Shown: positions 1 to 64,000 of the stretch, in pieces
Layout of the letters: every line of letters begins with the position of its first letter
Position numbering within the stretch: position 1 is the first letter of the stretch
Source of the DNA: Nitrospira sp. bin75
Lineage (GTDB): Bacteria; Nitrospirota; Nitrospiria; Nitrospirales; UBA8639
Assembly: GCA_002238765.1 (NCBI GenBank)
Contig: MPMZ01000004.1
Coordinates: 1-64,000, forward strand
Direction: 5' to 3'
Length of the DNA: 64,000 bases
The notes under the pieces: generated by a model
Databases searched by the model: none
What the model was told of the DNA's origin: nothing
The model's input: only the letters and a program-made list of their open reading frames with translations
Position numbers and translations under genes: made by a program

Positions 1-87
1 CTACAGGAATGACCGCACACGTACAGTAACGACAGAAGGAAAGGCGAGGATGACTGATGAGGCTATCGCGGGGAGAAAAACGCGTGC

Positions 88-663
88 TTATTGCCGGGCA
101 AAGGCAAACGAATGGGTGACGGCTTCCCGGCCGTTTTCGAATACCGTCCATTCGTGGTTGATATGACGGTCGTCGACCAGGGTGAGGGTGAGTTCGTGCA
201 TGTGCTTGTCCTGCACGGAACGCATGTTCGTGCCGTCGATGTAGGACAGGGTAATGGAATTCCCGGTCACCGGGCTGCTCGTTTTCATGCGTGGCTGGTT
301 GCCCAACAGGCAGTAATGCGTCATGACTATCTGGTGCCCGTCTTGTGCGTAGACTGAGATCATTTCCTTGGTCGTGCCGGGGTGCATGCGTTCGATTACC
401 GCCGTGCCTTTCGACGTCAAGGTATATTCCACGGTGATGGTTTCCTGCCCGTCGAGTGCCTGTTTGCTGCCCTGCCAAGTCCCTACCAGTTCTTTGACCA
501 GTTCAAACGGCATGGGAAGCGGGGAGGGATGTTCGGCCAAGGCCTGTCCGGACCAGAGTCCCCACAGGGTTCCTCCCAGCACGAGGAGGAGGACGCGGGT
601 GCGCACCCCTCTTGATTCGGCGGTTTGGAATTCGGGTTGGCGTCGGCTATTCTGTCGCACCAT
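88..663 (-). CDS. Exported hypothetical protein (DUF1579-like)
   Basis: A 191-residue protein with a basic N-terminus and a hydrophobic stretch at about residues 24-40, ending in an ALA site near residue 43, so it looks like a Sec signal peptide. The mature part is a small beta-rich domain: a 'LVGTWQGSK' opening, then alternating strands and an 'HEWTVFENG' block. This resembles DUF1579/lipocalin-like exported proteins, and no enzymatic motif is visible. There is no Shine-Dalgarno sequence before the ATG, and a good -10 hexamer ends only 5 nt upstream, which suggests a leaderless mRNA. The exact family is uncertain. Confidence 0.7.
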   Translation of the reverse strand: MVRQNSRRQPEFQTAESRGVRTRVLLLVLGGTLWGLWSGQALAEHPSPLPMPFELVKELVGTWQGSKQALDGQETITVEYTLTSKGTAVIERMHPGTTKEMISVYAQDGHQIVMTHYCLLGNQPRMKTSSPVTGNSITLSYIDGTNMRSVQDKHMHELTLTLVDDRHINHEWTVFENGREAVTHSFAFARQ

Positions 664-668
664 AATTT

Positions 669-697
669 ACTATAAAACGTCTGTGCCTGAGAGTCAA
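669..697 (-). promoter_or_regulatory. Promoter of the leftward exported protein gene
   Basis: Reading the minus strand there is a TTGACT -35 (692-697), a 17-bp spacer and a TATAGT -10 (669-674). The -10 lies 5 nt from the ATG at 661-663, so transcription would begin at or next to the start codon. Confidence 0.5.
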
Positions 698-725
698 AAC
701 GAATTCCGGGGAAATGGGGAGCAGG

Positions 726-1190
726 ATGACGTCTGAGAAGAGGGAAGCGGCAGCAGGCCGGCTTGAAGCCATTTGGCTCAAGCGCATGAAGCGCGGGCCC
801 ATGGATGGCGTGGAGCAGGCGACCCTGCAAGCGGGACAGGGGCTGGCCGGCAATGCGAATCAAGGCGGCAGGCGGCAGGTCACCATCCTTGAACGGGAAA
901 TCTGGGAAGCGTTGCTGACGGAAGTCGCCGGCACGTTGCCGCCGTCGGCGCGCCGGGCGAATTTGTTGGTCCGCGGCCTCAGCTTGGCCCGTTCCCGGAA
1001 GCGCGTGCTCGCTGTCGGGTCGTGTCGCATTCGTATTCTGGGTGAAACCAGGCCGTGTGAACGTATGGAGGAAGCCTGGCCCGGGCTGCAAGCCGCCATG
1101 TCGCGGGCCTGGGCCGGCGGGGCGTTTGGCGAGGTGTTGGACGATGGCGAAATCGTGGTCGGCGATCCGGTGTTTTGGGTGGAGGAGTGA
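726..1190 (+). CDS. MOSC domain-containing protein
   Basis: A 154-residue protein. The segment 'MKRGPMDGVEQATLQAGQGL' followed by 'QVTILEREIWEAL' is characteristic of the MOSC fold (molybdenum cofactor sulfurase C-terminal domain), which in stand-alone proteins is thought to handle sulfur or the Mo cofactor. The canonical conserved Cys position is hard to assign; the only cysteines are in the C-terminal third ('GSCRIRI', 'RPCERM'). The ATG at 726 is chosen over an in-frame ATG at 714 because GGGGAGCAGG lies directly upstream. The gene runs toward the YqaA-like gene with a 13-nt gap. Confidence 0.75.
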   Translation: MTSEKREAAAGRLEAIWLKRMKRGPMDGVEQATLQAGQGLAGNANQGGRRQVTILEREIWEALLTEVAGTLPPSARRANLLVRGLSLARSRKRVLAVGSCRIRILGETRPCERMEEAWPGLQAAMSRAWAGGAFGEVLDDGEIVVGDPVFWVEE

Positions 1191-1203
1191 ATGATCCGGT
1201 GTC

Positions 1204-1686
1204 ATGAGTGTTGAAGGGGCCGGCCCCTGGGCCTTGTTTGTGAGCGCCTTCCTGGCCGCCACCCTTCTCCCTGGCGGGTCCGAGGCCGTGCTGGCCATTT
1301 TGGCCGTCCGGGATGCGTATGATCCCTGGCTCCTGCTGGCCGTGGCCACGACCGGGAATACGTTGGGCGGAATGAGCACGTGGGCCGTCGGACGCTTTTT
1401 CGGGTGGAGGTATCCGGCCTCGCGGTTTACCCAACCCCGATATGACCGGCCGCTCCGGTGGTTGCAGCGATGGGGGAGCCCGGCCTTGCTGTTGTCCTGG
1501 GTGCCCGTGGTGGGTGATTCGTTGTGTCTGGCCGGCGGGTGGCTCCGCGTGTATTGGCTCCCCGCGCTGGGGGGGGGTGCCCGCCGGGGCAGCGGGCGGG
1601 GCGGCCGCCACGCCCGTTCGCCGTCGGGAAAGCGGCACGGTACGCCGTCATCGTCTATGCGCTGTAGGGGCGGCAAGGGGAGGTAG
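1204..1686 (+). CDS. YqaA/DedA-type small membrane protein, C-terminus frameshifted
   Basis: The first ~120 residues match the YqaA family of inner-membrane proteins: hydrophobic helices around residues 8-30 and 38-55, a 'GNTLGGMSTWAVGRFF' block, and 'WVPVVGDSLCLAGGWLR' before the last helix. After 'YWLPAL' the frame enters a very GC-rich run and the rest is low-complexity Arg/Gly/Ser. The expected family ending (phenylalanine-x-valine-glycine-lysine and 'AARYAVIVYAL') is present in another frame at 1617-1664 with a stop at 1665. The gene is therefore probably frameshifted or carries a GC-rich insertion. Function of the family is not established. Confidence 0.7.
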   Translation: MSVEGAGPWALFVSAFLAATLLPGGSEAVLAILAVRDAYDPWLLLAVATTGNTLGGMSTWAVGRFFGWRYPASRFTQPRYDRPLRWLQRWGSPALLLSWVPVVGDSLCLAGGWLRVYWLPALGGGARRGSGRGGRHARSPSGKRHGTPSSSMRCRGGKGR

Positions 1687-1699
1687 CGGTATTTGCAGG

Positions 1700-2236
1700 T
1701 CAGGGTTGAGAAGAGGGCATGATCGTTCCCACGTGAACCGGAGCGTGCGTGCCGTCCTGGCAATAGCGCTCCAATATTTCGTGAATCACCCGGAACGCCA
1801 GCTTCGACCATGGAATGTCCTCCGTTTTGAACAGATCGACTTCCAGGCTTTCCGCCCCCGGGCCGAACGCGGCCTGTTTCATGGTTCCGCGAAACACGAC
1901 GTACACCTGGCTGACGTGAGGAATGCTGACGACCGCGTACAGCCGGGAGATTTCGACCTCGGCTTCGGCTTCCTCCAGGGTCTCCCGAGCCGCGGCTTCT
2001 TCCAGGGTTTCGTCCTGTTCCATGAATCCCGCGGGAAACGTCCAGAGTCCGGAACGCGGCTCGATGGCCCGCTTGCACAGGAGTATGCGGTCCTCCCATT
2101 CGGGAAGACAGCCCACCACGATTTTGGGATTTTCGTAGTGAACGGTGTGGCAGCGTTCACAGACGAATCGGAGCAACGTATCCCCCTCGGGGATTTTCAC
2201 GATGAGGGATGCGCCGCAGGCGCTGCAATAGTTCAT
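1700..2236 (-). CDS. Nudix hydrolase with N-terminal zinc ribbon
   Basis: 178 residues. An N-terminal zinc ribbon (CSAC near the start, CERC about 23 residues later) precedes a Nudix domain whose box starts at 'GFMEQDETLEEAAARETLEE'. The box keeps the G-x5-E-x7-RE-x2-EE metal-binding core, but the usual Gly two residues after the EE pair is Glu. The family hydrolyses nucleoside diphosphates linked to another group, and zinc-ribbon members often act on ADP-ribose, NAD-like or capped-RNA substrates; the substrate here is unknown. ATG at 2236 is preferred over GTG at 2239 because GGGAAGGAAA lies upstream. Convergent with the YqaA-like gene. Confidence 0.85.
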   Translation of the reverse strand: MNYCSACGASLIVKIPEGDTLLRFVCERCHTVHYENPKIVVGCLPEWEDRILLCKRAIEPRSGLWTFPAGFMEQDETLEEAAARETLEEAEAEVEISRLYAVVSIPHVSQVYVVFRGTMKQAAFGPGAESLEVDLFKTEDIPWSKLAFRVIHEILERYCQDGTHAPVHVGTIMPSSQP

Positions 2237-2240
2237 CACG

Positions 2241-2338
2241 TTTCCTTCCCTCTACCTCCCTTTCGCCCTTCCTTACAAAGGAGGGGAAAGCATGAGGCTC
2301 CCTCTCCACAGGCGGGAGAGGGTTGGGGTGAGGGGGGC
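2241..2338. repeat. Dispersed intergenic repeats (families A and B)
   Basis: Two adjacent C/G-rich elements. The first (2241-2290) contains 'CTTACAAAGGAGGGGAAAG', found again at 4357-4377. The second (2299-2338) contains 'GAGAGGGTTGGGGTGAGG', which recurs with variations at 4986-5029, 7456-7516 and 22561-22602. Both look like short REP-type dispersed sequences rather than coding DNA. Confidence 0.6.
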
Positions 2339-2433
2339 ATCATAAACAAATGAGTGAACACAGAGAGGATCTGCCGTTTCCGACTTGCCCGTTCCCGTCA
2401 GGTATGTTTGAATACGTGGTCCATCATTGACCC

Positions 2434-3576
2434 ATGATAACAGGAGCGATGCGGTTCGTGAAGGTTCCTTTGTTGGATTTACAAGCCCAATTTCAGCAGA
2501 TCCGTTCGGAGGTCCTGGCGGCGATCGAGGAAGTCTGTCATGAGCAACGCTTTATCCTCGGTCAACGCGTCGAGGCCTTCGAAACGGCCATCGCCGAGTA
2601 TCTCGAGTGCCGGTACGCCGTCGGCGTGGCCTCGGGGAGCGACGCTTTGCTGCTGTCCTTGATGGCGGCGGGAGTCAAACCCGGCGATGAAGTGATCACC
2701 GTGCCGTTTACGTTCTTTTCCACGGCCGGCGGCATCTCGCGGTTGTACGCGACGCCGGTGTTCGTGGACGTTCGGGCCGATACCCTGACGATTGATCCCG
2801 AACAGATTGAGCGGAAGATCACGCCTCGCACAAAAGCCATCATCCCCGTTCACCTCTTCGGTCAGTGCGCCGATATGGAGTGCATCATGGAACTGGCTGA
2901 GCGACGCGGCATCACGGTCATTGAAGACGCCTGCCAGTCCATCGGCGCCAGCCGCCGCGGTCGAAAATCCGGGACCTTCGGACATTCGGGGTGCTTCAGT
3001 TTTTTCCCGTCCAAAAATCTCGGGGGCGTGGGTGACGGCGGGTTGATCGTCACGGATGACGGAGATCTCCGCGAACTGCTCCTCGCGTTGCGGGTCCATG
3101 GCAGCCGGTCGGATTATCATCACGACCATATCGGACTCAACAGCCGGCTGGATGCCCTCGAGGCGGCGGTGTTGCGCGTCAAACTGCAATATCTGGATGG
3201 TTGGAATGCCCAACGCGCCCGGAACGCGGCGAACTACGACCGGCTGTTGACCGAGGCCGGGTTACTGGATCACGTGACGTTGCCGGTAACGGATCCGAAC
3301 AACGTCCACGTCTTTAACCAGTATACCCTGCGTGCGCAGAATCGCGACGAACTGATGGCCTATTTGCGGGAACAGGAGATCGGCCACAAAGTGTATTACC
3401 CCGTCCCCCTGCACCTGCAGGAATGTTACCAGCCGCTCGGCTATGCCAAGGGGGATCTGCCGGTTTCAGAGCAACTGGCCCGGGAAGTGTTGTCCCTGCC
3501 GGTGTATCCCGAACTCACCGACGTGCAGATGGAATCGGTGGTCACGCGGATCAGTGAATTCTACAACGCTCGTTGA
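2434..3576 (+). CDS. DegT/DnrJ/EryC1/StrS aminotransferase
   Basis: 380 residues, the usual length for this PLP-dependent fold-type I family, which makes amino-sugars on nucleotide-linked keto-sugars. Visible are 'ASGSDALLLSLMAAGVKPGD' for PLP phosphate contact, 'IPVHLFGQ', 'VIEDACQSIGA' (Asp for the pyridine nitrogen) and 'FFPSKNLGG' with the Schiff-base lysine at Lys194. The C-terminal half has the family's 'YYPVPLHLQECY' block. ATG 2434 gives the longest form. An in-frame ATG at 2449 has GGAG only 2 nt upstream, so the start is uncertain by five codons. It probably supplies an amino-sugar to surface glycans; the substrate cannot be read from sequence. Confidence 0.93.
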   Translation: MITGAMRFVKVPLLDLQAQFQQIRSEVLAAIEEVCHEQRFILGQRVEAFETAIAEYLECRYAVGVASGSDALLLSLMAAGVKPGDEVITVPFTFFSTAGGISRLYATPVFVDVRADTLTIDPEQIERKITPRTKAIIPVHLFGQCADMECIMELAERRGITVIEDACQSIGASRRGRKSGTFGHSGCFSFFPSKNLGGVGDGGLIVTDDGDLRELLLALRVHGSRSDYHHDHIGLNSRLDALEAAVLRVKLQYLDGWNAQRARNAANYDRLLTEAGLLDHVTLPVTDPNNVHVFNQYTLRAQNRDELMAYLREQEIGHKVYYPVPLHLQECYQPLGYAKGDLPVSEQLAREVLSLPVYPELTDVQMESVVTRISEFYNAR

Positions 3577-3601
3577 AGCCGTCTTCACCGCGTACCAATG
3601 G

Positions 3602-4027
3602 TCAGCTTGAGCGAAGTCGTGCTCCGCGTCTTTCCTGCGGGTATGACGCTCGAATGGTGCTGCTGAGCCCGCCGCGGGCCGTAAAGGTACCGGTCACGAC
3701 GGCCCATTCCGGTTTGCAGGCTTTCACGAAATCCCGGAGGATCCTGTTGACGGCGTTTTCGTAAAAGATACCGACGTTGCGATAGGCATTGATGTAGAGC
3801 TTCAGGGACTTGAGTTCGACGCAGGCTTTTTGCGGCCTGTACCGGATTGTGATCGTGCCGAAGTCCGGGAGTCCGGTTTTCGGACAGATTGCGGTATATT
3901 CCGGGATCTCGATCGTGATCTCATAACCGGCGAATTGGTTGGGCCAGGTTTCCAAAGGGGGAAGGGGCGCGGCAATCCCGCTTTCGGCGTGTCGTTTTGT
4001 GTATGGCTTCTCCTGTCCGCGTTTCAT
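3602..4027 (-). CDS. queF: NADPH-dependent preQ0 reductase QueF
   Basis: 141 residues, matching short (YkvM-type) QueF. It reduces 7-cyano-7-deazaguanine to preQ1 in queuosine synthesis in the cytoplasm. The catalytic Cys48 and Asp55 sit in 'AICPKTGLPDFG', and 'ELKSLKLYINAYRN' is the family NADPH/substrate motif (usually ESKSLK). The start at 4027 is chosen because GAGGAG lies 10 nt upstream and the family begins here; a longer frame to 4102 lacks support. preQ1 is the substrate of Tgt, which is encoded at 55219-56406, so the window holds two consecutive steps of the pathway. Confidence 0.93.
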   Translation of the reverse strand: MKRGQEKPYTKRHAESGIAAPLPPLETWPNQFAGYEITIEIPEYTAICPKTGLPDFGTITIRYRPQKACVELKSLKLYINAYRNVGIFYENAVNRILRDFVKACKPEWAVVTGTFTARGGLSSTIRASYPQERRGARLRSS

Positions 4028-4148
4028 CGAATCCAGGCTCCTCGTGACGGATGATCCACCGAACGCTCCGTGAACCACGGTTGGCAGTGTACCGTGCCGC
4101 ACCGAACGTCCGCAATCGTGAGAGGCGGCTGCAAAAACAATCGACGTG

Positions 4149-4178
4149 TTGAGAAGCGGGGGCCCCCTTCGTTATAAT
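4149..4178 (+). promoter_or_regulatory. Sigma-70-type promoter, likely for the phosphonate operon
   Basis: TTGAGA (4149-4154), 18-bp spacer, perfect TATAAT (4173-4178). It lies downstream of the divergent queF start and about 290 bp before the first phosphonate gene, so the transcript would carry the two repeat copies at 4260-4377 in its leader. Confidence 0.45.
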
Positions 4179-4259
4179 CGTTTCGTCAAGCGGGTAAACG
4201 TTCACTGATTCGCTGACGGAATGCAGAGAAGAAGAATTGTCCTGCGCGGACCTTCTTCT

Positions 4260-4377
4260 TTCCCTCCCCTTTGTAAGGGGAGGCCAGGTGGGGTAGAGCC
4301 CGTCTTGGCGCGATTCCCCCCTTCCAGACAAACCCTCTACCTCCCCTTCACCTCTCCTTACAAAGGAGGGGAAGGGA
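4260..4377. repeat. Two copies of the family B palindromic repeat
   Basis: The first copy (about 4260-4298) contains the palindrome 'CCTCCCCTTTGTAAGGGGAGG' less one base. The second (about 4333-4377) contains a similar stem with 'CTTACAAAGGAGGGGAAGGG'. They are inverted relative to each other and could fold into hairpins in the leader of the phosphonate operon. Confidence 0.6.
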
Positions 4378-4469
4378 AGCGCCTATCCGTGCCTGCGTCG
4401 TTGCTCACAATTGCGGGGAGGGGGCGGCGCTTGTCGACGAGGAGTGCACAGAAGCCGAGGAACGACGCG

Positions 4470-4973
4470 ATGGCCGTGGTTGACAGCGATGATTTTGTGA
4501 AGGCGCTCCAGGATCTCGGATTTGATTTCTTTACGGGCGTGCCGGACACGATTCTCGGCGGCATCATTGAAGTGCTGAGCGATCGCCGGCTCTATACGCC
4601 GTCGGTGCGTGAGGATGAGGCGGTGGCCATGGCCGCGGGGGCGTTTTTGGGTGGGAAAATCCCCGTGGTCCTTATGCAGAATTCAGGGTTGGGCAATGCG
4701 CTGAACGTGCTGATGTCGCTCCATCTGATCTACCGGATTCCTTGCCTGCTGATTATTTCCTGGAGGGGATTCGAAGGGAAAGACGCGCCCGAGCACCTGG
4801 TGATGGGGCAAACCATGCCGCAGTTGATGGAGACGGTCCGGATTCCGTATCGAACGTTATCTTCGGAAACCCTGGTCGATGACCTTCAATGGACCGCGCA
4901 GACTTTTATGGAGCAACGCATTCCCGTGGCCTTGTTCTTGAAAAAGGGCGTGGTGAAAACGATCCAACCGTGA
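4470..4973 (+). CDS. Phosphonopyruvate decarboxylase, alpha (N-terminal) subunit
   Basis: 167 residues equal to the N-terminal, pyrimidine-binding half of ThDP-dependent phosphonopyruvate/sulfopyruvate decarboxylases. 'FTGVPDTILGG' and 'VREDEAVAMAAGAFLGG' (with the catalytic-type Glu that activates ThDP) are seen, followed by 'MQNSGLGNALNVL' and 'ISWRGFEGKDAPEH'. The reaction would be phosphonopyruvate to phosphonoacetaldehyde plus CO2. The same fold in ComD acts on sulfopyruvate; the phnW neighbour favours the phosphonate reading. The start at 4470 follows a GAGG; an upstream extension to 4221 runs through repeat DNA and is rejected. Confidence 0.85.
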   Translation: MAVVDSDDFVKALQDLGFDFFTGVPDTILGGIIEVLSDRRLYTPSVREDEAVAMAAGAFLGGKIPVVLMQNSGLGNALNVLMSLHLIYRIPCLLIISWRGFEGKDAPEHLVMGQTMPQLMETVRIPYRTLSSETLVDDLQWTAQTFMEQRIPVALFLKKGVVKTIQP

Positions 4974-4985
4974 TGCACGTGCGCT

Positions 4986-5029
4986 CTACCTCCCCTCACC
5001 CCAGCCTTCTCCCTCAAAGGGTGAGGGAG
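4986..5029. repeat. Family A repeat between the decarboxylase subunit genes
   Basis: 'CTCCCTCAAAGGGTGAGGGA' with the preceding 'CCTCACCCCAGCC' is the reverse-orientation form of the element at 2299-2338. It sits inside an otherwise tight operon and has a small self-complementary core. Confidence 0.55.
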
Positions 5030-5070
5030 TTCATGGAAGGCCCAAGCCCATGCGACCTGAAGAAGGGGTG

Positions 5071-5649
5071 ATGCAGAGCCGGGCGCAGGCGATTCACGCG
5101 CTGTTCGACATTCTTGCCGATCAGCCGGTGATCGTGTGTAATGGGTTTCCTTCGAGGGAAGCCCAGAAAATCAGGGACCGGGCCGGTACGTTTTACATGA
5201 TCGGGTCGATGGGCGTGGCCGCGTCCATCGGGTTGGGGCTGGCCTTGGCGAAACCGGACCAGCAGGTCGTGGTGTTCGACGGCGACGGGAACGTGCTCAT
5301 GGGCATGGGTACGTTGGCCACGATCGGCGCCGTACGCCCCAAGAACCTGACGCACGTGGTATTCGATAACGAGGTGTATGGGACGACCGGCAATCAGCCG
5401 TCCTATTCGCGCGTCGTGCGGCTGGACCAGGTCGCCAAGGCGGCCGGGTACGCCACGGTCGAACGGGTCTGGGAACGGGAAGACATCATGTATGAATTCA
5501 AACACATGCTTGCCAACGACGGCCCGCACTTTCTGCTGATCAAGGTCAACGAACAGATTGAAGACGCGGACCGGGTCGCGCTGGACCCGGCTGAAATTAC
5601 CAAACGGTTTCGTGCGGCTGTGGAACAAGGGAGAACGTCAAACTCATGA
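5071..5649 (+). CDS. Phosphonopyruvate decarboxylase, beta (C-terminal) subunit
   Basis: 192 residues from ATG 5071 (AGAAGGGG just upstream; an in-frame ATG at 5050 is the alternative). It is the diphosphate-binding half of the same ThDP enzyme. 'VVFDGDGNVLMGMG' holds the GDG-N motif at residues 71-74, completed by 'VFDNEVYGTTGNQ', for Mg-ThDP binding. It should assemble with the 4470-4973 product into an alpha2beta2-type enzyme like ComDE. Most described phosphonopyruvate decarboxylases are one chain of about 380 residues, so this locus has the split form. The last four bases overlap the start of phnW (ATGA). Confidence 0.87.
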   Translation: MQSRAQAIHALFDILADQPVIVCNGFPSREAQKIRDRAGTFYMIGSMGVAASIGLGLALAKPDQQVVVFDGDGNVLMGMGTLATIGAVRPKNLTHVVFDNEVYGTTGNQPSYSRVVRLDQVAKAAGYATVERVWEREDIMYEFKHMLANDGPHFLLIKVNEQIEDADRVALDPAEITKRFRAAVEQGRTSNS

Positions 5650-6740
5650 TCCTGCTCAATCCAGGTCCGGTCAACGTCTCGGATCGCGTCAGAAATGCTT
5701 TGCTAGGGCCGGATATCTGTCATCGGGAATCCGAATGCGCGGAATTGATCGGCACTATTCGTCGAAAGCTGCTGGAGGCCTTTGTCCCGGGTGCGGAATC
5801 GGATTACACCGCGATTCTGCTGACCGGCTCGGGCACCGCGGCGGTGGAAGCGTCCATCATGTCGTGTCTGCCTCCGGGGAAGCGGCTCATTCACGTCAAC
5901 AACGGGGTGTATGGAGAACGGATTTCGTCCATCATCGCGACGCAACGCCTCGGGATCGCCGAAATCAAAGACAAGTGGGACACCCGGCCCGACCCGGAAA
6001 AGATTCTGAGATCCCTGAAGCAGGAACCGTCGGCGCATGGGGTGGTGATGGTGCATCATGAAACGACGCTGGGGCTTCTCAACCCGGTTCACGAAATTGC
6101 CGATCACGTCGATAGCCGCGGGGGCGTCTTCGTCGTGGACGCGGTCAGCGGGTTGGGCGGGGAATCCCTGGATATTGCCGGTCGTCACATGTACATGGTG
6201 GCCGGAACCGCGGGAAAATGTATTCAGGGGTTTCCGGGTGTCTCGTTTGTCCTGGTTCGCAAAGGCTTTATGGAAAACGTGCTGAAGTACCCCAAACGCA
6301 ACTGGTACTTGAACCTGGGCAATTACTACACGGCGCAGGAAAACGGCACGGTCCCCTTTACGCCGGCCGTCCAGGTGTATGCCGCGTTTGATGAAGCCTT
6401 GTCGGAACTCCTGGAAGAGGGGGTGGCGAATCGAATCACGCGATACGGGCGGATGGCCGCCCTGATCCGGGACCGTATGGCCGCGCTCGGGGTGCGGGCC
6501 GTGCTTCCCCCCGAGTATCAGTCCAATTCGTTGACGGCGTTTTATCTGCCGGAAGGACTGGCCTATGCCGTCCTGCATGACCGCTTGAAGGAGCGCGGTT
6601 ACGTCATCTATGCCGGGCAGGGACATTTGGAGTCGGAGATCTTCCGCGTGGCCAATATGGGGGCTCTCCAGGACACACACGTTGACGGGTTTCTGGGCGC
6701 GTTCGAAGAGGTGTTGCAGCGCGAGCGCCAGGCAACATGA
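5646..6740 (+). CDS. phnW: 2-aminoethylphosphonate:pyruvate aminotransferase
   Basis: 364 residues, a class-V PLP aminotransferase. 'LLNPGPVNVSDRVRNAL' followed by the PDxCHRE block is typical of PhnW. The Schiff-base lysine is Lys191 in 'AGTAGKCIQGFPG'; 'VDAVSGLGGE' carries the Asp that contacts the PLP nitrogen. PhnW interconverts phosphonoacetaldehyde and 2-aminoethylphosphonate (AEP). Downstream of a phosphonopyruvate decarboxylase it would work in the biosynthetic direction. Overlaps both neighbours by 4 nt, so translational coupling is likely. Confidence 0.9.
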   Translation: MILLNPGPVNVSDRVRNALLGPDICHRESECAELIGTIRRKLLEAFVPGAESDYTAILLTGSGTAAVEASIMSCLPPGKRLIHVNNGVYGERISSIIATQRLGIAEIKDKWDTRPDPEKILRSLKQEPSAHGVVMVHHETTLGLLNPVHEIADHVDSRGGVFVVDAVSGLGGESLDIAGRHMYMVAGTAGKCIQGFPGVSFVLVRKGFMENVLKYPKRNWYLNLGNYYTAQENGTVPFTPAVQVYAAFDEALSELLEEGVANRITRYGRMAALIRDRMAALGVRAVLPPEYQSNSLTAFYLPEGLAYAVLHDRLKERGYVIYAGQGHLESEIFRVANMGALQDTHVDGFLGAFEEVLQRERQAT

Positions 6741-7483
6741 AAGCGGTCATCCTGGCTGCGGGGCTGGGGAGGCGGCTGCACGTTCTGACCCGGCATCGCC
6801 CCAAGTGTTTGCTTGCAATCGGGGGGAAGCCGCTTCTGTATCACTACTTCGATTCCCTGTCGTCTCTGGGCGTGACCCGGATCTGTTTGGTCGTCGGGTA
6901 CAAACAGGAATGCATTCGGGAGGCGGTGGCTTCCTGCCCGTCCTCGGGGGACGTGACGTTCCTGGTCAATCCTGATTTCGAACGCGGGAGTATCGGCTCC
7001 CTGTGGGCCGCCCGGGAGGCGTTGGACGACGACGTGGTGATCATGGATGCCGACGTCCTGTTTCATCCCGCCGTCCTCGATCGCTTGGTCGCCTCTTCGC
7101 ATCCCAACGTCCTGTTGATGGATGAAACGGTGACGCAGCACACGGAAGAGTGTATGGTCGTGACGCGGCAGGGTCGGGTGACGGCGTTGTCCAAGCACGT
7201 GCCGGATGAGTATGACCTGTTGGGCGAAGGCGTCGGGTTTTTACGCGTGGAACGCGCGGCCGTGCCGCAGTTGCTGCGATCGGTGGAGAGGCGCGTGAAC
7301 CAGGGGCTCCTGGATATGGAATACGAAGACGCGTTGGAAGATTTTTTCCGTGAGGTCCCGGTCGGGGTCGAGAAAATCGGGGGCCTGCCGTGGATCGAGA
7401 TCGACTTCCCCGAAGATCTGGAACGGGCGGAACAGGACATCCTGCCACGGCTGGGCGGTCCCCTCTCCAATTTCCTGCAGTAA
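6737..7483 (+). CDS. Sugar/phosphonate nucleotidyltransferase (PntC/LicC-like)
   Basis: 248 residues of the MobA/LicC NTP-transferase fold. The N-terminal 'VILAAGLGRRLHVLTRHRPK' is the nucleotide-binding loop with the catalytic Arg and Lys; 'VVIMDADVLFHP' is the metal-binding Asp pair region; 'WIEIDFPEDLERA' closes the family pattern. Coupled to phnW by a 4-nt overlap, it is a good candidate for the CTP:2-AEP cytidylyltransferase (PntC) that activates AEP for lipids or glycans. A CTP:phosphocholine or sugar substrate cannot be excluded. The last codons (about 7456 on) lie inside a family A repeat. Confidence 0.8.
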   Translation: MKAVILAAGLGRRLHVLTRHRPKCLLAIGGKPLLYHYFDSLSSLGVTRICLVVGYKQECIREAVASCPSSGDVTFLVNPDFERGSIGSLWAAREALDDDVVIMDADVLFHPAVLDRLVASSHPNVLLMDETVTQHTEECMVVTRQGRVTALSKHVPDEYDLLGEGVGFLRVERAAVPQLLRSVERRVNQGLLDMEYEDALEDFFREVPVGVEKIGGLPWIEIDFPEDLERAEQDILPRLGGPLSNFLQ

Positions 7484-7516
7484 GCGGGAAATAGAGAGAG
7501 GGCTGGGGTGAGGGGG
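7456..7516. repeat. Family A repeat overlapping a gene 3' end
   Basis: 'GAGAGGGCTGGGGTGAGGGG' near 7496-7515 and the inverted 'TCCCCTCTCC' near 7459 match the dispersed element at 2299-2338 and 22561-22602. The repeat supplies the last residues and stop codon of the nucleotidyltransferase gene. Confidence 0.5.
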
Positions 7517-7533
7517 AATGCACTCCAAGTCTG

Positions 7534-9003
7534 ATGGACAAAATACTCAACAAATCTGAAACCGGCACCACTATCGACACGGCCATTGTCCTGTCTTCGT
7601 CCGGCGTCTTTGACTTGATTGGCGGGAGTGACGACTCCGCGGTCGGGGCTTTGACCCGGGTGGGTGGGCTGACGCTCTTTCAACGAACCGTTTTCACCCT
7701 TCAGCATGCCGGGATTTCACAGATTTTGACGTTGGTCGGTCAGGAGGAACAATCGCTGCGTTCGTTGCTTGACGGTGACCCTCGTCTTCAAGCGGTGATT
7801 CGCTGGCTCCCGATTCGGGAATTTCCGCCGTTGGATCCTCAGACGTGGGAAACGATGGCGAGCGAGATCAAGGGCTCGTGTCTCATTCTCGGTTGTCATA
7901 TGGTCTTTTCTCCGTCGTTGATCGAATCTCTCAGGGATGAAGGGAGAGAGGGCCGGGCCGTGGTGGCCGTCGGCCGGCCCGGTGAATCCGGATGGACCGG
8001 GAATCCGGGCGTGGTGATGCGGGCTGATCCTCACACGGGCGGGCACGTCCCTCGAGTCGTTTTTTGGGATTGGCAACACGACAAGTTGGAGAGGCTTGAA
8101 GAAGGGAAAGATCTCGCCCGTGTCGCGGATCTGGTCGTCCTGCCTGCCCGGTTGTTGGGGATATCCGGCGCATGGAGTACGCCGGAAACGAGTCCGATCC
8201 GGTTGGCGTTGGAGCAGGCCGCTGCCGAGGGAGTCGTGCAAACCCTGTCCGCTTCGGCCCATGGCTATCAGGACGCCCGGGGGGGCGGTGGACTCCATCA
8301 AGCGGAGCACACGTTGTTCCGTTCCTTGCAGAGCGTGGACGGCACCCTGGACGGGTTCATTGATCGCTACGTGAACCGGAGGATATCCAGGCCGTTAAGC
8401 CGGCTGTTCATGAAACTGGGATTCTCTCCCAATACCATTACCCTGTTGTCGATGGTGATCGGCCTCATGGGTGCGGCGTGTTTTGCCATGGGCTCGTACC
8501 GGTGGGGTATCATCGGGGCGCTTCTGTTTCAGTTCGCGGTGATTGTCGATTGTTGCGATGGAGAAGTGGCGCGGCTCACCTTTGCGGAATCCCGGTTGGG
8601 ACAGGAGTTGGACCTTGTCTCGGACAACATCGTGCACATGGCCGTGTTTGCGGGGATTGCCTGGGGGACGTACCAAGACAGTCCCGCACAATCCGGCTAC
8701 CTGCCGCTGCTCTTGGGCGTGATGGCCGTAGTCTCAACCGGGTTTTCTCTGTGGAGTGTCAACATGGTCAAGTCCCTGAAAGCCAACGCCTTGAATTGGC
8801 GACGCTTGCGTCAACGCTATCGAACCCGTTTCGATTTTATCCTTGAGCGCGTGGCCAATCGGGATTTTTCCGTCGTGGTGTTGGCATGCGCCTGTTTCGG
8901 CGTACTGCCCTGGTTCTTATGGCTCGTGGCGGCAGGGACAGGCGTGTTCGCGCTCATGATGGCGTGGAGCCTGTATCGAGTGCGTTCCTTTCAGCGATCC
9001 TGA
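7534..9003 (+). CDS. CDP-alcohol phosphotransferase with degenerate nucleotidyltransferase domain
   Basis: 489 residues. Residues ~10-235 resemble an NTP-transferase fold, but the nucleotide-binding loop is degenerate ('IVLSSSGVFDLIGG' in place of LAAGxGxR). Residues ~270-489 are a membrane CDP-alcohol phosphotransferase with the full D-x2-DG-x2-AR-x8-G-x3-D-x3-D signature: D339, D342-G343, A346-R347, G356, D360, D364, and several hydrophobic helices. Such enzymes move the phospho-alcohol from CDP-alcohol to an acceptor. In this operon the donor could be CDP-aminoethylphosphonate, giving a phosphonolipid. The domain layout recalls bifunctional inositol-phosphate cytidylyltransferase/phosphotransferases, with the first activity probably supplied by the preceding gene. 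Confidence 0.82.
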   Translation: MDKILNKSETGTTIDTAIVLSSSGVFDLIGGSDDSAVGALTRVGGLTLFQRTVFTLQHAGISQILTLVGQEEQSLRSLLDGDPRLQAVIRWLPIREFPPLDPQTWETMASEIKGSCLILGCHMVFSPSLIESLRDEGREGRAVVAVGRPGESGWTGNPGVVMRADPHTGGHVPRVVFWDWQHDKLERLEEGKDLARVADLVVLPARLLGISGAWSTPETSPIRLALEQAAAEGVVQTLSASAHGYQDARGGGGLHQAEHTLFRSLQSVDGTLDGFIDRYVNRRISRPLSRLFMKLGFSPNTITLLSMVIGLMGAACFAMGSYRWGIIGALLFQFAVIVDCCDGEVARLTFAESRLGQELDLVSDNIVHMAVFAGIAWGTYQDSPAQSGYLPLLLGVMAVVSTGFSLWSVNMVKSLKANALNWRRLRQRYRTRFDFILERVANRDFSVVVLACACFGVLPWFLWLVAAGTGVFALMMAWSLYRVRSFQRS

Positions 9004-9034
9004 CCTGCGAAACCGGTCGGCGGCACCGTCATTT

Positions 9035-9122
9035 GTCATTCCGGGCGAAGCGAGGAATCTCTCCATCGACAGCCAAGCACTTCAACTACGAGATCCTTCA
9101 CTTCGTTCAGGATGACGACTAC
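9035..9122. repeat. Dispersed intergenic repeat (family C)
   Basis: Contains 'CATTCCGGGCGAAGCGAGGA' and then 'GAGATCCTTCACTTCGTTCA' followed by GGATGAC, a pattern commonly seen as an intergenic repeat in many environmental bacteria. Non-coding and only one copy in this window. Confidence 0.5.
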
Positions 9123-9124
9123 TA

Positions 9125-10123
9125 ATGCTTCGGCTCAGCATGATTCGATGGTTGCTTCTTGCCGTGGGTCTCGTGGTCTTGGGCGGGTTGATCTGGCATA
9201 TCGGCCTGTCTCAAGTCTGGGAGACGGTGGAACGCGTCGGGTTCGTCGCGTTCTGCGTGATTCTCCTCCTGCGCCTGGTGGTGTATCTGCTCGATACGTT
9301 CGGTTGGTCCCTGACCCTTGGTCAGTGGGCGGGCCGGGTGGGGTTTGTCCGCTTGTTCATGGTGCGGATGGCCGGTGAAGCCATCAACGTGACGACACCG
9401 ACGGCCATGCTCGGCGGCGAGCCCGTGAAGGCGTACCTGCTGACGCGCTATGAGGTCCCCATGGTCGAAGGGCTGGCCTCGGTGGTGACGGCCAAGACCA
9501 TCATGGTCATTGCCCAGATCCTCTTCATGTTGTTGGGATTGGGTGTGACGTTGTGGCTTCTCGGGGCGGGCGAGTACAACGTCCTGATGGCGTTCGTCAC
9601 CCTGGGCCTGCTTGGCTTCGGCGTCCTCCTGTTTGTCTTTCTCCAGCGCTATGGAATCGGAAGAGGGCTGTTGACGGTGGCCGACACGTGCGGGATTCGG
9701 TCTCAACGACTGGAGGCTGCGCGGCCGCAGTTGTTGGAGTTGGATCACACGATTCGAACCTTTTACCGGGAGCGCCGCCGTTCGTCCCTGTTGTCGCTGG
9801 GCATCCACTTTGTCGCGTGGGTGACGGAACTGTTTGAGGTGTATGCGATTCTCTATTTCCTGGGCGCGGAGGTCGGCTGGCTGGCGTCTTTCGCCATCGC
9901 CGCGATTGCCGTGCTGATCAAGGGAAGCGTGTCGTTTATTCCCGGGGGTCTGGGGGCGCAGGAAGGCGGGTATCTCTTCTTATTGGTGGCCTTGGGGTAC
10001 GGCGAGGTGACGGGGATCACCTTTGCCGTGATCCGCCGGATCCGCGAAATCGTGTGGATTCTCATCGGGCTCGTCTTTCTGGCCGTGCTGCGGGGCAGGA
10101 CTGCGCTTGCCACGACTTCATAA
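9125..10123 (+). CDS. YbhN/HpnL-type flippase-like membrane protein
   Basis: 332 residues with about eight hydrophobic helices. The family signature of the lysylphosphatidylglycerol-synthase transmembrane domain (UPF0104/HpnL) is visible: 'TTPTAMLGGEPVKAYLL' in the first half and 'KGSVSFIPGGLGAQEGGYLF' in the second. Members are proposed lipid translocases or export factors. Following a CDP-alcohol phosphotransferase, it could move the phosphonolipid (or a hopanoid) across the inner membrane. The ATG at 9125 directly abuts a repeat and has only a distant AGGA, so the start is moderately sure. Confidence 0.82.
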   Translation: MLRLSMIRWLLLAVGLVVLGGLIWHIGLSQVWETVERVGFVAFCVILLLRLVVYLLDTFGWSLTLGQWAGRVGFVRLFMVRMAGEAINVTTPTAMLGGEPVKAYLLTRYEVPMVEGLASVVTAKTIMVIAQILFMLLGLGVTLWLLGAGEYNVLMAFVTLGLLGFGVLLFVFLQRYGIGRGLLTVADTCGIRSQRLEAARPQLLELDHTIRTFYRERRRSSLLSLGIHFVAWVTELFEVYAILYFLGAEVGWLASFAIAAIAVLIKGSVSFIPGGLGAQEGGYLFLLVALGYGEVTGITFAVIRRIREIVWILIGLVFLAVLRGRTALATTS

Positions 10124-10144
10124 GGGGGCGAGAGGGCGGGCCGG

Positions 10145-10225
10145 GTTAGCCCTGAGCCCTTCGGCAAGCTCCCTTCGACTCCACTCCGTTACGCTCAGGA
10201 CAGGCTTGTCGAAGGGCGTAACCCG
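10145..10225. repeat. Dispersed hairpin repeat (family D)
   Basis: 'AGCCCTTCGGCAAGCTCCC' at the left and 'GCTTGTCGAAGGGCG' at the right can pair, giving a long hairpin in the gap between two convergent genes. This is a familiar type of dispersed 'TTCG(A/G)CAAGCTC' intergenic repeat and may also act as a bidirectional terminator. Confidence 0.5.
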
Positions 10226-10263
10226 ACCTGCAAGGACTCTTTCGATGAGTTCGGGGATACGTC

Positions 10264-11271
10264 TCAGCAGTCGCGGTTGACCATGTAATCGGCCACGACG
10301 ATGAGCGCGCGCTTGGCCGTGGAGTCTTCAAAAGCGGTGAGATTCGAGAGCGCGGCGTCGATGTATTCCCGTGAACGAGCCCCGGTGTACCGGAGCGACC
10401 CATGCTGATGCATGTGTGCGGTGAGCTGAAGCAAATCCCCTTCTTCGACGGCGTTGCGTTCGATGTTGCCGACAAGGGTCCGCCGGTCGTCAGCCGGCAG
10501 GCACGGCAACACGTGGATCAGCGGCAGGGTGACCATCCCCTGCATCAGGTCTTGTCCGAGGGTTTTCCCGAGGTTCTTTTCATCGGCCGTATAATCGAGC
10601 CAGTCGTCGGCCAATTGAAAGGCAATCCCCAGGTTCAGCCCGAATTGATACAGTTCTTCCGCTTGCAGCGGGGAGACTCCTCCCATCAGGCCGCCCACCT
10701 TGCACGCGGCCGCCAGCAAGGCGCCGGTTTTGTACTCGACGATCCGCAGATACTCCGATTCGGACAACAGCGGTTGCCGGTTGGCGCACAGTTGAAGAAT
10801 TTCCCCTTCCGCCAATCTCCTGCAGGCCAGGGCCATGGCATCATTCACGTCGTGGTTCTTGAACGCGGCAATATGATGCATCGCCCGTGAGTACAGGTAG
10901 TCTCCGGCCAGGATACTGGCCCGATTGCCCCAAATACGTCTGGCCGTCGGTCGCCCCCGGCGAAGAGCCGCTTCATCCAGCACGTCGTCATGAAGCAGGG
11001 TCGCCGTGTGGATGAACTCGATGAGGCTGCCGAGCACCAGGTCGTCTTTGGGGACGTAGCCCGTCAGCCGGGCACAGAGACTCAACAGGAGAGGGCGTAT
11101 GCGTTTGCCGCCACCGTCGAGAATATGGGCGGAAATTTCGTTGATGAGCGGAGCATCGGAATTGAGGTTGTGACGGATGTGTGATTCGATTTCTTCGAGG
11201 TCCCGGCGATACAGATCCCATATCTCGTCCATCGTCAGGGAACGTTGAACGACTGGTTGTCCGCTCGCCAT
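10264..11271 (-). CDS. Polyprenyl diphosphate synthase
   Basis: 335 residues. Both aspartate-rich motifs are present: 'LLHDDVLDEAALRRGRPT' (DDxxD) and 'QLADDWLDYT' (DDxxD), with 'GGKRIRPLL' upstream for diphosphate binding. It extends allylic diphosphates with isopentenyl diphosphate, giving probably an octaprenyl-class chain for quinones. The start at 11271 has AGGA 8 nt upstream and matches the family N-terminus; the frame extends to 11397 without support. Chain length is not readable from sequence. Confidence 0.9.
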   Translation of the reverse strand: MASGQPVVQRSLTMDEIWDLYRRDLEEIESHIRHNLNSDAPLINEISAHILDGGGKRIRPLLLSLCARLTGYVPKDDLVLGSLIEFIHTATLLHDDVLDEAALRRGRPTARRIWGNRASILAGDYLYSRAMHHIAAFKNHDVNDAMALACRRLAEGEILQLCANRQPLLSESEYLRIVEYKTGALLAAACKVGGLMGGVSPLQAEELYQFGLNLGIAFQLADDWLDYTADEKNLGKTLGQDLMQGMVTLPLIHVLPCLPADDRRTLVGNIERNAVEEGDLLQLTAHMHQHGSLRYTGARSREYIDAALSNLTAFEDSTAKRALIVVADYMVNRDC

Positions 11272-11421
11272 TTCAGCGATCCTAGGGGAGGGTCCGGTGT
11301 TTGTCAAGATTGTCGGGGCGGGCCGTTGTGGCCGCCCAGGAGGCGACGCCGGGTGTTCGTCGGTATCGATGATCGGATGAGTTCCGGCGGGAGTCACTGC
11401 GTGGTTTCACGGGATCTTGTC

Positions 11422-11451
11422 TTGACACTTTTTCCCCGTATCCAGTAGATT
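11422..11451 (+). promoter_or_regulatory. Candidate gltB promoter
   Basis: Perfect TTGACA (11422-11427), 18-bp spacer, TAGATT (11446-11451), about 140 bp before the gltB start in the ~318-bp divergent gap between the polyprenyl synthase gene and gltB. Nothing else is obvious in that gap. Confidence 0.4.
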
Positions 11452-11589
11452 TCCCTCTTGTCCCTGTTTCTCCGCGGCCTTCCTTTTTTTCTGTTCATGA
11501 GTCAGGCGAAATGACCGTTGAGGCGGGGTTGAGAGAGCATGAGCGACCCGACTCGTGAAGAGAGTGGATGAGAGAATCCCTGATTGTTG

Positions 11590-14500
11590 ATGAGCCGCCA
11601 ACGACCCTCATACGGACTGCCCCCCAAACAGGGGCTCTATGACCCGCGATTCGAAAAGGACGGGTGCGGCATTGGCTTTGTCGTCAACATCAAAGGGCAC
11701 CGGTCACACAAGATCATCGAACAATCGTTGGACGTGTTGAGGAACTTGTACCATCGCGGGGCACAGGGTTGCGATCCGTGTACCGGCGACGGGGCGGGCA
11801 TTCTTCTGCAAGTCTCTCATGAATTTTTCAGGCGTGCCTGTCAGGACGCCGGCCTGCGACTGCCCGAATCGGGTGGTTATGGGGTGGGCATGGTGTTCCT
11901 GCCGCAGGATGAACCGCTTCGCCGGCAATGTGAAGGGCTCTTTGAATCGATCGTTCGTGAGGAAGGGTTGCGGTTTCTGGGCTGGCGTGACGTGCCGGTG
12001 AAGCTGGATTACGTCGGCGCGCTGGCACAACAGACCCTTCCTCACATCCGGCAGTTCTTCATCGCGCGCGATATCCTGAACGAGGCCCAGTTTGAACGGA
12101 AGTTGTACGTCGTTCGGAAACGGATTGCCCGGGCGATTCGCGAGTCCGCGTTGGTGGAACGTGGTCGAGTCTACATCTGCAGTCTCTCTGCCAACACCAT
12201 CGTCTATAAAGGCATGCTGTTGCCGGAGCAACTCGGCAGTTTTTTTCCGGACCTGACTGATGCCAGCATGGTTTCTGCCTTGGGGCTCGTGCACTCCCGC
12301 TTCAGTACGAATACGTTCCCCACGTGGTCGTTAGCGCATCCCTACCGGTACGTCGTGCACAACGGGGAAATCAATACGTTGCGGGGCAACGTCAATTGGA
12401 TGAGGGCGCGTCAAGGGCGCCTGGCCTCCGACCTGTTCGGCGAAGACCTCGAAAAACTTTATCCCATCGTGTACGAGGAACAAAGCGATTCGGCGTGCCT
12501 GGATAATGCGGTCGAGTTTCTCGTCATGGCCGGCAGGTCCCTGCCACATGCCATGATGATGTTGATTCCAGAACCGTGGGTCGGGAACCCGCACATGGAT
12601 TTGAACCGGCGGGGCTTCTATGAATATCACGCCGCGATGATGGAACCCTGGGACGGCCCGGCAGCCGTGGCGTTTACGGACGGCAAACTGATCGGTGCGA
12701 CGTTGGACCGGAACGGGTTGCGGCCCTGCCGGTATCAAGTGACCACGGACGATCTGGTCGTCCTGGCGTCCGAGGCCGGGGTCTTGCCGACCGACGCGAA
12801 AAACATTCGTGAAAAAGGGCGGCTTCAACCCGGGCGCATGTTCCTGGTGGACACGGTGCGGGGCCGCATTATCGACGACGAGGAAATCAAGGCGGAAATG
12901 GTCGGGCGAAAGCCGTATCGCTCGTGGGTGACCCAGTATCGGGTGTCGTTGGATGAGCTGCCGGAACCGTTGAGCGTGCCTCAACCCGATCACCCGACTC
13001 TGCGCCAACGACAGCAGGTGTTCGGCTATACCATCGAGGAAATCAAGATGGTGTTGTCGCCGATGGGGATCAACGGCGAAGAGCCTATTTCGTCCATGGG
13101 GACGGATACGCCCTTGGCGGTGCTGTCCAGCCGCCCGCTCCTGTTGTCCAAATATTTCAAGCAACTCTTTGCCCAGGTGACGAATCCTCCCATCGATCCC
13201 ATCCGGGAACAGTTGGTCATGTCGCTGGTCACGAGCATCGGACCGAAACCCAATCTGTCGGCCGAGAGGCCGGAGGCCTGTCGCCGGATCAAGGTTCAGC
13301 AGCCGATTCTGACGAACGCGCAGTTGCAGAAGATCCGGGAAATCGAAGATCCCCATTTCGTCAGCAAGACGTTGCCTCTGTTGTTCCGCGTGGCCGACGG
13401 ACCCGACGGGTTGGGGGTGGCCGTGGACCAACTGTGCCGGGAGGCGTCCGGGGCCATTCAGCAGGGCTTTAAATTTCTGATCCTGAGTGATCGCGGGGTC
13501 AACGAGGAGTGGGCGGCCATTCCCAGCTTATTGGGAATTGCCGCGGTGCACCATCATCTGGTGCGTGAGGCCACGCGAACGGAGGTCGGCCTGATTCTTG
13601 AGACCGGTGAGCCGCGAGACACGCATCATTTTGCGTGTTTGATCGGATACGGTGCCGGCGTGGTCAATCCGTACCTCGTGTTTGAAACCTACAGGGATCT
13701 GGAACGCGAAGGCTTTTTGCCGGAAGGCATCGACGCGGAAACCGCGTCGGGGAAATTCATCAAGGCCGTCAACAAGGGCCTGCTCAAGATTTTTTCGAAA
13801 ATGGGCATTTCCACGGTGCAGTCCTATTGCGGCGCGCAGATCTTCGAAGCCGTCGGGCTGAATGATGAACTGGTGAACCGGTACTTCACGGGCACGCCCT
13901 CACGCATTCAGGGTATCGGCATGCGGGAACTCGCCGACGAAACCCTGCGGCGTCATCGCGCCGCGTATGAACCGGTGCCCATCCGGCAGTTGGACTTCGG
14001 CAGCGAGATTCATTACCGCATTCAGGGCGAGCATCACAATTGGAACCCGGAGACTATCTACACGCTGCAGCACGCGACCCGCACCAACGATGCCGAAACC
14101 TACGAAGCCTATGCTCGACTGGTGAATGACGAAACCCAACGCCGGTCGAATCTGCGCGGTCTGTTTGATTTCAAATGTCTGCCTGAGCCCTTGCCGTTGG
14201 AGGAAGTGGAGCCCGCCCGGGAGATCGTGAAGCGGTTTACCACCGGCGCCATGTCGTATGGGGCCATCAGTAAGGAATCCCATGAGACGCTCGCAATTGC
14301 GATGAACCGGATCGGCGCCAAGAGCAATACGGGTGAAGGAGGAGAAGATTCCCAACGCTTTATCCCATTGCCGAACGGCGATTCGAAGAATTCGTACATC
14401 AAACAGGTGGCCTCGGGACGGTTTGGGGTCACGGCACATTACCTGGTCAATGCGAAGGAATTGCAGATCAAAATGGCGCAGGGGGCCAAACCCGGGGAAG

Positions 14501-16146
14501 GCGGCCAACTGCCCGGTCACAAGGTGGACGAAGTCATTGCCAGGATGCGGTTTTCCACGCCCGGCGTGGGGCTCATTTCGCCGCCGCCGCATCATGACAT
14601 TTATTCGATCGAAGACCTGGCCCAACTCATTTTCGATTTGAAAAACTCGAATCCCGACGCGGACGTGTCCGTGAAGCTGGTCGCGGAAGTCGGTGTGGGC
14701 ACGGTCGCCGCGGGAGTGTCCAAAGCGCACGCCGACAAGGTGTTGATCAGTGGTGATGCCGGCGGCACGGGGGCGTCTCCCCTGTCGTCGATCAAGTATG
14801 CCGGGGTTCCCTGGGAATTGGGTTTGGCGGAGACTCACCAAACCCTCGTGCTCAACGACTTGCGGGGTCGCATCAAAGTCGAAACCGACGGACAGATGAA
14901 AACCGGCCGTGACGTGGTGGTGGCGGCGTTGCTCGGGGCCGAGGAGTTCGGATTTTCCACCGCGCCGTTGATTGTCGAAGGCTGCATCATGATGCGGAAA
15001 TGTCATCTCAACACCTGTCCGGTTGGCATTGCGACCCAGGACCCCGAACTTCGCAAGCGGTTTGCCGGTCAACCGGAGCACGTGGTGAATTTCTTCTTCT
15101 TCGTGGCGGAAGAGGTGCGAGGGTTGATGGCGAAACTCGGATTCCGCACGTTCCCGGCGATGATTGGTCGCAGTGACAAATTACGAGTGCAAAAAGCCAT
15201 CGACCATTGGAAGGCAAGCGGCTTGGACATGTCGGTCCTCTTGTGGAAGCCGGACGTCGGGTCCGAGGTGGCGACGTACAACGTCCAGCCGCAGGATCAC
15301 GGGTTGGATAAGGTATTGGATCAGAAATTGGTGCAACTGTGTGAGCCGGCCATCGAACGGCAGGAAAAGGTGACGCTGGATTTACCGATCCGGAACACCG
15401 ACCGGACGACCGGAACGATCCTGTCCAGTCGTATCGCCCGGAAATACGGGGAAGAGGGATTGCCCGCCGATACTATCACCATCAACTTCAAGGGGTCCGC
15501 CGGCCAATCGTTCGGCGCCTTTTTGGGCAAGGGCATCACGCTTCGTCTTGAAGGGGAGTCGAACGACTATCTGGGGAAGGGGCTCTCCGGCGGCAAGATT
15601 ATCGTCACGCCGCCGCAAGGCGCCACGTTCCAGCCCGAAGACACGATTCTGATCGGCAACACGTCGCTGTACGGGGCCACGCGTGGCGAGTGTTATTTTT
15701 ACGGGACGGCCGGGGAACGGTTTGCGGTGAGAAACAGCGGCGTCCGCACGGTCATCGAAGGAACCGGGGATCACGGGTGCGAGTACATGACCGGAGGCGT
15801 GGTGGTGGTGTTGGGCGACACCGGTCGCAACTTTGCCGCCGGCATGTCGGGTGGGGAAGCCTACGTCTGGAATGAGGATGGTAAATTCGAATCCCGGTGC
15901 AATCTCGGGATGGTGGAATTGGAAAAGGTCGTGGAGCCCGAAGACGTGCAGATCCTGAAGACCATGATCGAGAATCACCTGCACTATACGGGAAGTCGCA
16001 AGGCCCGGATGATTTTGGACTCCTGGCACATGATGCTTCCCCATTTCGTCAAGGTGATGCCGTTGGATTACAAGCGCGTCCTGGCGGAACGCAAAGCGGC
16101 GCTGAGAAAAGGACCCCGGGAGCACGAGGCGGTGGCTCATGGCTGA
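11590..16146 (+). CDS. gltB: Glutamate synthase, large (alpha) subunit
   Basis: 1518 residues, the normal length. It makes two glutamates from glutamine and 2-oxoglutarate. Order: class-II amidotransferase domain with the nucleophile Cys26 in 'KDGCGIGFV' (25-residue propeptide expected to be removed), central domain, FMN-binding synthase domain ('[15 protein letters not shown]'), 3Fe-4S cysteines in '[13 protein letters not shown]', and C-terminal beta-helix GXGXG domain ('[11 protein letters not shown]'). ATG 11590 is used; an in-frame TTG at 11584 precedes it. Shine-Dalgarno is weak. The 3' end overlaps gltD by 8 nt. Confidence 0.97.
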
Positions 16147-17584
16147 TCCCCGCGGGTTCATGCATTTTGCGAGGGAGACGCCGACCCGGCGTTCGGTCGA
16201 GTTGCGGGTGTTGGATTGGAAGGAAATGTATGAACCGTTCCCCGAGGAGAAGCTGCGCAACCAGGGCGGACGGTGCATGGATTGTGGAGTGCCGTTTTGC
16301 CAGGGCAACACCGGATGCCCGGTGATCAACCTGATTCCCGAGTGGAATGACATGGTGAATCGCGGCCGGTGGAAGGATGCCCTCAAGGCCCTCCATTCGA
16401 CGAATAATTTCCCCGAATTCACCGGCCGGTTGTGTCCGGCGCCTTGCGAATCAGCGTGCGTCCTCGGGATCAATGCCGACCCCGTCTCCATCCGTGTCAT
16501 TGAATGGAACATCATCGATCGCGGGTTCGATGAACATTGGATCGAACCGGTCATGCCGGTGGCCCAAACAGGTAAGACCGTGGCGATTATCGGGTCAGGG
16601 CCGGCGGGCTTGGCAGCGGCTCAACAATTGGCCCGGGCGGGCCACAGTGTCACCGTGTACGAAAAAGCGGACCGCATCGGCGGGTTGCTGCGCTACGGCA
16701 TTCCGGATTTCAAAATGGAAAAGTGGGTCATCGACCGGCGGCTGGACCAGATGATCACGGAGGGCGTGACGTTCGAAACCAACGTGAACGTCGGCATGGA
16801 CGTCACGGCGGACGCCCTGGCCCGGCAGTTCGATGCGGTGTGCCTGGCGCTGGGGGCTGAATACCCGCGTGATTTGCCGGTGGCCGGTCGTGAACTGAAC
16901 GGGGTCCACTTTGCCATGGAGTATCTGATCCAACAGAACCAGGTGAATGCCGGGGACAGCCTGCCGGTCGAACAGATCACCGCCAAGAATAAACGGGTGG
17001 TGATTATCGGTGGGGGTGACACCGGATCCGACTGTTTGGGAACGGCGCATCGCCAGGGGTGTCAATCCGTGCATCAGTTCGAATTGTTGCCGGAGCCGCC
17101 TCCTGATCGTGCGGAATCCACGCCTTGGCCCCTGTGGCCCATGCAGCTTCGTACTTCCCATGCCCATGAAGAAGGTTGCGACCGGCAGTGGAGCGTCTCG
17201 ACCACGAAGTTTTCCGGCGACAACGGCCGCGTCAGGAAGCTACACGCTCATCAAGTCTCGTTTGAAGGGGGAAAGTTCATCCCGGTCTCCGGAACCGAGT
17301 TCGAGATGGACGTTGATTTGGTTCTCCTGGCCATGGGCTTCACCGGGCCCGTCAAGAACGGGCTGCTGGACAGCCTGGGCGTGGAGTACGACGCTCGGGG
17401 GAACGTGGCCGTGGACGGGAATTTCATGACCACCAAAGAAGGGATCTTTGCCGCCGGGGATACCAAACGCGGGGCCTCGCTGATTGTTTGGGCCATTGCA
17501 GAGGGTCGCAAGGCCGCTGCAGGGATCGATGCCTACCTCAGAGCGGGGAGCAGCCTGGCCGTTGCGTCCCGCTCTCGTTCCTGA
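16139..17584 (+). CDS. gltD: Glutamate synthase, small (beta) subunit
   Basis: 481 residues. The N-terminal cysteine clusters ('[11 protein letters not shown]', then 'CPAPCESAC') bind [4Fe-4S] centres. An FAD Rossmann motif '[18 protein letters not shown]' and an NADPH motif '[13 protein letters not shown]' follow. It passes electrons from NAD(P)H to GltB. The start overlaps the gltB end by 8 nt, indicating coupled translation. Confidence 0.97.
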
Positions 17585-17636
17585 CTCCTTTTTCCGCTTC
17601 AGCGCGTTACAAGAACCTTGATTTCGCGTCAATAAC

Positions 17637-17690
17637 TTCTTCTTCTGTCATCCTCGATCAAGTCGGGAAGGACAGACGGAAAAGGCTCTT
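17637..17690. repeat. Dispersed repeat (family E) in convergent gap
   Basis: 'TTCTGTCATCCTCGATCAAG' resembles the opening of the element at 39519-39637 ('CTGTCATCCTCGACAG'). The surrounding 139-bp gap between gltD and the convergent lipoprotein gene shows no gene and no clear terminator. Confidence 0.35.
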
Positions 17691-17723
17691 GTCAGACAAA
17701 GGAAAGACCCGGGTCAGGGGAGG

Positions 17724-18692
17724 CTAGGAGTCGTCCGGTTCCGAATCCTCAGATCGTTGGTCGATGGCCTTGGGCGGAGCTGTTTCTTCCGGATGATCGA
17801 GGATTTGCCGAATGACCTGAATCAAACGACGTTCGATCTCCGTGATTTCTTCTTCGCCAACCTCAATGATCGTCCCCCCCGGCGTCATTTCTTCATACTG
17901 GGCCTTGACCTTCAGGGTGGTCTCGTTGTCGGGTTGAGCTTCTAATTCCATCAGGTATTGGTTCCGGTAACCGGGTACCTCGAGCGAGGATGAGGGTGAG
18001 GTTTTCCGTTCCGTGATAAATACCGATTTTTGGTCGGTTTCCATTTTCGCCATCAATGTGTATCCATTGTTCGCCAAAGACTGCAAGGCGGCTTTGGTCA
18101 CGTCCGGCAATTTGTGCGACAGTGTTTTCGCCTTCACCTCCCGGTTGTTGACTTGAAGGGATTGCCGAACAAGTTCTCGTTGTTTGCGCAGCCATTGGGC
18201 ATCGTTTTTGAATTTTTGGCCGGCCGTGTGCAGTTTCTGGTTTTCTTGCGTTAAGGTCGTGATTTGTTGGAGTAGGTCCTGCTTTTCCGTGGAGAGGCCC
18301 TGCCCTGTTTGTTGCACGCGTTCGAATCGCTTGCGCAGTTTCTTGGCGTCCGCGTTCAGTTTTCGATTCTTGTTGGTCAACGCCGCGACTTGTTGAAGCA
18401 GGTTTTGTTTTTCCGTGGAGAGGCCCTGCCCTGTTTGCTGCGCACGTTCGAGTTGTTTCCCGAACGCGTTTTCGTTCTCTCGAAGTTCCTGATTGAGCCG
18501 ATCGATTTGTTCCTGCAGGACCCGGTTCCCTTCCTGAAGGGTCGTCATCAAGCTCTCTTGTTTGACGATTTGTTTTTTAAGCTGTTCGTTTTCCTCGATG
18601 AGGGGCGTGTTGTCGGGCGGGCATCCGGCCAACAAGACCCAGGCAAAGCTTATGAGGGAGACCCGGATCAGATGCCGGTTCAGGTTTGGCAT
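17724..18692 (-). CDS. Coiled-coil lipoprotein with internal duplication
   Basis: 322 residues. The signal peptide ends in the lipobox 'WVLLAGC', so Cys24 should be lipidated. Residues ~35-190 are heptad-rich coiled coil. A unit containing 'QQTGQGLSTEKQNLLQQ' is repeated about 42 residues later with few changes; at the DNA level the copies include 18286-18312 and 18411-18437. The C-terminal ~110 residues are a mixed alpha/beta domain rich in acidic residues. Start 18692 (MPNLNRHL) is chosen because it places the signal peptide at the N-terminus; the frame continues upstream to 18872. No family recognised. Confidence 0.72.
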   Translation of the reverse strand: MPNLNRHLIRVSLISFAWVLLAGCPPDNTPLIEENEQLKKQIVKQESLMTTLQEGNRVLQEQIDRLNQELRENENAFGKQLERAQQTGQGLSTEKQNLLQQVAALTNKNRKLNADAKKLRKRFERVQQTGQGLSTEKQDLLQQITTLTQENQKLHTAGQKFKNDAQWLRKQRELVRQSLQVNNREVKAKTLSHKLPDVTKAALQSLANNGYTLMAKMETDQKSVFITERKTSPSSSLEVPGYRNQYLMELEAQPDNETTLKVKAQYEEMTPGGTIIEVGEEEITEIERRLIQVIRQILDHPEETAPPKAIDQRSEDSEPDDS

Positions 18693-18863
18693 GGTTGGTT
18701 GCTCGAGCATCACAACAGGTATCAGTTCCTTGTAGGCGCTTTTTCCGAAGAGAAAATGGTACACTTCACTGCGAAACTCGACTCCGTTTTTGGAATTGTA
18801 GGTTTCTTCAAGAACGAATGCAAATCCGGCGGCGGCTACGAGCCGGCAAGGGGAAGAGGTTTT

Positions 18864-19502
18864 GTGCAGCATGTTATTTTAAAAACCTTTGCGGTTCCTC
18901 CCCTCGGGTGTAATTGTTCCATTTTAGGGGACCCTGAATCCAGCGAGGCGATCATTGTCGATCCGGGAGGTCATCCCGAGCAACTGCTTGCCGAAGTGCT
19001 GCGTCTCGGACTGACGGTCGTTCGGATCCTGCACACCCACGCTCATTTCGATCATTTTTTGGCTTCCGGAGACATTCAGAAAGCCACCGGGGCGCCGCTG
19101 TGCTTGCATCCTCATGACGAGGCGTTGTGGAAGATGCTTGACGTTCAATGCCGGGCTTTCGGGGTGCCGTATATCCCCGCACCGGATCCGGATTGTTGGC
19201 TCCAAGACGAGGAGACGGTGTCATTCGGGAGCGTCTCCGCCCAGGCGTTACATACACCGGGACACACGCCCGGGTCTCTCAGTTTCTACATTGCCGGCCA
19301 GCAGTTGCTCCTGTCGGGCGATACCCTGTTTCGCGGCGGGATCGGACGCACGGATTTGTGGGGAGGCGACGCGCGTGCCATCCAGTCTTCCATCCGGGAG
19401 CGATTGTTTTCCCTGGATCCCGCCACTCGCGTCATTCCCGGACACGGCCCGGCTACGCAGATCGGACTTGAACGGGAGTCTAACCCGTTCGTGGCGGGAT
19501 AA
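18864..19502 (+). CDS. Metallo-beta-lactamase-fold hydrolase
   Basis: 212 residues. Metal motif 'HTHAHFDH' (T58-H59-x-H61-x-D63-H64), then 'HTPGHTPGSLSFY', 'SGDTLFRGGIGRTD' and 'VIPGHGPAT' supply the other zinc/iron ligands. This is the glyoxalase II-like/YcbL subgroup that hydrolyses thioesters such as S-lactoylglutathione. The GTG at 18864 has GGGGAAGAGG upstream and fits the family N-terminus; a much longer open frame upstream covers the divergent lipoprotein gene and is not coding. Confidence 0.88.
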   Translation: MQHVILKTFAVPPLGCNCSILGDPESSEAIIVDPGGHPEQLLAEVLRLGLTVVRILHTHAHFDHFLASGDIQKATGAPLCLHPHDEALWKMLDVQCRAFGVPYIPAPDPDCWLQDEETVSFGSVSAQALHTPGHTPGSLSFYIAGQQLLLSGDTLFRGGIGRTDLWGGDARAIQSSIRERLFSLDPATRVIPGHGPATQIGLERESNPFVAG

Positions 19503-19566
19503 TGCGTGCACGAAATACCAAGGGACCTCTAATCGGGGAGCAGAGGTCCTCCTAAAGGAGTACATC

Positions 19567-20070
19567 ATGCGACATCTCCTCAAACTGTTGTTGCTGATCG
19601 TCGGATGTCTGGCGGCCTGCGTTGCCCAGGTTCAGGCACAATCCCTTTCTCCTCCCGAGCCGGTCAAGGTCGATGACGTGAAGGTCGTCTGGTCGGAGGT
19701 CGGACCCGTGGTGTTATTGACGGCACAGGAATCCGTCATCCCGATTTTTGTGGACCCGACGGTGGCGGGGTCCATTCAGGGAGCGCTGACCGGGAAAAAA
19801 TCTCCGCGCCCGTTGTCTCATGATCTCATGCACACCATTTTGCAGACCTACGGCATGACGGTCGTGCAAGTCCGGATCAGCCTGAAAGAACAGGTCTATT
19901 ACGGTGAGTTGACAATGGCCGTCGCCGGCCAAACCCGAGTGTTCGATTGTCGTTCTTCTGACGGGATTGCCTTGGCGATCCATTTCGGTACTCCTATCTT
20001 CGTGGACCCGGCGTTGTTGGACAAAGCCCGTCAAGGGGAACGTCCGGCAGACTCGCAAATCGTGCTGTAA
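19567..20070 (+). CDS. Exported DUF151 (bifunctional nuclease-like) protein
   Basis: 167 residues. A strong AAAGGAG precedes ATG 19567. Residues 1-25 form a signal peptide ending AQA; a possible lipobox 'CLAAC' lies inside. The remainder matches DUF151: 'VVLLTAQESVIPIFVDP' and 'RVFDCRSSDGIALAIHFGTP'. DUF151 proteins are usually cytoplasmic or appended to other domains, and nuclease activity has been reported for plant members. Export of the domain is unusual. Its 3' end is 2 nt from the convergent gene at 20073. Confidence 0.78.
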   Translation: MRHLLKLLLLIVGCLAACVAQVQAQSLSPPEPVKVDDVKVVWSEVGPVVLLTAQESVIPIFVDPTVAGSIQGALTGKKSPRPLSHDLMHTILQTYGMTVVQVRISLKEQVYYGELTMAVAGQTRVFDCRSSDGIALAIHFGTPIFVDPALLDKARQGERPADSQIVL

Positions 20071-20072
20071 CG

Positions 20073-21119
20073 TTACGGCTCCACCATGATGTCGATCACG
20101 GCAGGCACGCTGTCGGCCCCCTGGATGTCCGTCACCCTGAGGGTGAAGCGAAAGAGACGGGGTTCAACCACGAACGGCGCGAAAAAGCGGGCTTTTGCCG
20201 AATCGGGATCGAGCAGGTCGATCTTGCTGCCTCGAATTTGCGACCAGGAGTATTGCAGGGAGCCTCCTTCCGGGTCATAGCTTGTGAGGCCGTTGAGCAG
20301 GACCGTCTCGCCGGAATACACGGTCCGGGTAGGACCCGGGTCGGCTAAGGGTGGCTGGTTCGGTTCGGTATTGACCTCCACGAGGACGTCCAACTTCTTT
20401 TCGACCCCGTTATTTTTCACGGTTACGGTCGTGGCGCCGTTTCCGACCAGCCGAAGCCGTCCGTTCTTGTTAATGGTGATCACGGATTCATCGTCGACAT
20501 GATAGGTCGTCCCCGAAACTGCGCTGCGAATGGACCGCGTCGCGCCGTCTGAAAAACGTCCCACCACGGGAAGGTCGATAAACTTTCCCAGAAAGTCCAG
20601 TTGGTCATAGACCCGAACGGCACTCGCTCGCCCGAATTTCAAGGGTTTATTCGTTTGAAAATCGATTTCTTCCAACGAGCCATGGGGTTGGATGTGGAGG
20701 AGCACCTCGTCGAAGACCGCCCATTCCTCGTCGTCGGATTGCCGGTTTTCCAGTTCGGCCACGGCCAGCAGGCGATAGATGCCCGTGGCTGCTTGAGGCG
20801 GTCGCAGGTTCGCTCCGAACGGCGGGTCGGTGGTGACACCGGCCAACTTTTCCTCGATGAATGCCTTGAGCATGTCTTCCTGTTCCTCGTACCAATAGAA
20901 GCTGACTTTGGTAATGCCCGTTGTCGCCCCCAGATCGAGGACGACTGAAATGGGTTTGTTTGACGAGTGGATGCTGCCGTTTTTCGGTTGTTCGATGGAA
21001 AAGGCCGTGGCCTCCGGCAGCATGTGTAAAAGAGGCGGAATGATGGAGACGAGCAGGCTCAGGGTAACGGGAAGGAGGACTTTCACGGCTGTCGCATCAC
21101 AATAGAACGCACCATTCAC
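20073..21119 (-). CDS. Exported Ig-like (BIG2) and PKD-domain protein
   Basis: 348 residues with a hydrophobic N-terminal segment (about residues 12-40). Residues ~40-150 form an uncharacterised beta domain. A BIG2-type domain follows ('VVGRFSDGATRSI', 'DESVITINKNGRLRLVGNGA'), then a PKD domain ('PLADPGPTRTVYSGETVLLN', 'TSYDPEGGSLQYSWSQ', 'FTLRVTDIQGA'). Such modules are extracellular adhesion or scaffold folds. No catalytic site is seen. Specific role unknown. Confidence 0.72.
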   Translation of the reverse strand: MNGAFYCDATAVKVLLPVTLSLLVSIIPPLLHMLPEATAFSIEQPKNGSIHSSNKPISVVLDLGATTGITKVSFYWYEEQEDMLKAFIEEKLAGVTTDPPFGANLRPPQAATGIYRLLAVAELENRQSDDEEWAVFDEVLLHIQPHGSLEEIDFQTNKPLKFGRASAVRVYDQLDFLGKFIDLPVVGRFSDGATRSIRSAVSGTTYHVDDESVITINKNGRLRLVGNGATTVTVKNNGVEKKLDVLVEVNTEPNQPPLADPGPTRTVYSGETVLLNGLTSYDPEGGSLQYSWSQIRGSKIDLLDPDSAKARFFAPFVVEPRLFRFTLRVTDIQGADSVPAVIDIMVEP

Positions 21120-21253
21120 GACGCCTTCACTCTACTTCCGGAACGACAACGATGCAAGGGAAAAGTCATGGGGCGGGCAGGCTGGGTGCCGGTCTATTCC
21201 CTTGTCCTCGTCACTCTGGTATATTCATCGCAGAATTCACTTTAAAAACAGCC

Positions 21254-21282
21254 TTGCGTCCTATTGCGGCATGTGCTATAAG
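21254..21282 (+). promoter_or_regulatory. Candidate promoter of the small cupredoxin gene
   Basis: TTGCGT (21254-21259), 17-bp spacer, TATAAG (21277-21282), 120 bp before the cupredoxin start. The gap also contains an A/T-rich stretch (about 21350-21390) just before the ribosome-binding site. Confidence 0.35.
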
Positions 21283-21402
21283 TCGCATTCACTTCGCAAG
21301 AACGTGGTGCAGACTAGTGGGATTTTTGAAAACGTGAGTGGCCTTGATGTTTTTTAGCGGCACTTTTTTATTAACGTCATTTTTATAGTGAGGAGGTAGG
21401 CA

Positions 21403-21897
21403 ATGCACAAGGTGCTTCTATCCGTCCTTTTCAGTCTCATTCTGGTGGCAGCCGGTTCTTCAGTCGCGCTTGCCTTGCAATCCGGTGGAGCGATGGTCGG
21501 CGACCTTGCAACCGGGTCCATCGTTGGTCAACCCTTTACAAGTCTCGACGTCGATCTGGAATACACTGCCTTGATGATCGGCGGGAAAAAAGCCTGGTAT
21601 CCCGGAACCGCGATTCTGGATTTGAGAAACCAGGGAACGTTGGGCCGGAGAGGTCAGCCCGTTTTGATCAAAGTCACCAATGCCTTGGATGGTGACCATG
21701 GGTTCAGCCTTTCGGCCGATTCGGCTTTCGCCGGTCCCACGTCGTTGCAGGTCAAAATTGTTCTGAAGCCCGGGGAAACCAAGTATATCGGTATCCCCAT
21801 GAGCGACCTGACGTTTGTGACCGCCGCTAGGAATATGAAGGTCAAATGTCAGCTTCATGCGGCTCATCTGAGTTCGCATCTCGTGATCTTTAAGTAA
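21403..21897 (+). CDS. Small exported cupredoxin-like protein
   Basis: 164 residues. GAGGAGG precedes the ATG. A signal peptide covers residues 1-25. The mature domain has the cupredoxin layout: an upstream His99 in 'LDGDHGFSL', then a C-terminal cluster with Cys149, His152 and His155 in 'VKCQLHAAHLSSH'. The axial ligand is not a clear Met. It would be a periplasmic copper/electron carrier, fitting the copper-protein-rich region downstream. A strong bidirectional terminator follows. Confidence 0.75.
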   Translation: MHKVLLSVLFSLILVAAGSSVALALQSGGAMVGDLATGSIVGQPFTSLDVDLEYTALMIGGKKAWYPGTAILDLRNQGTLGRRGQPVLIKVTNALDGDHGFSLSADSAFAGPTSLQVKIVLKPGETKYIGIPMSDLTFVTAARNMKVKCQLHAAHLSSHLVIFK

Positions 21898-21920
21898 GAG
21901 CAAATCCCCAATTTGTGGGC

Positions 21921-21961
21921 AAAAAAGCCCCGTTCCATATTCACGGAACGGGGCTTTTTTT
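21921..21961. terminator. Strong bidirectional rho-independent terminator
   Basis: A 16-bp perfect stem: AAAAAAGCCCCGTTCC (21921-21936) pairs with GGAACGGGGCTTTTTT (21945-21960), 8-nt loop, followed by more T. Flanking A and T runs make it work for both the cupredoxin gene and the convergent gene at 21996. Confidence 0.93.
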
Positions 21962-21995
21962 TACGTCTGATATGCTAACGGCTGATCTCGGGGCC

Positions 21996-22343
21996 TTACA
22001 CTTTTTCTTCATCCGGCTCGCAGTCGACTATTGCATTGAGGGGGATATTTTGGGCGGCCAAAATCTGCCCATCGAGAAACAGCAGTAAGAAGCGGTCTTC
22101 CGTAGGCGTCGCCCCTTCCTTTTGAGTGACGAAGGTATTGATATCCACGATCGTTTCCCGTTGAGTCTCCTTTTTGCTGTCGTTCACCACCCAAAAATAG
22201 TGACTGGCCTCAGGAAAGAGGTTGGCGACAAAATGGTCGATGGTGATGGGCATGACCGCGGATGACGTGCCTGTCGAAATGGAAAATGAGAGGGACAGGG
22301 CCATGCCTGCAATGAGGAAGATTCTGAGTGCTCTTTTCTTCAT
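21996..22343 (-). CDS. Small exported hypothetical protein
   Basis: 115 residues with a signal peptide at about residues 1-29 and a good AGGAGG upstream on the minus strand. The mature part is acidic, with one Cys near the C-terminus ('AIVDCEPDEEKV'). A TATAAT lies about 70 bp upstream on the minus strand. No family recognised. Confidence 0.68.
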   Translation of the reverse strand: MKKRALRIFLIAGMALSLSFSISTGTSSAVMPITIDHFVANLFPEASHYFWVVNDSKKETQRETIVDINTFVTQKEGATPTEDRFLLLFLDGQILAAQNIPLNAIVDCEPDEEKV

Positions 22344-22560
22344 GGCGACATCCTCCTGGTCGAAGGTGAAAGGCGGGGAGGTTTTGAGAAGTCTCTATGT
22401 GACACTATAAATTATATCGGACAAATGGTAAATGGTGTTATTGGGAGTTTGCCTGGGAGAGAGGAGGCAGGATCGATTCAGCCGCGCCAACTCTTTTTGC
22501 GTTGGACATCTGTTTCGAGAGCCTGCTATATCAGGGAGAAGGGTTCGCGGGTTGCTGGAT

Positions 22561-22602
22561 GCCCTCTCACCCCAGCCCCCTCCCACGTGGAGGAGAGAGA
22601 AA
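22561..22602. repeat. Family A repeat upstream of the DUF192 gene
   Basis: 'CTCTCACCCCAGCCCCCTCC' followed by 'GTGGAGGAGAGAG' is the same element as at 4986-5029. It lies immediately before the DUF192 start codon and may provide purine-rich sequence near its ribosome-binding site. Confidence 0.55.
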
Positions 22603-22618
22603 ACGGCAGGCGCCAACT

Positions 22619-23125
22619 ATGGGCACAAAAAAGACTCGTGCGGCAGAAGCTCCGTTGACCCCGAACAAAAAGCGCATTGTGTTTCTTGTGCTGATGGCGC
22701 TGTTGTTGATCTCGGGGGCGTTGATGTTTAATGCTCCCAAAGGAACGGAAATCATCGAGGTCCGGTTCCCCAGCGGGAGCAAGCTTCAGGCAGAGGTGGC
22801 CGAGACTCCGGAAAAGTTGTTGTTCGGGTTGGCGTTCCGGGAGACGCTGCCGGACGATCGGGGCATCATTCTTCTGTTCGAGGAGTCCGGTCTTCATAAG
22901 GTCTGGACGAAACAATATCAGTTCAACGTGGATTTAGTCTGGGTGAATGAAAGTAAGCACGTGGTGCATATCGTCGAAACCGCGGTCCCGTGTGCGAGCG
23001 ATCCCTGCGAGTGGTATGGACCGCCCTCTGAACGGGCGCGGTATCTGATCGAGGCGAACAGCGGATTTGTGGATCGGGCCGAAGTGGCATTGGGGCAGGA
23101 ACTCGTCTTTGCCTTGCGGATGTAG
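22619..23125 (+). CDS. DUF192 membrane-anchored protein
   Basis: 168 residues. A transmembrane segment at about residues 19-38 anchors a periplasmic DUF192 domain: 'EVAETPEKLLFGLAFRETLP', 'GIILLFEESGLHKVWTKQ', 'NVDLVWVNESKHVVHI' and 'ARYLIEANSGFVDRAEVALG'. The fold is known structurally in other bacteria but has no assigned function. ATG 22619 starts just before the hydrophobic helix; a frame back to 22502 runs into repeat DNA. First gene of a run with the Rieske, inhibitor and transaminase genes. Confidence 0.85.
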   Translation: MGTKKTRAAEAPLTPNKKRIVFLVLMALLLISGALMFNAPKGTEIIEVRFPSGSKLQAEVAETPEKLLFGLAFRETLPDDRGIILLFEESGLHKVWTKQYQFNVDLVWVNESKHVVHIVETAVPCASDPCEWYGPPSERARYLIEANSGFVDRAEVALGQELVFALRM

Positions 23126-23165
23126 GCTGTCAGGGAAGGGATTGACGGGAAGGCTTGAGCCTATC

Positions 23166-23501
23166 ATGGACTCTCCATCACCGGACAACTTCGTGCGGAT
23201 CGGCAAGGCGGAGGATGTGCCGCCGGGTGCCTCGAAAGCCGTCAAGGTCAACGGCAAGACCATTGCGCTCTTCAACGTGTCCGGGACACTTTTTGCGATC
23301 AACAACATCTGCCCGCACAAGGGGGGGCCGCTCCATAAAGGCAAGTTGAAAGGGTACGTGATAGGATGTCCCTGGCATGATTTGCAATTCGACGTGCGAA
23401 ACGGGTTCGGGACGGATGGAGGCGGGCAGTGCGTCGCGACCTATGACGTGCGGGTTCAGGATGGCGAGGTTTTCGTCAGTTCCACGTGCAGGGACTTCTA
23501 G
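23166..23501 (+). CDS. Rieske-type [2Fe-2S] ferredoxin
   Basis: 111 residues, a soluble Rieske domain. Cluster ligands are Cys49/His51 ('NICPHKGGPL') and Cys68/His71 ('GCPWHDLQFD'). No signal peptide or membrane helix, so it is cytoplasmic and resembles small-subunit NirD-like or dioxygenase ferredoxins. ATG 23166 matches the family start. Its electron partner is not evident from the neighbours. Confidence 0.9.
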   Translation: MDSPSPDNFVRIGKAEDVPPGASKAVKVNGKTIALFNVSGTLFAINNICPHKGGPLHKGKLKGYVIGCPWHDLQFDVRNGFGTDGGGQCVATYDVRVQDGEVFVSSTCRDF

Positions 23502-23529
23502 ATGAGCCTAACCGGGAATAGACAGTCAG

Positions 23530-23844
23530 ATGGCTGAAGAACGATCCGATAGCAAACCGCTGTATGCCACGGTCGGTGTACCGTTGACCGTCAATCTGTG
23601 GGAGGACCGGACGCGGGGCGAGCAGTGGGTGCCTTCGTATGACCCGAGTCAACTCGTCTTGACGGCGGACGAGTTTTTCCGGACCACCAGCAATAATGCG
23701 GTTGACTCCGGGAAGCGTCAATTCGAATTTGCGCCGCTCCAACCCGGGACGCACCGTCTGGAATTTCAGAAACGGATGGCCTGGAAATTTACGGCCGAAG
23801 CCCGGCGGGTGTTCCTGGTCCACGTGCAGGAGCCGGGTTCCTGA
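23530..23844 (+). CDS. Chagasin-like (I42) protease-inhibitor domain protein
   Basis: 104 residues with the layout of the chagasin/I42 fold. 'VGVPLTVNLWEDRTRGEQW' occupies the place of the NPTTG loop, then a central variable loop, and 'PLQPGTHRLEFQKRMAW' stands for the G-x-H-x-L-x-F-x-x-RPW strand. The canonical NPTTGY and RPW residues are only partly kept. No signal peptide is seen. I42 proteins inhibit papain-like cysteine proteases; inhibitor function here is inference. Confidence 0.55.
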   Translation: MAEERSDSKPLYATVGVPLTVNLWEDRTRGEQWVPSYDPSQLVLTADEFFRTTSNNAVDSGKRQFEFAPLQPGTHRLEFQKRMAWKFTAEARRVFLVHVQEPGS

Positions 23845-23858
23845 CGTTCGGTCCCCTT

Positions 23859-24722
23859 ATGCCCACCATCGCATACGTCAACGGGCAGTTTTCTCCGATT
23901 GAACAGGCGACCATCTCGATCGAGGACCGGGGTTTTCAATTCGGCGACGGCGTCTATGAAGTGGTCCGGACCTATGGCGGAGTTCCTTTCCGGCTATATG
24001 ACCACCTCTTGCGATTGGAGTCGAGTGCCCGGGCGGTGTCCATCCCGGTCCCGCTTTCCCGAACCGACTGGGAGGCGTTGATCCGTGAAGGCGTCCGACG
24101 AAGTGATTGTGCCGCGTGTCTGGTGTATATCCAGTTGACCCGCGGGGTGGCTCCTCGATCCCATCTCTTCCCGAGCCCGGACAAGCCCACGGTGGTGATG
24201 ACGTTTCGGGAAATCCCCGAGCCGGACGGCGCGCTTCAACGGCAGGGCGTCCCGGCGGTCACCCTGCCCGATCTCCGGTGGGGCCGGTGTTCGATCAAGA
24301 GTTTGAATTTGCTTGCCAATGTCCTGGCCAAACAGGAAGCGAGCGATGCCGGCGCCCGTGAGGCGATTTTGGTGAAGGACGGGTTGGTCACGGAGGGCTG
24401 TTCCAGCAACGTATGCCTGGTCGGAAATGGGACAATCGTCACGCCTCCGTTGAGTGATCAATTGTTGGCCGGTGTCACCCGGGCCGTGGTCCTGGATCTG
24501 GCGAGAAAAAACGGCATCGTGGTCGAAGAACGGGAGGTTCCCGAGGAGGAACTGACCCGGGCCGATGAACTGTTCCTGATCGGGACGACGATCGAGGTGC
24601 TGCCGGTTTCCACGCTGAACGGCGTTCCGGTGGGAGACCGCGTGCCTGGACCTGTGACGCAAGCGGTGAGCGAGGCCTTCCGCCGCTGTCTTCTGTCGGA
24701 AACCGGGCAGGAGGCAGGGTAG
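23859..24722 (+). CDS. Class-IV PLP aminotransferase (D-amino-acid transaminase type)
   Basis: 287 residues. Fold-type IV markers: 'GVYEVVRTYGGVPFRLYDHL', the Schiff-base lysine Lys147 in 'RCSIKSLNLLANVLAKQEA', 'AREAILVKDGLVTEGCSSNV' and 'LLAGVTRAVVLDLA'. The RC(D/S)IKSLN pattern is typical of D-alanine aminotransferases more than of branched-chain ones. It would interconvert D-amino acids and 2-oxo acids. Starts 15 nt after the inhibitor-like gene. Confidence 0.88.
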   Translation: MPTIAYVNGQFSPIEQATISIEDRGFQFGDGVYEVVRTYGGVPFRLYDHLLRLESSARAVSIPVPLSRTDWEALIREGVRRSDCAACLVYIQLTRGVAPRSHLFPSPDKPTVVMTFREIPEPDGALQRQGVPAVTLPDLRWGRCSIKSLNLLANVLAKQEASDAGAREAILVKDGLVTEGCSSNVCLVGNGTIVTPPLSDQLLAGVTRAVVLDLARKNGIVVEEREVPEEELTRADELFLIGTTIEVLPVSTLNGVPVGDRVPGPVTQAVSEAFRRCLLSETGQEAG

Positions 24723-24877
24723 GGCGCGTTGCCCGGTTTCTCGGTCCGGCACCCTTGACACTTCCGGGTTTTTTTCAGTAACTTTCTGCTTTCCGTGACA
24801 GCTTGGGAGTAACCTGCGACTATTACGCACATTTTCCTGCCTAGAACTGGAGTTTACTATCTGAAGGAGGCGGTTCC

Positions 24878-27800
24878 ATGGTTTATTTCAATCCTTTATC
24901 CATGAAGCGATTTGCTGTTCTGGCCGGGGGAAGCCTGATAGCCCTGGCGTGCTTTTTGCTTCCTCTTGCCAACGCCGAATCCGACGTTTCCGATTCGGCC
25001 GCAGTCATCCAGACCTCGGGGATGAATCACCAGTCCCCTGAGTGGGCCGAGCGCCTCAAAGGGCAGACCATCGTTGAAAATGCCCAAGAGGGGAGAGCCG
25101 AACGCGCCGCGCTCGTTGAAAAGCAGCATGAGCGGTTGATGCAGCAAATGCAGGAAGAAATGGCTGAATCCCCCACGGGCGGCTTCGACACCATGTCCAT
25201 GATGCATCAATACGGTGCCGGCAAAGGCAACTACCTGTTGGCTTCCGATGGCGACATCGAACCGGTCGCGATGACGGGCGGTGGAAAATGCCCGGCCACG
25301 GCTCCGGTGAAGCATTACGATATTTCCGCCATCAACGTGGAAATCACGTTGAATCAATGGCTGGATTATTATCCCGGCTACATGTACGCGCTGACGGAGA
25401 ATATCGAGAACGTCCGGGAAGAGGAAGCCAAGAACGCGGAAGCTCGTGAAGAAGAAGGACACCATAATCCCGGCGGCGTCAAGAACGGGATCCAGGGTCA
25501 ATATATCCAACCGTTGGTGATTCGCGGCAACCAGGGTGATTGCGTGAAGGTCACGCTACGGAACCAGTTGGAATTCGGTGAAGACGTGAGCCTTCACGTC
25601 AATGGGTCCAGCATGGTCGTGAGCAAAACCGGCCAACCCGCGACGACGACCAACCCGGATGCCATCGCCTATGGTCCGGATGAAGATTGCGAAGAAAATT
25701 GTGAAACCACGCCCGTTGAGATGGAATGGTATATCCATCCCGATACCCAGGAAGGCGGGCGGCAATTCCACAGTTACAGTAATGACCGTGAGTTGACCGT
25801 GATGGGTCTGTTCGGGGTGTTTGTGGTGGAACCGGCAGGGTCCAAGTATTTGGATCCTCTGGGCACGGGTCCGGCTCCCGAGATGCCGAGTGGCTGGCAA
25901 GCGATTATCCAAAACGGTATGGGCCCGGATTTCCGGGAATTCGTGTTGATTTATCACGAAGTGGGTGATGAAGCCTTCCGTCCGGTGAACAAACATGGAG
26001 ACTTCCTGCCGCAACGTGATCCGTTGACCGATGCCTACCGGCCCGGGGCCAGGGCGTTGAACTACCGGAGCGAACCGTTCGGTATCAACAACATGCACGT
26101 GCAACATGAGTATTTCGGTTTTGAAGATGAATCCATGGCTTACAGTTCCTATACCTTCGGTGACGCCGGTCCCACGATCCCACGGAGTTATCTGGGCGAT
26201 CCCGCGAAGTACCGGCTGGTTCACGGCGGGTCGGAAGTCTTCCATTCCCACCATCCCCATGGCGGAGCCATCCGGTGGACCCGAAGCCCGCGGGCGGTGG
26301 ATCAGATGCCGATGTGGCACAAGGGGCAGAACGGCCCCGTGAAGTATCCGCTCATCCGTGCCAAGACGGACCGGGTGGACGTGGAAGTGATCGGGCCGTC
26401 CGAAGCGCTGGATCTGGAAACCGAGTGCGGATCGGGGCTGTGTCAATATCTGGCCGGTGACTTCCTGTTTCATTGTCACGTGGCGCACCATTACGTGGCC
26501 GGCATGTGGGGGTACTGGCGGGTTTACAATACCCTGCAAGAGCCCGGCATCCAAAACGACGTGATGGCCCCGCTTCGCGAGTTGCCCGATCGTCTCGGGC
26601 GTATTACCAGGCCGGTGACGTCCGACCAATTGGTGGGCACCACCGTGAGTTGGTTCGGCAAGAAATTCAACCTGGTCGATAACAGTCAAAAAACCGATTG
26701 GGATGCCAATCCGTCCGTCGTTCGGATTTACGATTGGGTCGAAATGCAGTTGCCGACTCGCGGTCTTCCCGGTCACACGGAAGATGAGATCGGCCAGCTC
26801 AAATCGTATGACGCGACCGTGATCGATTGGACCTGGGAAGGCGACCGTGCGATGAGTGAGAAAGAAAGCACGACCGAGAATCCCAAGTATCATCCGGACT
26901 GGCAGGGCTATGAAGCCGGAAAACGGCGGCCCATCTGGTTCGAGCCGACGACGGGCAAAGTCGCGTGGCCGTGGCTGACGCCTCACTTCGGCAAACGGGT
27001 ACCGTTTTCTCCGGACCGGAATCCGGCTCCGTGGTTGGAAATGATCCACCTGGATGAAGACGGCCAGCCGTCCGTGAAGCCGGCGAAACCGGGAGAAAAC
27101 GGGCGGTGGAGCCTGTGTCCGGACCGGGCGGGTTCCCAGGAGTACAACATCCACTTCATCAAGCTTCCGATCGAATTGTCCGCGGCCCAGGGCGATCAGC
27201 CGGCCGTGGTCGATCCGAACGGGTTGTTGTACGTCGTCCACGACGAGGAAGAAGCGATTCGGAACAATAATGATTTGAAGGTGCCGTTGGTCTTCCGTTC
27301 CAATATTTATGATTGTATGGATTGGACCTTGACCAGCGAATGGCTGGACGACGACTTTACGAATTTCCAATCTTCGAAGATCAACACGCACTTCCATTTC
27401 GTGCAGTTCGATAACCAGGCGTCCGACGGGGTGATTTCAGGATTTTCGTATGATCAGTCCGTACGGCCCTTTACCCAATTCGAAAAGAAATCGGACAAGG
27501 GGTTGCCTGTGCCCATGAACGCGAAATTCACCAAGGCGGCCGGCAAGGGCGACCGGACCATTCACGTGACGAATGCCAAACAGTATCACGTCGGCACGGT
27601 GCTGCTCGTGGGGGCGGATAACGTGGAAGGCTCGGAAGTCAAGCGGATCGTCGCCATCGGGAGTTCCGGCGAATCCGCCTCGGCAGGTGGCGGTGGCATG
27701 TATACGGTCAACCCCGGGGACACGCTGGGGGTGATCGCGAGGCAGCACGGCACCGACGTGGCGTCCCTGGTCAGCATGAACGGCCTGGCGAACGCCAACG

Positions 27801-30007
27801 TGCTTTCCGTGGGGCAGCAATTACAAGTGCCCGGGTCCGGTGGGGGAGAAGCGGCGCCGAGTGGCGGGGCGCAGACGATCACCTTCAAGACCCCGTTGGA
27901 GCATGATCATCCGGTCGGGGACATTGTGACCGTGGAATTCGTGCGACAACGCTTTTGGGTGGATGCCGACGTGGGTTCCGTATTCTGTCATGATCACGCG
28001 TTCGGCGGAACCACGTGGCCCCATGGCGCAGTGTGTTCTTTCCTGATCGAGCCGTTCGGATCGACGTGGCATGATCCGGCGACCGGTGAAGCCAAACGGA
28101 CCGGTCCGGTGATGGATATTCACACGGTTGAGCCCGTGGGGTATGGAGTCAGCGGAAGTTTCCGTGAGTTGATGGTGCAAATCATGGATACGGTTCCGCA
28201 TACGGTCAACGTGGTGACGGCCGGGAATCCTCCGGGTCAGCCCGTGGAAGTGGCGTTGGAGGCCGGTCGAACCGTGTCCTTCCAAATGCCGGCGAACGAG
28301 TTGATCAAAATGACGCCGATGCCGTTCCTCAACGGAGGGACGCATACTACGGGTGGCGCCTTGAATTTCCGGGCCGAACCCTTTGCGCAACGGTTGGCCA
28401 ACAACCCGGACACCTCGCAGTTGTTCAGCAGCAGCATTCACGGGGATCCGAGTACGGTCACGTTGCGGGCGTACCTGGGCGATGCCATCGTTTTCCGGCT
28501 TATCGACGTGACGATGAACGAGAGTAACGTCTTTACCGTGTCCGGTCATAACTTCCTGACCGAACGCTATGCCGGTGACGCCAACCGGAAAAATTCCATT
28601 CACATCGGCATTGCCGAACGATACGACCTGGTTGTGCCGCAGGCCGGTGGGACGAGACTTCAGGCCGGTGATTACATGTATTTCAACGGCCGGAGTTCGA
28701 AGTTGTCCGAAGGTTCGTGGGGTTTGATCCGGGTCATGGATAAAGAAGTGCCGGATTTGAAACCGTTGCCGAATGCGGCGTACGGCGGACCGGGACTCAA
28801 GAAGCAGTTGCCGATATGTCCCGCCGATGCCCCGGTGAAGAATTTCAACGTGGTGGCGATCGATTATCCGCAGATGGCTTTCAATCCCAACGTGGAAGAA
28901 GCCATTGAAGTGGACTTTGAGCGGACGATCGAAGTCCGGAACCCGGATGCCAAAATCTACGTCCTGGAAGAAGAGGTGACGAAGGTTTCCGGAGAATTCC
29001 AGCCCATGCCGCTCACCTTGCGGGCCAACGTGGGTGACTGTCTGAAAGTGAAACTGACCAACAAGATGAAAGAAAGCCGGGCGTCGTTCTCGGCCTTCTC
29101 CCTGGCGTTCGATCCCAAGGATTCTCAAGGGGTGAACCTCGGCAACAATCCGGGGGATCAAACCTTGGCTCCCGGAGAAAGCCGGACCTACACCTACTAT
29201 GCCGATCCGGCCGTCGGGGAAACGCAATCCCTGGTGTGGGATTGGGGTAACGTGGCCATGAACCCGCGCAACGGATTGTTCGGCGGGGTCGTGATCGGTC
29301 CCGAGGGTTCGCAGTATCGTGATCCGAAGACCGGAGCCGACATTTCCGAGAAGAACAGCTGGATCGCCGACGTGATTGTCGATCGGTCGGTCCCCGGAAA
29401 TGAACATCGGGCCAATTATCGTGACGTGGCCCTGTATTTCCAGGATGAAGACAACATCATCGGCACCAGCTTTATGCCGTACGTCCAAAACGTGGCCGGG
29501 TTGGTCGGGGTCAATTACCGGAACGAACCCTATTTGTATCGTGAAGAACAGGGGTGTTCGTTGGGCCGGATGTTCCAACCCTGTAACGTGGATGAACCGA
29601 ATGAACCGGCGACGCCGATTATCGAGGCCCATGCCGGCGACCCGGTTCGGATCCACGTGTTTGGCGCCAGCAACGAGCAAAACGGCATGTTCACGCTGGA
29701 AAAACATGAGTGGCCCATCGAGCCGTTCATGGAAGGTGCCGACCACATCAGCGTCGTGGAATTTTCCGGGTCCGAGGGGATCGACGCGTTTGTTCCCTCG
29801 GCCGGCGGCCCGTATTCCATGCCGGGGGATTACGTGTACAGCAATGCGCGCTTGCCGTATTCCCAGTCCGGTCAATGGGGGTATTTCCGCGTGTTGTCGA
29901 AGAACGATCAGCGAATCCTCCCCCTGAGCGGGGCTTCCCCGGGAGTCAAGGAAGCCAAGGAGGTTCAACCTGAACGAGGCAGCGTCCGCCCCATCTCGTT
30001 TAAATAA
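24878..30007 (+). CDS. Giant six-cupredoxin multicopper oxidase with inserted LysM domain
   Basis: 1709 residues, exported (signal peptide about 1-34), with GAAGGAGG upstream. Three two-domain cupredoxin units begin at Cys138 ('CPATAPVKHY'), Cys747 ('CPDRAGSQEY') and Cys1314 ('CPADAPVKNF'). Second domains start at Y/FR(S/A/N)EP motifs near 396, 1164 and 1547. Copper-type motifs: site C-like 'FHSHHPHGG' (His456/458/459/461), site D 'HCHVAHHYVAGM' (His532-Cys533-His534, His538, Met543: complete type-1 site), then site A-like 'HFHFVQFD' (His838/840) and site B-like 'FCHDHAFGGTTWPHG' (His1038/1040). C-D therefore precede A-B. A LysM domain (about 941-985, 'YTVNPGDTLGVIARQHGTD') with Gly/Ser linkers sits between A and B. 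Unit 3 lacks these ligands. MnxG/MofA-like Mn(II) oxidation is a possibility, not shown. Confidence 0.88.
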   Translation: MVYFNPLSMKRFAVLAGGSLIALACFLLPLANAESDVSDSAAVIQTSGMNHQSPEWAERLKGQTIVENAQEGRAERAALVEKQHERLMQQMQEEMAESPTGGFDTMSMMHQYGAGKGNYLLASDGDIEPVAMTGGGKCPATAPVKHYDISAINVEITLNQWLDYYPGYMYALTENIENVREEEAKNAEAREEEGHHNPGGVKNGIQGQYIQPLVIRGNQGDCVKVTLRNQLEFGEDVSLHVNGSSMVVSKTGQPATTTNPDAIAYGPDEDCEENCETTPVEMEWYIHPDTQEGGRQFHSYSNDRELTVMGLFGVFVVEPAGSKYLDPLGTGPAPEMPSGWQAIIQNGMGPDFREFVLIYHEVGDEAFRPVNKHGDFLPQRDPLTDAYRPGARALNYRSEPFGINNMHVQHEYFGFEDESMAYSSYTFGDAGPTIPRSYLGDPAKYRLVHGGSEVFHSHHPHGGAIRWTRSPRAVDQMPMWHKGQNGPVKYPLIRAKTDRVDVEVIGPSEALDLETECGSGLCQYLAGDFLFHCHVAHHYVAGMWGYWRVYNTLQEPGIQNDVMAPLRELPDRLGRITRPVTSDQLVGTTVSWFGKKFNLVDNSQKTDWDANPSVVRIYDWVEMQLPTRGLPGHTEDEIGQLKSYDATVIDWTWEGDRAMSEKESTTENPKYHPDWQGYEAGKRRPIWFEPTTGKVAWPWLTPHFGKRVPFSPDRNPAPWLEMIHLDEDGQPSVKPAKPGENGRWSLCPDRAGSQEYNIHFIKLPIELSAAQGDQPAVVDPNGLLYVVHDEEEAIRNNNDLKVPLVFRSNIYDCMDWTLTSEWLDDDFTNFQSSKINTHFHFVQFDNQASDGVISGFSYDQSVRPFTQFEKKSDKGLPVPMNAKFTKAAGKGDRTIHVTNAKQYHVGTVLLVGADNVEGSEVKRIVAIGSSGESASAGGGGMYTVNPGDTLGVIARQHGTDVASLVSMNGLANANVLSVGQQLQVPGSGGGEAAPSGGAQTITFKTPLEHDHPVGDIVTVEFVRQRFWVDADVGSVFCHDHAFGGTTWPHGAVCSFLIEPFGSTWHDPATGEAKRTGPVMDIHTVEPVGYGVSGSFRELMVQIMDTVPHTVNVVTAGNPPGQPVEVALEAGRTVSFQMPANELIKMTPMPFLNGGTHTTGGALNFRAEPFAQRLANNPDTSQLFSSSIHGDPSTVTLRAYLGDAIVFRLIDVTMNESNVFTVSGHNFLTERYAGDANRKNSIHIGIAERYDLVVPQAGGTRLQAGDYMYFNGRSSKLSEGSWGLIRVMDKEVPDLKPLPNAAYGGPGLKKQLPICPADAPVKNFNVVAIDYPQMAFNPNVEEAIEVDFERTIEVRNPDAKIYVLEEEVTKVSGEFQPMPLTLRANVGDCLKVKLTNKMKESRASFSAFSLAFDPKDSQGVNLGNNPGDQTLAPGESRTYTYYADPAVGETQSLVWDWGNVAMNPRNGLFGGVVIGPEGSQYRDPKTGADISEKNSWIADVIVDRSVPGNEHRANYRDVALYFQDEDNIIGTSFMPYVQNVAGLVGVNYRNEPYLYREEQGCSLGRMFQPCNVDEPNEPATPIIEAHAGDPVRIHVFGASNEQNGMFTLEKHEWPIEPFMEGADHISVVEFSGSEGIDAFVPSAGGPYSMPGDYVYSNARLPYSQSGQWGYFRVLSKNDQRILPLSGASPGVKEAKEVQPERGSVRPISFK

Positions 30008-30040
30008 CACGTCGTTGGGCACGCGAGCGGATGAAAAGGG

Positions 30041-30076
30041 CGGGGAAGCCGGGTGCCGGCTTCCCCGTTTTTTTTC
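30041..30076 (+). terminator. Rho-independent terminator of the multicopper oxidase gene
   Basis: A perfect 12-bp stem: CGGGGAAGCCGG (30041-30052) pairs with CCGGCTTCCCCG (30056-30067), 3-nt loop, then a 9-T run. It isolates the oxidase transcript from the following cupredoxin genes. Confidence 0.93.
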
Positions 30077-30153
30077 CGCGAACGTCAATCTGCAGCCGTT
30101 GGTGTTCGGGGTATCGGATGAGAGGTAGCAATCGCGGGTCAAGGGAGGGATTC

Positions 30154-31065
30154 ATGGCAGTAGGGAGGTGGATGTTGTGCCTGGTCTTGGGGTTGTTCGT
30201 GTCTCCGGGATGGGCATATGAGGAAATATCGGTCACGAACGGGGGAACCATCCGGGGGCAGGTCACGATCACCGGGGATCAACCGCGGCCCATGGCCTTC
30301 AATTTAGTGACGATCCCGGACGCGGTGTATTGTGGACGGATTTCCACCGGGACGGGATGGCGGATCGTGGAAGATTTCATCATCGGTCCGGACGGCAGCC
30401 TCAAAGACGCGGTCGTCATGCTGAACGGGATTGAAAGGGGAAAGCCGTTCGGGTTGCCCAAAGTGCTGATCGAGGCTATTAACTGCGATTTCCTGCCCTT
30501 TGTGAACGTGTTGCGCGACCAGGATGAAATTACGGTGATCAATATGGATCCCGTTGAGCACGACATCCAGGGATACGAAACCGCCCGGGCGCGCGGCGCC
30601 AGGGTGCTGTTTAATCGACCCTTGCCCATGAATCCGTTTCACAAGGTCCTGGGCATGTTGCACAGCCATAAGCATTTGCCTGGCAGGCCCATGATTCAGA
30701 AAGTTCATCTGAGGAAGGGACGCAACCTTTTCGTCATGCAATGCGGGTTTCATCCTTATATGTTCTCCTGGGGCGTGGTGGTCAAGAATCCCTATTATGC
30801 CATTACCAAGGAAAACGGGCGGTTTGAACTGACGGATGTGCCTCCGGGCGAGTATACGTTGACGGTCTGGCATGCCGGCATGAAAAAATACCTGGAGCAG
30901 AAGATGACCGTTCCCGCCAACGGTACGGTGAGCCACGACTTCCGGTATGAATCCGTGAAAGAGCGAAGAAGCGTGCATGAAATGCAGGAGAATCCCCACT
31001 TCGGCCTGGAGTTGCTGGGGGAGGGCGTGGAAATTATTCCGTCGGTCAGGCTGCAGAATCCATAA
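30154..31065 (+). CDS. Exported cupredoxin / carboxypeptidase-regulatory-domain protein 1
   Basis: 303 residues. Start 30154 has GGGAGGGA upstream; signal peptide about 1-21. The first ~210 residues form a cupredoxin-like domain with His136 ('PVEHDIQGYE') and a C-x2-H-x2-M cluster, Cys197/His200/Met203 ('MQCGFHPYMFSW'). After 'NPYYAITKENGRFELTDVPP' comes a carboxypeptidase-regulatory (transthyretin-like) domain ending near residue 280. It is probably a periplasmic copper electron carrier or scaffold. Close paralogue of the next gene and more distant paralogue of the 36252 gene. Confidence 0.8.
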   Translation: MAVGRWMLCLVLGLFVSPGWAYEEISVTNGGTIRGQVTITGDQPRPMAFNLVTIPDAVYCGRISTGTGWRIVEDFIIGPDGSLKDAVVMLNGIERGKPFGLPKVLIEAINCDFLPFVNVLRDQDEITVINMDPVEHDIQGYETARARGARVLFNRPLPMNPFHKVLGMLHSHKHLPGRPMIQKVHLRKGRNLFVMQCGFHPYMFSWGVVVKNPYYAITKENGRFELTDVPPGEYTLTVWHAGMKKYLEQKMTVPANGTVSHDFRYESVKERRSVHEMQENPHFGLELLGEGVEIIPSVRLQNP

Positions 31066-31080
31066 CGGTCAGGAGTATAG

Positions 31081-31989
31081 ATGAAATCTTTGCTGGCAAC
31101 CGGCTTGTGCCTGATCCTCTCGATCCCGGTTTCCTCTGTTTGGGGGTATGAAGTCAAAGAGATTGCCGGCGGGGGAGCGGTTCGCGGAACGGTCACCCTG
31201 TCGGGCGCGGTGCCGGACCCCAAGGCGTATAACCTGGTCATTTTTCCTGACCCCGAATATTGCGGCCGGATCTCCAACGGCAATGGGTGGCGCCTGCTCC
31301 GTGATTTTCTGGTGAACGAGCATGGCCAGGTCCTGAACGTCGTCGTGCTGCTGGAGGGGGTGCAAGAGGGTAAACCGTTTTCCCTTTCCGTGCCTCGGGT
31401 CGAAGCGCGGGATTGTCGATTTTCGCCCTTTACGACCGTCGTGCGAAGCGGGCATGGTATCGAAGTGGTGAACATGGACCCCGTGATGCACGATATCCAG
31501 GCCTACGAGACCTCGACCGCTATGGGGACCCGGGTGTTGTTCAATTCGCCGCTGCCTTTCAACCAACGTCATCGACGCGGGGATTTGCATGCGATGCACG
31601 ACCATAGACCCGGAGAATCCCTGGTCCGGCAGTTCCAGTTGAGCAAGAAACGCCGGACGTTTGTCATGCAATGCGGGTTTCACGCGTATATGCAAAGCTG
31701 GGCCATTGCCGTGGACAATCCGTACTACGTGCTGACCGACGAGAACGGGCGGTTTTCCATCAAAGACGTTCCGCCCGGGATGTATGACCTCCGGGCGTGG
31801 CATCCCGGCATCAAGCAGGTCATCAAGAAGCAAGTGACCATTGAGCCTGAGGTGAGCCTGACGGTCGATTTTCAGTTGCCTTCACCGGGACGACGCAAGA
31901 CGGCGCTCACGGTTCGGACGCCCCCCCGGTTCACGCCGGCAGCCTTGGGCCGGGAATTCACGATCGAGCCCCTTCTCGAGCGCCAGTAA
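31081..31989 (+). CDS. Exported cupredoxin / carboxypeptidase-regulatory-domain protein 2
   Basis: 302 residues, colinear with its upstream neighbour: signal peptide (1-20), His137 ('PVMHDIQAYE'), Cys198/His201/Met204 ('MQCGFHAYMQSW'), then 'NPYYVLTDENGRFSIKDVPP' and the regulatory-type beta domain. AGGAG precedes the ATG, and the 15-nt gap to the first copy indicates one operon and a tandem duplication. Its C-terminal ~35 residues are basic and differ from copy 1. Confidence 0.8.
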   Translation: MKSLLATGLCLILSIPVSSVWGYEVKEIAGGGAVRGTVTLSGAVPDPKAYNLVIFPDPEYCGRISNGNGWRLLRDFLVNEHGQVLNVVVLLEGVQEGKPFSLSVPRVEARDCRFSPFTTVVRSGHGIEVVNMDPVMHDIQAYETSTAMGTRVLFNSPLPFNQRHRRGDLHAMHDHRPGESLVRQFQLSKKRRTFVMQCGFHAYMQSWAIAVDNPYYVLTDENGRFSIKDVPPGMYDLRAWHPGIKQVIKKQVTIEPEVSLTVDFQLPSPGRRKTALTVRTPPRFTPAALGREFTIEPLLERQ

Positions 31990-31992
31990 GGT

Positions 31993-32655
31993 ATGGTGGT
32001 CACAGTCTTCCGCGCAATCCGACCGGCGTTGTTTCGGTTTCTTCCCGTTCTTCTGTTCTCCGTTTTCCTCTTGCCCCTTTTCGACGTCCAGGCTTCCGGT
32101 ACGGGTGTCCGGGATACGCGGGATTCCGGAACGTTGGAATTTTCTGCCCGCCTGACGTGGCGTACCGGCGGAAAAACTTCACACGCTCAATTATTCGTGA
32201 AGGGAGATCGCTACCGGATCGAACATCGAGGGGGAGTCAAAACGGATTTGGGCTATGCCACGGTCACGATCGTCCGGCTGGACAAGCAGCAGGTGTGGTA
32301 TATCCTTTCCCAGCGTCGTTTGGTGATGGCGGTTCCGTTGACCCTGGATTACGTGCTTCCCCTGGCAGTGACGTTGGACGGTGAAGTGTCCCGGTCCAGG
32401 GTCGGCCATGCCATGGTCGGCGACCAGGAAGCCACGTTGTATGAAGTGGTGGTGGATCGCCACGATCGACGGGAGACGTATTATCAATGGGTCGATGAAG
32501 CGCGACAGTTGTTGTTGAAACTCGTGAGTCAGGAACGGGATTGGTCCGTGGAATACGGTCGAGTGATTCTCTCGACACAACCGGATTATTTTTTCGAAAC
32601 CCCGTTGGGGTATCGAACGTTCGATGCCACCGAAAAACAGGCGGATGAGGGATAA
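31993..32655 (+). CDS. Exported LolA/DUF4412-like protein
   Basis: 220 residues; a long hydrophobic N-terminal segment (about 15-35) acts as signal or anchor. The body consists of beta strands with 'RTGGKTSHAQLFVKGDRYRI', 'VWYILSQRRLVMAVPLT' and 'YYQWVDEARQLLLKLVSQE', a pattern seen in LolA-like outer-membrane lipoprotein-sorting and DUF4412 proteins. Starts 3 nt after the previous stop and ends 1 nt before the HEAT-repeat gene, so it is part of the copper-protein operon. Ligand unknown. Confidence 0.62.
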   Translation: MVVTVFRAIRPALFRFLPVLLFSVFLLPLFDVQASGTGVRDTRDSGTLEFSARLTWRTGGKTSHAQLFVKGDRYRIEHRGGVKTDLGYATVTIVRLDKQQVWYILSQRRLVMAVPLTLDYVLPLAVTLDGEVSRSRVGHAMVGDQEATLYEVVVDRHDRRETYYQWVDEARQLLLKLVSQERDWSVEYGRVILSTQPDYFFETPLGYRTFDATEKQADEG

Positions 32656-32656
32656 G

Positions 32657-34012
32657 ATGGTGAGAAAATGGAGCGTGGTCTTCGTGGGCGTGGCCTGTAG
32701 TGTCGTGTTGATAGGTGCCGCTGCGGCGGCACAGGCCGGGCTGTCTCATGAAAAACGGCTTGGTCTTGCCGAACGGGCATTCGAGCAGGGCGATTTTCAG
32801 AAGACCCTGGAACTCGTCGAGCCTCTGCTCGGGGATGCACGGTGGCGGCGTGCGTCCTACCGGTTCAAGATGCTGAGTTTGGCGCGGCTTGGACAAACTG
32901 GGGAGGGTATTGATGCCTATGAGCAATTCGTGGAGACAGATGGAAGCGACGAAGGGCTTCTTCGGGAACTCGCCCTCCAGAGCATTCTGCCCTTCCGGTC
33001 GGATATGCGAGAGCAGGTGAGGGGGGCGGCGTATTCGGCCTTGAAGGAGATTCCTTCGGACGACGTCGTCCCGTATTTTCAGGATGGGCTCAGCGACGGG
33101 TCGGGCATGATCCGGGTGTTGGTTGCCGAGGGCATCGGGAAGTTTTCGTCCGGGCGGCAATCGGACGGTTTTCGCGGCGCGCTCAAGGATCAGGCTGGCT
33201 TGGTCAGGGTCACGGTTCTGAAAGCCCTGGGGCGGTCGGGAGACCCCGAGGCCGTTTCCCTGATCGTACCGTTGTTGAAGGATGAGCATCGGATCGTGCA
33301 GGTTGCGGCGGCCGCGGCGCTCTATCGACTCGGGCAGAAGGAACACTGGCAAACCGTGGAGCAGGCGACCAACGTGCCGGAAGGCTATGAACGAGGGGCC
33401 TCGTTGCGGATGCTCGGCGAAATCGGAGATCCCAAAGGGTTGCCGCTTCTCGAGCAGGGACTTCGCGATAAACAACCGTCGATTCGCGCGGCAGCCGTGG
33501 CCTCACTGGGGAAACTCGGTTCGGTCGAGGGCGTTCCTTTCCTGATCAAGGCGCTCGCCGATCCCGTTCCGGCCGTCCGTAGCGTGGCTGCCGTGACGTT
33601 GGGGAAGCTCAAGGCCGAACGGGCGGTCTCTCCATTGACGCGGGCCTTGCAGGATCGCAATATGGGCGTGCGGGCCGCGGCCATCGCGGGATTGTTGCAA
33701 TTGAACAGCCCGTTCAGCGTCGTGGCCGGAACGGTGCGGGAATTGATGGGGCAACAGAATCCGGGCCTGCGTTCCTCCGTGGCGAAGGCATTGGGTCATG
33801 GGCGTGCCTACGACGTCGTGGGGCCCTTGCTTCTCCTGCTCAACGACCCCGTGCCCAAACCTCAAATTTCAGCGGCCAGATCGCTGGGAAGGGTGGGTGG
33901 ACGGGAGTTGCTTCCCCATCTCAAAAGGCTCATGAAAGCGTCAAACGAAGCCGTACGAGCCACGGCGGCCGGCGCCACTGCGCGTATCCTCTCTTCTTCG
34001 CCCGATGCCTGA
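32657..34012 (+). CDS. Exported HEAT-repeat protein
   Basis: 451 residues. Start 32657 follows GATGAGGG and gives a signal peptide (about 1-26). Residues ~30-90 are TPR-like ('AERAFEQGDFQKTLELVEPL'); the rest is tandem HEAT/PBS-lyase-type repeats with recurring 'VRVTVLKALGRSGDPEAV', 'IRAAAVASLGKLGSVEGV', 'VRSVAAVTLGKLKAERAV' and 'VRATAAGATARIL'. This is a protein-protein interaction scaffold in the periplasm, probably for assembly of the adjacent copper and respiratory proteins (inference from location). Confidence 0.8.
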   Translation: MVRKWSVVFVGVACSVVLIGAAAAAQAGLSHEKRLGLAERAFEQGDFQKTLELVEPLLGDARWRRASYRFKMLSLARLGQTGEGIDAYEQFVETDGSDEGLLRELALQSILPFRSDMREQVRGAAYSALKEIPSDDVVPYFQDGLSDGSGMIRVLVAEGIGKFSSGRQSDGFRGALKDQAGLVRVTVLKALGRSGDPEAVSLIVPLLKDEHRIVQVAAAAALYRLGQKEHWQTVEQATNVPEGYERGASLRMLGEIGDPKGLPLLEQGLRDKQPSIRAAAVASLGKLGSVEGVPFLIKALADPVPAVRSVAAVTLGKLKAERAVSPLTRALQDRNMGVRAAAIAGLLQLNSPFSVVAGTVRELMGQQNPGLRSSVAKALGHGRAYDVVGPLLLLLNDPVPKPQISAARSLGRVGGRELLPHLKRLMKASNEAVRATAAGATARILSSSPDA

Positions 34013-34082
34013 CCTGGCTGGCGTTTCGACGGCAACACGTCCCATTTGAGCAGGCGACGACCTTTCTCTAGAATAACCGGCC

Positions 34083-36035
34083 ATGACGCATTCCGGTCTT
34101 CCTTTTTCTCGAGATCCCCGGTTCATGTGCCTTTTTCTGTGTGTGGTCGTCTGGCTTCCGGCGTCCGTGGCCGCGGGCGACCGACACGGACAACCACAGG
34201 GGCTTGTCCCTGCGTCATTGGTCATCCACTGGTCGGGATGGGGGGAGCAGGCCTTTCAGCGCGCGCAGGCCGAAGACAAGCTGATCCTGCTCGATCTGAC
34301 GGCCGTATGGTGCCATGCCTGTCACGTGATGGACGAGACCACGTACGTCGATCACGCGGTTGTGGAACTCCTGAATGCCGAATTCATCCCGGTCAGGGTC
34401 GATACCGATCAGCGTCCGGACATCGCGGTCCGGTACAGGCGCGGCGGGTGGCCGACCACCAGTGTGCTGCTGCCTTCCGGGGAGATTCTCTTCCAGGCGA
34501 ATGCCTTGCCCCCTGACGCCATGCTGGAAGTGTTGCGTACGTCGGACGCCTTTTACCGGGAAAACAAACGGGATATGGCTGAACGGATCGCGCAAATATG
34601 GGAACGGGTGGAATCGGCGCAACGCGCAAGTCAACAGCCTCGCGGTCGCATTCACCCGGCGATGCTGGCCCAGATCCTTGAAGTGATGAAGCAGGAGTAT
34701 GACCCCGTATCCGGCGGGTTCCGGGACGCCCCCAAATTTTTTGAATCCGAGGCCATCGAGTTGGCCTTCTCGCGTCATTTTTGGCATCGGAACCCGGAGT
34801 GGCGGCAGATGGCCTTGCATACCCTGGATCAACAGCTGAAACTCCATGATCCGGTCTGGGGCGGGTTTTTCCGATATGCGGAGGAAGCGGATTGGTCGCA
34901 TCCCCATTATGAAAAGCTGCTTTCCACCCAGGCGACCAACTTGCTCAATTATCTGGAGGCGTATCAGGTCACGGGCCTGGCGCAGTATCGTGAGGTCGTT
35001 GAAGAGACCATGGGGTACGTCATGCGGTTTCTTGCCGACCGGGATCAGGGCGGCTTTTATGCCAGTCAGGACGCCGACGTCCGGAACGCAGGGCACGGCG
35101 TATCCGGCGAAGAATTTTTTGCCTTGGACGAAACACAAAGATTGGCCATCGGCATTCCCTTTGTGGACCGGAACAAGCTGACCGACTGGAACGCGTTGAT
35201 GATCAAGTCTTCTCTCAGGGTTTCACAGGTCCTGGGAAACACGCAGGCGCGGGAGTTTGCCCTCAACACCCTCCGGCGGCTGTACAAGGAACGCTATCAA
35301 CCCGGGCGTGGCCTGGCTCATCTTCTTCATGGGGGTCATGCCAGGGAGTTCGGGCTGCTCGCCGACCAGGTCTTTTTTGCGGACGCTTTGCTCGAAGCCT
35401 TTGTGACGACCGGCTCGTCACAATACCTGCAACAGGCTCAAACGGTCATGGAGGATGTCATCCGGTTGTTTGAAGACAGCCAGGGGGGAGGCTATTTCGA
35501 CCGGACGCCGTCTTCTTCGTCATTGGGATTGTTGAAATTTCCCCATAAGGATCTCCCGGTCAATGCCGCGTTGTCCCTGGTTTTTTCCGACTTGTTTTAT
35601 CTGACACAAGACACTCGCTACAGAGAAAAAACGGAGCATATTCTGCAAATGATCGTGGAGGCCGATTCTCTGCCGGTTGCGCAAGCGGGACTGGCCATCC
35701 ACCGGTTCCTGTATTACCCCGTTCACATTGTGGTGGTGGGTGAAAAATCCCAGGCTGAGGCTCGACATCTCTTTGACCGCAGCTTGGCCCTGTATGCGCC
35801 CGGGAAATTGATCCGGTTTCTGGATCCCCGCGTCGATTCCCTTTCCATCGGAGAGGTCACCTTTCCCAAGGTGACGGGTCCGTTTGCCTACGTGTGCACC
35901 GAGCGGTTGTGCTCCAGCCCCATTGCGCGGGCCGACGAGTTGCCTGACCGTTTTCGGGAAATGTTCACGGCGCTCGCGGAGGCGCGGAAGCCGTTTTCGA
36001 CGAGCGAGGGTCCATCAACCTTGAATGTCCGTTAA
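34083..36035 (+). CDS. DUF255 thioredoxin-like / six-hairpin protein
   Basis: 650 residues. An N-terminal signal sequence (hydrophobic around 14-30) leads into a DUF255 thioredoxin-like domain with the CxxC motif 'TAVWCHACHVMDETTYVD' and 'GGWPTTSVLLPSGE'. An alpha/alpha-barrel N-acylglucosamine-epimerase-like region follows ('GGFRDAPKFFE', 'GGFYASQDADV', 'KLTDWNALMIKS'). This is the YyaL/SSP411 architecture, normally cytoplasmic; here it appears exported. It may reduce or handle thiols of periplasmic proteins. The start lacks a clear Shine-Dalgarno; a Met at 34125 is an alternative. Confidence 0.82.
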   Translation: MTHSGLPFSRDPRFMCLFLCVVVWLPASVAAGDRHGQPQGLVPASLVIHWSGWGEQAFQRAQAEDKLILLDLTAVWCHACHVMDETTYVDHAVVELLNAEFIPVRVDTDQRPDIAVRYRRGGWPTTSVLLPSGEILFQANALPPDAMLEVLRTSDAFYRENKRDMAERIAQIWERVESAQRASQQPRGRIHPAMLAQILEVMKQEYDPVSGGFRDAPKFFESEAIELAFSRHFWHRNPEWRQMALHTLDQQLKLHDPVWGGFFRYAEEADWSHPHYEKLLSTQATNLLNYLEAYQVTGLAQYREVVEETMGYVMRFLADRDQGGFYASQDADVRNAGHGVSGEEFFALDETQRLAIGIPFVDRNKLTDWNALMIKSSLRVSQVLGNTQAREFALNTLRRLYKERYQPGRGLAHLLHGGHAREFGLLADQVFFADALLEAFVTTGSSQYLQQAQTVMEDVIRLFEDSQGGGYFDRTPSSSSLGLLKFPHKDLPVNAALSLVFSDLFYLTQDTRYREKTEHILQMIVEADSLPVAQAGLAIHRFLYYPVHIVVVGEKSQAEARHLFDRSLALYAPGKLIRFLDPRVDSLSIGEVTFPKVTGPFAYVCTERLCSSPIARADELPDRFREMFTALAEARKPFSTSEGPSTLNVR

Positions 36036-36086
36036 TCTGCTGTCACGTAGAAAATCTGCTGAATGAAGCCGGCGGGAGAGGTTGAC

Positions 36087-36115
36087 TTGACACCCCTATT
36101 TCATGTTGTTATAAA
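36087..36115 (+). promoter_or_regulatory. Strong sigma-70 promoter before the third cupredoxin gene
   Basis: Perfect TTGACA (36087-36092), 17-bp spacer, TATAAA (36110-36115). The leader to the start at 36252 is about 130 nt. With the terminator at 37073 this makes a monocistronic, probably highly expressed unit. Confidence 0.65.
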
Positions 36116-36251
36116 CGCAGATTGTTGCGTGGAAGAAGATTCGAGGAATTTCTCGCCTATCCTATGAATTTGAGGCGGCCTGGGAGCTGAAAGCCGTCAG
36201 GTTTTTCCCACCGACTCGTAAAAAAATTATTCTCAACCAGGAGGAATATCT

Positions 36252-37049
36252 ATGAGGAATCGTCGCTCGCTTACTTTGTCTGTTTTCCTTGGTGGGTTGC
36301 TGGTTGCCATGCCACTGGTTGCTCAAGCCGGCGGAACCATCAAGGGAAAAGTCATGTATTCCGGCAAACCCATTGCGGCTAAGGAGTTTGCCTTTTCCAA
36401 GTTTCCCAATCCGGCTTTTTGCAAACAGAATCCCAGTCAAAAAGGTGATGATACGCGTTTGTTGAAAGAAGTCGAAGTGGACGCCAACAAAGGGCTCAAG
36501 AATGCGATCGTGGCGGTTCGCGGGATTAAGGTCAAAGGCTTTAAGTCTACACCTGAAGTGATGGCCAAGTTGTGTGAGTTCCTGCCTTTTACCGGGGTGC
36601 TGGTGAACAAAGGGAACTTTATCGTGGAAAATGGCGATGCGGATGCCAATGATCCCAAGTCCAAGGAAGGGGTCTTGCACAATCCCCATAGCTTTGACGT
36701 GCTCGGTGCGAAATCTTCGACCCTGTTCAATATCGGGTTGGCCAAAAAAGGCGACAAGCTGGACAAGAAAATCAAAATGCGGATGGCCAGAAAAGGGTCC
36801 GTTCTCCGGTTGCAATGTGACCAGCACGAATTTATGCAAGCCTGGTTTTTGCCGGTGACCAACGGCCATTTTGGCAGGTCCGGTGGAGACGGGTCTTTTG
36901 AGATCAAGGACGTCCCCGCGGGCAAACACAAGGTCCTGGCCTGGCACCCGGTGGCCGGCAACGTGACCATGGAAGTCGAAGTCAAGGATGGCGCGACCGT
37001 TGAAGCCAACTTCGACATCAAGAAGAAAAACAAGTTCAAAGGTAAGTGA
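36252..37049 (+). CDS. Exported cupredoxin / carboxypeptidase-regulatory-domain protein 3
   Basis: 265 residues, very Lys-rich, with signal peptide 1-26 and AGGAGG upstream. Same plan as the pair at 30154-31989 but diverged: His146 in 'HNPHSFDVLG' and Cys189/His192/Met195 in 'LQCDQHEFMQAW', followed by 'GDGSFEIKDVPAGKHKVLAW'. The basic charge suggests docking to an acidic partner such as a cytochrome or the multicopper oxidase (inference). Own promoter and terminator. Confidence 0.8.
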   Translation: MRNRRSLTLSVFLGGLLVAMPLVAQAGGTIKGKVMYSGKPIAAKEFAFSKFPNPAFCKQNPSQKGDDTRLLKEVEVDANKGLKNAIVAVRGIKVKGFKSTPEVMAKLCEFLPFTGVLVNKGNFIVENGDADANDPKSKEGVLHNPHSFDVLGAKSSTLFNIGLAKKGDKLDKKIKMRMARKGSVLRLQCDQHEFMQAWFLPVTNGHFGRSGGDGSFEIKDVPAGKHKVLAWHPVAGNVTMEVEVKDGATVEANFDIKKKNKFKGK

Positions 37050-37072
37050 CGTTTTCGTTTTCGGGAACATTG

Positions 37073-37110
37073 AAAGGGCGGCAACGGCTTCTCGTTGCCG
37101 CCCTTTTTTT
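37073..37110 (+). terminator. Rho-independent terminator
   Basis: A 14-bp stem AAAGGGCGGCAACG (37073-37086) pairing with CGTTGCCGCCCTTT (37093-37106), 6-nt loop, then a T run. Ends the 36252 transcript. Confidence 0.93.
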
Positions 37111-37217
37111 GTCGCGTGCTTTGTGTGTTCCCTTGCGTTCGCCGGTTCCTGCCCGCTACTATCTCAATAGATTCAACCGGTTTCTGCTTTTCGTGTCGGC
37201 AAGGTTAAGGATTTGTC

Positions 37218-38207
37218 GTGCCTCGGGAGCTCTCTCTCGCAGAAATATTTCAGATCGGGTATTACTGGGAGACGAAAATTCTCCTCACGGCGATCAAGCT
37301 GGATCTGTTTTCGGCCTTGGATGGCCGTTCCGATTCTCCCTCTGACTTAGCCCATCGTTTATCTCTCGATGAACGGGCGTTAAGCCTTCTCTTGCACGCG
37401 TTGGCCGCGATGCGGATCCTGGCCAAACACGAAGGGCGCTTTGCGAATACCGGCGTCGCCCGGAAACATCTGGTGAAAGTCAGCCCGGACTACGTAGGTC
37501 ACCTTCTGGTTTTACACGATTCGGAATGGATGAATTGGGGGAAACTGGAAGAGACCGTCCGAACTGGTGTGTCTCCGGTCCGCCGGCACGTATTTGAAAC
37601 CAATCCGGAAATGGGCGCCAACGTGTTGGCGGTGTTGGACCGGATCGGCCGGGGGAGCGGCGTCACCCTCGCCAAGGTACTGCAATTGGACGGCGTTGAA
37701 CACGTGCTGGACGTCGGCGGGGGAGCCGGGACGAATGCGATCGCCTTTTGCCGGGAGTATCTCCATCTCAGAGCCACGGTGTTTGATCTGCCTTCGACGC
37801 TCCCGGTGACCGAACGGTCCATCAAGGAAGCCGGGCTGGAAGATCGTATCGCCGTCATGCCCGGCAATTTCAATACGGATTCCTTAGGCGGACGCTATGA
37901 TCTGGTGCTCTTGTCCGACGTGCTCCATTACCAGGCTGCGCAAGCCAACGCCGGGTTGGTGCGCAAAGCCTTTGCTCATCTCACGGACACGGGCCGGTTG
38001 GTGATCAAGGACCGGTTTTTGGACCCGGATCGAACGAGTCCGGCCTGGACCACGGCGTTTGCCGTGCATATCCTGGTCAATACGGAAGAGGGACAGTGCT
38101 TCACGACTCAGGAGGCCATGGAGTGGATGACCCGTGCCGGTTTTGCATCCGTCACGGAACTGGAACCGCGGGCGATTGTTCAGGGAATCAAATCAGGAGA
38201 GAATTAA
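37218..38207 (+). CDS. SAM-dependent O-methyltransferase-family protein
   Basis: 329 residues. An N-terminal winged-helix dimerisation domain ('TAIKLDLFSALDG', 'LSLLLHALAAMRIL') is followed by a class-I methyltransferase domain with SAM motif 'VEHVLDVGGGAGTNAIAF', 'VFDLPSTLP' and 'YDLVLLSDVLHY'. This is the acetylserotonin/hydroxyneurosporene O-methyltransferase family; the substrate is unknown. GTG start with AAGGA upstream. Its TAA is directly followed by the ATG of the DUF420 gene. Confidence 0.85.
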   Translation: MPRELSLAEIFQIGYYWETKILLTAIKLDLFSALDGRSDSPSDLAHRLSLDERALSLLLHALAAMRILAKHEGRFANTGVARKHLVKVSPDYVGHLLVLHDSEWMNWGKLEETVRTGVSPVRRHVFETNPEMGANVLAVLDRIGRGSGVTLAKVLQLDGVEHVLDVGGGAGTNAIAFCREYLHLRATVFDLPSTLPVTERSIKEAGLEDRIAVMPGNFNTDSLGGRYDLVLLSDVLHYQAAQANAGLVRKAFAHLTDTGRLVIKDRFLDPDRTSPAWTTAFAVHILVNTEEGQCFTTQEAMEWMTRAGFASVTELEPRAIVQGIKSGEN

Positions 38208-38924
38208 ATGGCTGAATGGTTACGAGAGCCGGGGTTTGTCGGGACGCATGCCACACTGGGGGCCGATATCAGTCAGTTGATGGCGACGTTGTTCACCGGA
38301 TTGTTTATTATCGGGTGGATACAGGCCAAAAAGAGTAATGGGACCGGCCATCATTGGTTGATGCTTGGCGGGATGATTGCCATGCTGGCATTTTTTACGA
38401 GTTATTATTTGTTTCGTCAGCTCGGCGTGTTGGCTTTTGAAGGCAAGGAAGGGTTCGGTGGGTCACAGGCTTTGTATGACAACGTGTTTGTTCCTCTGTT
38501 GACCTTCCACATTCTGTTGGTCGTGATCGGACTCATTATGGCCATTTACATGATTGTCCTGGGATTCCGTTCTCAAACCTTCGTCGACGGCCGACGTAAG
38601 TTGCACGAGGCCATCCTGCAAACCACCGGGAAAAAAATAGCAGGCATATTTGGCGGGGTGACGGCTCTGGTGTTGCTGTTGTTTTTCAGTCGCGTGGCCG
38701 CCAGCGGGTTTTCCATGGGCAAATTCGGCGTCTATCTCGGACTGCTCATCCTCATTGCCGTGGTGTTCGGTGTCGAGGTGGCCATCCAGCGCATGTGGCC
38801 GAATGGCGCGCGGCGTCATCGAATCCTGGGCCGGTTTACCATGGTGGTGTATTGCGTGTTGTTCCTGACCGGCAGTATGACCTATACCATGCTGTATATT
38901 TTGTATCCCGGACGAATCGGGTAG
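38208..38924 (+). CDS. DUF420-type integral membrane protein
   Basis: 238 residues with about six hydrophobic helices. His residues lie at membrane positions of the kind seen in DUF420 proteins: 'GFVGTHATLGADISQLMATL', 'FHILLVVIGLIMAIYMI', 'RRHRILGRFTMVVY'. DUF420 genes commonly sit next to haem-copper oxidase or cytochrome c biogenesis genes, and CtaM-like members help oxidase maturation; here a bd-like oxidase gene is close downstream. It starts immediately at the end of the methyltransferase gene. Confidence 0.72.
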   Translation: MAEWLREPGFVGTHATLGADISQLMATLFTGLFIIGWIQAKKSNGTGHHWLMLGGMIAMLAFFTSYYLFRQLGVLAFEGKEGFGGSQALYDNVFVPLLTFHILLVVIGLIMAIYMIVLGFRSQTFVDGRRKLHEAILQTTGKKIAGIFGGVTALVLLLFFSRVAASGFSMGKFGVYLGLLILIAVVFGVEVAIQRMWPNGARRHRILGRFTMVVYCVLFLTGSMTYTMLYILYPGRIG

Positions 38925-38931
38925 CCTTGTG

Positions 38932-39411
38932 ATGCACTGTGCCTGCGGCTCGGGTTTCCGATATGAGACCCTTGAAGAATGGGAAGAGGTCCAGGTCTTC
39001 CTGCGCTATTTCTGTGAACGTTGTGGCCTTCGTCTGGGGATCGAGACGGACCACCGCAATGCCGGCTTGCTGTTCGACCGCCTGGTCTGGACTGATGAGG
39101 CTCAACATCGGTTGGACCGGTTGCCACCGTACGTGGAACCGCTTGTCCGGCGGGAGGTGGAAGACTATGCGGATCGAAAAAGCATCAAAGTGGTCTCGAC
39201 CGACATCATGACGGAAGCCCGGAACCATGGGATGGTGTCCTGGCATCCCGACGCGAAACGACGTTTGTCCCGCATCCCGGGACCGGTGCGCGCGATGGCG
39301 CGCGTGGAATTGGAGCGCACAGCCCAGGACAGAGGCCTGTCCGAAGTCACGGTGGAGTTGATGGAGGAGATCAAGACCCGCTATTTCGGTATGGCGACCC
39401 CGAGGTCGTAA
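38932..39411 (+). CDS. Double PCP_red-domain protein
   Basis: 159 residues. The N-terminal ~45 residues carry paired cysteines ('CACGSGF' and 'CERCGLRL') resembling a zinc ribbon. Two copies of the PCP_red helical domain follow (the C-terminal piece of light-independent protochlorophyllide reductase ChlB): 'WTDEAQHRLDRLPPYVEP' and 'WHPDAKRRLSRIPGPVRAM', each followed by a 'VVSTDIMTEA' or 'EVTVELMEEI' helix. No photosynthesis genes are nearby. The domain also occurs in non-phototrophs with unknown role. ATG 38932 is used; GTG at 38929 is in frame. Confidence 0.75.
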   Translation: MHCACGSGFRYETLEEWEEVQVFLRYFCERCGLRLGIETDHRNAGLLFDRLVWTDEAQHRLDRLPPYVEPLVRREVEDYADRKSIKVVSTDIMTEARNHGMVSWHPDAKRRLSRIPGPVRAMARVELERTAQDRGLSEVTVELMEEIKTRYFGMATPRS

Positions 39412-39518
39412 CGCGCCGGACGTCATTCTCTCAACGGATGAGTGCACACATACAGGAATCCCTCATGCGGACGTGCAGCCTGCACCACAAGAGAGAAAAA
39501 TGGGGACGCCTCTATCCA

Positions 39519-39637
39519 ATCTGTCATCCTCGACAGTTTTCATCGAGGATCCAGGGTTTTTGTTTTTTCTGTTCGTGAAGATAAAAGACACTGGATTCCC
39601 GATGACTAACGTCGGGAATAACAGAAGGGGGCTATTT
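39519..39637. repeat. Dispersed repeat (family E) in a 264-bp non-coding gap
   Basis: 'TGTCATCCTCGACAGTTTTC' and 'GAGGATCCAGGGTTTTTG', then 'CACTGGATTCCCGATGAC' and 'CGTCGGGAATAACAG', are typical parts of the common intergenic 'ctggattcccg...cgggaatgaca' repeat. It has partial inverted symmetry. The rest of the gap 39412-39675 shows no gene. Confidence 0.5.
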
Positions 39638-39675
39638 TCATGTCAATGACAGTTTCTGTCCCTTGAGAGATTCCG

Positions 39676-40764
39676 ATGCTGCATCGACTCGTACTCCGGG
39701 TGATTCCCCAACTGAACGCGGTTGTCACTGAACCCGACGTTCGAAGGCGGAAGCGTTGGGTGATGCTCGCTCCGGGGTTTGTGGCTTTTGTCCTTTATCG
39801 TCTTTTAAAGGACGTGCTCCCGTTATCCGACCCGCTGGCTTTGTTGGCGTTCAGCGGCCTCCTTTCGACGCTCACCGCGTATTGGGCGTATGCGATGGGA
39901 CGTCGGGAATCATTCGCCCGAATTTATCAAACCGATGGTCCCGGTCGTCTTCTCTGGATCGGCGGATGGATCGGGTTTGTCTACGGCGTGCAGCTTTCGT
40001 TGTTGGTGTTGGCGATCCTGGCTCTTTTCGTCGATTACCATTTTCTGGTTCACCCTGAAGGCCCGGCCATGATGGCCCTGATTATCCCTTGTACGTCGGT
40101 CACTCGTGATGCCTTTGAAATCGGCCACGTGGTCCGCATGGAATCCCAGGGTGTGCGGATGGTGACCTTTCCCGACGGCAAATCATTCCGTGAGTTACTC
40201 CAACGCGACTTTCCACATCTGGCCCGATGGGTGGCAGCGGGGTTCGTGACTGGGGGGGCGACGGCGGTCCTGTCCCGGCTCGGCTGGACCGGCGATGGGA
40301 GTGAGGTCGGCCCGGCGATTCTGGTGTGTCTCGCAGCGGCGTGTCTCGCTCATGGAGCCTTTTTGTCCGGGAAACGTCCGCTCGACGATTTCTCGGATCG
40401 CTTCAGAATAGAATCGTGGTGGGAGGCCTGCCGGTTTTGGGCCTGGCCGTGTTTGACTTTTGCATTTACATACTATTTAGTGCAATTCGGCCTTCTTGTG
40501 TTTGTTTTGCGGCTCGAGGAGGCGGCTCTGTTCGTTCACCTGGTCGTCGGTGGGGTGACCGCGGGGATGATGGCGGGGTATGGCTACTTTTTGGGGGCCC
40601 GGGTGTTTGTCGAGTCGCAAACACAAGGCGGGATCTCCGAAGGTTTGGCACGTTGTCCGTTCGTGATGGAAATTTTGGCCAAAACCGGATGGGTGACGTC
40701 GAGACCCAAGACCGGTCCCGTCGAAATCAGGCAAGGAGAGCCCTCGCGAGAGATGCTTTCATGA
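39676..40764 (+). CDS. Multi-span membrane protein of unknown family
   Basis: 362 residues with about eight hydrophobic segments (for example near 28-45, 50-70, 92-120, 188-206, 255-280 and 282-305). A soluble patch 'VRMVTFPDGKSFRELLQRDF' lies mid-protein. No family recognised. Its last four bases overlap the start of the bd-like oxidase gene (ATGA), so it is translationally coupled to it and probably serves the oxidase as partner or assembly factor. Confidence 0.7.
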   Translation: MLHRLVLRVIPQLNAVVTEPDVRRRKRWVMLAPGFVAFVLYRLLKDVLPLSDPLALLAFSGLLSTLTAYWAYAMGRRESFARIYQTDGPGRLLWIGGWIGFVYGVQLSLLVLAILALFVDYHFLVHPEGPAMMALIIPCTSVTRDAFEIGHVVRMESQGVRMVTFPDGKSFRELLQRDFPHLARWVAAGFVTGGATAVLSRLGWTGDGSEVGPAILVCLAAACLAHGAFLSGKRPLDDFSDRFRIESWWEACRFWAWPCLTFAFTYYLVQFGLLVFVLRLEEAALFVHLVVGGVTAGMMAGYGYFLGARVFVESQTQGGISEGLARCPFVMEILAKTGWVTSRPKTGPVEIRQGEPSREMLS

Positions 40765-42617
40765 AATTGTCAATTTGCCTGTTGTGTGTGCTGGGCTGGT
40801 TGCTCGTCGTTCCCATGCCGGGGTGGGCCGGTTCCGATGCCCCTGCCCTTACCGAAGACGTCTACTACAAGACCGACGGAATCCCCCAAGGCCCTCCGGC
40901 CGCGGAAACCGTATCCACCTACCCCCATTGGCAACCGCTCAATAACCGGATCATCATCTGGCTCGTAACGCAGCAGCATACGTATTTCGGCGGGTTCGTC
41001 CTGGCGCTGCCGTTGTTTGCGTTCCTCCTGGAATTTTTCGGCCTCACGCGCCGTGACCCGCAGGCAGCCCAACGCTACGACGGACTTGGTCGCGATATTC
41101 TTCGGGTCGGGGTGCTCTCGCTCTCGGTCACGGCGTTGCTCGGCAGTGTGATGCTCTGTGCGTTCGTGACGTTCTACCCCGCTTTTATGCAATATATGGG
41201 ATCGACGTTTCAACAGATGATGCCGTTGTATGCCGCGGTGTTTCTTGGTGAGTCCTTTCTCCTCGTGTTGTACTACTACAGTTGGGACCGCCTGGCCCGG
41301 GGAGCAGGGAAATGGGTGCATCTGTCGATCGGGGTGCTCGCGAATGCCATGGGAGTGCTGTTACTCCTGTTGGCCAATTCCTGGGCGTCTTTTATGATGG
41401 CGCCCGCGGGGGTGAATGCCGAGGGACAGTTTCTGGGGAACGTCTGGCATTTATTGCATTCGCCGTTATGGAATCCGCTCAATGCCCATCGGTTCCTGGC
41501 GGATATCATGTCCGGGGGAGCCGTGGTCGTGGCCTATGCGGCGTATCGGTTTTTGAAAACCCGGGTCCAGGACGAGCGGGCGTATTATGATTGGGTGGGT
41601 TACGTGTTCATTGTCGTGGTGGTGTGTGCCTTGCTCCCCATGCCTTTTGCCGGGTATTGGCTGATGCGCTCCGTGTTCGAATTCCGTCAGGAGATGGGCA
41701 TGACCATGATGGGCGGATTGTTGTCCTGGCTGTTCGTGGTTCAAGCCACCACCATCGGTGCGCTGTTTCTCGGCATCAATTATTACATCTGGCAGTCCCT
41801 GGGACGGTTGCGTGGCGGAGAACGGTATCATCCATATTTCAAATTTATCCTCGGGGGCCTGATGGTGGCGTTTCTGGTCTGGTTCACTCCCCATACCATT
41901 GCCATGACCCCCAGTGAAATGAAAGCGATGGGCGCGGCGCAACATCCGGTCATTGGGCAATTCGGGGTGATGTCCGCAAAAAACGGCGCCATTAATATCA
42001 TGATCTGCCTGACGGCCTTGAGCTATCTGTTGTATCGCCGCGCTAATCGCGTCGTGACCGTCCCTTGGGCTGCGGCGGGCAACGTGGCGATCGGGGTCTT
42101 GTTCATTGGGGGCATGGTCAATATCGTCTGGGTCGCGATTTACGGGTTTTTTATCCCCGCGCATATCCGGGTGGGCTTGTCCATTCCACAGGGGGCGACT
42201 ACGGCGACGGTCCTGCTCGGAGGGTTGGTGATCAATCATTTTCTGTTGAAGGGGAGCGAGATTCGAGGTCCCATCCAATGGGGCAGGATCTCCGTACGCG
42301 GAATGGTGGCGTTGTTCGGAGTCGCCGCGACCTTTTCCTGGGTGATGGGGTTGATGGGATATATCCGGTCAGCCGGTCGATTGGGGTGGCACGTGAATGA
42401 ATTGATGGCGGATCTTTCCCCTTGGTCCTTCACCCCTGCCATTACGTTTGCAGCCAAGATGGTGACGATCAATATGGTGGTGTTTTGGGTGTCGGTATTT
42501 TTCATGTTTTGGCTGGCCACGAGGGACAGACGGTTGGCCGTCGTGGAACAGGATGTCCCGGCCGAAACCGGAAACGTCTCTTTCGTGCAGGCGTTCTCAA
42601 GAGAGGAGTCGGCATGA
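40761..42617 (+). CDS. Cytochrome bd-like oxidase subunit, copy 1
   Basis: 618 residues: signal sequence (1-22), a short periplasmic lead ('DVYYKTDGIPQGPP'), then about 12-14 membrane helices. The pattern fits the CydA-like 'bd-like oxidases' noted in Nitrospira: 'TQQHTYFGGFVLALPLFAF', 'LLANSWASFMMAPAGV', 'PMPFAGYWLMRSVFEFRQEM', 'TPHTIAMTPSEMKAMGA', 'VMSAKNGAIN' and 'VMGLMGYIRSAGRLGWHVNE'. The canonical CydA GRQPW loop is absent, and no CydB gene is near. Haem ligands cannot be assigned by eye. Paralogue of the gene at 46151. Overlaps both neighbours by 4 nt. Confidence 0.78.
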   Translation: MKLSICLLCVLGWLLVVPMPGWAGSDAPALTEDVYYKTDGIPQGPPAAETVSTYPHWQPLNNRIIIWLVTQQHTYFGGFVLALPLFAFLLEFFGLTRRDPQAAQRYDGLGRDILRVGVLSLSVTALLGSVMLCAFVTFYPAFMQYMGSTFQQMMPLYAAVFLGESFLLVLYYYSWDRLARGAGKWVHLSIGVLANAMGVLLLLLANSWASFMMAPAGVNAEGQFLGNVWHLLHSPLWNPLNAHRFLADIMSGGAVVVAYAAYRFLKTRVQDERAYYDWVGYVFIVVVVCALLPMPFAGYWLMRSVFEFRQEMGMTMMGGLLSWLFVVQATTIGALFLGINYYIWQSLGRLRGGERYHPYFKFILGGLMVAFLVWFTPHTIAMTPSEMKAMGAAQHPVIGQFGVMSAKNGAINIMICLTALSYLLYRRANRVVTVPWAAAGNVAIGVLFIGGMVNIVWVAIYGFFIPAHIRVGLSIPQGATTATVLLGGLVINHFLLKGSEIRGPIQWGRISVRGMVALFGVAATFSWVMGLMGYIRSAGRLGWHVNELMADLSPWSFTPAITFAAKMVTINMVVFWVSVFFMFWLATRDRRLAVVEQDVPAETGNVSFVQAFSREESA

Positions 42618-43255
42618 GAGCGGGGAAGATACTCATGACGTCCGGTGCCCTGCTTGCGCTCTTCGTCCCCTTTTTCACCGCGAGTGGGCCGGCTTTCTCG
42701 CAGGTGGTGACGCTCGAAAGTTTTCAACATCCGGATGAAGAGCAATTCCCGAAAGGATGGGACGGGTCACGAAGTACGATCACCGCAAGAGATGCCTATG
42801 CCATTCACGGGGAAGGAGACACCGCGTTTCTGAAAGGCAAGGGCGCGAACCAACGAGTGTATACCAAGAACATCGATTGGGATCCTCGGACTCACCCAAT
42901 TTTAACGTGGCGGTGGCGCTTGCACGTCGTCCCGGAGAAGGCAGAATTTCTCGCGGCGGTCTTTGCGAATCTGGATACGGATTTGATGTTTATTCCGGTA
43001 TCGACGAAGTACGTCTGGAGTGGCACGAAACCCAAAGGCGCCGTGACCGATGGCGGCATGTTCGGCGCCGCGGAGGTCGTGGTTCGTTCGGGCCGCCGGC
43101 CGTTAGGAGAATGGGTGGAAGAAGAGGTCAATGCCTACAAGGACTTTATCGAGATTCATGCTCATGAACCCGCTCCGAAGGCGTGGGGCATTTCGCTTCA
43201 AAGCGGCCCGGGCGTGGAGATCGATTTCGGTTCAATCGAGGTTCGTGCGAAATAA
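42614..43255 (+). CDS. DUF3047-like exported protein
   Basis: 213 residues with a signal peptide (about 1-29). The body shows the DUF3047 pattern '[20 protein letters not shown]', '[19 protein letters not shown]' and '[20 protein letters not shown]', a jelly-roll-like fold of unknown function. GAGGAG upstream. Its start overlaps the oxidase stop by 4 nt, so it belongs to the oxidase operon. Confidence 0.75.
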
Positions 43256-43290
43256 CGGCTCACGGCCTTCCGACGAAAAGGAGCCCTTCG

Positions 43291-43641
43291 ATTTCTAAGG
43301 GAACCGTTATAGACGTGCTTCTCGGCGTGGTGGTCATGGGGACGGTCGGGGTGCTCATTGGCATCCTCCTGGGCGACTCTTTTCTGTATTTTGCCACAGG
43401 GCTGGGGGTCATGTTAGGGGTCGGGATCGGTCTCATTGGCGGGCGGCGGTTTTTTTTCGGGATTTTTGCCGGAACGGTTTTAGGGGGTCTGCTGGCCTGG
43501 GCCGTTTCCGGCCCTGAAAACATTACGGTCGGGGCGGGGTCCGGCGCGGCGATGGGCGGATTTTTGGGGATTTGGATTTCGATGTTGCTTGACGTGTTTT
43601 GGCGAAAACCAGTGGAGGCCTCTTCCGACCACGAAGGGTAG
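43291..43641 (+). CDS. Small glycine-rich membrane protein, possible ATT start
   Basis: About 116 residues with three hydrophobic Gly-rich helices ('[20 protein letters not shown]', '[18 protein letters not shown]', '[18 protein letters not shown]'). The only good Shine-Dalgarno, AAAAGGAG at 43276-43283, stands 7 nt before an ATT codon at 43291 in this frame; the first in-frame GTG is at 43315, with no ATG near. The start is therefore unsure. It lies between the DUF3047 gene and the SUMF1 genes. Family unknown. Confidence 0.58.
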
Positions 43642-43696
43642 CGCCTGGACAGGAAGAGCGGGCGGTTCAATCCATCCGGGCATAGGAATCAGAAGC

Positions 43697-44611
43697 ATGG
43701 AAAATCGCGGGGTGCTTATCGGCTCCATCATCTTTGTCTTTGCCTCGTTTATCTTGATGATGGTCATGCTGATCTACGAGACGTATAAGGGGAAACAGGA
43801 AATGGACAAGTTGGTCTCGAATTCTCAAACGGCCAAACCTCGAGTTATCGCCCCGGTGAAAGTCAAGGATTATTCGATGTATCGTACATTGGTCGGCAAT
43901 GAAGGCCGTGAGATGGTCGAAATTCCCGAAGGGCCTTTTACCATGGGGCATGATCAGGAGGACCCCGATGAAGCCCCTGCGCATCCGGTGTACGTGAAGA
44001 CGTACTTCATCGATCTCAAGGAAGTCACCCAGTCGGAATACGCGCGTTTTGTCAAGATGACCAAGCGGGAGCAACCTCAGGTGCCGGTTTTTGAAGAAGA
44101 TATTGCCAAACTTATGGACCCCGATTTTCCCGTGGTGGGCATTGGTTGGAATGATGCCTTTGCCTATTGCCGGTGGGCAGGGAAGCGGTTGCCGACCGAA
44201 GCCGAATGGGAAAAGGCCGCTCGTGGTGAGGGCCGGCGACTCTATCCTTGGGGGAATGAGTTCAACTACATGGTTTCCAATATTGACGGAGAGGACGATG
44301 GGTTCAAGTATTTGTCGCCCGTGGGCTCTTTTGAAGGCGGGCGTAGTCCGTATGGGGTCTACGACATGACGGGAAACGTTGCCGAATGGGTGGCAGATAC
44401 CTATGACGCCCAATATTATCAAAATTCACCATTTCGCGATCCTCCCGGTCCGGACAGCACGGAATTTAAAGTCATTCGAGGCGGAACTTGGCGAGATTCC
44501 AAACTCAACGCGAGATTGACTAAACGGTTTTCAGCCAAAATGTGGAGAACCGACGCGACGATCGGGTTCCGTTGCGCCCAGGACGTCGAGGCCGTACGAC
44601 AAGTATCCTGA
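43697..44611 (+). CDS. Membrane-anchored SUMF1/FGE-sulfatase-domain protein 1
   Basis: 304 residues. An N-terminal transmembrane helix (about 6-28) is followed by a periplasmic formylglycine-generating-enzyme (SUMF1) fold: 'MVEIPEGPFTMGHDQED', 'FIDLKEVTQSEYARFV', 'RLPTEAEWEKAARGEGRRLY', 'GVYDMTGNVAEWVADTY', 'VIRGGTWRD' and 'IGFRCA'. The cysteine pair of true formylglycine-generating enzymes is not evident, so this may be a binding or structural variant. Such genes occur beside respiratory clusters in Nitrospira. Close paralogue of the next gene. Confidence 0.87.
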   Translation: MENRGVLIGSIIFVFASFILMMVMLIYETYKGKQEMDKLVSNSQTAKPRVIAPVKVKDYSMYRTLVGNEGREMVEIPEGPFTMGHDQEDPDEAPAHPVYVKTYFIDLKEVTQSEYARFVKMTKREQPQVPVFEEDIAKLMDPDFPVVGIGWNDAFAYCRWAGKRLPTEAEWEKAARGEGRRLYPWGNEFNYMVSNIDGEDDGFKYLSPVGSFEGGRSPYGVYDMTGNVAEWVADTYDAQYYQNSPFRDPPGPDSTEFKVIRGGTWRDSKLNARLTKRFSAKMWRTDATIGFRCAQDVEAVRQVS

Positions 44612-44648
44612 CGGAGCCGGATCGGGGGGCTATCGAGGTTGCGCGACC

Positions 44649-45557
44649 ATGGACGGGAGATTGAAACTGATCCTGCTTGCCGTGATTTTATTCATGGTGG
44701 GCATGCCCATGTCGGGAATTCTGCGTGGGACCAAGGCTCCTCCCCCTGATCCCGAGCTTGCGGAGGTGGTCAAACCCGTGCAGGCGACCGGGACTTCTCC
44801 CTCAGACCCACCCCAGCCGGTCATCCAAGAAGAAATGGTGTTTATTCCTTCCGGGCAGTTTGTTCAGGGGACCAGCCAGGGCGGGTTTAATGAACGCCCC
44901 GAGCGTCTCGTGACCCTCGAGGGATTCTGGATTGACCGGTTTGAGGTGACGAACCATCACTATCGCGTATTTGTTGAGCAGACAGGTCATCGAAAACCGG
45001 GCCCTCCGTCTCGCTATGCCAAACGGTTAGCCCAATTGCGTGGGCCCAATCAGCCTGTTGCCTACGTCTCCTGGCATGACGCCGATGCGTATTGCAAATG
45101 GAAGGGAAAACGTCTGCCCCAGGAAGCCGAATGGGAAAAGGCGATGCGAGGGATAGACGGCCGGTTGTGGCCCTGGGGAAACTCCCCGAGAATCCACAAG
45201 GCCAATCTGGGAGGGGTCGAAGACGGCTATGAAGCTACGGCCTCCGTTGGCTCGTTCCCATTGGATCGAAGCCCTTTCGGTGTGCATGACGGCTTCGGAA
45301 ACCTGATGGAATGGACCGACAATTGGTATGAAGAGCAGACTCGCGATCGCAGTGAACCCGGAGAAGCGAATTTTGCCGATCGTGGAGGATATAAGACGCT
45401 ACGCGGTGCCGGGTATACCAGCTATGGAAGCGACTTGAGGATTACGGCCAGAAATTTCATGGTTCCCGACTTTCGGGATGAAACCATAGGCTTTCGTTGT
45501 GCGGCGTCGGGGCGGGAGCCACCTGAGCGCACGCTGGCCGCTCGTCCCCAGGATTAG
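44649..45557 (+). CDS. Membrane-anchored SUMF1/FGE-sulfatase-domain protein 2
   Basis: 302 residues; N-terminal hydrophobic helix (about 5-24) and Pro-rich linker, then the SUMF1 fold: 'MVFIPSGQFVQGTSQGG', 'WIDRFEVTNHHYRVFVEQ', 'RLPQEAEWEKAMRGIDGRLW', 'GVHDGFGNLMEWTDNWY', 'TLRGAGYTSYG' and 'IGFRCAA'. It lies 37 nt after its paralogue. Its 3' end faces the convergent small gene at 45574. Confidence 0.87.
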   Translation: MDGRLKLILLAVILFMVGMPMSGILRGTKAPPPDPELAEVVKPVQATGTSPSDPPQPVIQEEMVFIPSGQFVQGTSQGGFNERPERLVTLEGFWIDRFEVTNHHYRVFVEQTGHRKPGPPSRYAKRLAQLRGPNQPVAYVSWHDADAYCKWKGKRLPQEAEWEKAMRGIDGRLWPWGNSPRIHKANLGGVEDGYEATASVGSFPLDRSPFGVHDGFGNLMEWTDNWYEEQTRDRSEPGEANFADRGGYKTLRGAGYTSYGSDLRITARNFMVPDFRDETIGFRCAASGREPPERTLAARPQD

Positions 45558-45573
45558 CGAAGGCCGGAGTAGG

Positions 45574-45678
45574 CTAAAGAAAGTCGAAGTAATACAGGAT
45601 CAAGAAGACGGCTAAAAGAATATTGACAACCATTCCGGCCAACACTATAATGTCGAACAATTTTGCATTATTGCGCAT
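45574..45678 (-). CDS. 34-residue single-span membrane protein
   Basis: A short reading frame on the minus strand, ATG at 45678, stop at 45574. AAGGTGG stands 8 nt upstream of the ATG. The product starts 'MRNNAKLFDI', has one hydrophobic helix (about residues 9-30, 'VLAGMVVNILLAVFLILYYF') and ends 'DFL'. The position-specific layout (short polar N-terminus, one helix) is like small oxidase-associated subunits (CydX, CcoQ), but no family is recognised. A TTGACA at 45734-45739 on the minus strand may be its -35. Confidence 0.55.
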   Translation of the reverse strand: MRNNAKLFDIIVLAGMVVNILLAVFLILYYFDFL

Positions 45679-45782
45679 TTATTTAGCCACCTTCACGAAA
45701 AGTGTTTGTTCAGTATCATATCTTGAAGAAATGTGTCAAGCGTATAAATTATTAAGGTCAAACATTTAGAAGGAAAATTGAG
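45679..45782. promoter_or_regulatory. A/T-rich divergent promoter region
   Basis: This 104-bp stretch separates the leftward 34-residue gene from the rightward oxidase operon and is clearly richer in A/T than its surroundings. On the minus strand a perfect TTGACA lies at 45734-45739. On the plus strand 'TATAAATTATTAAG' (from 45743) could hold a -10. Confidence 0.4.
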
Positions 45783-45896
45783 ATGGCGAAAAGTGATCCG
45801 CTCGAGATCAAGCTGGGCAAGGCAGTGTTCTACGTGACGTGTGCCGTAAGTTTGTGGTTTTTCTATTGGTTTGCCGGCATACAATGTCCTTGTTGA
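45783..45896 (+). CDS. 37-residue single-span membrane protein
   Basis: ATG 45783, stop 45894-45896, with AGAAGGAAAA upstream. It starts 'MAKSDPLEIKLGKAV', has a helix (about 14-31) rich in Phe/Trp/Tyr and ends with a CPC motif ('IQCPC'). First gene of the run leading into the second bd-like oxidase. Its size and position suggest a small accessory subunit (CydX/CcoQ-like role) or assembly factor; function inferred from position only. Confidence 0.65.
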   Translation: MAKSDPLEIKLGKAVFYVTCAVSLWFFYWFAGIQCPC

Positions 45897-45936
45897 AAAA
45901 AGGACTGGATGGAAGAAATAAGGAGGAGGCGTTTAC

Positions 45937-46053
45937 ATGCAGACAGTTCTGTACCTCATCATTTCAATCGTGATTTCCGTGGCATATTTTCAGTTCCTCG
46001 ACTGGGCGCTGATGGATATGCAGGGTTTGGATTATTTCTATATTCTGAGGTGA
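45937..46053 (+). CDS. 38-residue single-span membrane protein
   Basis: ATG 45937, stop 46051-46053, with an excellent AAGGAGGAGG 7-16 nt upstream. It starts 'MQTVLYLIISIVISVAYFQF' and then has an amphipathic tail 'LDWALMDMQGLDYFYILR'. 40 nt after the 37-residue gene and about 100 nt before the bd-like oxidase. Likely a small subunit of that oxidase (inference). Confidence 0.68.
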   Translation: MQTVLYLIISIVISVAYFQFLDWALMDMQGLDYFYILR

Positions 46054-46150
46054 GGAGCCTCGTTAGCAGCAGTCATCCTGAAAAACTGGACAATTGGCAT
46101 AAAAGGTTTTTTATTCTTTGAATAATTTCAAAGAAAGAAGGAGGTTGGTC

Positions 46151-48115
46151 ATGGGTCGCCTCAAAAGTCGACAGTCCGGGAAGAAATTCCTGGCAGTCAC
46201 TGGTCTTTTTGCAATGGGAGTCATGCTGTTGCTCCCGATCTTTGTGGCACTGCCGGCCTTGGCCGGTGGGGGTGCTCCCGCAGCAGGCGGGCCGCCTCCC
46301 GATGTCGTCGCCGCCGAGGAAGCTGAAGGGGTGGAGGGCGAAGAAGCAAAAGTCGAAATCGGGAGAGACGTCTATTACAAAACAGAGGGCCCCGTCGTCG
46401 GTGCGCCGGCTCCAAAGACTGCCGATACGGAAGAATTTTATCCCCGCTATAATTTCGAAAGCCGGGTCCTTCTCTGGGTGGCCAATCAGCAGCATCTGTA
46501 CTATGGCAGCTTTGTGTTGGCCGTGCCGATCTTCTGTATGTGTATCGAGTTTGCCGGGTTGGTGAGCAAGGACAAGGCGATGGCGAAGAAGTATGACCAA
46601 TTGGCGTACGACTTTGTGAAAATCAGTCTGACCGCCTACTCGCTGACTGCCATCCTCGGTGGTATTCTTATCTTCACGTTCCTGACGTTGTACCCTGCTT
46701 TCTTTGGGTATCTTTCCAGCATTTTCCGCCCGGTGATGCACATCTACGCCTTGATGTTCGTGGCGGAAAGCGGAACCCTCTACATCTACTACTATGGATG
46801 GGACAAGATGAAAGATGGGTTGCTGAAATGGCTCCATTGCAGCATGTCGGTGGTGTTGAACGTCATCGGGACGGTGTTGATGTTCCTGGCCAATTCCTGG
46901 ATTGGTTTCATGATGTCACCCGCGGGGGTTGATGAGCAGGGACGATTTCTTGGAAATATCTGGCACGTGCTTCATACGGCGCTCTGGAATCCCCTGAACG
47001 TGCACCGGATTCTCGGGAATATGGCCTTTGGTGGCGGCGTGGTGGCGGCGTATGCCGCGTACCGGTTCCTGTCGGCAAAGAATGATGAAGAGCGTGCCCA
47101 TTTCGATTGGATGGGATATATCGCGATGTCGCTGGGCGTGGCCTTCCTGATCCCTCTGCCGTTCGCCGGCTATTGGCTCATGCGCGAGGTGTATGCCTAC
47201 CGTCAGCAAATGGGAATTACCCTGATGGGCGGGCTGTTGGCTTGGCTGTTCATCATTCAGGCCACCATGATCGGCATCCTGTTTTTGACGACGAACTATT
47301 ATCTCTGGCAAGCCCTCGGAAGAATGACCGGAGGGGAGAGGTTCCAGCGGTATATCAAGTATTTTGTGTTCATTTTAGTCGTCGGACTATTGGTCTTTAT
47401 CACTCCCCATACTATCGTGATGACTCCGGCTGAATTGAAGGCCATGGGAGGCCAGCAGCATCCCGTATTAGGGAACTATGGCGTGATGTCTGCTAAAAAT
47501 GGGGGGATTAACGCGATTATCATGACCACGATCGCCAGTTTCATATGGTATCAGCGTGGCAACAGGGTCCCGGCGGTGAAATGGGCAAAATTCGGAAATA
47601 TCTTCCTGATCACCTTCTTTGTGGTGGCCCATCTGAATAACATTTGGGTGGCCTGTTACGGGTATTTCATCCCGGCGAACGTTCGAATCGGCCTCTCTGT
47701 TCCACAGGTGGCCGGAACGCTCTCGTGCCTGTTCTTCGGATCGGCGTTAAATCTGGCCATGCTGAGTAAGTCCAGGGAACTCGGACCGATTCGATGGGGT
47801 CAGATTGCGCCACGATCACAGTATGCCCTGATTATGCTGGCAACGGCCTTTACGTGGATGATGGGATTGATGGGGTATATCCGGTCATCGGTGAGGTTGT
47901 TCTGGCACGTCAATGAGATTATGCGGGACAATTCGCCTTGGGCGTATACGCATACCATTGGGTTTGGGGCGAATGTGATCTCCTTTAACGTGTTGTTCTT
48001 CTGGATCACTATTCTGTTTGTCTTTTGGCTTGGAGCCCTGGGTGCCAAGAAAGCGCCCGTGCCCGCGACGCAACCTGTTCCTGGTGGGGCGCCGCAACCT
48101 GCAACTGGTCATTAA
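46151..48115 (+). CDS. Cytochrome bd-like oxidase subunit, copy 2
   Basis: 654 residues. GAAGGAGG precedes ATG 46151; a TTG-started frame from 46118 is less likely. Signal sequence (about 15-39), then a Gly/Pro/Glu-rich periplasmic lead ending 'DVYYKTEGP', then the same helices as copy 1: 'NQQHLYYGSFVLAVPIF', 'LANSWIGFMMSPAGV', 'PLPFAGYWLMREVYAYRQQM', 'TPHTIVMTPAELKAMGG', 'VMSAKNGGIN' and 'MMGLMGYIRSSVRLFWHVNE'. Conserved membrane His residues recur at matching places. The tail is Pro-rich. No CydB or haem-copper subunit is adjacent. Electron donor is probably the cytochromes c or quinol that follow. Confidence 0.82.
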   Translation: MGRLKSRQSGKKFLAVTGLFAMGVMLLLPIFVALPALAGGGAPAAGGPPPDVVAAEEAEGVEGEEAKVEIGRDVYYKTEGPVVGAPAPKTADTEEFYPRYNFESRVLLWVANQQHLYYGSFVLAVPIFCMCIEFAGLVSKDKAMAKKYDQLAYDFVKISLTAYSLTAILGGILIFTFLTLYPAFFGYLSSIFRPVMHIYALMFVAESGTLYIYYYGWDKMKDGLLKWLHCSMSVVLNVIGTVLMFLANSWIGFMMSPAGVDEQGRFLGNIWHVLHTALWNPLNVHRILGNMAFGGGVVAAYAAYRFLSAKNDEERAHFDWMGYIAMSLGVAFLIPLPFAGYWLMREVYAYRQQMGITLMGGLLAWLFIIQATMIGILFLTTNYYLWQALGRMTGGERFQRYIKYFVFILVVGLLVFITPHTIVMTPAELKAMGGQQHPVLGNYGVMSAKNGGINAIIMTTIASFIWYQRGNRVPAVKWAKFGNIFLITFFVVAHLNNIWVACYGYFIPANVRIGLSVPQVAGTLSCLFFGSALNLAMLSKSRELGPIRWGQIAPRSQYALIMLATAFTWMMGLMGYIRSSVRLFWHVNEIMRDNSPWAYTHTIGFGANVISFNVLFFWITILFVFWLGALGAKKAPVPATQPVPGGAPQPATGH

Positions 48116-48140
48116 TCATTAACTTTGCATGAAATACGTA

Positions 48141-48183
48141 AAATGAGGCTATCCTGAAAGTAGCGATCAGGGTAGCCTCATTT
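48141..48183 (+). promoter_or_regulatory. Intercistronic hairpin between oxidase and cytochrome c genes
   Basis: AAATGAGGCTATCCTG (48141-48156) pairs with CAGGGTAGCCTCATTT (48168-48183) over 16 bp with one G-U pair and an 11-nt loop. There is only a short T run, and a GGAGGGGG and GTG start follow within 15 nt. It could be a leaky terminator or an mRNA-stability element setting the ratio of oxidase to cytochrome. Confidence 0.6.
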
Positions 48184-48197
48184 GTGGAGGGGGCAAG

Positions 48198-49514
48198 GTG
48201 GTTGAATTAATTACGGAAGCGATCTCGATTGGATGGCCTGCATTCGCCTTTTTGCTCGGGCTATTGGTGTATTTTCAGGCGAAATTGACAGATCCGGTTC
48301 AGAAGAGAAATGTCACGTTTAAGACGTTTATCGGTATTCTCTGCGCGTTCATGGCCTTTATGGCCATTGCGAATTACAAGAATAATTTCTACGGGGAAAG
48401 TCGTCTGCTGCCCGTCTCATTGGTGATGATTACCTGTTTGGCCTACATCATGGGTATTTATTTCACCAATATCGGGGCCCTGATGAAAATTGGCGGGTTC
48501 ATGTTTTTTGTGGCTGCTGCGCTGTCCGGGTATGGCAATTGGTTGCCTCAGGTAGAGGGAGGATTTCCGCCACCGGAGGTGAAACTGGACTTTCAGAGTA
48601 TGACTCCCCAGCAACTGGGAGATGAGGGCGAAAAAATTATTTTCGGCGGCTTGGGACAAAGTAAGGTGCAGGGGGCTATCGGGAAAGGCCAATGTCCCTT
48701 GTGCCATGGGTTCAATCAGGGATTCCTGAGTGAGCGAGCCCCGAATCTTTGGGACATTCCGGCCCGGGCAGAAGAACGGCTGAAGCACGAAAAATATCAT
48801 ATGAACGATCCTGCTTCACGGGATACGGTGCAAAAAGAGGCGTTTGAGGGATCGGGGACAGCCACGACCGGACAAGAATATATTGCCGAGTCGCATGCCT
48901 GTCCGAACTGTTTCGTCGTGCCGGGCTTCGGTGTGAAAGGAACGAACGACACGGAAAGCCCCATGCCCAGAATTCACAAGCCGCCGATTTCGCTGACCCT
49001 CGGAGAATTGGCTGCGGTGGATACATGGCTGTACGTGCGTGAAGGGAAGGAAGCCCCTACGTACGAGGAAATTCAAGCCTCGTATGAAAAATTCATTCCC
49101 GAAGGAGACCGGCCTCAGGCCAGTTCCGGCGATGAAGCGGCGGCCGGCGGCGTGTTGGCAACCGGCGAGGAGCCCATTACGGATCTCTTCATGAAAGCGG
49201 GTTGCCCCGCCTGTCATACGATTCCCGGCATTGAAGGCGCAACCGGAAAAGTAGGGCCTTTGTTGATGGAAGGCAGTAATGCTCCGCAACGGTTGAAGGA
49301 TCCGGGGTATAACGGACATGCGACGTCGACCCGTGAATACATCACCGAGTCGATTCTGAATCCCAGCATGTACGTGGTGAAAGATTTCCCTGACAACCAA
49401 ATGCCGAAGGATTTCGGCCAAAAGTTGAGTGCGGGAGCCGTCAACAAAATCGTGGATTATCTGTCCAGTTTGAAAGAGGGGCAGGATCTGCCTTCGATAG
49501 AAGATTTCAATTAA
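48198..49514 (+). CDS. Membrane-anchored di-haem cytochrome c
   Basis: 438 residues. Three to four N-terminal membrane helices (about 10-25, 38-55, 72-92 and 100-118) are followed by two class-I cytochrome c domains. Domain 1 has CPLCH ('GQCPLCHGFNQG') and a Met in 'TESPMP'; domain 2 has CPACH ('AGCPACHTIPG') and Met in 'NQMPKDF'. Each domain has an 'EYI(A/T)ES' helix. A CPNCF pair in domain 1 falls where domain 2 has 'NPSM', so it is not a haem site. GTG start with GGAGGGGG upstream. Likely delivers electrons to the bd-like oxidase. Confidence 0.88.
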   Translation: MVELITEAISIGWPAFAFLLGLLVYFQAKLTDPVQKRNVTFKTFIGILCAFMAFMAIANYKNNFYGESRLLPVSLVMITCLAYIMGIYFTNIGALMKIGGFMFFVAAALSGYGNWLPQVEGGFPPPEVKLDFQSMTPQQLGDEGEKIIFGGLGQSKVQGAIGKGQCPLCHGFNQGFLSERAPNLWDIPARAEERLKHEKYHMNDPASRDTVQKEAFEGSGTATTGQEYIAESHACPNCFVVPGFGVKGTNDTESPMPRIHKPPISLTLGELAAVDTWLYVREGKEAPTYEEIQASYEKFIPEGDRPQASSGDEAAAGGVLATGEEPITDLFMKAGCPACHTIPGIEGATGKVGPLLMEGSNAPQRLKDPGYNGHATSTREYITESILNPSMYVVKDFPDNQMPKDFGQKLSAGAVNKIVDYLSSLKEGQDLPSIEDFN

Positions 49515-49554
49515 TCCTTAAACTCTGTCATTCAGAAAACGGGAGTTTAATACG

Positions 49555-50520
49555 ATGACCTGGTTAAAGTTGGTTGAAGGCTACATGCCGATGCAGATGA
49601 TTTCGGAGCTAGCCGGTTCGATTTTGGTGTTTGCGTTGGTCAACTGGGCGCTGAATCGGGCCGGCATGGGGATTCCCAAGTTCTGGGCGGGGATAGGGGT
49701 CTGGATCTACATCCAACTCTATCTGAAGTACCGCATTTATCCGCCCATTCCGTTTAGTGTCCGGGCCATCTACGGCACGGTGTCGGGATGTGGGATTTTC
49801 ATGTGGGTATCGGGGTCGGAAGGCGAGTGGCAGGAGTTCAAGCGACCGATTCTCAACGTGATGGACGGGATCAGCGGCTTTCACAAGGGCGTGCGAACGG
49901 CGGCGTTGATCGTCATTCCCTTGGCGTTGGGGGGCTTTGCCTACAATTCCTTCCTGCCAAGTTTTGAAGAACCGATCGAGTTGCGCACGGTGCATCCGGC
50001 GCCGCCGGCGACGACGAAAGTGCACGGCAAGACCTTTGTCCTGCAAGTCGTGGAAAACCCCTATCGGGTGAACGACGATGGCAAGTACGACCAGGCGTTT
50101 ACGGATGCGCGGATCGTGGAGCAGGCCATGGGGCGGTTGATGAAGGACGTGAACGACCCGAACTACAATCCCTGGGATCCCAATGCGGAGGGCTACATCA
50201 AATACGTGCGGGAAGGCGGCGAGATCTTTTTTCAGAACTGCCACTTCTGTCACGGAGACAATTTGAATGGCCGAGGGTTATGGGCGTATGCGTTCAACCC
50301 GATTCCGGCGAATTTCACGGACGCGGGCACGATTGCGCAGCTCCAAGAAACATTTGTGTTCTGGCGGGTGTCGAAAGGCGGGATCGGGCTACCGGGGGAA
50401 GGCTTCCCCTGGGCCTCGGTGATGCCGCCGTGGGAGCAGCACCTGACCGTCGACGAAATCTGGAAAGTGGTGATGTTTGAATACTGGCACACGGGCTACT
50501 ATCCCCGGACCTGGGATTAA
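49555..50520 (+). CDS. Membrane-anchored mono-haem cytochrome c
   Basis: 321 residues. N-terminal hydrophobic helices (about 15-32, 40-58, 68-86 and 118-136) precede a periplasmic cytochrome c domain with one CxxCH ('FFQNCHFCHGDNLNGRG') and a Met ligand in 'ASVMPPWEQHLTVDEIW'. The middle region 'HGKTFVLQVVENPYRVND' is unassigned. It lies between two other cytochromes in one operon (40 and 23 nt gaps). Confidence 0.87.
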   Translation: MTWLKLVEGYMPMQMISELAGSILVFALVNWALNRAGMGIPKFWAGIGVWIYIQLYLKYRIYPPIPFSVRAIYGTVSGCGIFMWVSGSEGEWQEFKRPILNVMDGISGFHKGVRTAALIVIPLALGGFAYNSFLPSFEEPIELRTVHPAPPATTKVHGKTFVLQVVENPYRVNDDGKYDQAFTDARIVEQAMGRLMKDVNDPNYNPWDPNAEGYIKYVREGGEIFFQNCHFCHGDNLNGRGLWAYAFNPIPANFTDAGTIAQLQETFVFWRVSKGGIGLPGEGFPWASVMPPWEQHLTVDEIWKVVMFEYWHTGYYPRTWD

Positions 50521-50543
50521 GCGAAGAGGAGCGGAGACGACCC

Positions 50544-52373
50544 ATGAGCAAGAGCAGATATGGAATCAACGTGGCCCGGTGGGGGGTGTGCCTGGGGTTC
50601 AGTGTCCTGCTGGGTTTTTTGGGCCTGCCCCTGAGCAGCATGGCCCAGGAGGACCTTCCAGAGGGCTTCAAGCAGCAAGGTTTACCATCGCCCCCGCCGG
50701 CCGAGCAGATTGAAGCCGGCAAGCGGGTATACTTTACCAAATGCGTGTGGTGTCACGGGGTGGAAGGGGCCGGGGACGGCCCGGGGGCGGTACGGCTGTG
50801 GCCGCGGCCGCGGAACTTCAACGCCGGCACCTTCAAGATCCGGCACACGGCCAGCGGGCAATTGCCCCTGATCGACTTGGACCTCTTGCAAACCGTGACG
50901 CACGGGCTGCCGGGGTCGGCGATGCCGTCGTGGGAAGGCATTCTCACGGAGCAGCAACGCAAGGACGTGCTGGCGTTCGTGACCACGCAATTGGTGCAGG
51001 ACCGTTCGTGGCAAGACGAAGAATTTGAGGAATTTTTCGTGCTGGAGTTGGAGAAACTCGCCCCGAAAGAAGGCACACCGGAGTCCATCAAGCGCGGCTC
51101 GGAATTGGTGGTGGAGAAGAAATGTATCGAGTGTCACGGGCTGGAAGGCCGTGGCGACGGGAACGCGTTCAACCTGAAGGACGACTGGGGCTTCAGCATC
51201 CAACCGGCAGACTGGCACAAATGCTGGAACTTCCGGGGCAGCCGTCAAGATCCGTACAATGTGAAGAACATTTTCCGCACCTTCTCCACGGGACTGAACG
51301 GCACTCCGATGCCGTCGTTCGCGGACAACACCAGTGTGGACGAGCGGTGGGACATCGCCAATTACGTCAACTCGCTGTGTGAGCGGGAGCAGGAGATCAA
51401 AGCGCCGCAAGGCACGGTGACCGACGAGACCGCGCTCACCTTCTCGACCTCGCAGCCGTTGGGGATTGATCCGTTGACGGACAAGCCCAAGAGTAACTTT
51501 GTGGTTCCATCGAAATTCGTGGAAGGCGACCTCCCCACGGACGAAAACGACGAGCGCTGGAACCTGATTCCCCGGCGATGGATCGCCATGGGCGGGCAGA
51601 TTACGCATAAGCCGAGGAACTTCGTGAACCGGATCGACGATATGTGGGTGCGAGCGTTATACAACGAGACGCATATCGAGTTCATGTTCCGGTGGGATGA
51701 CCGGACCAAGAGCATTCAGGAGGATGAAGTGGACTGGGATCCCACGGAAGTGAACCTGGAGGATTATGGGGTGGAAGAGCAAGCCCCGCAGGGCACGACG
51801 TTTGAAGAAGACCCGTTCCATCAGGAATCGATTGCCGCCAAACAAAAAGACGGCTATGCCGTGTACAACGACGGGGTCGCGTTCCAATTTCCGATCAAAT
51901 GGCAAGAACTCCCGGCACCCAGGAAGCCACGGTATTTCTGGGGGGATGAAAGATTTGCCGCCGACATTACCAAATGGACGGCGGATGGGACCCTGGGGGT
52001 GTACGAAGGCACTGGCTGGGATCAGGACTTCACCGAAGTCGACTTTCAGGAGGAAGTCGAAGTGGTGAAAGCCGAGTGGGCCAACGGGCAGTGGACGGTG
52101 ATCGTCAAGCGGCCCTTGAAGGGGGACTACGACGAAGTCGCGTACCTGGAGCAGGGCAAATACATCCCGATGGTCTTCTTTGCCTGGGACGGGCACAACG
52201 GGGACGTGGGGAGGAAGATGGCAGTGTCCGCGTTCTATTACCTGGTGATGGAACCCCCGATTCCGATGAGCACGTACATCTATCCGGGGCTGATTACCGT
52301 CGGAATCGTGATTATTGAAGGCTGGGTGTTGGGGCGGCGCGCCAACCGGCGCAAGGACAAGGGTCAGGCCTGA
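50544..52373 (+). CDS. Di-haem cytochrome c fused to NxrC/EBDH-gamma-like haem b domain
   Basis: 609 residues. Signal peptide (about 15-35), two cytochrome c domains (CVWCH 'FTKCVWCHGVEGAGDG' with Met in 'GSAMPSW'; CIECH 'EKKCIECHGLEGRGDG' with Met in 'GTPMPSF'), then a beta-sandwich domain of the ethylbenzene/DMS-dehydrogenase gamma type that binds haem b ('RWIAMGGQITHKPRNFVNRI', 'ALYNETHIEFMFRWDD', 'KRPLKGDYDEVAYLEQGKYI'). A C-terminal membrane helix ('YPGLITVGIVIIEGWVLG') anchors it. Nitrite oxidoreductase gamma candidates (NxrC) in Nitrospira have this domain, but no alpha or beta subunit genes are present here. Confidence 0.85.
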   Translation: MSKSRYGINVARWGVCLGFSVLLGFLGLPLSSMAQEDLPEGFKQQGLPSPPPAEQIEAGKRVYFTKCVWCHGVEGAGDGPGAVRLWPRPRNFNAGTFKIRHTASGQLPLIDLDLLQTVTHGLPGSAMPSWEGILTEQQRKDVLAFVTTQLVQDRSWQDEEFEEFFVLELEKLAPKEGTPESIKRGSELVVEKKCIECHGLEGRGDGNAFNLKDDWGFSIQPADWHKCWNFRGSRQDPYNVKNIFRTFSTGLNGTPMPSFADNTSVDERWDIANYVNSLCEREQEIKAPQGTVTDETALTFSTSQPLGIDPLTDKPKSNFVVPSKFVEGDLPTDENDERWNLIPRRWIAMGGQITHKPRNFVNRIDDMWVRALYNETHIEFMFRWDDRTKSIQEDEVDWDPTEVNLEDYGVEEQAPQGTTFEEDPFHQESIAAKQKDGYAVYNDGVAFQFPIKWQELPAPRKPRYFWGDERFAADITKWTADGTLGVYEGTGWDQDFTEVDFQEEVEVVKAEWANGQWTVIVKRPLKGDYDEVAYLEQGKYIPMVFFAWDGHNGDVGRKMAVSAFYYLVMEPPIPMSTYIYPGLITVGIVIIEGWVLGRRANRRKDKGQA

Positions 52374-52398
52374 GGCGGCACGCGCCACGGAGCCAACG

Positions 52399-52434
52399 AA
52401 AAGGGGGGTGGACTCAGTCCATCCCCCTTTTTTT
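52399..52434 (+). terminator. Rho-independent terminator of the cytochrome operon
   Basis: A 15-bp stem (52399-52413, AAAAGGGGGGTGGAC) pairs with 52417-52431 (one G-T pair), 3-nt loop, T-run beyond. It closes the oxidase-cytochrome operon. Confidence 0.92.
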
Positions 52435-52546
52435 ATTATGCGTGGCAGGGGTGATCTCGTCTGCCGCCTGAAGGGGCAGCCGGGCAAAGGTAGCGTCAGG
52501 CGCTGCCCTTGACTGAATCAGGGATGAGGCAGCGACAAATACAAGA

Positions 52547-53164
52547 GTGAGAACGGAAGAGGTGATTCAAGAAATTTCAGGTGTGGTCTTAGCCGGTGGG
52601 AAGAGCAGAAGAATGGGGATGGATAAGCGTTCTTTATCCATTCATGGAAAACCGCTCTTGGACAGGGTGCTGTCTGTTCTGCTTGATGTCTTCCCGGAAG
52701 TGTTGTTGGTGCTGGCTGAGGAGGATATATCAAGACACGAGGATAGAATAAAGATCGTCACCGATCTTGTCCCGGGATGTGCAGCCGTAGGGGGGCTGTA
52801 TACCGGACTGTATTATGCCCGATGTCCTCGAGTATTCGTTGTGGCCTGTGATATGCCTTTTATCAACCCGGCCGTCATTGAGCTTTTTTCTCAAAAGAGC
52901 GAAGCAACGGATATTGTCCTCGCTCAATTGGTAAACGGGCTTCAGCCTCTGCACGGGCTGTATGCAAAAAAATGCCTCACGTGTTTAAAGGAAATGATTG
53001 ATGCCCGAGACCTTCGTCTTCAAAATATGGCCGATCACCCGGGTCTGACCGTGCGGCGTATTCCTGAATCGGAGATTAGAAGCGTGGACCCTCAACTCCT
53101 TTCCTTTTTGAATTTGAATTCACCAGCCGACGTTGAACTCGCGAAAAAAATCAACCCTGGCTAA
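52547..53164 (+). CDS. mobA: Molybdenum cofactor guanylyltransferase
   Basis: 205 residues. The signature 'GVVLAGGKSRRMGMDKRSLS' is the GTP-binding LAGGxSxRMGxDK loop; 'VFVVACDMPFINPAV' holds the metal-binding Asp; 'LQPLHGLYAKKCL' follows. It joins GMP to molybdopterin for bis-MGD enzymes of the DMSO-reductase/nitrite oxidoreductase family. GTG start 52547; a GTG at 52562 is an alternative. Its place directly after the NxrC-like gene is suggestive of a Mo-enzyme elsewhere in the genome. Confidence 0.92.
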   Translation: MRTEEVIQEISGVVLAGGKSRRMGMDKRSLSIHGKPLLDRVLSVLLDVFPEVLLVLAEEDISRHEDRIKIVTDLVPGCAAVGGLYTGLYYARCPRVFVVACDMPFINPAVIELFSQKSEATDIVLAQLVNGLQPLHGLYAKKCLTCLKEMIDARDLRLQNMADHPGLTVRRIPESEIRSVDPQLLSFLNLNSPADVELAKKINPG

Positions 53165-53345
53165 TCCCCATACATGGGCAAATCGTCTCACGGCAAACCG
53201 GTTCCATCATCCATCTGTGGAGTGTTCTGCCTGACACAGGCGCAACACACGTCGATGATTGAAGAGCCCCTTTGCTTGCGAGGCCCGGAGAGGCTATGTT
53301 AGATTCCCACCCCTCTTCTCCTCCTTCTTATTGTTCGATACCGTC

Positions 53346-55106
53346 ATGTCTGCTGGAATTGTTCAAGAACAGGTTGCCTCTGCCATTACCGACGCCCTGC
53401 TGCAAGCGCAGGAACGGGGCTTCTTGCAATCAACACATTTTCCTCAGCCTATCGTTGATTTTCCCAAGCGGGAGGAATGGGGAGATTTGTCCTCAAGTGT
53501 GGCCATGGTCATTGCGAAACAGGAAAAGCGACCGCCGTTGGAAGTCGCACAGATGATCGCCGATCAACTCCGGACCTCGTGCACGTTTCTGGAAAAGATC
53601 TCGGTGGCGCCACCAGGATTCTTGAATTTCTCGCTTCAGCAGGACTGTTGGTTTCCGGTACTCGAAGAGATCGAGCGGACGGGCGACCTGTACGGGCACA
53701 GCAAGATCGGACAAGGGCAACGTGTGCTCTTGGAATTTGTCAGTGCCAATCCCACGGGTCCGCTCCATATGGGACATGGACGTGGCGCGGCCCTGGGTGA
53801 AGCGTTGGCCAGATTGTTGAGATCGGCAGGGTATGAAGTCGACAAGGAATATTATATCAATGATGCGGGTCGTCAGATGAAATTGTTAGCCGACTCGGTG
53901 TATGCACGGTATCTTGAAATGCACGGCCGGGAATATTCGTTCCCCGAGGATGGCTACCATGGAGACTATATCAAAGCCCTTGCCCAAGCGATGGACCGGG
54001 TGAAGGGTATGGACCTGTTGGCTCTGAATCCGGAAGACGCTCGACGAGAATGCGGCCACTGGGCTTCCCGGGAACTCGTGCGAGCCATTCAAGAGGATCT
54101 TGCACAATTCGGAGTGGAGTTCGAGACGTGGTATAGCGAGGCGTCGCTGTTTGCTTCGGGGAGCATACAGGCCGCCCTGAATGATCTGGAGCAACGGGAT
54201 TTGGTCTTTACACAGGATGACGCGACGTGGTTCCGGTCTTCTCGATTTCAAGATGAAAAAGACCGCGTGGTCTGCAAGCAGGACGGTGATTATACGTACT
54301 TGGCCTCGGACATCGCCTACCATTTCGACAAGTTGCGTCGGGGCTACGGATGGCTGATTAATATTTGGGGTGCGGATCATCATGGATACGTCCCGCGCAT
54401 GCAAGCCGTGATCAAAGCCTTTGGCTATGGCGACGATTGCTTGCGGGTGGTCTTGGTTCAAATGGTGCGCCTGTTGCGGGGTGGCAACAAGGTTGAGATG
54501 TCCAAACGGGCCGGCGAATTCATCACGCTTCAGGACGTGGTGGATGAGGTCGGTGCCGATGCAGCCAAATTTTTTTTCCTGATGCGTCGTTCGGACACCC
54601 ATCTTGAATTTGATCTGGAGTTGGCGAAGAAGCAGTCCAATGAGAATCCCGTCTACTATGTGCAGTATGCTCACGCGCGTCTTGCCAGTTTATTCAGGAC
54701 GGCCCATGAACGAGGGATTCGTGTGTCTCCTGTCGGCGAGGCTCCCTTGTCCGCGCTGGTCCAGCCCGAAGAAATCCGGCTGATGAAACAGTTATCGGGG
54801 TTCCCCGGGTTGCTTGAAGCGAGTGCCATGGCCTTGGAGCCCCATCGCATCACGTTTTACCTTCTCGAACTTGCAGGATTGCTCCATGTTTTTTATTACA
54901 AGCATCGCGTCCTTCCGCCGAGAGTCGATGACGTCAAAGAGGAAGAGGCCGATGGGCCTGATCATGACGGGGATGCGAGTGAATTGGTCCGGGACGTGTT
55001 ATCCCGGGAATTGACTATGGCCAGGTTAGTGCTGTTACAACAGGTTCAAACGGTTATTAAGAATGGACTCGGGTTGTTGGGAGTCAGTGCTCCGGAAAGA
55101 ATGTAA
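53346..55106 (+). CDS. argS: Arginyl-tRNA synthetase
   Basis: 586 residues, normal length. N-terminal Add-1 tRNA-recognition domain, then class-I motifs: 'SANPTGPLHMGHGRGAALGE' (HMGH for HIGH), 'INIWGADHHGYVPRM' and 'KVEMSKRAGEF' (KMSK-like loop), followed by the DALR anticodon-binding helical domain ending 'GLGLLGVSAPERM'. Start 53346 matches the family; the frame back to 53259 lacks support. The 181-bp gap before it shows nothing clear. Confidence 0.95.
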   Translation: MSAGIVQEQVASAITDALLQAQERGFLQSTHFPQPIVDFPKREEWGDLSSSVAMVIAKQEKRPPLEVAQMIADQLRTSCTFLEKISVAPPGFLNFSLQQDCWFPVLEEIERTGDLYGHSKIGQGQRVLLEFVSANPTGPLHMGHGRGAALGEALARLLRSAGYEVDKEYYINDAGRQMKLLADSVYARYLEMHGREYSFPEDGYHGDYIKALAQAMDRVKGMDLLALNPEDARRECGHWASRELVRAIQEDLAQFGVEFETWYSEASLFASGSIQAALNDLEQRDLVFTQDDATWFRSSRFQDEKDRVVCKQDGDYTYLASDIAYHFDKLRRGYGWLINIWGADHHGYVPRMQAVIKAFGYGDDCLRVVLVQMVRLLRGGNKVEMSKRAGEFITLQDVVDEVGADAAKFFFLMRRSDTHLEFDLELAKKQSNENPVYYVQYAHARLASLFRTAHERGIRVSPVGEAPLSALVQPEEIRLMKQLSGFPGLLEASAMALEPHRITFYLLELAGLLHVFYYKHRVLPPRVDDVKEEEADGPDHDGDASELVRDVLSRELTMARLVLLQQVQTVIKNGLGLLGVSAPERM

Positions 55107-55117
55107 GGATCGTGGCA

Positions 55118-55219
55118 ATGTGGTTGATGCGCAGTCGGCTCAAGAGTCTCGATCAGCGGTTATCACTTTTCCGGTTGTCGACGAGACGTCGCCAGTACCC
55201 GGTTGAGGACTTATCGTGA
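55118..55219 (+). CDS. Possible 33-residue basic peptide coupled to tgt
   Basis: ATG 55118 with TAAGGA 8-13 nt upstream. The product starts 'MWLMRSRLKSLDQRLSLFRL', is strongly basic and amphipathic, and its TGA (55217-55219) overlaps the ATG of tgt by one base. Could be a coupling peptide or chance; no homologue is known to me. Confidence 0.3.
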   Translation: MWLMRSRLKSLDQRLSLFRLSTRRRQYPVEDLS

Positions 55220-56406
55220 TGACCTTCTCCGTTGAACGGCAGGATCCGCAGTGCGCTGCCCGTTCCGCCGTGCTGGCTACCCCTCATGGCACCATAGATA
55301 CCCCGGCGTTCATGCCCGTCGGCACGCTGGGGACGGTAAAGGGGATTTCGCCCGATGAGCTTCGGGGCTTGGGGTTCGGGTTGATGCTGAGTAACGCGTA
55401 TCATTTGTACTTGCGACCAGGCCATCGACTCATTGAAGAGCAGGGCGGGCTACACCGGTTTACCGGATGGACTGGTTCGATTTTAACGGATAGCGGGGGC
55501 TTTCAATTGGTCAGCCTTGCCGATTTGCGGAAGATCACGGATGACGGGATAGCTTTTCGATCACACGTGGACGGGTCCGCACATCATCTTACGCCTGAGT
55601 TGTGTATGGAAATTCAAATGGCTCTGGGATCGGATATCATGATGACCTTGGATGAATGTCCGTCCCATCCATGTTCCGGAGAACAGGCCCTGGCCGCGGT
55701 CGTGCGGACGACGACGTGGGCGAAACGCTGTGCCGTGGCCGCACGTGATCGTCAACAAGCCTTGTTTGGTATTGTGCAGGGAGCGCTGGATGCCGGTTTG
55801 CGCCGGCGGTCCGCCCGTGAGCTGGTTGAGATAGGATTTGATGGATACGCCATTGGTGGTTTATCGTTAGGAGAAGATAAGCCTGCCTTGCTGGCCATGA
55901 TTGAAGTGTCGGTCGCCGAGCTTCCCCCCTCCCATCCTCGTTACCTGATGGGGGTCGGCCTTCCCGAAGACCTCGTCGAAGGCGTCATGCGCGGTGTGGA
56001 TTTGTTTGACTGTGTGATTCCATCGCGTCATGGGCGGACGGGGTGGTTATTCACGACTCAGGGACGGGTCTTGATCAAACATGCCGAATATGCGAAGGAT
56101 GAGGCACCGATCGATGCGCAGTGCGCCTGTCCGGTGTGTCGGAAGCATTCCAGATCCTATTTGCGGCATCTGTATCTGTCCAATGAAATGTTGGGGGTGC
56201 GCCTCAACACCATTCATAATCTCTGGTATTATCGAGAGCTGATGGAGACGATGCGTTCAGCGATTCAAGCCGGAACCTTCCTTGCTTTTCGCCGGAACTT
56301 CTATGAACAGCGTAGTCACTATGCGAAAAGCGCTGCGTATGCCGAACTGGTCGGCGTCGGGGCCCCGGTTGCGGTTGAGGGGTCCCCAAAAGGAAAGGAT
56401 GGGTAA
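55219..56406 (+). CDS. tgt: tRNA-guanine transglycosylase
   Basis: 395 residues. It exchanges G34 of GUN-anticodon tRNAs for preQ1. Seen are Asp91 in 'ILTDSGGFQLVS' (substrate recognition), 'YAIGGLSLGEDKP', the nucleophile Asp in 'VDLFDCVIPSRHGRTG', and the zinc site 'CACPVCRKHSRSYLRH' with a later His. ATG 55219 follows GAGGA; a GTG at 55216 is in frame. It begins the tgt-yajC-secD-secF order typical of many bacteria, and uses the product of queF encoded at 3602-4027. Confidence 0.95.
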   Translation: MTFSVERQDPQCAARSAVLATPHGTIDTPAFMPVGTLGTVKGISPDELRGLGFGLMLSNAYHLYLRPGHRLIEEQGGLHRFTGWTGSILTDSGGFQLVSLADLRKITDDGIAFRSHVDGSAHHLTPELCMEIQMALGSDIMMTLDECPSHPCSGEQALAAVVRTTTWAKRCAVAARDRQQALFGIVQGALDAGLRRRSARELVEIGFDGYAIGGLSLGEDKPALLAMIEVSVAELPPSHPRYLMGVGLPEDLVEGVMRGVDLFDCVIPSRHGRTGWLFTTQGRVLIKHAEYAKDEAPIDAQCACPVCRKHSRSYLRHLYLSNEMLGVRLNTIHNLWYYRELMETMRSAIQAGTFLAFRRNFYEQRSHYAKSAAYAELVGVGAPVAVEGSPKGKDG

Positions 56407-56733
56407 ATGGGAATGGAGATAGCCTCGATAGCCTGGGCACAGGCGGGAGGGGCACCGGAGGGAGCGGCGGGGTTGTTCTCTCTGGTTCCTTTCATTTTGA
56501 TTTTCGTGGTATTTTATTTTTTGTTGATCTTGCCGCAACAGCGGAAGCAAAAACAGCATAAAGAGATGATCACCAAGTTGAAGAAGGGCGATAAAATCAT
56601 TACGTCCGCCGGCATGTGGGGGGCCATCACCCGGTTGGACAAAGACACCGTGACCGTGCAAATTGACGATAATACGAAAGTGAAGATTCAACGTGAGAAT
56701 ATTACCCGGTTACGGACGGATGAAGAAGGCTAG
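56407..56733 (+). CDS. yajC: Preprotein translocase subunit YajC
   Basis: 108 residues: one membrane helix (about 25-45, 'LVPFILIFVVFYFLLILPQQ') followed by the family 'KQKQHKEMITKLKKGDKIIT' and 'GMWGAITRLDKDTVTVQI'. It accompanies SecDF in the Sec holo-translocon. ATG directly follows the tgt stop. Confidence 0.95.
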   Translation: MGMEIASIAWAQAGGAPEGAAGLFSLVPFILIFVVFYFLLILPQQRKQKQHKEMITKLKKGDKIITSAGMWGAITRLDKDTVTVQIDDNTKVKIQRENITRLRTDEEG

Positions 56734-56751
56734 GGGACAAAGGGCAACCGC

Positions 56752-58392
56752 ATGAAAAAAATTCGTGGCCGCTTGTTTCTTGTCTTGTTCCTGTCCGTGA
56801 TTTCATTCTATCTGTTTCTCCCCTCGTGGCCCAGCCTGTACGACCGGGTCCCGGAAAGCGTCAGGTGGTTGATTCCCCCTCGCGGCGTCTCGCTCGGTCT
56901 CGACCTGCAGGGCGGTATTCATCTGGTGTTGGAGGTGGAAGAGGAACGAGCCGTCGAGATTGCCGTCGACCGTGCCGCCAAAGCCATGCAAGACCTGTTG
57001 ACGGACAAAGACATTGCCTTCGACAAGATTGAAAGAGTCAGCAACCTCCAAGTCCAGCTTGATCTGTCGAAGGACGGCACGGTTGAAGAAACCGCGGAGC
57101 TTGTTCGTGATGAGTTCCCCTCGTATTTTCAGGTGTCCCTGGATGGCCGTACGTTGGTCGTCGAACTGCTCGGCAGCGAAGTGGATCGGATCAAGAACGC
57201 CGCCATTAATCAGGCATTGGAGACGATTCGAAATCGGATCGACCAGTTCGGCGTCACGGAACCGCTGTTGCAACGTCAGGGGCGCAAGGAGTTGGTGATT
57301 CAGCTTCCCGGAGTCAAGGATCCCGAGCGGGCAAAAAGCTTGATTCAAGATACCGCCCTGCTGGAGTTCAAAATGCTCGACGAGGACAATCAACCGGGAC
57401 TCGGGTTGCCCCTGCAGGTCCAACGAAGTGAAGAGTCAACCATTCGAGAGAAATTTGCCGACAAGGTTCCCGAGGGTTCGGAAATTCTGTTTGAATCCGT
57501 CCCTGATCCCAAGGGCGGGGTTCCGGTGTTCAGCCGGCCGTATCTTGTGCGACAGGGGGCGGTGTTGACCGGCGACGTGTTGCAGGACGCACGCGTCAAT
57601 TATACCGAATTCAGCGAAGTCTACGTAGGGGTGACGTTCGACAGCAAAGGGGCGAAAGAATTCGGACGGATTACCAGCGCCAACGTGGGAAAATTTATGG
57701 CGATCGTCCTGGACGGCACGGTCTACTCGGCCCCGCGTATCAATGAACCGATACTCGGCGGGCGGGCTCAAATTACAGGGAACTTTACCACGGACGAGGC
57801 GAATGATCTGGCGATCGTCCTCCGAGCGGGCGCCCTTCCCGCGCCGATGAAAACGATACAGGATCTGACGGTGGGGCCCTCGTTGGGACAGGACTCCATT
57901 GAGAAGGGTCTGAAGACCACGTTGATTGCCGGCGTGATCGTGTTGATCTTTATGGTGTTCTATTACCGGATGTCCGGGATGATTGCGGATGCGGCCCTGG
58001 TGTTGAATCTGCTCTGTTTGCTGGGTGCGCTGTCCGGGCTCAATGCCACGCTGACGTTGCCGGGGATCGCGGGTATTATTCTCACGATCGGGATGGGGGT
58101 AGACTCCAATATATTGATCTTTGAACGTATCAGGGAAGAACTGAGGCAGGGGCGCCCCGTCCGGTTGGCGGTCGATGCCGGGTATGATAAGGCCTTCTTG
58201 ACGATTGTCGACTCCCACGTCACGACCTTGATTACCGGATTGGCGTTGTTTTTATTCGGCACGGGTCCCATCAAGGGGTTTGCCGTGACCCTGTGCCTGG
58301 GCATTGCGATCAATCTGTTTACCGCGTTGATCGGGACCAAAGTCGTTTTTGATCTCATCAATCGACGCAAACTCGAACGGTTGAGCATCTAA
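56752..58392 (+). CDS. secD: Protein translocase subunit SecD
   Basis: 546 residues. N-terminal helix (7-24), the 'GVSLGLDLQGGIHLVLEV' block, P1 periplasmic domain, 'AINQALETIRNRIDQFGVTE', then five C-terminal helices with 'PGIAGIILTIGMGVDSNILI' and 'DAGYDKAFLTIVDSHVTTLI'. It uses the proton-motive force to complete secretion with SecF. ATG follows GGGGAC. Confidence 0.96.
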   Translation: MKKIRGRLFLVLFLSVISFYLFLPSWPSLYDRVPESVRWLIPPRGVSLGLDLQGGIHLVLEVEEERAVEIAVDRAAKAMQDLLTDKDIAFDKIERVSNLQVQLDLSKDGTVEETAELVRDEFPSYFQVSLDGRTLVVELLGSEVDRIKNAAINQALETIRNRIDQFGVTEPLLQRQGRKELVIQLPGVKDPERAKSLIQDTALLEFKMLDEDNQPGLGLPLQVQRSEESTIREKFADKVPEGSEILFESVPDPKGGVPVFSRPYLVRQGAVLTGDVLQDARVNYTEFSEVYVGVTFDSKGAKEFGRITSANVGKFMAIVLDGTVYSAPRINEPILGGRAQITGNFTTDEANDLAIVLRAGALPAPMKTIQDLTVGPSLGQDSIEKGLKTTLIAGVIVLIFMVFYYRMSGMIADAALVLNLLCLLGALSGLNATLTLPGIAGIILTIGMGVDSNILIFERIREELRQGRPVRLAVDAGYDKAFLTIVDSHVTTLITGLALFLFGTGPIKGFAVTLCLGIAINLFTALIGTKVVFDLINRRKLERLSI

Positions 58393-58410
58393 CGTGTCTT
58401 GAGGTTGAAG

Positions 58411-59331
58411 ATGTTGGAAATTGTCGGAAAGACGAATATCGATTTCATGGGGAAACGTCACGTGGCCTTCGGTGTCTCCGGCCTGCTGGTTCTGCTTGGA
58501 TTGCTTGCTCTCGTGCAGATAGGAACCGGAGCCGCGAATCTCGGCATCGACTTTGCCGGCGGCACGGCCGTCCAATTGAAGTTTGAGAATGAGATCGGGC
58601 TGGAACAGGCCCGCCAGGCGCTTGGGAAACACGGCTTACATGAAGCCGAGCTTCAGGAATTCACCCAGGATCATAAACTCCTGATTCGCGTGAAGACGGA
58701 AGGCACGCTTGAACAAAAGATCGCGGAACGAATCGTGGAGGTGTTTGAGCAGGAGTTCAGTCATAACAAATTCGTAGTTGATTCGAGTACGGAAATCGGC
58801 CCGACGATCGGGTACCGTCTTCAACAGGACGCCTTGCTGGCGATCACCATTTCCCTGATCGGGATCATCCTGTACGTTGCCACGCGTTTTGAACTGCGAT
58901 TCGGCGTGGCCGCGGCAATTGCGACCTTTCATGACGTCTTGGCCGTCCTGGGCATCTATTATCTCCTCGACAAGGAAATCACCTTATTGGTCGTGACCGC
59001 GTTGCTGACCTTGGCCGGGTACTCGCTGACCGATTCCGTCGTGGTCTTCGACCGCATTAGAGAAAATCTTCGCGCCCGGCGACGTGAGACCATCTTGAAC
59101 ATTATCAATGCCGGGATTAATCAGGTGCTCACCAGAACCTTGATCACGACCTTGACGGTGGTGTTGGTGTTAGTCCCCTTGACGCTGTTTGGAGGTGAAG
59201 TGCTTCATGACTTTTCTCTCGCGCTGTTAATGGGAGTCATCGTCGGGACGTATTCCTCCGTGTTCGTGGCGAGCCCCCTCCTGCTGGTGTGGCCTGGCGG
59301 AAAAGGCCGACTGTTGAGCCGAGGCGCTTAG
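58411..59331 (+). CDS. secF: Protein translocase subunit SecF
   Basis: 306 residues. First helix (about 22-40), 'LGIDFAGGTAVQLKFENEIG', then the C-terminal helices with 'FHDVLAVLGIYYLLDKEITL', 'YSLTDSVVVFDRIRENLR' and 'NQVLTRTLITTLTVVLVLVP'. ATG 58411 is used; an in-frame TTG at 58399 precedes it. Its stop codon is the left edge of an inverted-repeat element. Confidence 0.96.
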   Translation: MLEIVGKTNIDFMGKRHVAFGVSGLLVLLGLLALVQIGTGAANLGIDFAGGTAVQLKFENEIGLEQARQALGKHGLHEAELQEFTQDHKLLIRVKTEGTLEQKIAERIVEVFEQEFSHNKFVVDSSTEIGPTIGYRLQQDALLAITISLIGIILYVATRFELRFGVAAAIATFHDVLAVLGIYYLLDKEITLLVVTALLTLAGYSLTDSVVVFDRIRENLRARRRETILNIINAGINQVLTRTLITTLTVVLVLVPLTLFGGEVLHDFSLALLMGVIVGTYSSVFVASPLLLVWPGGKGRLLSRGA

Positions 59332-59508
59332 CCCGCATTTCCCACCAGCCTCCTGCTGCGGGCGCCGCTTCCCTCACTGTGCCGGGCCGTACTCCCGCAA
59401 GCCCCTTCGACATAGTGTCAACTATGCCTTCAGCGTCTTGCCGTCCTTGCGCCCCAGCGCAGTGGCGTCTCGATTCCCTCGCGACGAAGCCTGGTGGGAA
59501 ATCCGGGC
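59331..59508. repeat. MITE-like element with ~21-bp terminal inverted repeats
   Basis: The left end (59331-59351, GCCCGCATTTCCCACCAGCCT) and the complement of the right end (59488-59508) match at all but about two positions. The 178-bp element is non-coding, lies between secF and the sensor kinase gene, and has an internal palindromic bit 'ATAGTGTCAACTAT'. It looks like a non-autonomous mobile or REP-type element. The remaining gap to 59612 shows nothing clear. Confidence 0.55.
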
Positions 59509-59612
59509 TAAACTCACCGCCGTCTTGCGTGGCAATCCTTGACAAGGGTTGGCCTCTCTGAAACCATTCTCCTGAAGATTCAGACGTGACGTACCAGTCC
59601 GTTTTTTGAGGT

Positions 59613-62600
59613 ATGACAGTGATGAAGCGGTGGATTTGGTCACAGAGTCTCCAGCGCAAGACGATTCTGGGAATGGTGCTGGTCGGACTTCTTCCCCTTG
59701 CCCTTTCGTTATTTCTGACCTACGTCGAAGAACGGCGGGCCCTTCGAGAAATTACCGGTTCGAACTTCAAGGGCATTGCCGTTGAAGTGGCGCGAAAAAT
59801 TGAGACTCAAATCATGCGGGGCATTAATGAGGCTCAACAGTTAGCCACCATCCCCTTTATTCGTGCCGCGGTGAAGGAGGCGAACCGGAGTTACGAAGGG
59901 AGAGATCCCGAAAAAATCAAGGCCTTTATCGAAGAATGGAAAGAACGATGGCGGGCTCGACAAAACCCTCATGAATTCCCCGTCTTTGTGAACCGGATTG
60001 CGACGAATTACCTGGTTGACTGGCACGCCGTCAGAGAGTCCGACTATTTGGGGATTTTGGTGACCGATAACCAGGGAGCCCTGGTGCTCAGTTCCTTGCC
60101 GCAAGTGCGATTTTACCATGGTGATACGGAATGGTGGGAGGCTGCTTTTCAGCAGGGACAAGGACAGATTTACGTGAGTGATCTGACCTTCGATCCTTCC
60201 TTCGGCACCCACGTGCTGACCGTGGCTGTTCCCATTTTTGATCAAGGTCGTCATCAGGCATTGGGGACCGTCAGTATCCTGCTTCGCCGGGATTCGTTGT
60301 TTCGTTCGATTTCCGAGGTGACCGCCGGTGTGACCGGGCACGCCATGCTCATCGATGCGGATGGGACACCCCTGATTTGTCCGGTCTTGTCGCTGGAGCA
60401 ACACACCGTGAATCAGGCCATGGTGGCCGTCATCAACGAAGCTCAGGCCGGATGGATTCAAGTGACGCAGGATACCCATGGCGCGAAGGATTCCCTGGTC
60501 GGGTATGCCCATTTGCGGATTCCGGAAACGTTGGCTTCTGAAAGTTTCCGGGGCAGACAATGGCTGACGATTGTACGGCAGAATCCCGAGGAGACTTATG
60601 CCCCCCTGCAACAATTACTGGTGAAGGTGGCGATGTACGGCGTCGTGGTGTTGGGCATCTTGTGGTTGGCGGGATTGGTTGTGGCTCGAAAGATCGTGAG
60701 CCCGATCCAAACCTTGCATGAAGGCGTGCAGCGCATCGGAGCGGGCAATTGGGATCATCCCCTCGTGCTGAAGACCGGCGATGAAATCGAAGCGCTTTCC
60801 CATGCCTTTAACAAGATGGTCGTCGACCTGAAGCAGTCGTTTTCGCAATTGAATACGCAAATGGAAGAAATCCGTCTCCTTGAGGAACGGTATCGTGATC
60901 TGATTGAGAATTCTCCCGAAATGATTCATCAACTCGACAAGACCGGTCGTTTTGTTCACGTCAATGAAACCGAATTGGAAAAATTGGGATACACGTTGGT
61001 AGAAATGCTTGCAATGCATTTGTGGGACATTCTCCCTCCTGAGAAGAAAGCGGACGTGCTCGCATACGTCAACCGGTTGCATACGCAACCGCGGAGCACG
61101 ATTGAAACGGTGTTTCTCACGAGACACGGGACTCCGATCGACGTTGAGATTCACTCCACGGCCCTGATTAATTCGGAAACGGGTGACCTCGTGTACACGC
61201 GGGCGTTTGTCAGAGATATTACTGAACGGAAGGTGTTGCAACGACAGATTGACCGGTATACCACTCAGCTGGAGCAGGAGGTGGCCGACCAAACGCAACA
61301 GCTCTCCGAATCGGAAAAACGCTATCGTGTGCTGTTTGATCGCTCCGCGGATTCGATCTTTATGGTGGAGCCGTCCGGTGTCATCGCGGCGGTCAATGAA
61401 CGCGAACAAGAAATGCTTGGCTATGCACCGGACGCCTTGCTCTCTCAATCCTTACTGACGCTGGTACCGGACTCATACAAAGAGACGGTCATGCGGTTGC
61501 TGGAAACAGCCGTTTCCAACGAAGAGAAAGTCCCGGCCACTGAATTGGAAGTGTTTGACGCCCGGCAGACGTTGCGAGCCGTGGAAATGGACGTGATTCG
61601 CGTGGGACAGGGTTCGACGCTGTCGATTATGGCGCAGCTTCGTGATATTACGGAGCGCAAGCTGTTGGAGGAACAACTCCAGCGGCATCGCGAAGAACTT
61701 GAGGAAAAAGTTCAGGCACGGACGCTGGAGATTCAGGAAACGCAAAAGTACCTGGAAAGTCTGCTTGAAAATGCCAATGACGTGATCTATACCCTCGATC
61801 TTGATCAACGGTTTACCTATGTGAACAACAAGGTGGAGAATTGGGGGTATCGTAAAGAAGATCTGCTGGGCCGGCCGTTTTTGACGTTACTCGCCAAGCG
61901 CCACCGCGGGCGTCGTCTGAAAGATATCCTCGAACTGGACGTCAAGCAGGAATATGAAGTGGAAGTGATTAGTCAAAGCGGGGAACTTCGGTCGGTACTC
62001 GTGAGTGTGTCACCCCTGGAAAATGAACGGTACAGCGTGATCGGGGTTCTGGGCATTGCCCGGGACATTACGGACCGAAAGCTCATGGAACAGCAATTTC
62101 GCAACACCGAACGATTGGCGTCCGTCGGGAAGCTGGCTGCAGGGGTTGCGCATGAGATCAACAATCCGTTGGGGGGAATTTTGAATTGTCTCTATAATAT
62201 TCGGAAAGGAACGTTGCCGTCCGAGCGTCAGGAAGAATATTTCACGTACATGGAAGACGGGCTCCGGCGTGCCCAAAAAATCGTCAGACAATTATTGGAC
62301 TTTTCCCAACAACACGAGCCTGAATTTTCCATGAATGACGTGAATGGGCTGGTCGACCGCGTGCTGGTGCTGACGAACCATGTCATTGCCGAGAAGGGTC
62401 TCCAGTTACACAAAGTCTATGAGCACGACCTGCCGCCGTTGTTTGTCGATCCGCAAATGATCGAGCAGGTGTTGACCAATTTGATTCTCAACGCCGTCCA
62501 GGCGACTGACGCGGGAGGGTCGATCATCCTGCAAACCCGCAGAGCCCACGAGCGTTGTGAGATCGACGTGGGAGATACCGGGTCGGGCATCCCTCCCGAG

Positions 62601-62801
62601 GTCCGTCCCAATATTTTCGATCCTTTTTTTACGACGAAAGGTACGGGCGAGGGTACGGGCTTGGGGTTGTCGGTGAGTTTGGGCATCGTTGAACGGCATG
62701 GTGGGCAATTGTCCGTGGAAAGCGAAGTTGGGAAAGGAACCGTCTTTACCGTGAGTCTTCCCTTGAGTGCAAACAGAGTCGCGCTGGTCAAGGTCTCCTG
62801 A
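59613..62801 (+). CDS. Membrane PAS-rich sensor histidine kinase
   Basis: 1062 residues. Helix ~15-35, periplasmic dCache-like sensor (about 40-335), helix ~340-360, HAMP ('IVSPIQTLHEGVQRIGAGNW'), then three PAS domains ('RYRDLIENSPEMIHQLDKTG', 'RYRVLFDRSADSIFMVEPSG', 'YLESLLENANDVIYTLDLDQ') with coiled-coil linkers. The HisKA domain has phospho-acceptor His847 ('GVAHEINNPLGGILN'), and the HATPase_c domain has 'DTGSGIPPEVRP' and 'GTGEGTGLGLSVSLGI'. ATG 59613 or 59622. Its stop overlaps the start of the regulator by 1 nt, so the two form a pair. Signal unknown. Confidence 0.93.
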   Translation: MTVMKRWIWSQSLQRKTILGMVLVGLLPLALSLFLTYVEERRALREITGSNFKGIAVEVARKIETQIMRGINEAQQLATIPFIRAAVKEANRSYEGRDPEKIKAFIEEWKERWRARQNPHEFPVFVNRIATNYLVDWHAVRESDYLGILVTDNQGALVLSSLPQVRFYHGDTEWWEAAFQQGQGQIYVSDLTFDPSFGTHVLTVAVPIFDQGRHQALGTVSILLRRDSLFRSISEVTAGVTGHAMLIDADGTPLICPVLSLEQHTVNQAMVAVINEAQAGWIQVTQDTHGAKDSLVGYAHLRIPETLASESFRGRQWLTIVRQNPEETYAPLQQLLVKVAMYGVVVLGILWLAGLVVARKIVSPIQTLHEGVQRIGAGNWDHPLVLKTGDEIEALSHAFNKMVVDLKQSFSQLNTQMEEIRLLEERYRDLIENSPEMIHQLDKTGRFVHVNETELEKLGYTLVEMLAMHLWDILPPEKKADVLAYVNRLHTQPRSTIETVFLTRHGTPIDVEIHSTALINSETGDLVYTRAFVRDITERKVLQRQIDRYTTQLEQEVADQTQQLSESEKRYRVLFDRSADSIFMVEPSGVIAAVNEREQEMLGYAPDALLSQSLLTLVPDSYKETVMRLLETAVSNEEKVPATELEVFDARQTLRAVEMDVIRVGQGSTLSIMAQLRDITERKLLEEQLQRHREELEEKVQARTLEIQETQKYLESLLENANDVIYTLDLDQRFTYVNNKVENWGYRKEDLLGRPFLTLLAKRHRGRRLKDILELDVKQEYEVEVISQSGELRSVLVSVSPLENERYSVIGVLGIARDITDRKLMEQQFRNTERLASVGKLAAGVAHEINNPLGGILNCLYNIRKGTLPSERQEEYFTYMEDGLRRAQKIVRQLLDFSQQHEPEFSMNDVNGLVDRVLVLTNHVIAEKGLQLHKVYEHDLPPLFVDPQMIEQVLTNLILNAVQATDAGGSIILQTRRAHERCEIDVGDTGSGIPPEVRPNIFDPFFTTKGTGEGTGLGLSVSLGIVERHGGQLSVESEVGKGTVFTVSLPLSANRVALVKVS

Positions 62802-64000
62802 TGACTCGATCGGTCTTGATCATTGATGATGAGCCGCTGATGCGGTTGTCCATGCTGGATGCCCTCAAGGCCGAGGGGTATCACGTCCAGGGAGCCTCAA
62901 ACGGTGAGGACGGCATTCAAAAAATCAAAACGAGTCGATACGATTTGGTGATCACCGATTTGAGAATGCCAGGAAGTGACGGTCTCCAGGTCGTCCGGGT
63001 GTGTAAGGAGTATTCTTCTGAAACCGAGGTCATTGTGATTACCGCGCACGGTTCGGTGGATACGGCGGTCCAAGCCATGAAACTTGGGGCTCATGACTAC
63101 GTCACCAAGCCTTTTCCCATGGATGAACTCTTGATGACGGTCGATCGGGCGACCAAGGTCCAGGCGTTGCGGCAGGAAAACACGGCCCTTCGACAGGAAC
63201 TCGAGGGAAAATTCAATTTCGACGGCATGGTCGGCAAGAATGAGCGCATGCGTCAGGTCTTGGAAAAAGTCAAACTGGTGGCTACCACGGATGCGACGGT
63301 GTTGATTTTTGGGGAAAGCGGAACGGGGAAAGAAGTCATTGCCAATGCCATCCATCGCAACAGTCCACGCTGCGGACAGGCCCTCATTAAAGTCAGCTGT
63401 GCGGCCTTGCCGGAAACCCTGCTGGAAGCGGAATTGTTCGGGCATGAGAGAGGCGCCTTCACCGGAGCCTTGAAGCAGCGGCTCGGGCGGTTTGAATTGG
63501 CCCATAAAGGCACCTTGTTCTTGGATGAAATCGGAGAAATCGCCCCGATGGTGCAAGTCAAATTACTCCGCGTTTTGCAGGAAAAGCGGTTTGAACGGGT
63601 CGGGGGCACGGAGACGATTGGCAGTGACGTTCGGCTCGTCTGCGCCACGCAAAAAAATTTGAAAGAAGAAGTCGAAGCCGGACGCTTTCGGGAAGATCTG
63701 TTCTATCGCCTCAACGTCGTCCAGGTGGCCCTCCCGCCCCTCAGGGAACGAAAGGAAGACATTCTGGTTTTGGCCGAGCATTTGCTGCAACGAAGTACGA
63801 GCCGGGTTCAACGCGTCATGAAAGGGTTTTCTGTGGCGGCCCGGGACGTGCTCCTCCATTATTCTTTTCCGGGAAACGTTCGCGAACTGGAAAATGCGAT
63901 TGAACGAGCGGTGGCGTTGGCGCAGGAAGGAGATGAAATTCAGGCGTGGGATCTCTGCGGCCAGACCGTGTGTCCTTTCTTGGGAGGGCCGTTGCAATCC
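62801..64000 (+). CDS. NtrC-type sigma-54-dependent response regulator (partial)
   Basis: 400 residues to the window end; no stop reached. The receiver domain has the acidic pair Asp9/Asp10, phospho-acceptor Asp53 ('LVITDLRMPG') and Lys103 ('YVTKPF'). The AAA+ domain has Walker A 'GESGTGKE' (171-178), 'GAFTGA' (218-223, sigma-54 contact), Walker B 'GTLFLDEIGE' (237-246) and arginine-finger region 'FREDLFYRLNVV'. The expected C-terminal Fis-type DNA-binding domain lies beyond the window. Partner of the overlapping histidine kinase; targets unknown. Confidence 0.95.
   Translation, partial: MTRSVLIIDDEPLMRLSMLDALKAEGYHVQGASNGEDGIQKIKTSRYDLVITDLRMPGSDGLQVVRVCKEYSSETEVIVITAHGSVDTAVQAMKLGAHDYVTKPFPMDELLMTVDRATKVQALRQENTALRQELEGKFNFDGMVGKNERMRQVLEKVKLVATTDATVLIFGESGTGKEVIANAIHRNSPRCGQALIKVSCAALPETLLEAELFGHERGAFTGALKQRLGRFELAHKGTLFLDEIGEIAPMVQVKLLRVLQEKRFERVGGTETIGSDVRLVCATQKNLKEEVEAGRFREDLFYRLNVVQVALPPLRERKEDILVLAEHLLQRSTSRVQRVMKGFSVAARDVLLHYSFPGNVRELENAIERAVALAQEGDEIQAWDLCGQTVCPFLGGPLQS

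Follow-up and report, generated by a model that had tools for sequence, protein, structure and literature searches.

The window studied here, a 64,000-nucleotide stretch of the Nitrospira sp. bin75 genome (contig MPMZ01000004.1, positions 1 to 64,000), encodes an MnxG-like six-domain multicopper oxidase that carries a LysM module nested inside its third domain. We consider it probable that this protein is a periplasmic oxidase tethered to peptidoglycan, which would pass electrons from a type-1 copper to a trinuclear copper center at the boundary of domains 2 and 3 and from there to O2. A sequence-only reading of the same DNA had singled out the order of the copper-ligand motifs, and that order is correct, but the LysM module and the beta-barrel around it were missed. 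The implied novelty of the motif order does not hold, because the arrangement has been published (PMC3600357) and so has an MnxG-like oxidase in Nitrospira (PMC3578206). The nested LysM is the most unusual feature of the protein. The oxidase gene is organized as follows.

24878..30007, + strand: MnxG-like six-domain multicopper oxidase with nested LysM (1709 aa, ATG start)
24878..24976, + strand: N-terminal Sec-type signal peptide, residues 1-33, expected cleavage between ANA and ES (read from the sequence)
25268..26557, + strand: unit 1, domains 1-2, residues 131-560, with the predicted type-1 site and half of the trinuclear site (profile comparison)
27098..28777, + strand: unit 2, domains 3-4, residues 741-1300, with motifs A and B and the nested insertion (profile comparison)
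28790..29947, + strand: unit 3, domains 5-6, residues 1305-1690, without a copper-ligand motif (profile comparison, motifs)

The three two-domain units are related to one another. An internal triplication had been proposed from unit starts at Cys138, Cys747 and Cys1314 and from [YF]R[SAN]EP motifs at 396, 1164 and 1547; all of these are present at those positions, and hhalign comparisons between the units gave E-values of 5e-18 (units 1 and 2), 1.5e-24 (units 1 and 3) and 5e-29 (units 2 and 3). Across 66 aligned sequences, an invariant Cys opens each unit and a second invariant Cys lies in a (G/Y)DC motif at 222, 813 and 1388. Unit 1 contains a Cu-oxidase_3 match at residues 204-319. Unit 2 is preceded by a linker of about 180 residues (561-740) and holds an insertion of about 150 residues; Pfam returned nothing above threshold for the linker or for the beta-barrel within the insertion. 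Unit 3 has no copper-ligand motif, in line with the ligand-free unit that had been suggested, and no HxH motif occurs anywhere in domains 5-6. The copper-ligand motifs all lie in the first two units.

26243..26260, + strand: motif C, HxxHxH, with H456 (type 1), H459 (type 2) and H461 (type 3) assigned by homology (motif search, alignment)
26471..26506, + strand: motif D, HCHVAHHYVAGM, with H532, C533, H534, H538 and M543 (motif search, alignment)
27389..27397, + strand: motif A, HxH, with H838 and H840 (motif search, alignment)
27989..27997, + strand: motif B, HxH, with H1038 and H1040 (motif search, alignment)

The motifs are complete and run in the order C (456-461), D (532-543), A (838/840) and B (1038/1040). 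Motif C had been placed correctly but labeled only "C-like"; it is an exact HxxHxH, and the trinuclear ligands it supplies are therefore His459 and His461, with His456 as a type-1 ligand, rather than the His456/458 pair named previously. His458 is a conserved extra histidine beside these ligands. The oxidase contains a single HxxHxH and a single HCHxxxHxxxxM, together with the HxH motifs at 838 and 1038. Among 20,000 shuffled versions of the residues, 4.4% contained an HxxHxH and not one contained the D motif. Following the canonical multicopper-oxidase assignment, we take H456, C533, H538 and M543 to bind the type-1 copper and H459, H461, H532, H534, H838, H840, H1038 and H1040 to form the trinuclear site. 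All twelve ligands are invariant in 66 of 66 aligned sequences. Domain 1 still shows traces of an A/B pair (H240 in 61 of 66 sequences and H298 in all 66), which is what a degenerated ring would be expected to leave. As a separate observation, the residue just before motif B (1037, window 27986-27988) is Cys in 30 of the 66 sequences, among them almost every LysM copy, and Trp in the other 36; the nearby Cys1053 could be the partner of this cysteine.

We looked for the closest relative of solved structure and found Bacillus MnxG (PDB 9bxa), which phmmer matched at E 9.8e-73 over stretches between residues 209 and 1682. Profile alignments of the oxidase with MnxG gave E-values of 2.5e-77 and 4.3e-82. 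The C-D-before-A-B order that the sequence-only reading had attributed to MnxG is borne out by this alignment, which pairs all four motifs one-to-one: HVFHYH, HCHLYPAFGIGM, HIH and HDH of MnxG lie opposite window motifs C, D, A and B. Both proteins consist of three two-domain units, share the C-D-A-B order and lack motifs in the last unit. They differ in length, with 1227 residues in MnxG and 1709 in the window oxidase; MnxG has only a short turn at the position of the beta-barrel and LysM, and its linker between domains 2 and 3 is much shorter. An AlphaFold2 model of residues 125-1300, built from 29 sequences that are 73-96% identical over that stretch, reached a mean pLDDT of only 36.8. Because of this low confidence, the predicted convergence of the trinuclear ligands on one site between domains 2 and 3 rests on the one-to-one homology to MnxG. 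In the alignment, Ala340 of 9bxa chain A (HCHLYPA340) falls at the type-1 histidine position occupied by H538, and the deposited MnxG chain therefore looks like a type-1 variant.

The same architecture is known from other six-domain oxidases. A 2013 survey places the trinuclear site at the domain 2/3 boundary in every bacterial six-domain oxidase that it analyzed and also in green-algal ferroxidases such as Chlamydomonas Fox1, and assigns the bacterial proteins a type-1 copper in domain 2 only (PMC3600357). The window oxidase is predicted to share this trinuclear position and the single domain 2 type-1 site with those bacterial proteins but differs in its LysM, since no nested LysM is among the features reported in the part of the survey available to us. 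We rejected an arrangement of the ceruloplasmin/hephaestin type, with type-1 sites in domains 2, 4 and 6 and a trinuclear center formed by domains 1 and 6, because the only HCH lies in domain 2 and domains 5-6 contain no HxH motif. Detoxification of metals by Fe(II) or Cu(I) oxidation, in the manner of ceruloplasmin, Fox1 or CueO, is an improbable role. Fox1 is a ferroxidase with the same domain 2/3 position (PMC3600357), but no iron permease or copper-efflux gene was found among the annotated neighbors that we read, and the six-domain similarity is to MnxG only, with no ceruloplasmin match at E up to 10 in the search of solved structures.

MnxG works together with MnxE and MnxF. The annotated neighbors of the window oxidase that we read are CupA/B, a HEAT-repeat protein and a DsbH-like protein, none of which was recognized as MnxE or MnxF. 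The NCBIfam MnxG equivalog model (NF041487) scored 119.9 bits against a cut-off of 3100. Because the cut-off is missed so widely, we call the protein MnxG-like rather than MnxG, and the Mn(II) substrate cannot be transferred to it. The neighbors and this score both speak against a true Mn(II) oxidase like that of Bacillus, which would produce periplasmic Mn(III)/Mn(IV) as a defense against reactive oxygen. We regard such an enzyme as possible, though we lean against it. In its favor, MnxG alone among proteins of solved structure is a close relative, this activity was put forward for the homologue in N. gracilis and Ca. Nitrospira defluvii by those who described the Nitrospina genome (PMC3578206), and MnxG genes have been reported in Nitrospirota metagenome-assembled genomes from ferromanganese sediments (PMC10367259). 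However, we found oxidase matches in 58 of 60 relatives of the window genome within the order that holds Nitrospira, and this distribution does not point to manganese-rich habitats. We found no proven substrate for these near-universal proteins, and their activity would bear on whether nitrite oxidizers drive environmental manganese oxidation.

The genes downstream of the MnxG-like oxidase include the following.

30154..31065, + strand: CupA, predicted blue-copper site (H...CxxHxxM) plus a carboxypeptidase-regulatory-like domain (Pfam, alignment)
31081..31989, + strand: CupB, a CupA paralogue with the same blue-copper ligands (Pfam, alignment)
36252..37049, + strand: CupC, a third protein, more remotely related, that carries these ligands too (alignment)
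40326..42617, + strand: cytochrome bd-like oxidase subunit I homologue (open reading frame; the true start may lie inside)
46118..48115, + strand: second cytochrome bd-like oxidase subunit I homologue
50544..52373, + strand: NxrC-like protein, in which a cytochrome c is joined to a type II DMSO-reductase heme b subunit domain

The carboxypeptidase-regulatory-like domain is the one feature of CupA, CupB and CupC that Pfam names, yet essentially all sequences share H137...C198xxH201xxM204 (numbered along the stretch from 30151), and these proteins are predicted to hold a complete amicyanin-like blue-copper site. Gene order is conserved across the family: DUF192, Rieske, I42 inhibitor-like and class IV aminotransferase genes are followed by the oxidase, CupA, CupB, a gene of unknown function, HEAT-repeat, DsbH-like, CupC, methyltransferase, DUF420 and PCP_red genes. 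Two cytochromes c are encoded further along in the window, and another contig of the genome carries an NxrA-superfamily open reading frame of 1,182 aa. Two adjacent formylglycine-generating-enzyme-like (FGE-sulfatase) proteins (window 43589-44611 and 44649-45557) are encoded between the two bd-like oxidases.

Work on the Nitrospina gracilis genome described a periplasmic multicopper oxidase resembling the manganese oxidase of Bacillus SG-1, with a conserved counterpart in Ca. Nitrospira defluvii. It lies in a nitrite-oxidoreductase gene cluster that also holds cupredoxin-like proteins and a bd-like oxidase, and Mn(III)-based protection from reactive oxygen was suggested as its role (PMC3578206). 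Compared by description, those oxidases and that of the window are alike in being MnxG-like and in clustering with cupredoxin-like proteins and a bd-like oxidase. The Nitrospirales copies that we read are followed by these Cup genes as well. Besides its cupredoxin-like proteins and bd-like oxidases, the window cluster includes cytochromes c and an NXR-type subunit (NxrC-like). From the bd-like oxidases and the NxrC-like and NxrA-like proteins, we conclude that the organism is most likely a nitrite oxidizer and that the locus most likely corresponds to the published cluster.

This setting raises the idea of a copper-chain oxidase, in which reduced CupA/B/C feed the type-1 copper and electrons are dumped on O2 beside the nitrite-oxidation chain. 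A Cup gene with a complete H...CxxHxxM site lies directly downstream of the oxidase in 52 of 58 copies, and the cluster is shared with bd-like oxidases, cytochromes c and the NxrC-like protein. Adjacency is no proof of electron transfer, however; the Cup proteins could instead deliver copper, and periplasmic O2 reduction would be wasteful for an energy-limited chemolithotroph. We therefore judge a dedicated copper chain to be unlikely, while some pairing of the oxidase with the blue-copper proteins is possible.

The reading we prefer is that of a wall-tethered MnxG-like oxidase, which would work as follows. The enzyme would be secreted and probably periplasmic. Substrate electrons would enter at the domain 2 type-1 copper (H456, C533, H538, M543) and cross the H-C-H bridge (H532-C533-H534) to the trinuclear copper at the domain 2/3 interface, where O2 would be reduced to water. 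Domains 4-6 would form a copper-free scaffold that closes the ring. In the window's family, the LysM on the barrel inserted in domain 3 would tether the oxidase to peptidoglycan. A role linked to nitrite oxidation may consist of Mn(II) or Fe(II) oxidation against reactive oxygen, or of electron exchange with CupA/B/C. It is a long shot that some Nitrospirales nitrite oxidizers use the domain 3 LysM to fix an MnxG-type oxidase to the wall beside blue-copper proteins, as a stationary O2-reducing or metal-oxidizing station serving the nitrite chain.

The tether proposed here is a domain within a domain.

27500..27943, + strand: small beta-barrel insertion, residues 875-1022, shared by the Nitrospirales homologues that we read (alignment, predicted fold)
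27701..27832, + strand: LysM, residues 942-985, within the beta-barrel, with Gly/Ser linkers on both sides (Pfam, predicted fold)

The LysM matches Pfam PF01476 with E 3e-13 and 49.8 bits against a gathering threshold of 20.9. In the Nitrospirales homologues read, an insertion of about 70 residues comes after SVRPF (866) and before the strand that runs into motif B; in the LysM form, the LysM splits this insertion between EVKRIVAI and TLTF. We modeled residues 738-1098 with AlphaFold2. The cupredoxin part was poor, and the barrel and LysM were confident: ten-residue blocks of the insertion mostly had pLDDT values of 63-92, with two linker blocks at 29-40. With the LysM left unaligned, VIA-align matched model residues of about 138-285 (protein 875-1022) to small beta-barrels from phage tail and tailspike proteins and from a capsule lyase; 9n71 scored Z 10.3 (3.2 A across 81 residues) and 7w1d scored Z 9.5 (rmsd 1.8 A across 72 residues). 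EF-Tu domains also matched, at Z of about 7. Model residues 203-248 superposed on the LysM of 4xcm with Z 9.2 and an rmsd of 0.6 A over 45 residues. These fold matches place the LysM inside a barrel that lies inside a predicted cupredoxin domain, the outer domain being identified as cupredoxin by homology rather than from the model.

LysM modules are usually terminal or arranged in tandem on hydrolases. The window LysM resembles peptidoglycan/chitin-binding modules of the 4xcm/4uz2 type in sequence and predicted fold but is a single module nested in a barrel within an oxidase domain. Our literature search found no paper linking LysM to an MnxG-like oxidase; its coverage was incomplete, and novelty is thus not proven.

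We then examined how the oxidase and its LysM are distributed. In an even sample of the phylum, 65 of 198 genomes had an oxidase match at E<=1e-30, none of them outside the window's class, and viral contigs contained no relatives. All 49 genomes of the window's family have at least one copy, and the window genome has one only. The exact LysM segment occurs in 16 of 270 genomes of the class (E<=1e-12), all from the window's family, which also supplied the more diverged LysM copies; no copy read outside that family has a LysM. All 23 LysM copies with enough flanking sequence lie at the aminotransferase-flanked locus, that is, in the nitrite-oxidation cluster, compared with none of 28 copies elsewhere, and five copies at this locus lack LysM; these counts are not independent, owing to shared descent.

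In a tree built without the LysM columns, the 27 LysM copies fall within a 44-tip clade and occur on either side of its root (support 0.95). The tree by itself does not let parsimony decide between single and repeated gain. The identical insertion point and similar linkers of all copies disfavor repeated independent gain, and we therefore favor one gain followed by losses. LysM was apparently lost at least once: copies L084 and L085, of the same genus and at the same locus, cleanly lack it and are nested among LysM copies. Among close relatives, dN/dS was about 0.11 for the LysM core, 0.13 for the barrel part, 0.10-0.25 for the linkers and 0.02-0.04 for most of the oxidase. These values indicate that the LysM is under purifying selection. 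Its faster evolution and apparent loss also indicate that it is not essential to catalysis.

The same observations could fit a LysM that is a passenger insertion with no tethering role, which is absent from the homologues read outside one family, cleanly missing from L084/L085 and quicker to change than the rest of the oxidase. We think this unlikely, because the core is constrained, the motif is kept in 27 copies spanning several genera, and the predicted fold superposes so closely on a LysM structure. The tethering idea is directly testable with the natural LysM-bearing and LysM-less copies found at one locus, such as L084/L085, and the LysM variant provides a handle on where the oxidase sits.

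Individual loci add to this history. The L082 oxidase (open reading frame on the + strand, from about 6422) has a LysM at the syntenic locus, yet in the tree it clusters with LysM-less paralogues. Its position changes from one segment tree to another, which suggests a mosaic produced by gene conversion. In genome G004 (L063 and others), oxidase matches are fragmented across contigs, some with in-frame TGA, and could represent a pseudogene or an assembly error. L092 carries tandem LysM-less oxidase paralogues, in open reading frames from 3179 and 8975, which share about 61% and 75% identity with the window protein.

Follow-up and report, generated by a model that had tools for sequence, protein, structure and literature searches.

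Multicopper oxidases carry four copper motifs, namely, HxH, HxH, HxxHxH, and HCHxxxHxxxxM, and modules that bind the cell wall are as a rule attached at protein termini. MnxG is the Mn(II)-oxidizing multicopper oxidase of Bacillus (PMC5622069, in part). Excerpts of a second source describe, in Nitrospina gracilis and Ca. Nitrospira defluvii, a putative multicopper oxidase that resembles the Mn oxidase of Bacillus SG-1, belongs to an NXR cluster that includes cytochrome bd-like oxidases, and has a proposed role in the defense against reactive oxygen; the searched text of that source mentions no LysM for this oxidase (PMC3578206). As for LysM domains, the NlpC/P60 and LytE endopeptidases (PDB 4uz2/4uz3 and 8i2e) carry two or three consecutive copies. 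According to the available part of PMC4356369, the affinity is modest, in the micromolar range, and several LysMs are important for anchoring, chitin oligomers are bound as well, and the contacts of the Thermus thermophilus LysM1 with chitohexaose involve V21, G24, T26, L27, F50, and the side chain of Q53.

Here, we analyze a Nitrospira oxidase that carries one LysM nested in its catalytic domain. The oxidase family and the LysM domain are both known, and their nesting is unreported in the literature searched. An earlier note on this DNA knew of no oxidase with such a layout, and we also found no description of one in the open-access literature of PubMed Central, among the matches listed; the accessible main text of PMC10367259 contains no LysM, despite one term count.

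A giant MnxG-like multicopper oxidase

The window, i.e., the whole stretch of 64,000 nucleotides of Nitrospira sp. bin75 that was analyzed, contains at 24878-30007 (+ strand) one unbroken open reading frame (ORF), with a GGAGG upstream of its ATG, that encodes a giant MnxG-like multicopper oxidase of 1709 amino acids. This assignment is based on the following matches. (i) Cu-oxidase_3 was matched above its cut-off (E 5.7e-8). (ii) The NCBIfam MnxG model NF041487 was matched with an E value of 4.8e-35 and 119.9 bits; since its equivalog cut-off is 3100 bits, the protein is a relative and was not filed as MnxG, and its identity with MnxG proper was ruled out. (iii) MnxG of Bacillus sp. PL-12 (PDB 9bxa) was the closest match in both sequence and fold, being the best solved relative in phmmer (E 9.8e-73) and rank 1 in the Foldseek search (E 1.7e-47). 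The Nitrospira oxidase is longer than the MnxG chain of 9bxa (1709 versus 1227 amino acids), and the order of its copper motifs is identical to that of a Priestia homologue. A search of its own genome returned one full-length match, the oxidase being the only full-length member of its family found there.

Two AlphaFold models were built with rows from the oxidase family. Model 1 covers residues 131-1130 (62 rows, mean pLDDT 63.5, pTM 0.61), and model 2 covers residues 705-1709 (59 rows, mean pLDDT 67.3, pTM 0.70). A VIA structure alignment with 9bxa gave a Z of 22.6 and an rmsd of 3.9 over 660 residues, the aligned rows being mainly model residues 613-976 of model 2, outside the LysM part. The TM of model 1 against 9bxa was only 0.32. 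Since the models are middling, we claim no distance between the LysM and the copper sites.

All four copper motifs were found in the oxidase (all on the + strand). HSHHPH (residues 456-461, 26243-26260) corresponds to HxxHxH and HCHVAHHYVAGM (residues 532-543, 26471-26506) to HCHxxxHxxxxM, both as read in alignments; we take the latter to contain type 1 and type 3 copper ligands. The first HxH pair is HFH (residues 838-840, 27389-27397), and the second is HDH (residues 1038-1040, 27989-27997), with both histidines of either pair present in 90 of 90 rows. Over the 90-row alignment, the 12 ligand positions are conserved in 88 to 90 rows, the exceptions being gaps or one G. Judged by their pattern, HFH and HDH are trinuclear-type motifs, and they flank the LysM. 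Kinship to MnxG is the only hint at the substrate and suggests Mn(II). Among the eight neighbors of the oxidase, no match to an MnxE or MnxF model was found in a library whose content of such models is unconfirmed.

Further downstream in the window, at 40326-42617, 46118-48115, and 48198-52373, a pair of cytochrome bd-like subunit I proteins is encoded; cytochrome c genes come after them, together with one protein that has a domain of the ethylbenzene-dehydrogenase type. This group resembles the NXR/bd-like cluster with its multicopper oxidase as described in excerpts of PMC3578206; bd-like oxidase genes are present in both, the two being compared by description only. Two adjoining genes with FGE-sulfatase domains are located at 43589-45557.

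The extra beta-module and its LysM domain

Comparison with homologues delimits an extra beta-module that is inserted in the cupredoxin after the first HxH pair and before the second (residues ~865-1019; 27470-27934, + strand); it hosts the LysM and amounts to ~155 residues including it. Module and LysM are features of the Nitrospira oxidase beyond MnxG. The examined homologues of the Bacillus type and from haloarchaea lack the module (L158, L159, and MnxG 9bxa); in the Priestia and Halomarina proteins, the first HxH region leads almost directly to the strand that precedes the second HxH. The module is present in the Nitrospirota proteins and, in a shorter version, in the Streptomyces homologue L157. 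No Pfam model matched the module above its cut-off (one match, E 0.0048, 17.5 of 28 bits). The LysM-less form matches the phage tail assembly family phrog_1082 (L109:2811-3110 and L081:2613-2912, with E values of 1.5e-6 and 1.9e-4, respectively), on the basis of which the module might represent a small beta unit of wide occurrence.

The earlier note had recognized a LysM pattern at residues ~941-985, and the HMM search placed the domain there. PF01476 spans residues 942-985 (27701-27832, + strand) over its full length (model positions 1-43 of 43), with an E value of 3.3e-13 and 49.8 bits at a cut-off of 20.9. The 44 residues excised and searched alone gave an E value of 7.8e-16, and the PF01476 scan of the own genome scored the domain at 56.3 bits; apart from the oxidase, that scan detected a LysM in two ORFs, with 229 and 496 amino acids, respectively. 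The region 27660-27880 corresponds to residues 928-1001 of the single ORF and contains the strings quoted in the note as well as both Gly/Ser/Ala linkers, which were read directly at residues 929-941 on the N side (27662-27700, + strand) and 986-1000 on the C side (27833-27877, + strand).

LysM and linkers are situated at the tip of a hairpin of the extra module, in the LysM-bearing copies only. In the 90-row alignment, the hairpin closes via a short turn in 61 LysM-less rows: the segment aligned to residues 914-1011 has a length of 29 residues in 59 of them and of 31 residues in the other two, as compared with 91-107 in the 29 LysM-bearing rows. The flanking strands had been proposed to form one interrupted fold, which is what this closure indicates; it also indicates that the LysM insert is modular. 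The proposed position between copper sites A and B stands if these sites are the HxH pairs H838/H840 and H1038/H1040, but the interrupted hairpin belongs to the extra module and not to the copper-site sheet. As read from the alignments, the insertion is for this reason nested, with the LysM in the beta-hairpin tip of a module that is itself inserted in the cupredoxin. In both AlphaFold models, the LysM is predicted as strand-helix-helix-strand with a block pLDDT of about 73-81 in the core, whereas the linkers have mostly a pLDDT of <50 and are set between the hairpin strands. These predictions agree with the suggestion that the LysM loops out, as a separate folded unit on flexible linkers that leaves the oxidase fold intact.

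Distribution and history of the insertion

With a 202-residue probe spanning the insertion site, LysM-bearing copies were detected, as an unbroken match, in 30 of the 235 Nitrospirales genomes searched. These 30 all belong to one family (f1, 48 genomes), across its 10 genera, and the probe detected none in the 187 other Nitrospirales genomes. A PF01476 scan of the 48 f1 genomes for above-cut-off LysMs in open frames of >1000 amino acids returned the identical 30. In a draw from the phylum, 20 of 395 genomes matched the LysM-site probe, all from f1; other phyla were sampled through plasmid records, 18 of which gave a match, and the LysM was absent from the site in the 3 examined. The remaining 18 f1 genomes comprise 15 of genus g9, two with a LysM-less orthologue (G002 and G007), and one in which the gene is cut at a contig end (G004). 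Based partly on passages of PMC12342949, f1 is probably the marine lineage IV/UBA8639, partly sponge-associated. The earlier note had stated that its proposal would be refuted if numerous known homologues shared the insertion; there are 29 other genomes with the insertion, all from one family, and none was found described.

The genes next to the oxidase were compared in a set of 32 related loci that was collected with six peptide patterns and consequently holds close relatives only; four loci stop short of the site. The conserved upstream neighbors (22502-24722, + strand) are DUF192, Rieske, 23530-23844, and a class IV aminotransferase, and directly downstream are two CarboxypepD_reg-domain proteins (30031-31989, + strand; PF13620, E 1.1e-9 and 1.1e-10). 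Among the 18 LysM-bearing loci, 15 are preceded by the aminotransferase and followed by both CarboxypepD_reg genes, and the other three (L041, L043, and L045) are limited by contig ends. Of the 10 LysM-less loci that reach the site, several start near a contig end, and the aminotransferase is upstream in L060 and L061 only. The LysM-less MnxG-like paralogues of Nitrospirales share oxidase, module, and hairpin with the LysM-bearing form and, apart from L060 and L061, differ from it by the lack of both the LysM and the aminotransferase neighbor in the loci compared. The two CarboxypepD_reg proteins are related and in tandem (30031-31065 and 31081-31989); loci of LysM-less paralogues have one only.

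An artifact, either by chimeric assembly or by a chance pattern, was ruled out and retains a practically negligible probability: the identical site recurs in 30 genomes, full-length open frames are present in most of them, the loci are syntenic, and the PF01476 score is as given above. No point in favor of an artifact was found.

The 90-row tree was computed without the insert columns (quick LG+G4, SH-aLRT only), and open frames of <1000 amino acids and rows with a core identical to that of a retained row were excluded. The LysM label requires at least 5 changes on this tree, 4 of which are forced by starred branches. (i) The LysM-less L060 and L061 fall within a 16-row clade (99*) together with 14 LysM-bearing rows. 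They share its neighborhood, namely, DUF192, Rieske, 23530, and the aminotransferase upstream and two CarboxypepD_reg genes downstream, and their hairpin has 2 residues more than that of all 59 other LysM-less rows. Clade position, neighborhood, and hairpin length taken together, L060 and L061 have apparently lost the LysM secondarily, the additional residues being what a deletion scar would look like. (ii) L031, L032, and L034, from another paralogue group, have a LysM at the identical place. L032 and L034 are incomplete, and L031 has a frameshift close to query residue 491, due to either mutation or sequencing error. Sliding identity revealed no clear local transfer as expected for gene conversion; right up to the insert, similarity to the own paralogue group prevails in the flanks, the opposite being seen in one later part of L031. 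The LysM of these three sequences may reflect an ancient gain with losses or a transfer.

Possible mooring of the oxidase to peptidoglycan

We consider it reasonably probable that this MnxG-like oxidase resides in the periplasm and that its one LysM moors it to peptidoglycan. Residues 1-34 (...KRFAVLAGGSLIALACFLLPLANA/ES; 24878-24979, + strand) resemble an export signal by inspection, and of the 25 LysM-bearing homologues inspected, most start with a similarly hydrophobic stretch, L030 being cut at a contig end. The protein would accordingly be exported, most likely to the periplasm, where the LysM would bind GlcNAc-containing glycan strands of peptidoglycan. The oxidase would be held in the wall layer and work as its LysM-less relatives do, oxidizing a metal ion, perhaps Mn(II), with O2 as the acceptor, and the LysM would be a positional add-on outside catalysis. 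In favor of mooring are the complete LysM, the intact copper ligands, and a layout kept by selection within one family; against it are the single LysM, for which binding may be weak, two replaced sugar contacts and an evolution faster than that of the oxidase (both below), its absence from L060 and L061, and the 18 of 48 f1 genomes (G004 with its cut gene included) in which it was not found.

The inserted LysM belongs to the LysM family of the above cell-wall enzymes, its nearest solved relatives (4uz2/4uz3, E 2.7e-17; LytE 8i2e, E 9.5e-16). Ten core positions are identical in all 29 rows: Y942, V944, G947, D948, I953, A954, G958, L964, N968, and G979. When the sugar contacts of LysM1 reported in the available part of PMC4356369 are mapped through the alignment, V21 and G24 are kept as V944 and G947 (29 of 29 each), T26 as T949 (T in 23, S in 6), and L27 as L950 (28 of 29), whereas F50 is replaced by N974 (N in 26, D in 3) and the position of the Q53 side chain by the variable S977. 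Since the alignment also shows N and S at both groove positions differing from 4uz2 in the 229-amino-acid LysM protein of the same genome, these two replacements are no strong argument against binding.

Selection was estimated as dN/dS by the Nei-Gojobori method for every pair among 10 sequences of the genus, several more distant pairs being saturated in dS and giving no ratio. The values were 0.105 for the LysM, 0.183 for both linkers together, 0.099 for the hairpin flanks, and 0.042 for the rest of the oxidase. The LysM is thus constrained, under purifying selection by this measure, and evolves faster than the oxidase (0.105 versus 0.042). These data bear on the idea of a passive insertion, i.e., a LysM that folds, has no important ligand, and is tolerated at the hairpin tip. 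We regard this as rather unlikely, although it is the alternative with most in its favor: the LysM is dispensable in L060, L061, and most paralogues, it is single, its dN/dS is 2.5 times the oxidase value, and two of its sugar-contact positions are unlike 4uz2. A ratio well below 1, the invariant core, and the fact that 30 of 48 f1 genomes, from all 10 genera, have a LysM-bearing copy argue the other way.

The place of the module between the two HxH pairs would also allow for a glycan-gated oxidase, in which the ligand of the LysM alters the hairpin module and, through it, the copper cluster, so that activity is turned on and off or adjusted. The linkers, which are of low confidence on either side of the LysM and change fast, point to mechanical independence, and the module is retained in LysM-less forms, which makes gating very unlikely. 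We give just as little credit to a combined version, in which the LysM moors and regulates, a nested wall sensor relaying glycan binding via the hairpin module to the copper cluster so that the oxidase is active only when seated on peptidoglycan.

The earlier note had left open whether the oxidase would be tethered to peptidoglycan or to a matrix. A surface-exposed oxidase with its LysM on an extracellular glycan, such as sponge chitin, extracellular polysaccharide, or biofilm matrix, would fit the sponge association of 72.73% of the lineage IVb genomes (PMC12342949, in part) and the binding of chitin oligomers by LysM (PMC4356369, in part). This reading is nevertheless quite improbable: the copies occur in all 10 f1 genera, beyond one ecological group; inspection of the protein revealed no surface-anchoring sequence; and the related putative oxidase of Nitrospina gracilis and Ca. 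Nitrospira defluvii is termed periplasmic in excerpts of PMC3578206. Taking the signal-like N terminus, the missing surface anchor, and the spread over the genera together, a matrix appears less likely as the LysM target than peptidoglycan.

The gene just upstream of the oxidase (23859-24722) encodes a protein close to D-amino-acid transaminase (TIGR01121, 274.9 bits at a cut-off of 277.45). D-Amino acids enter peptidoglycan, and a functional link of this transaminase with a wall-bound oxidase is therefore conceivable.

If the LysM does bind peptidoglycan, it would place a large copper oxidase at a defined layer of the envelope, and deletion of the LysM would be a direct handle on the role of the oxidase, for which the natural LysM-less orthologues offer a clean comparison. 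In this family of probable nitrite oxidizers, a module of the wall-binding type is situated inside the catalytic part of a redox enzyme, and every genus has retained it.
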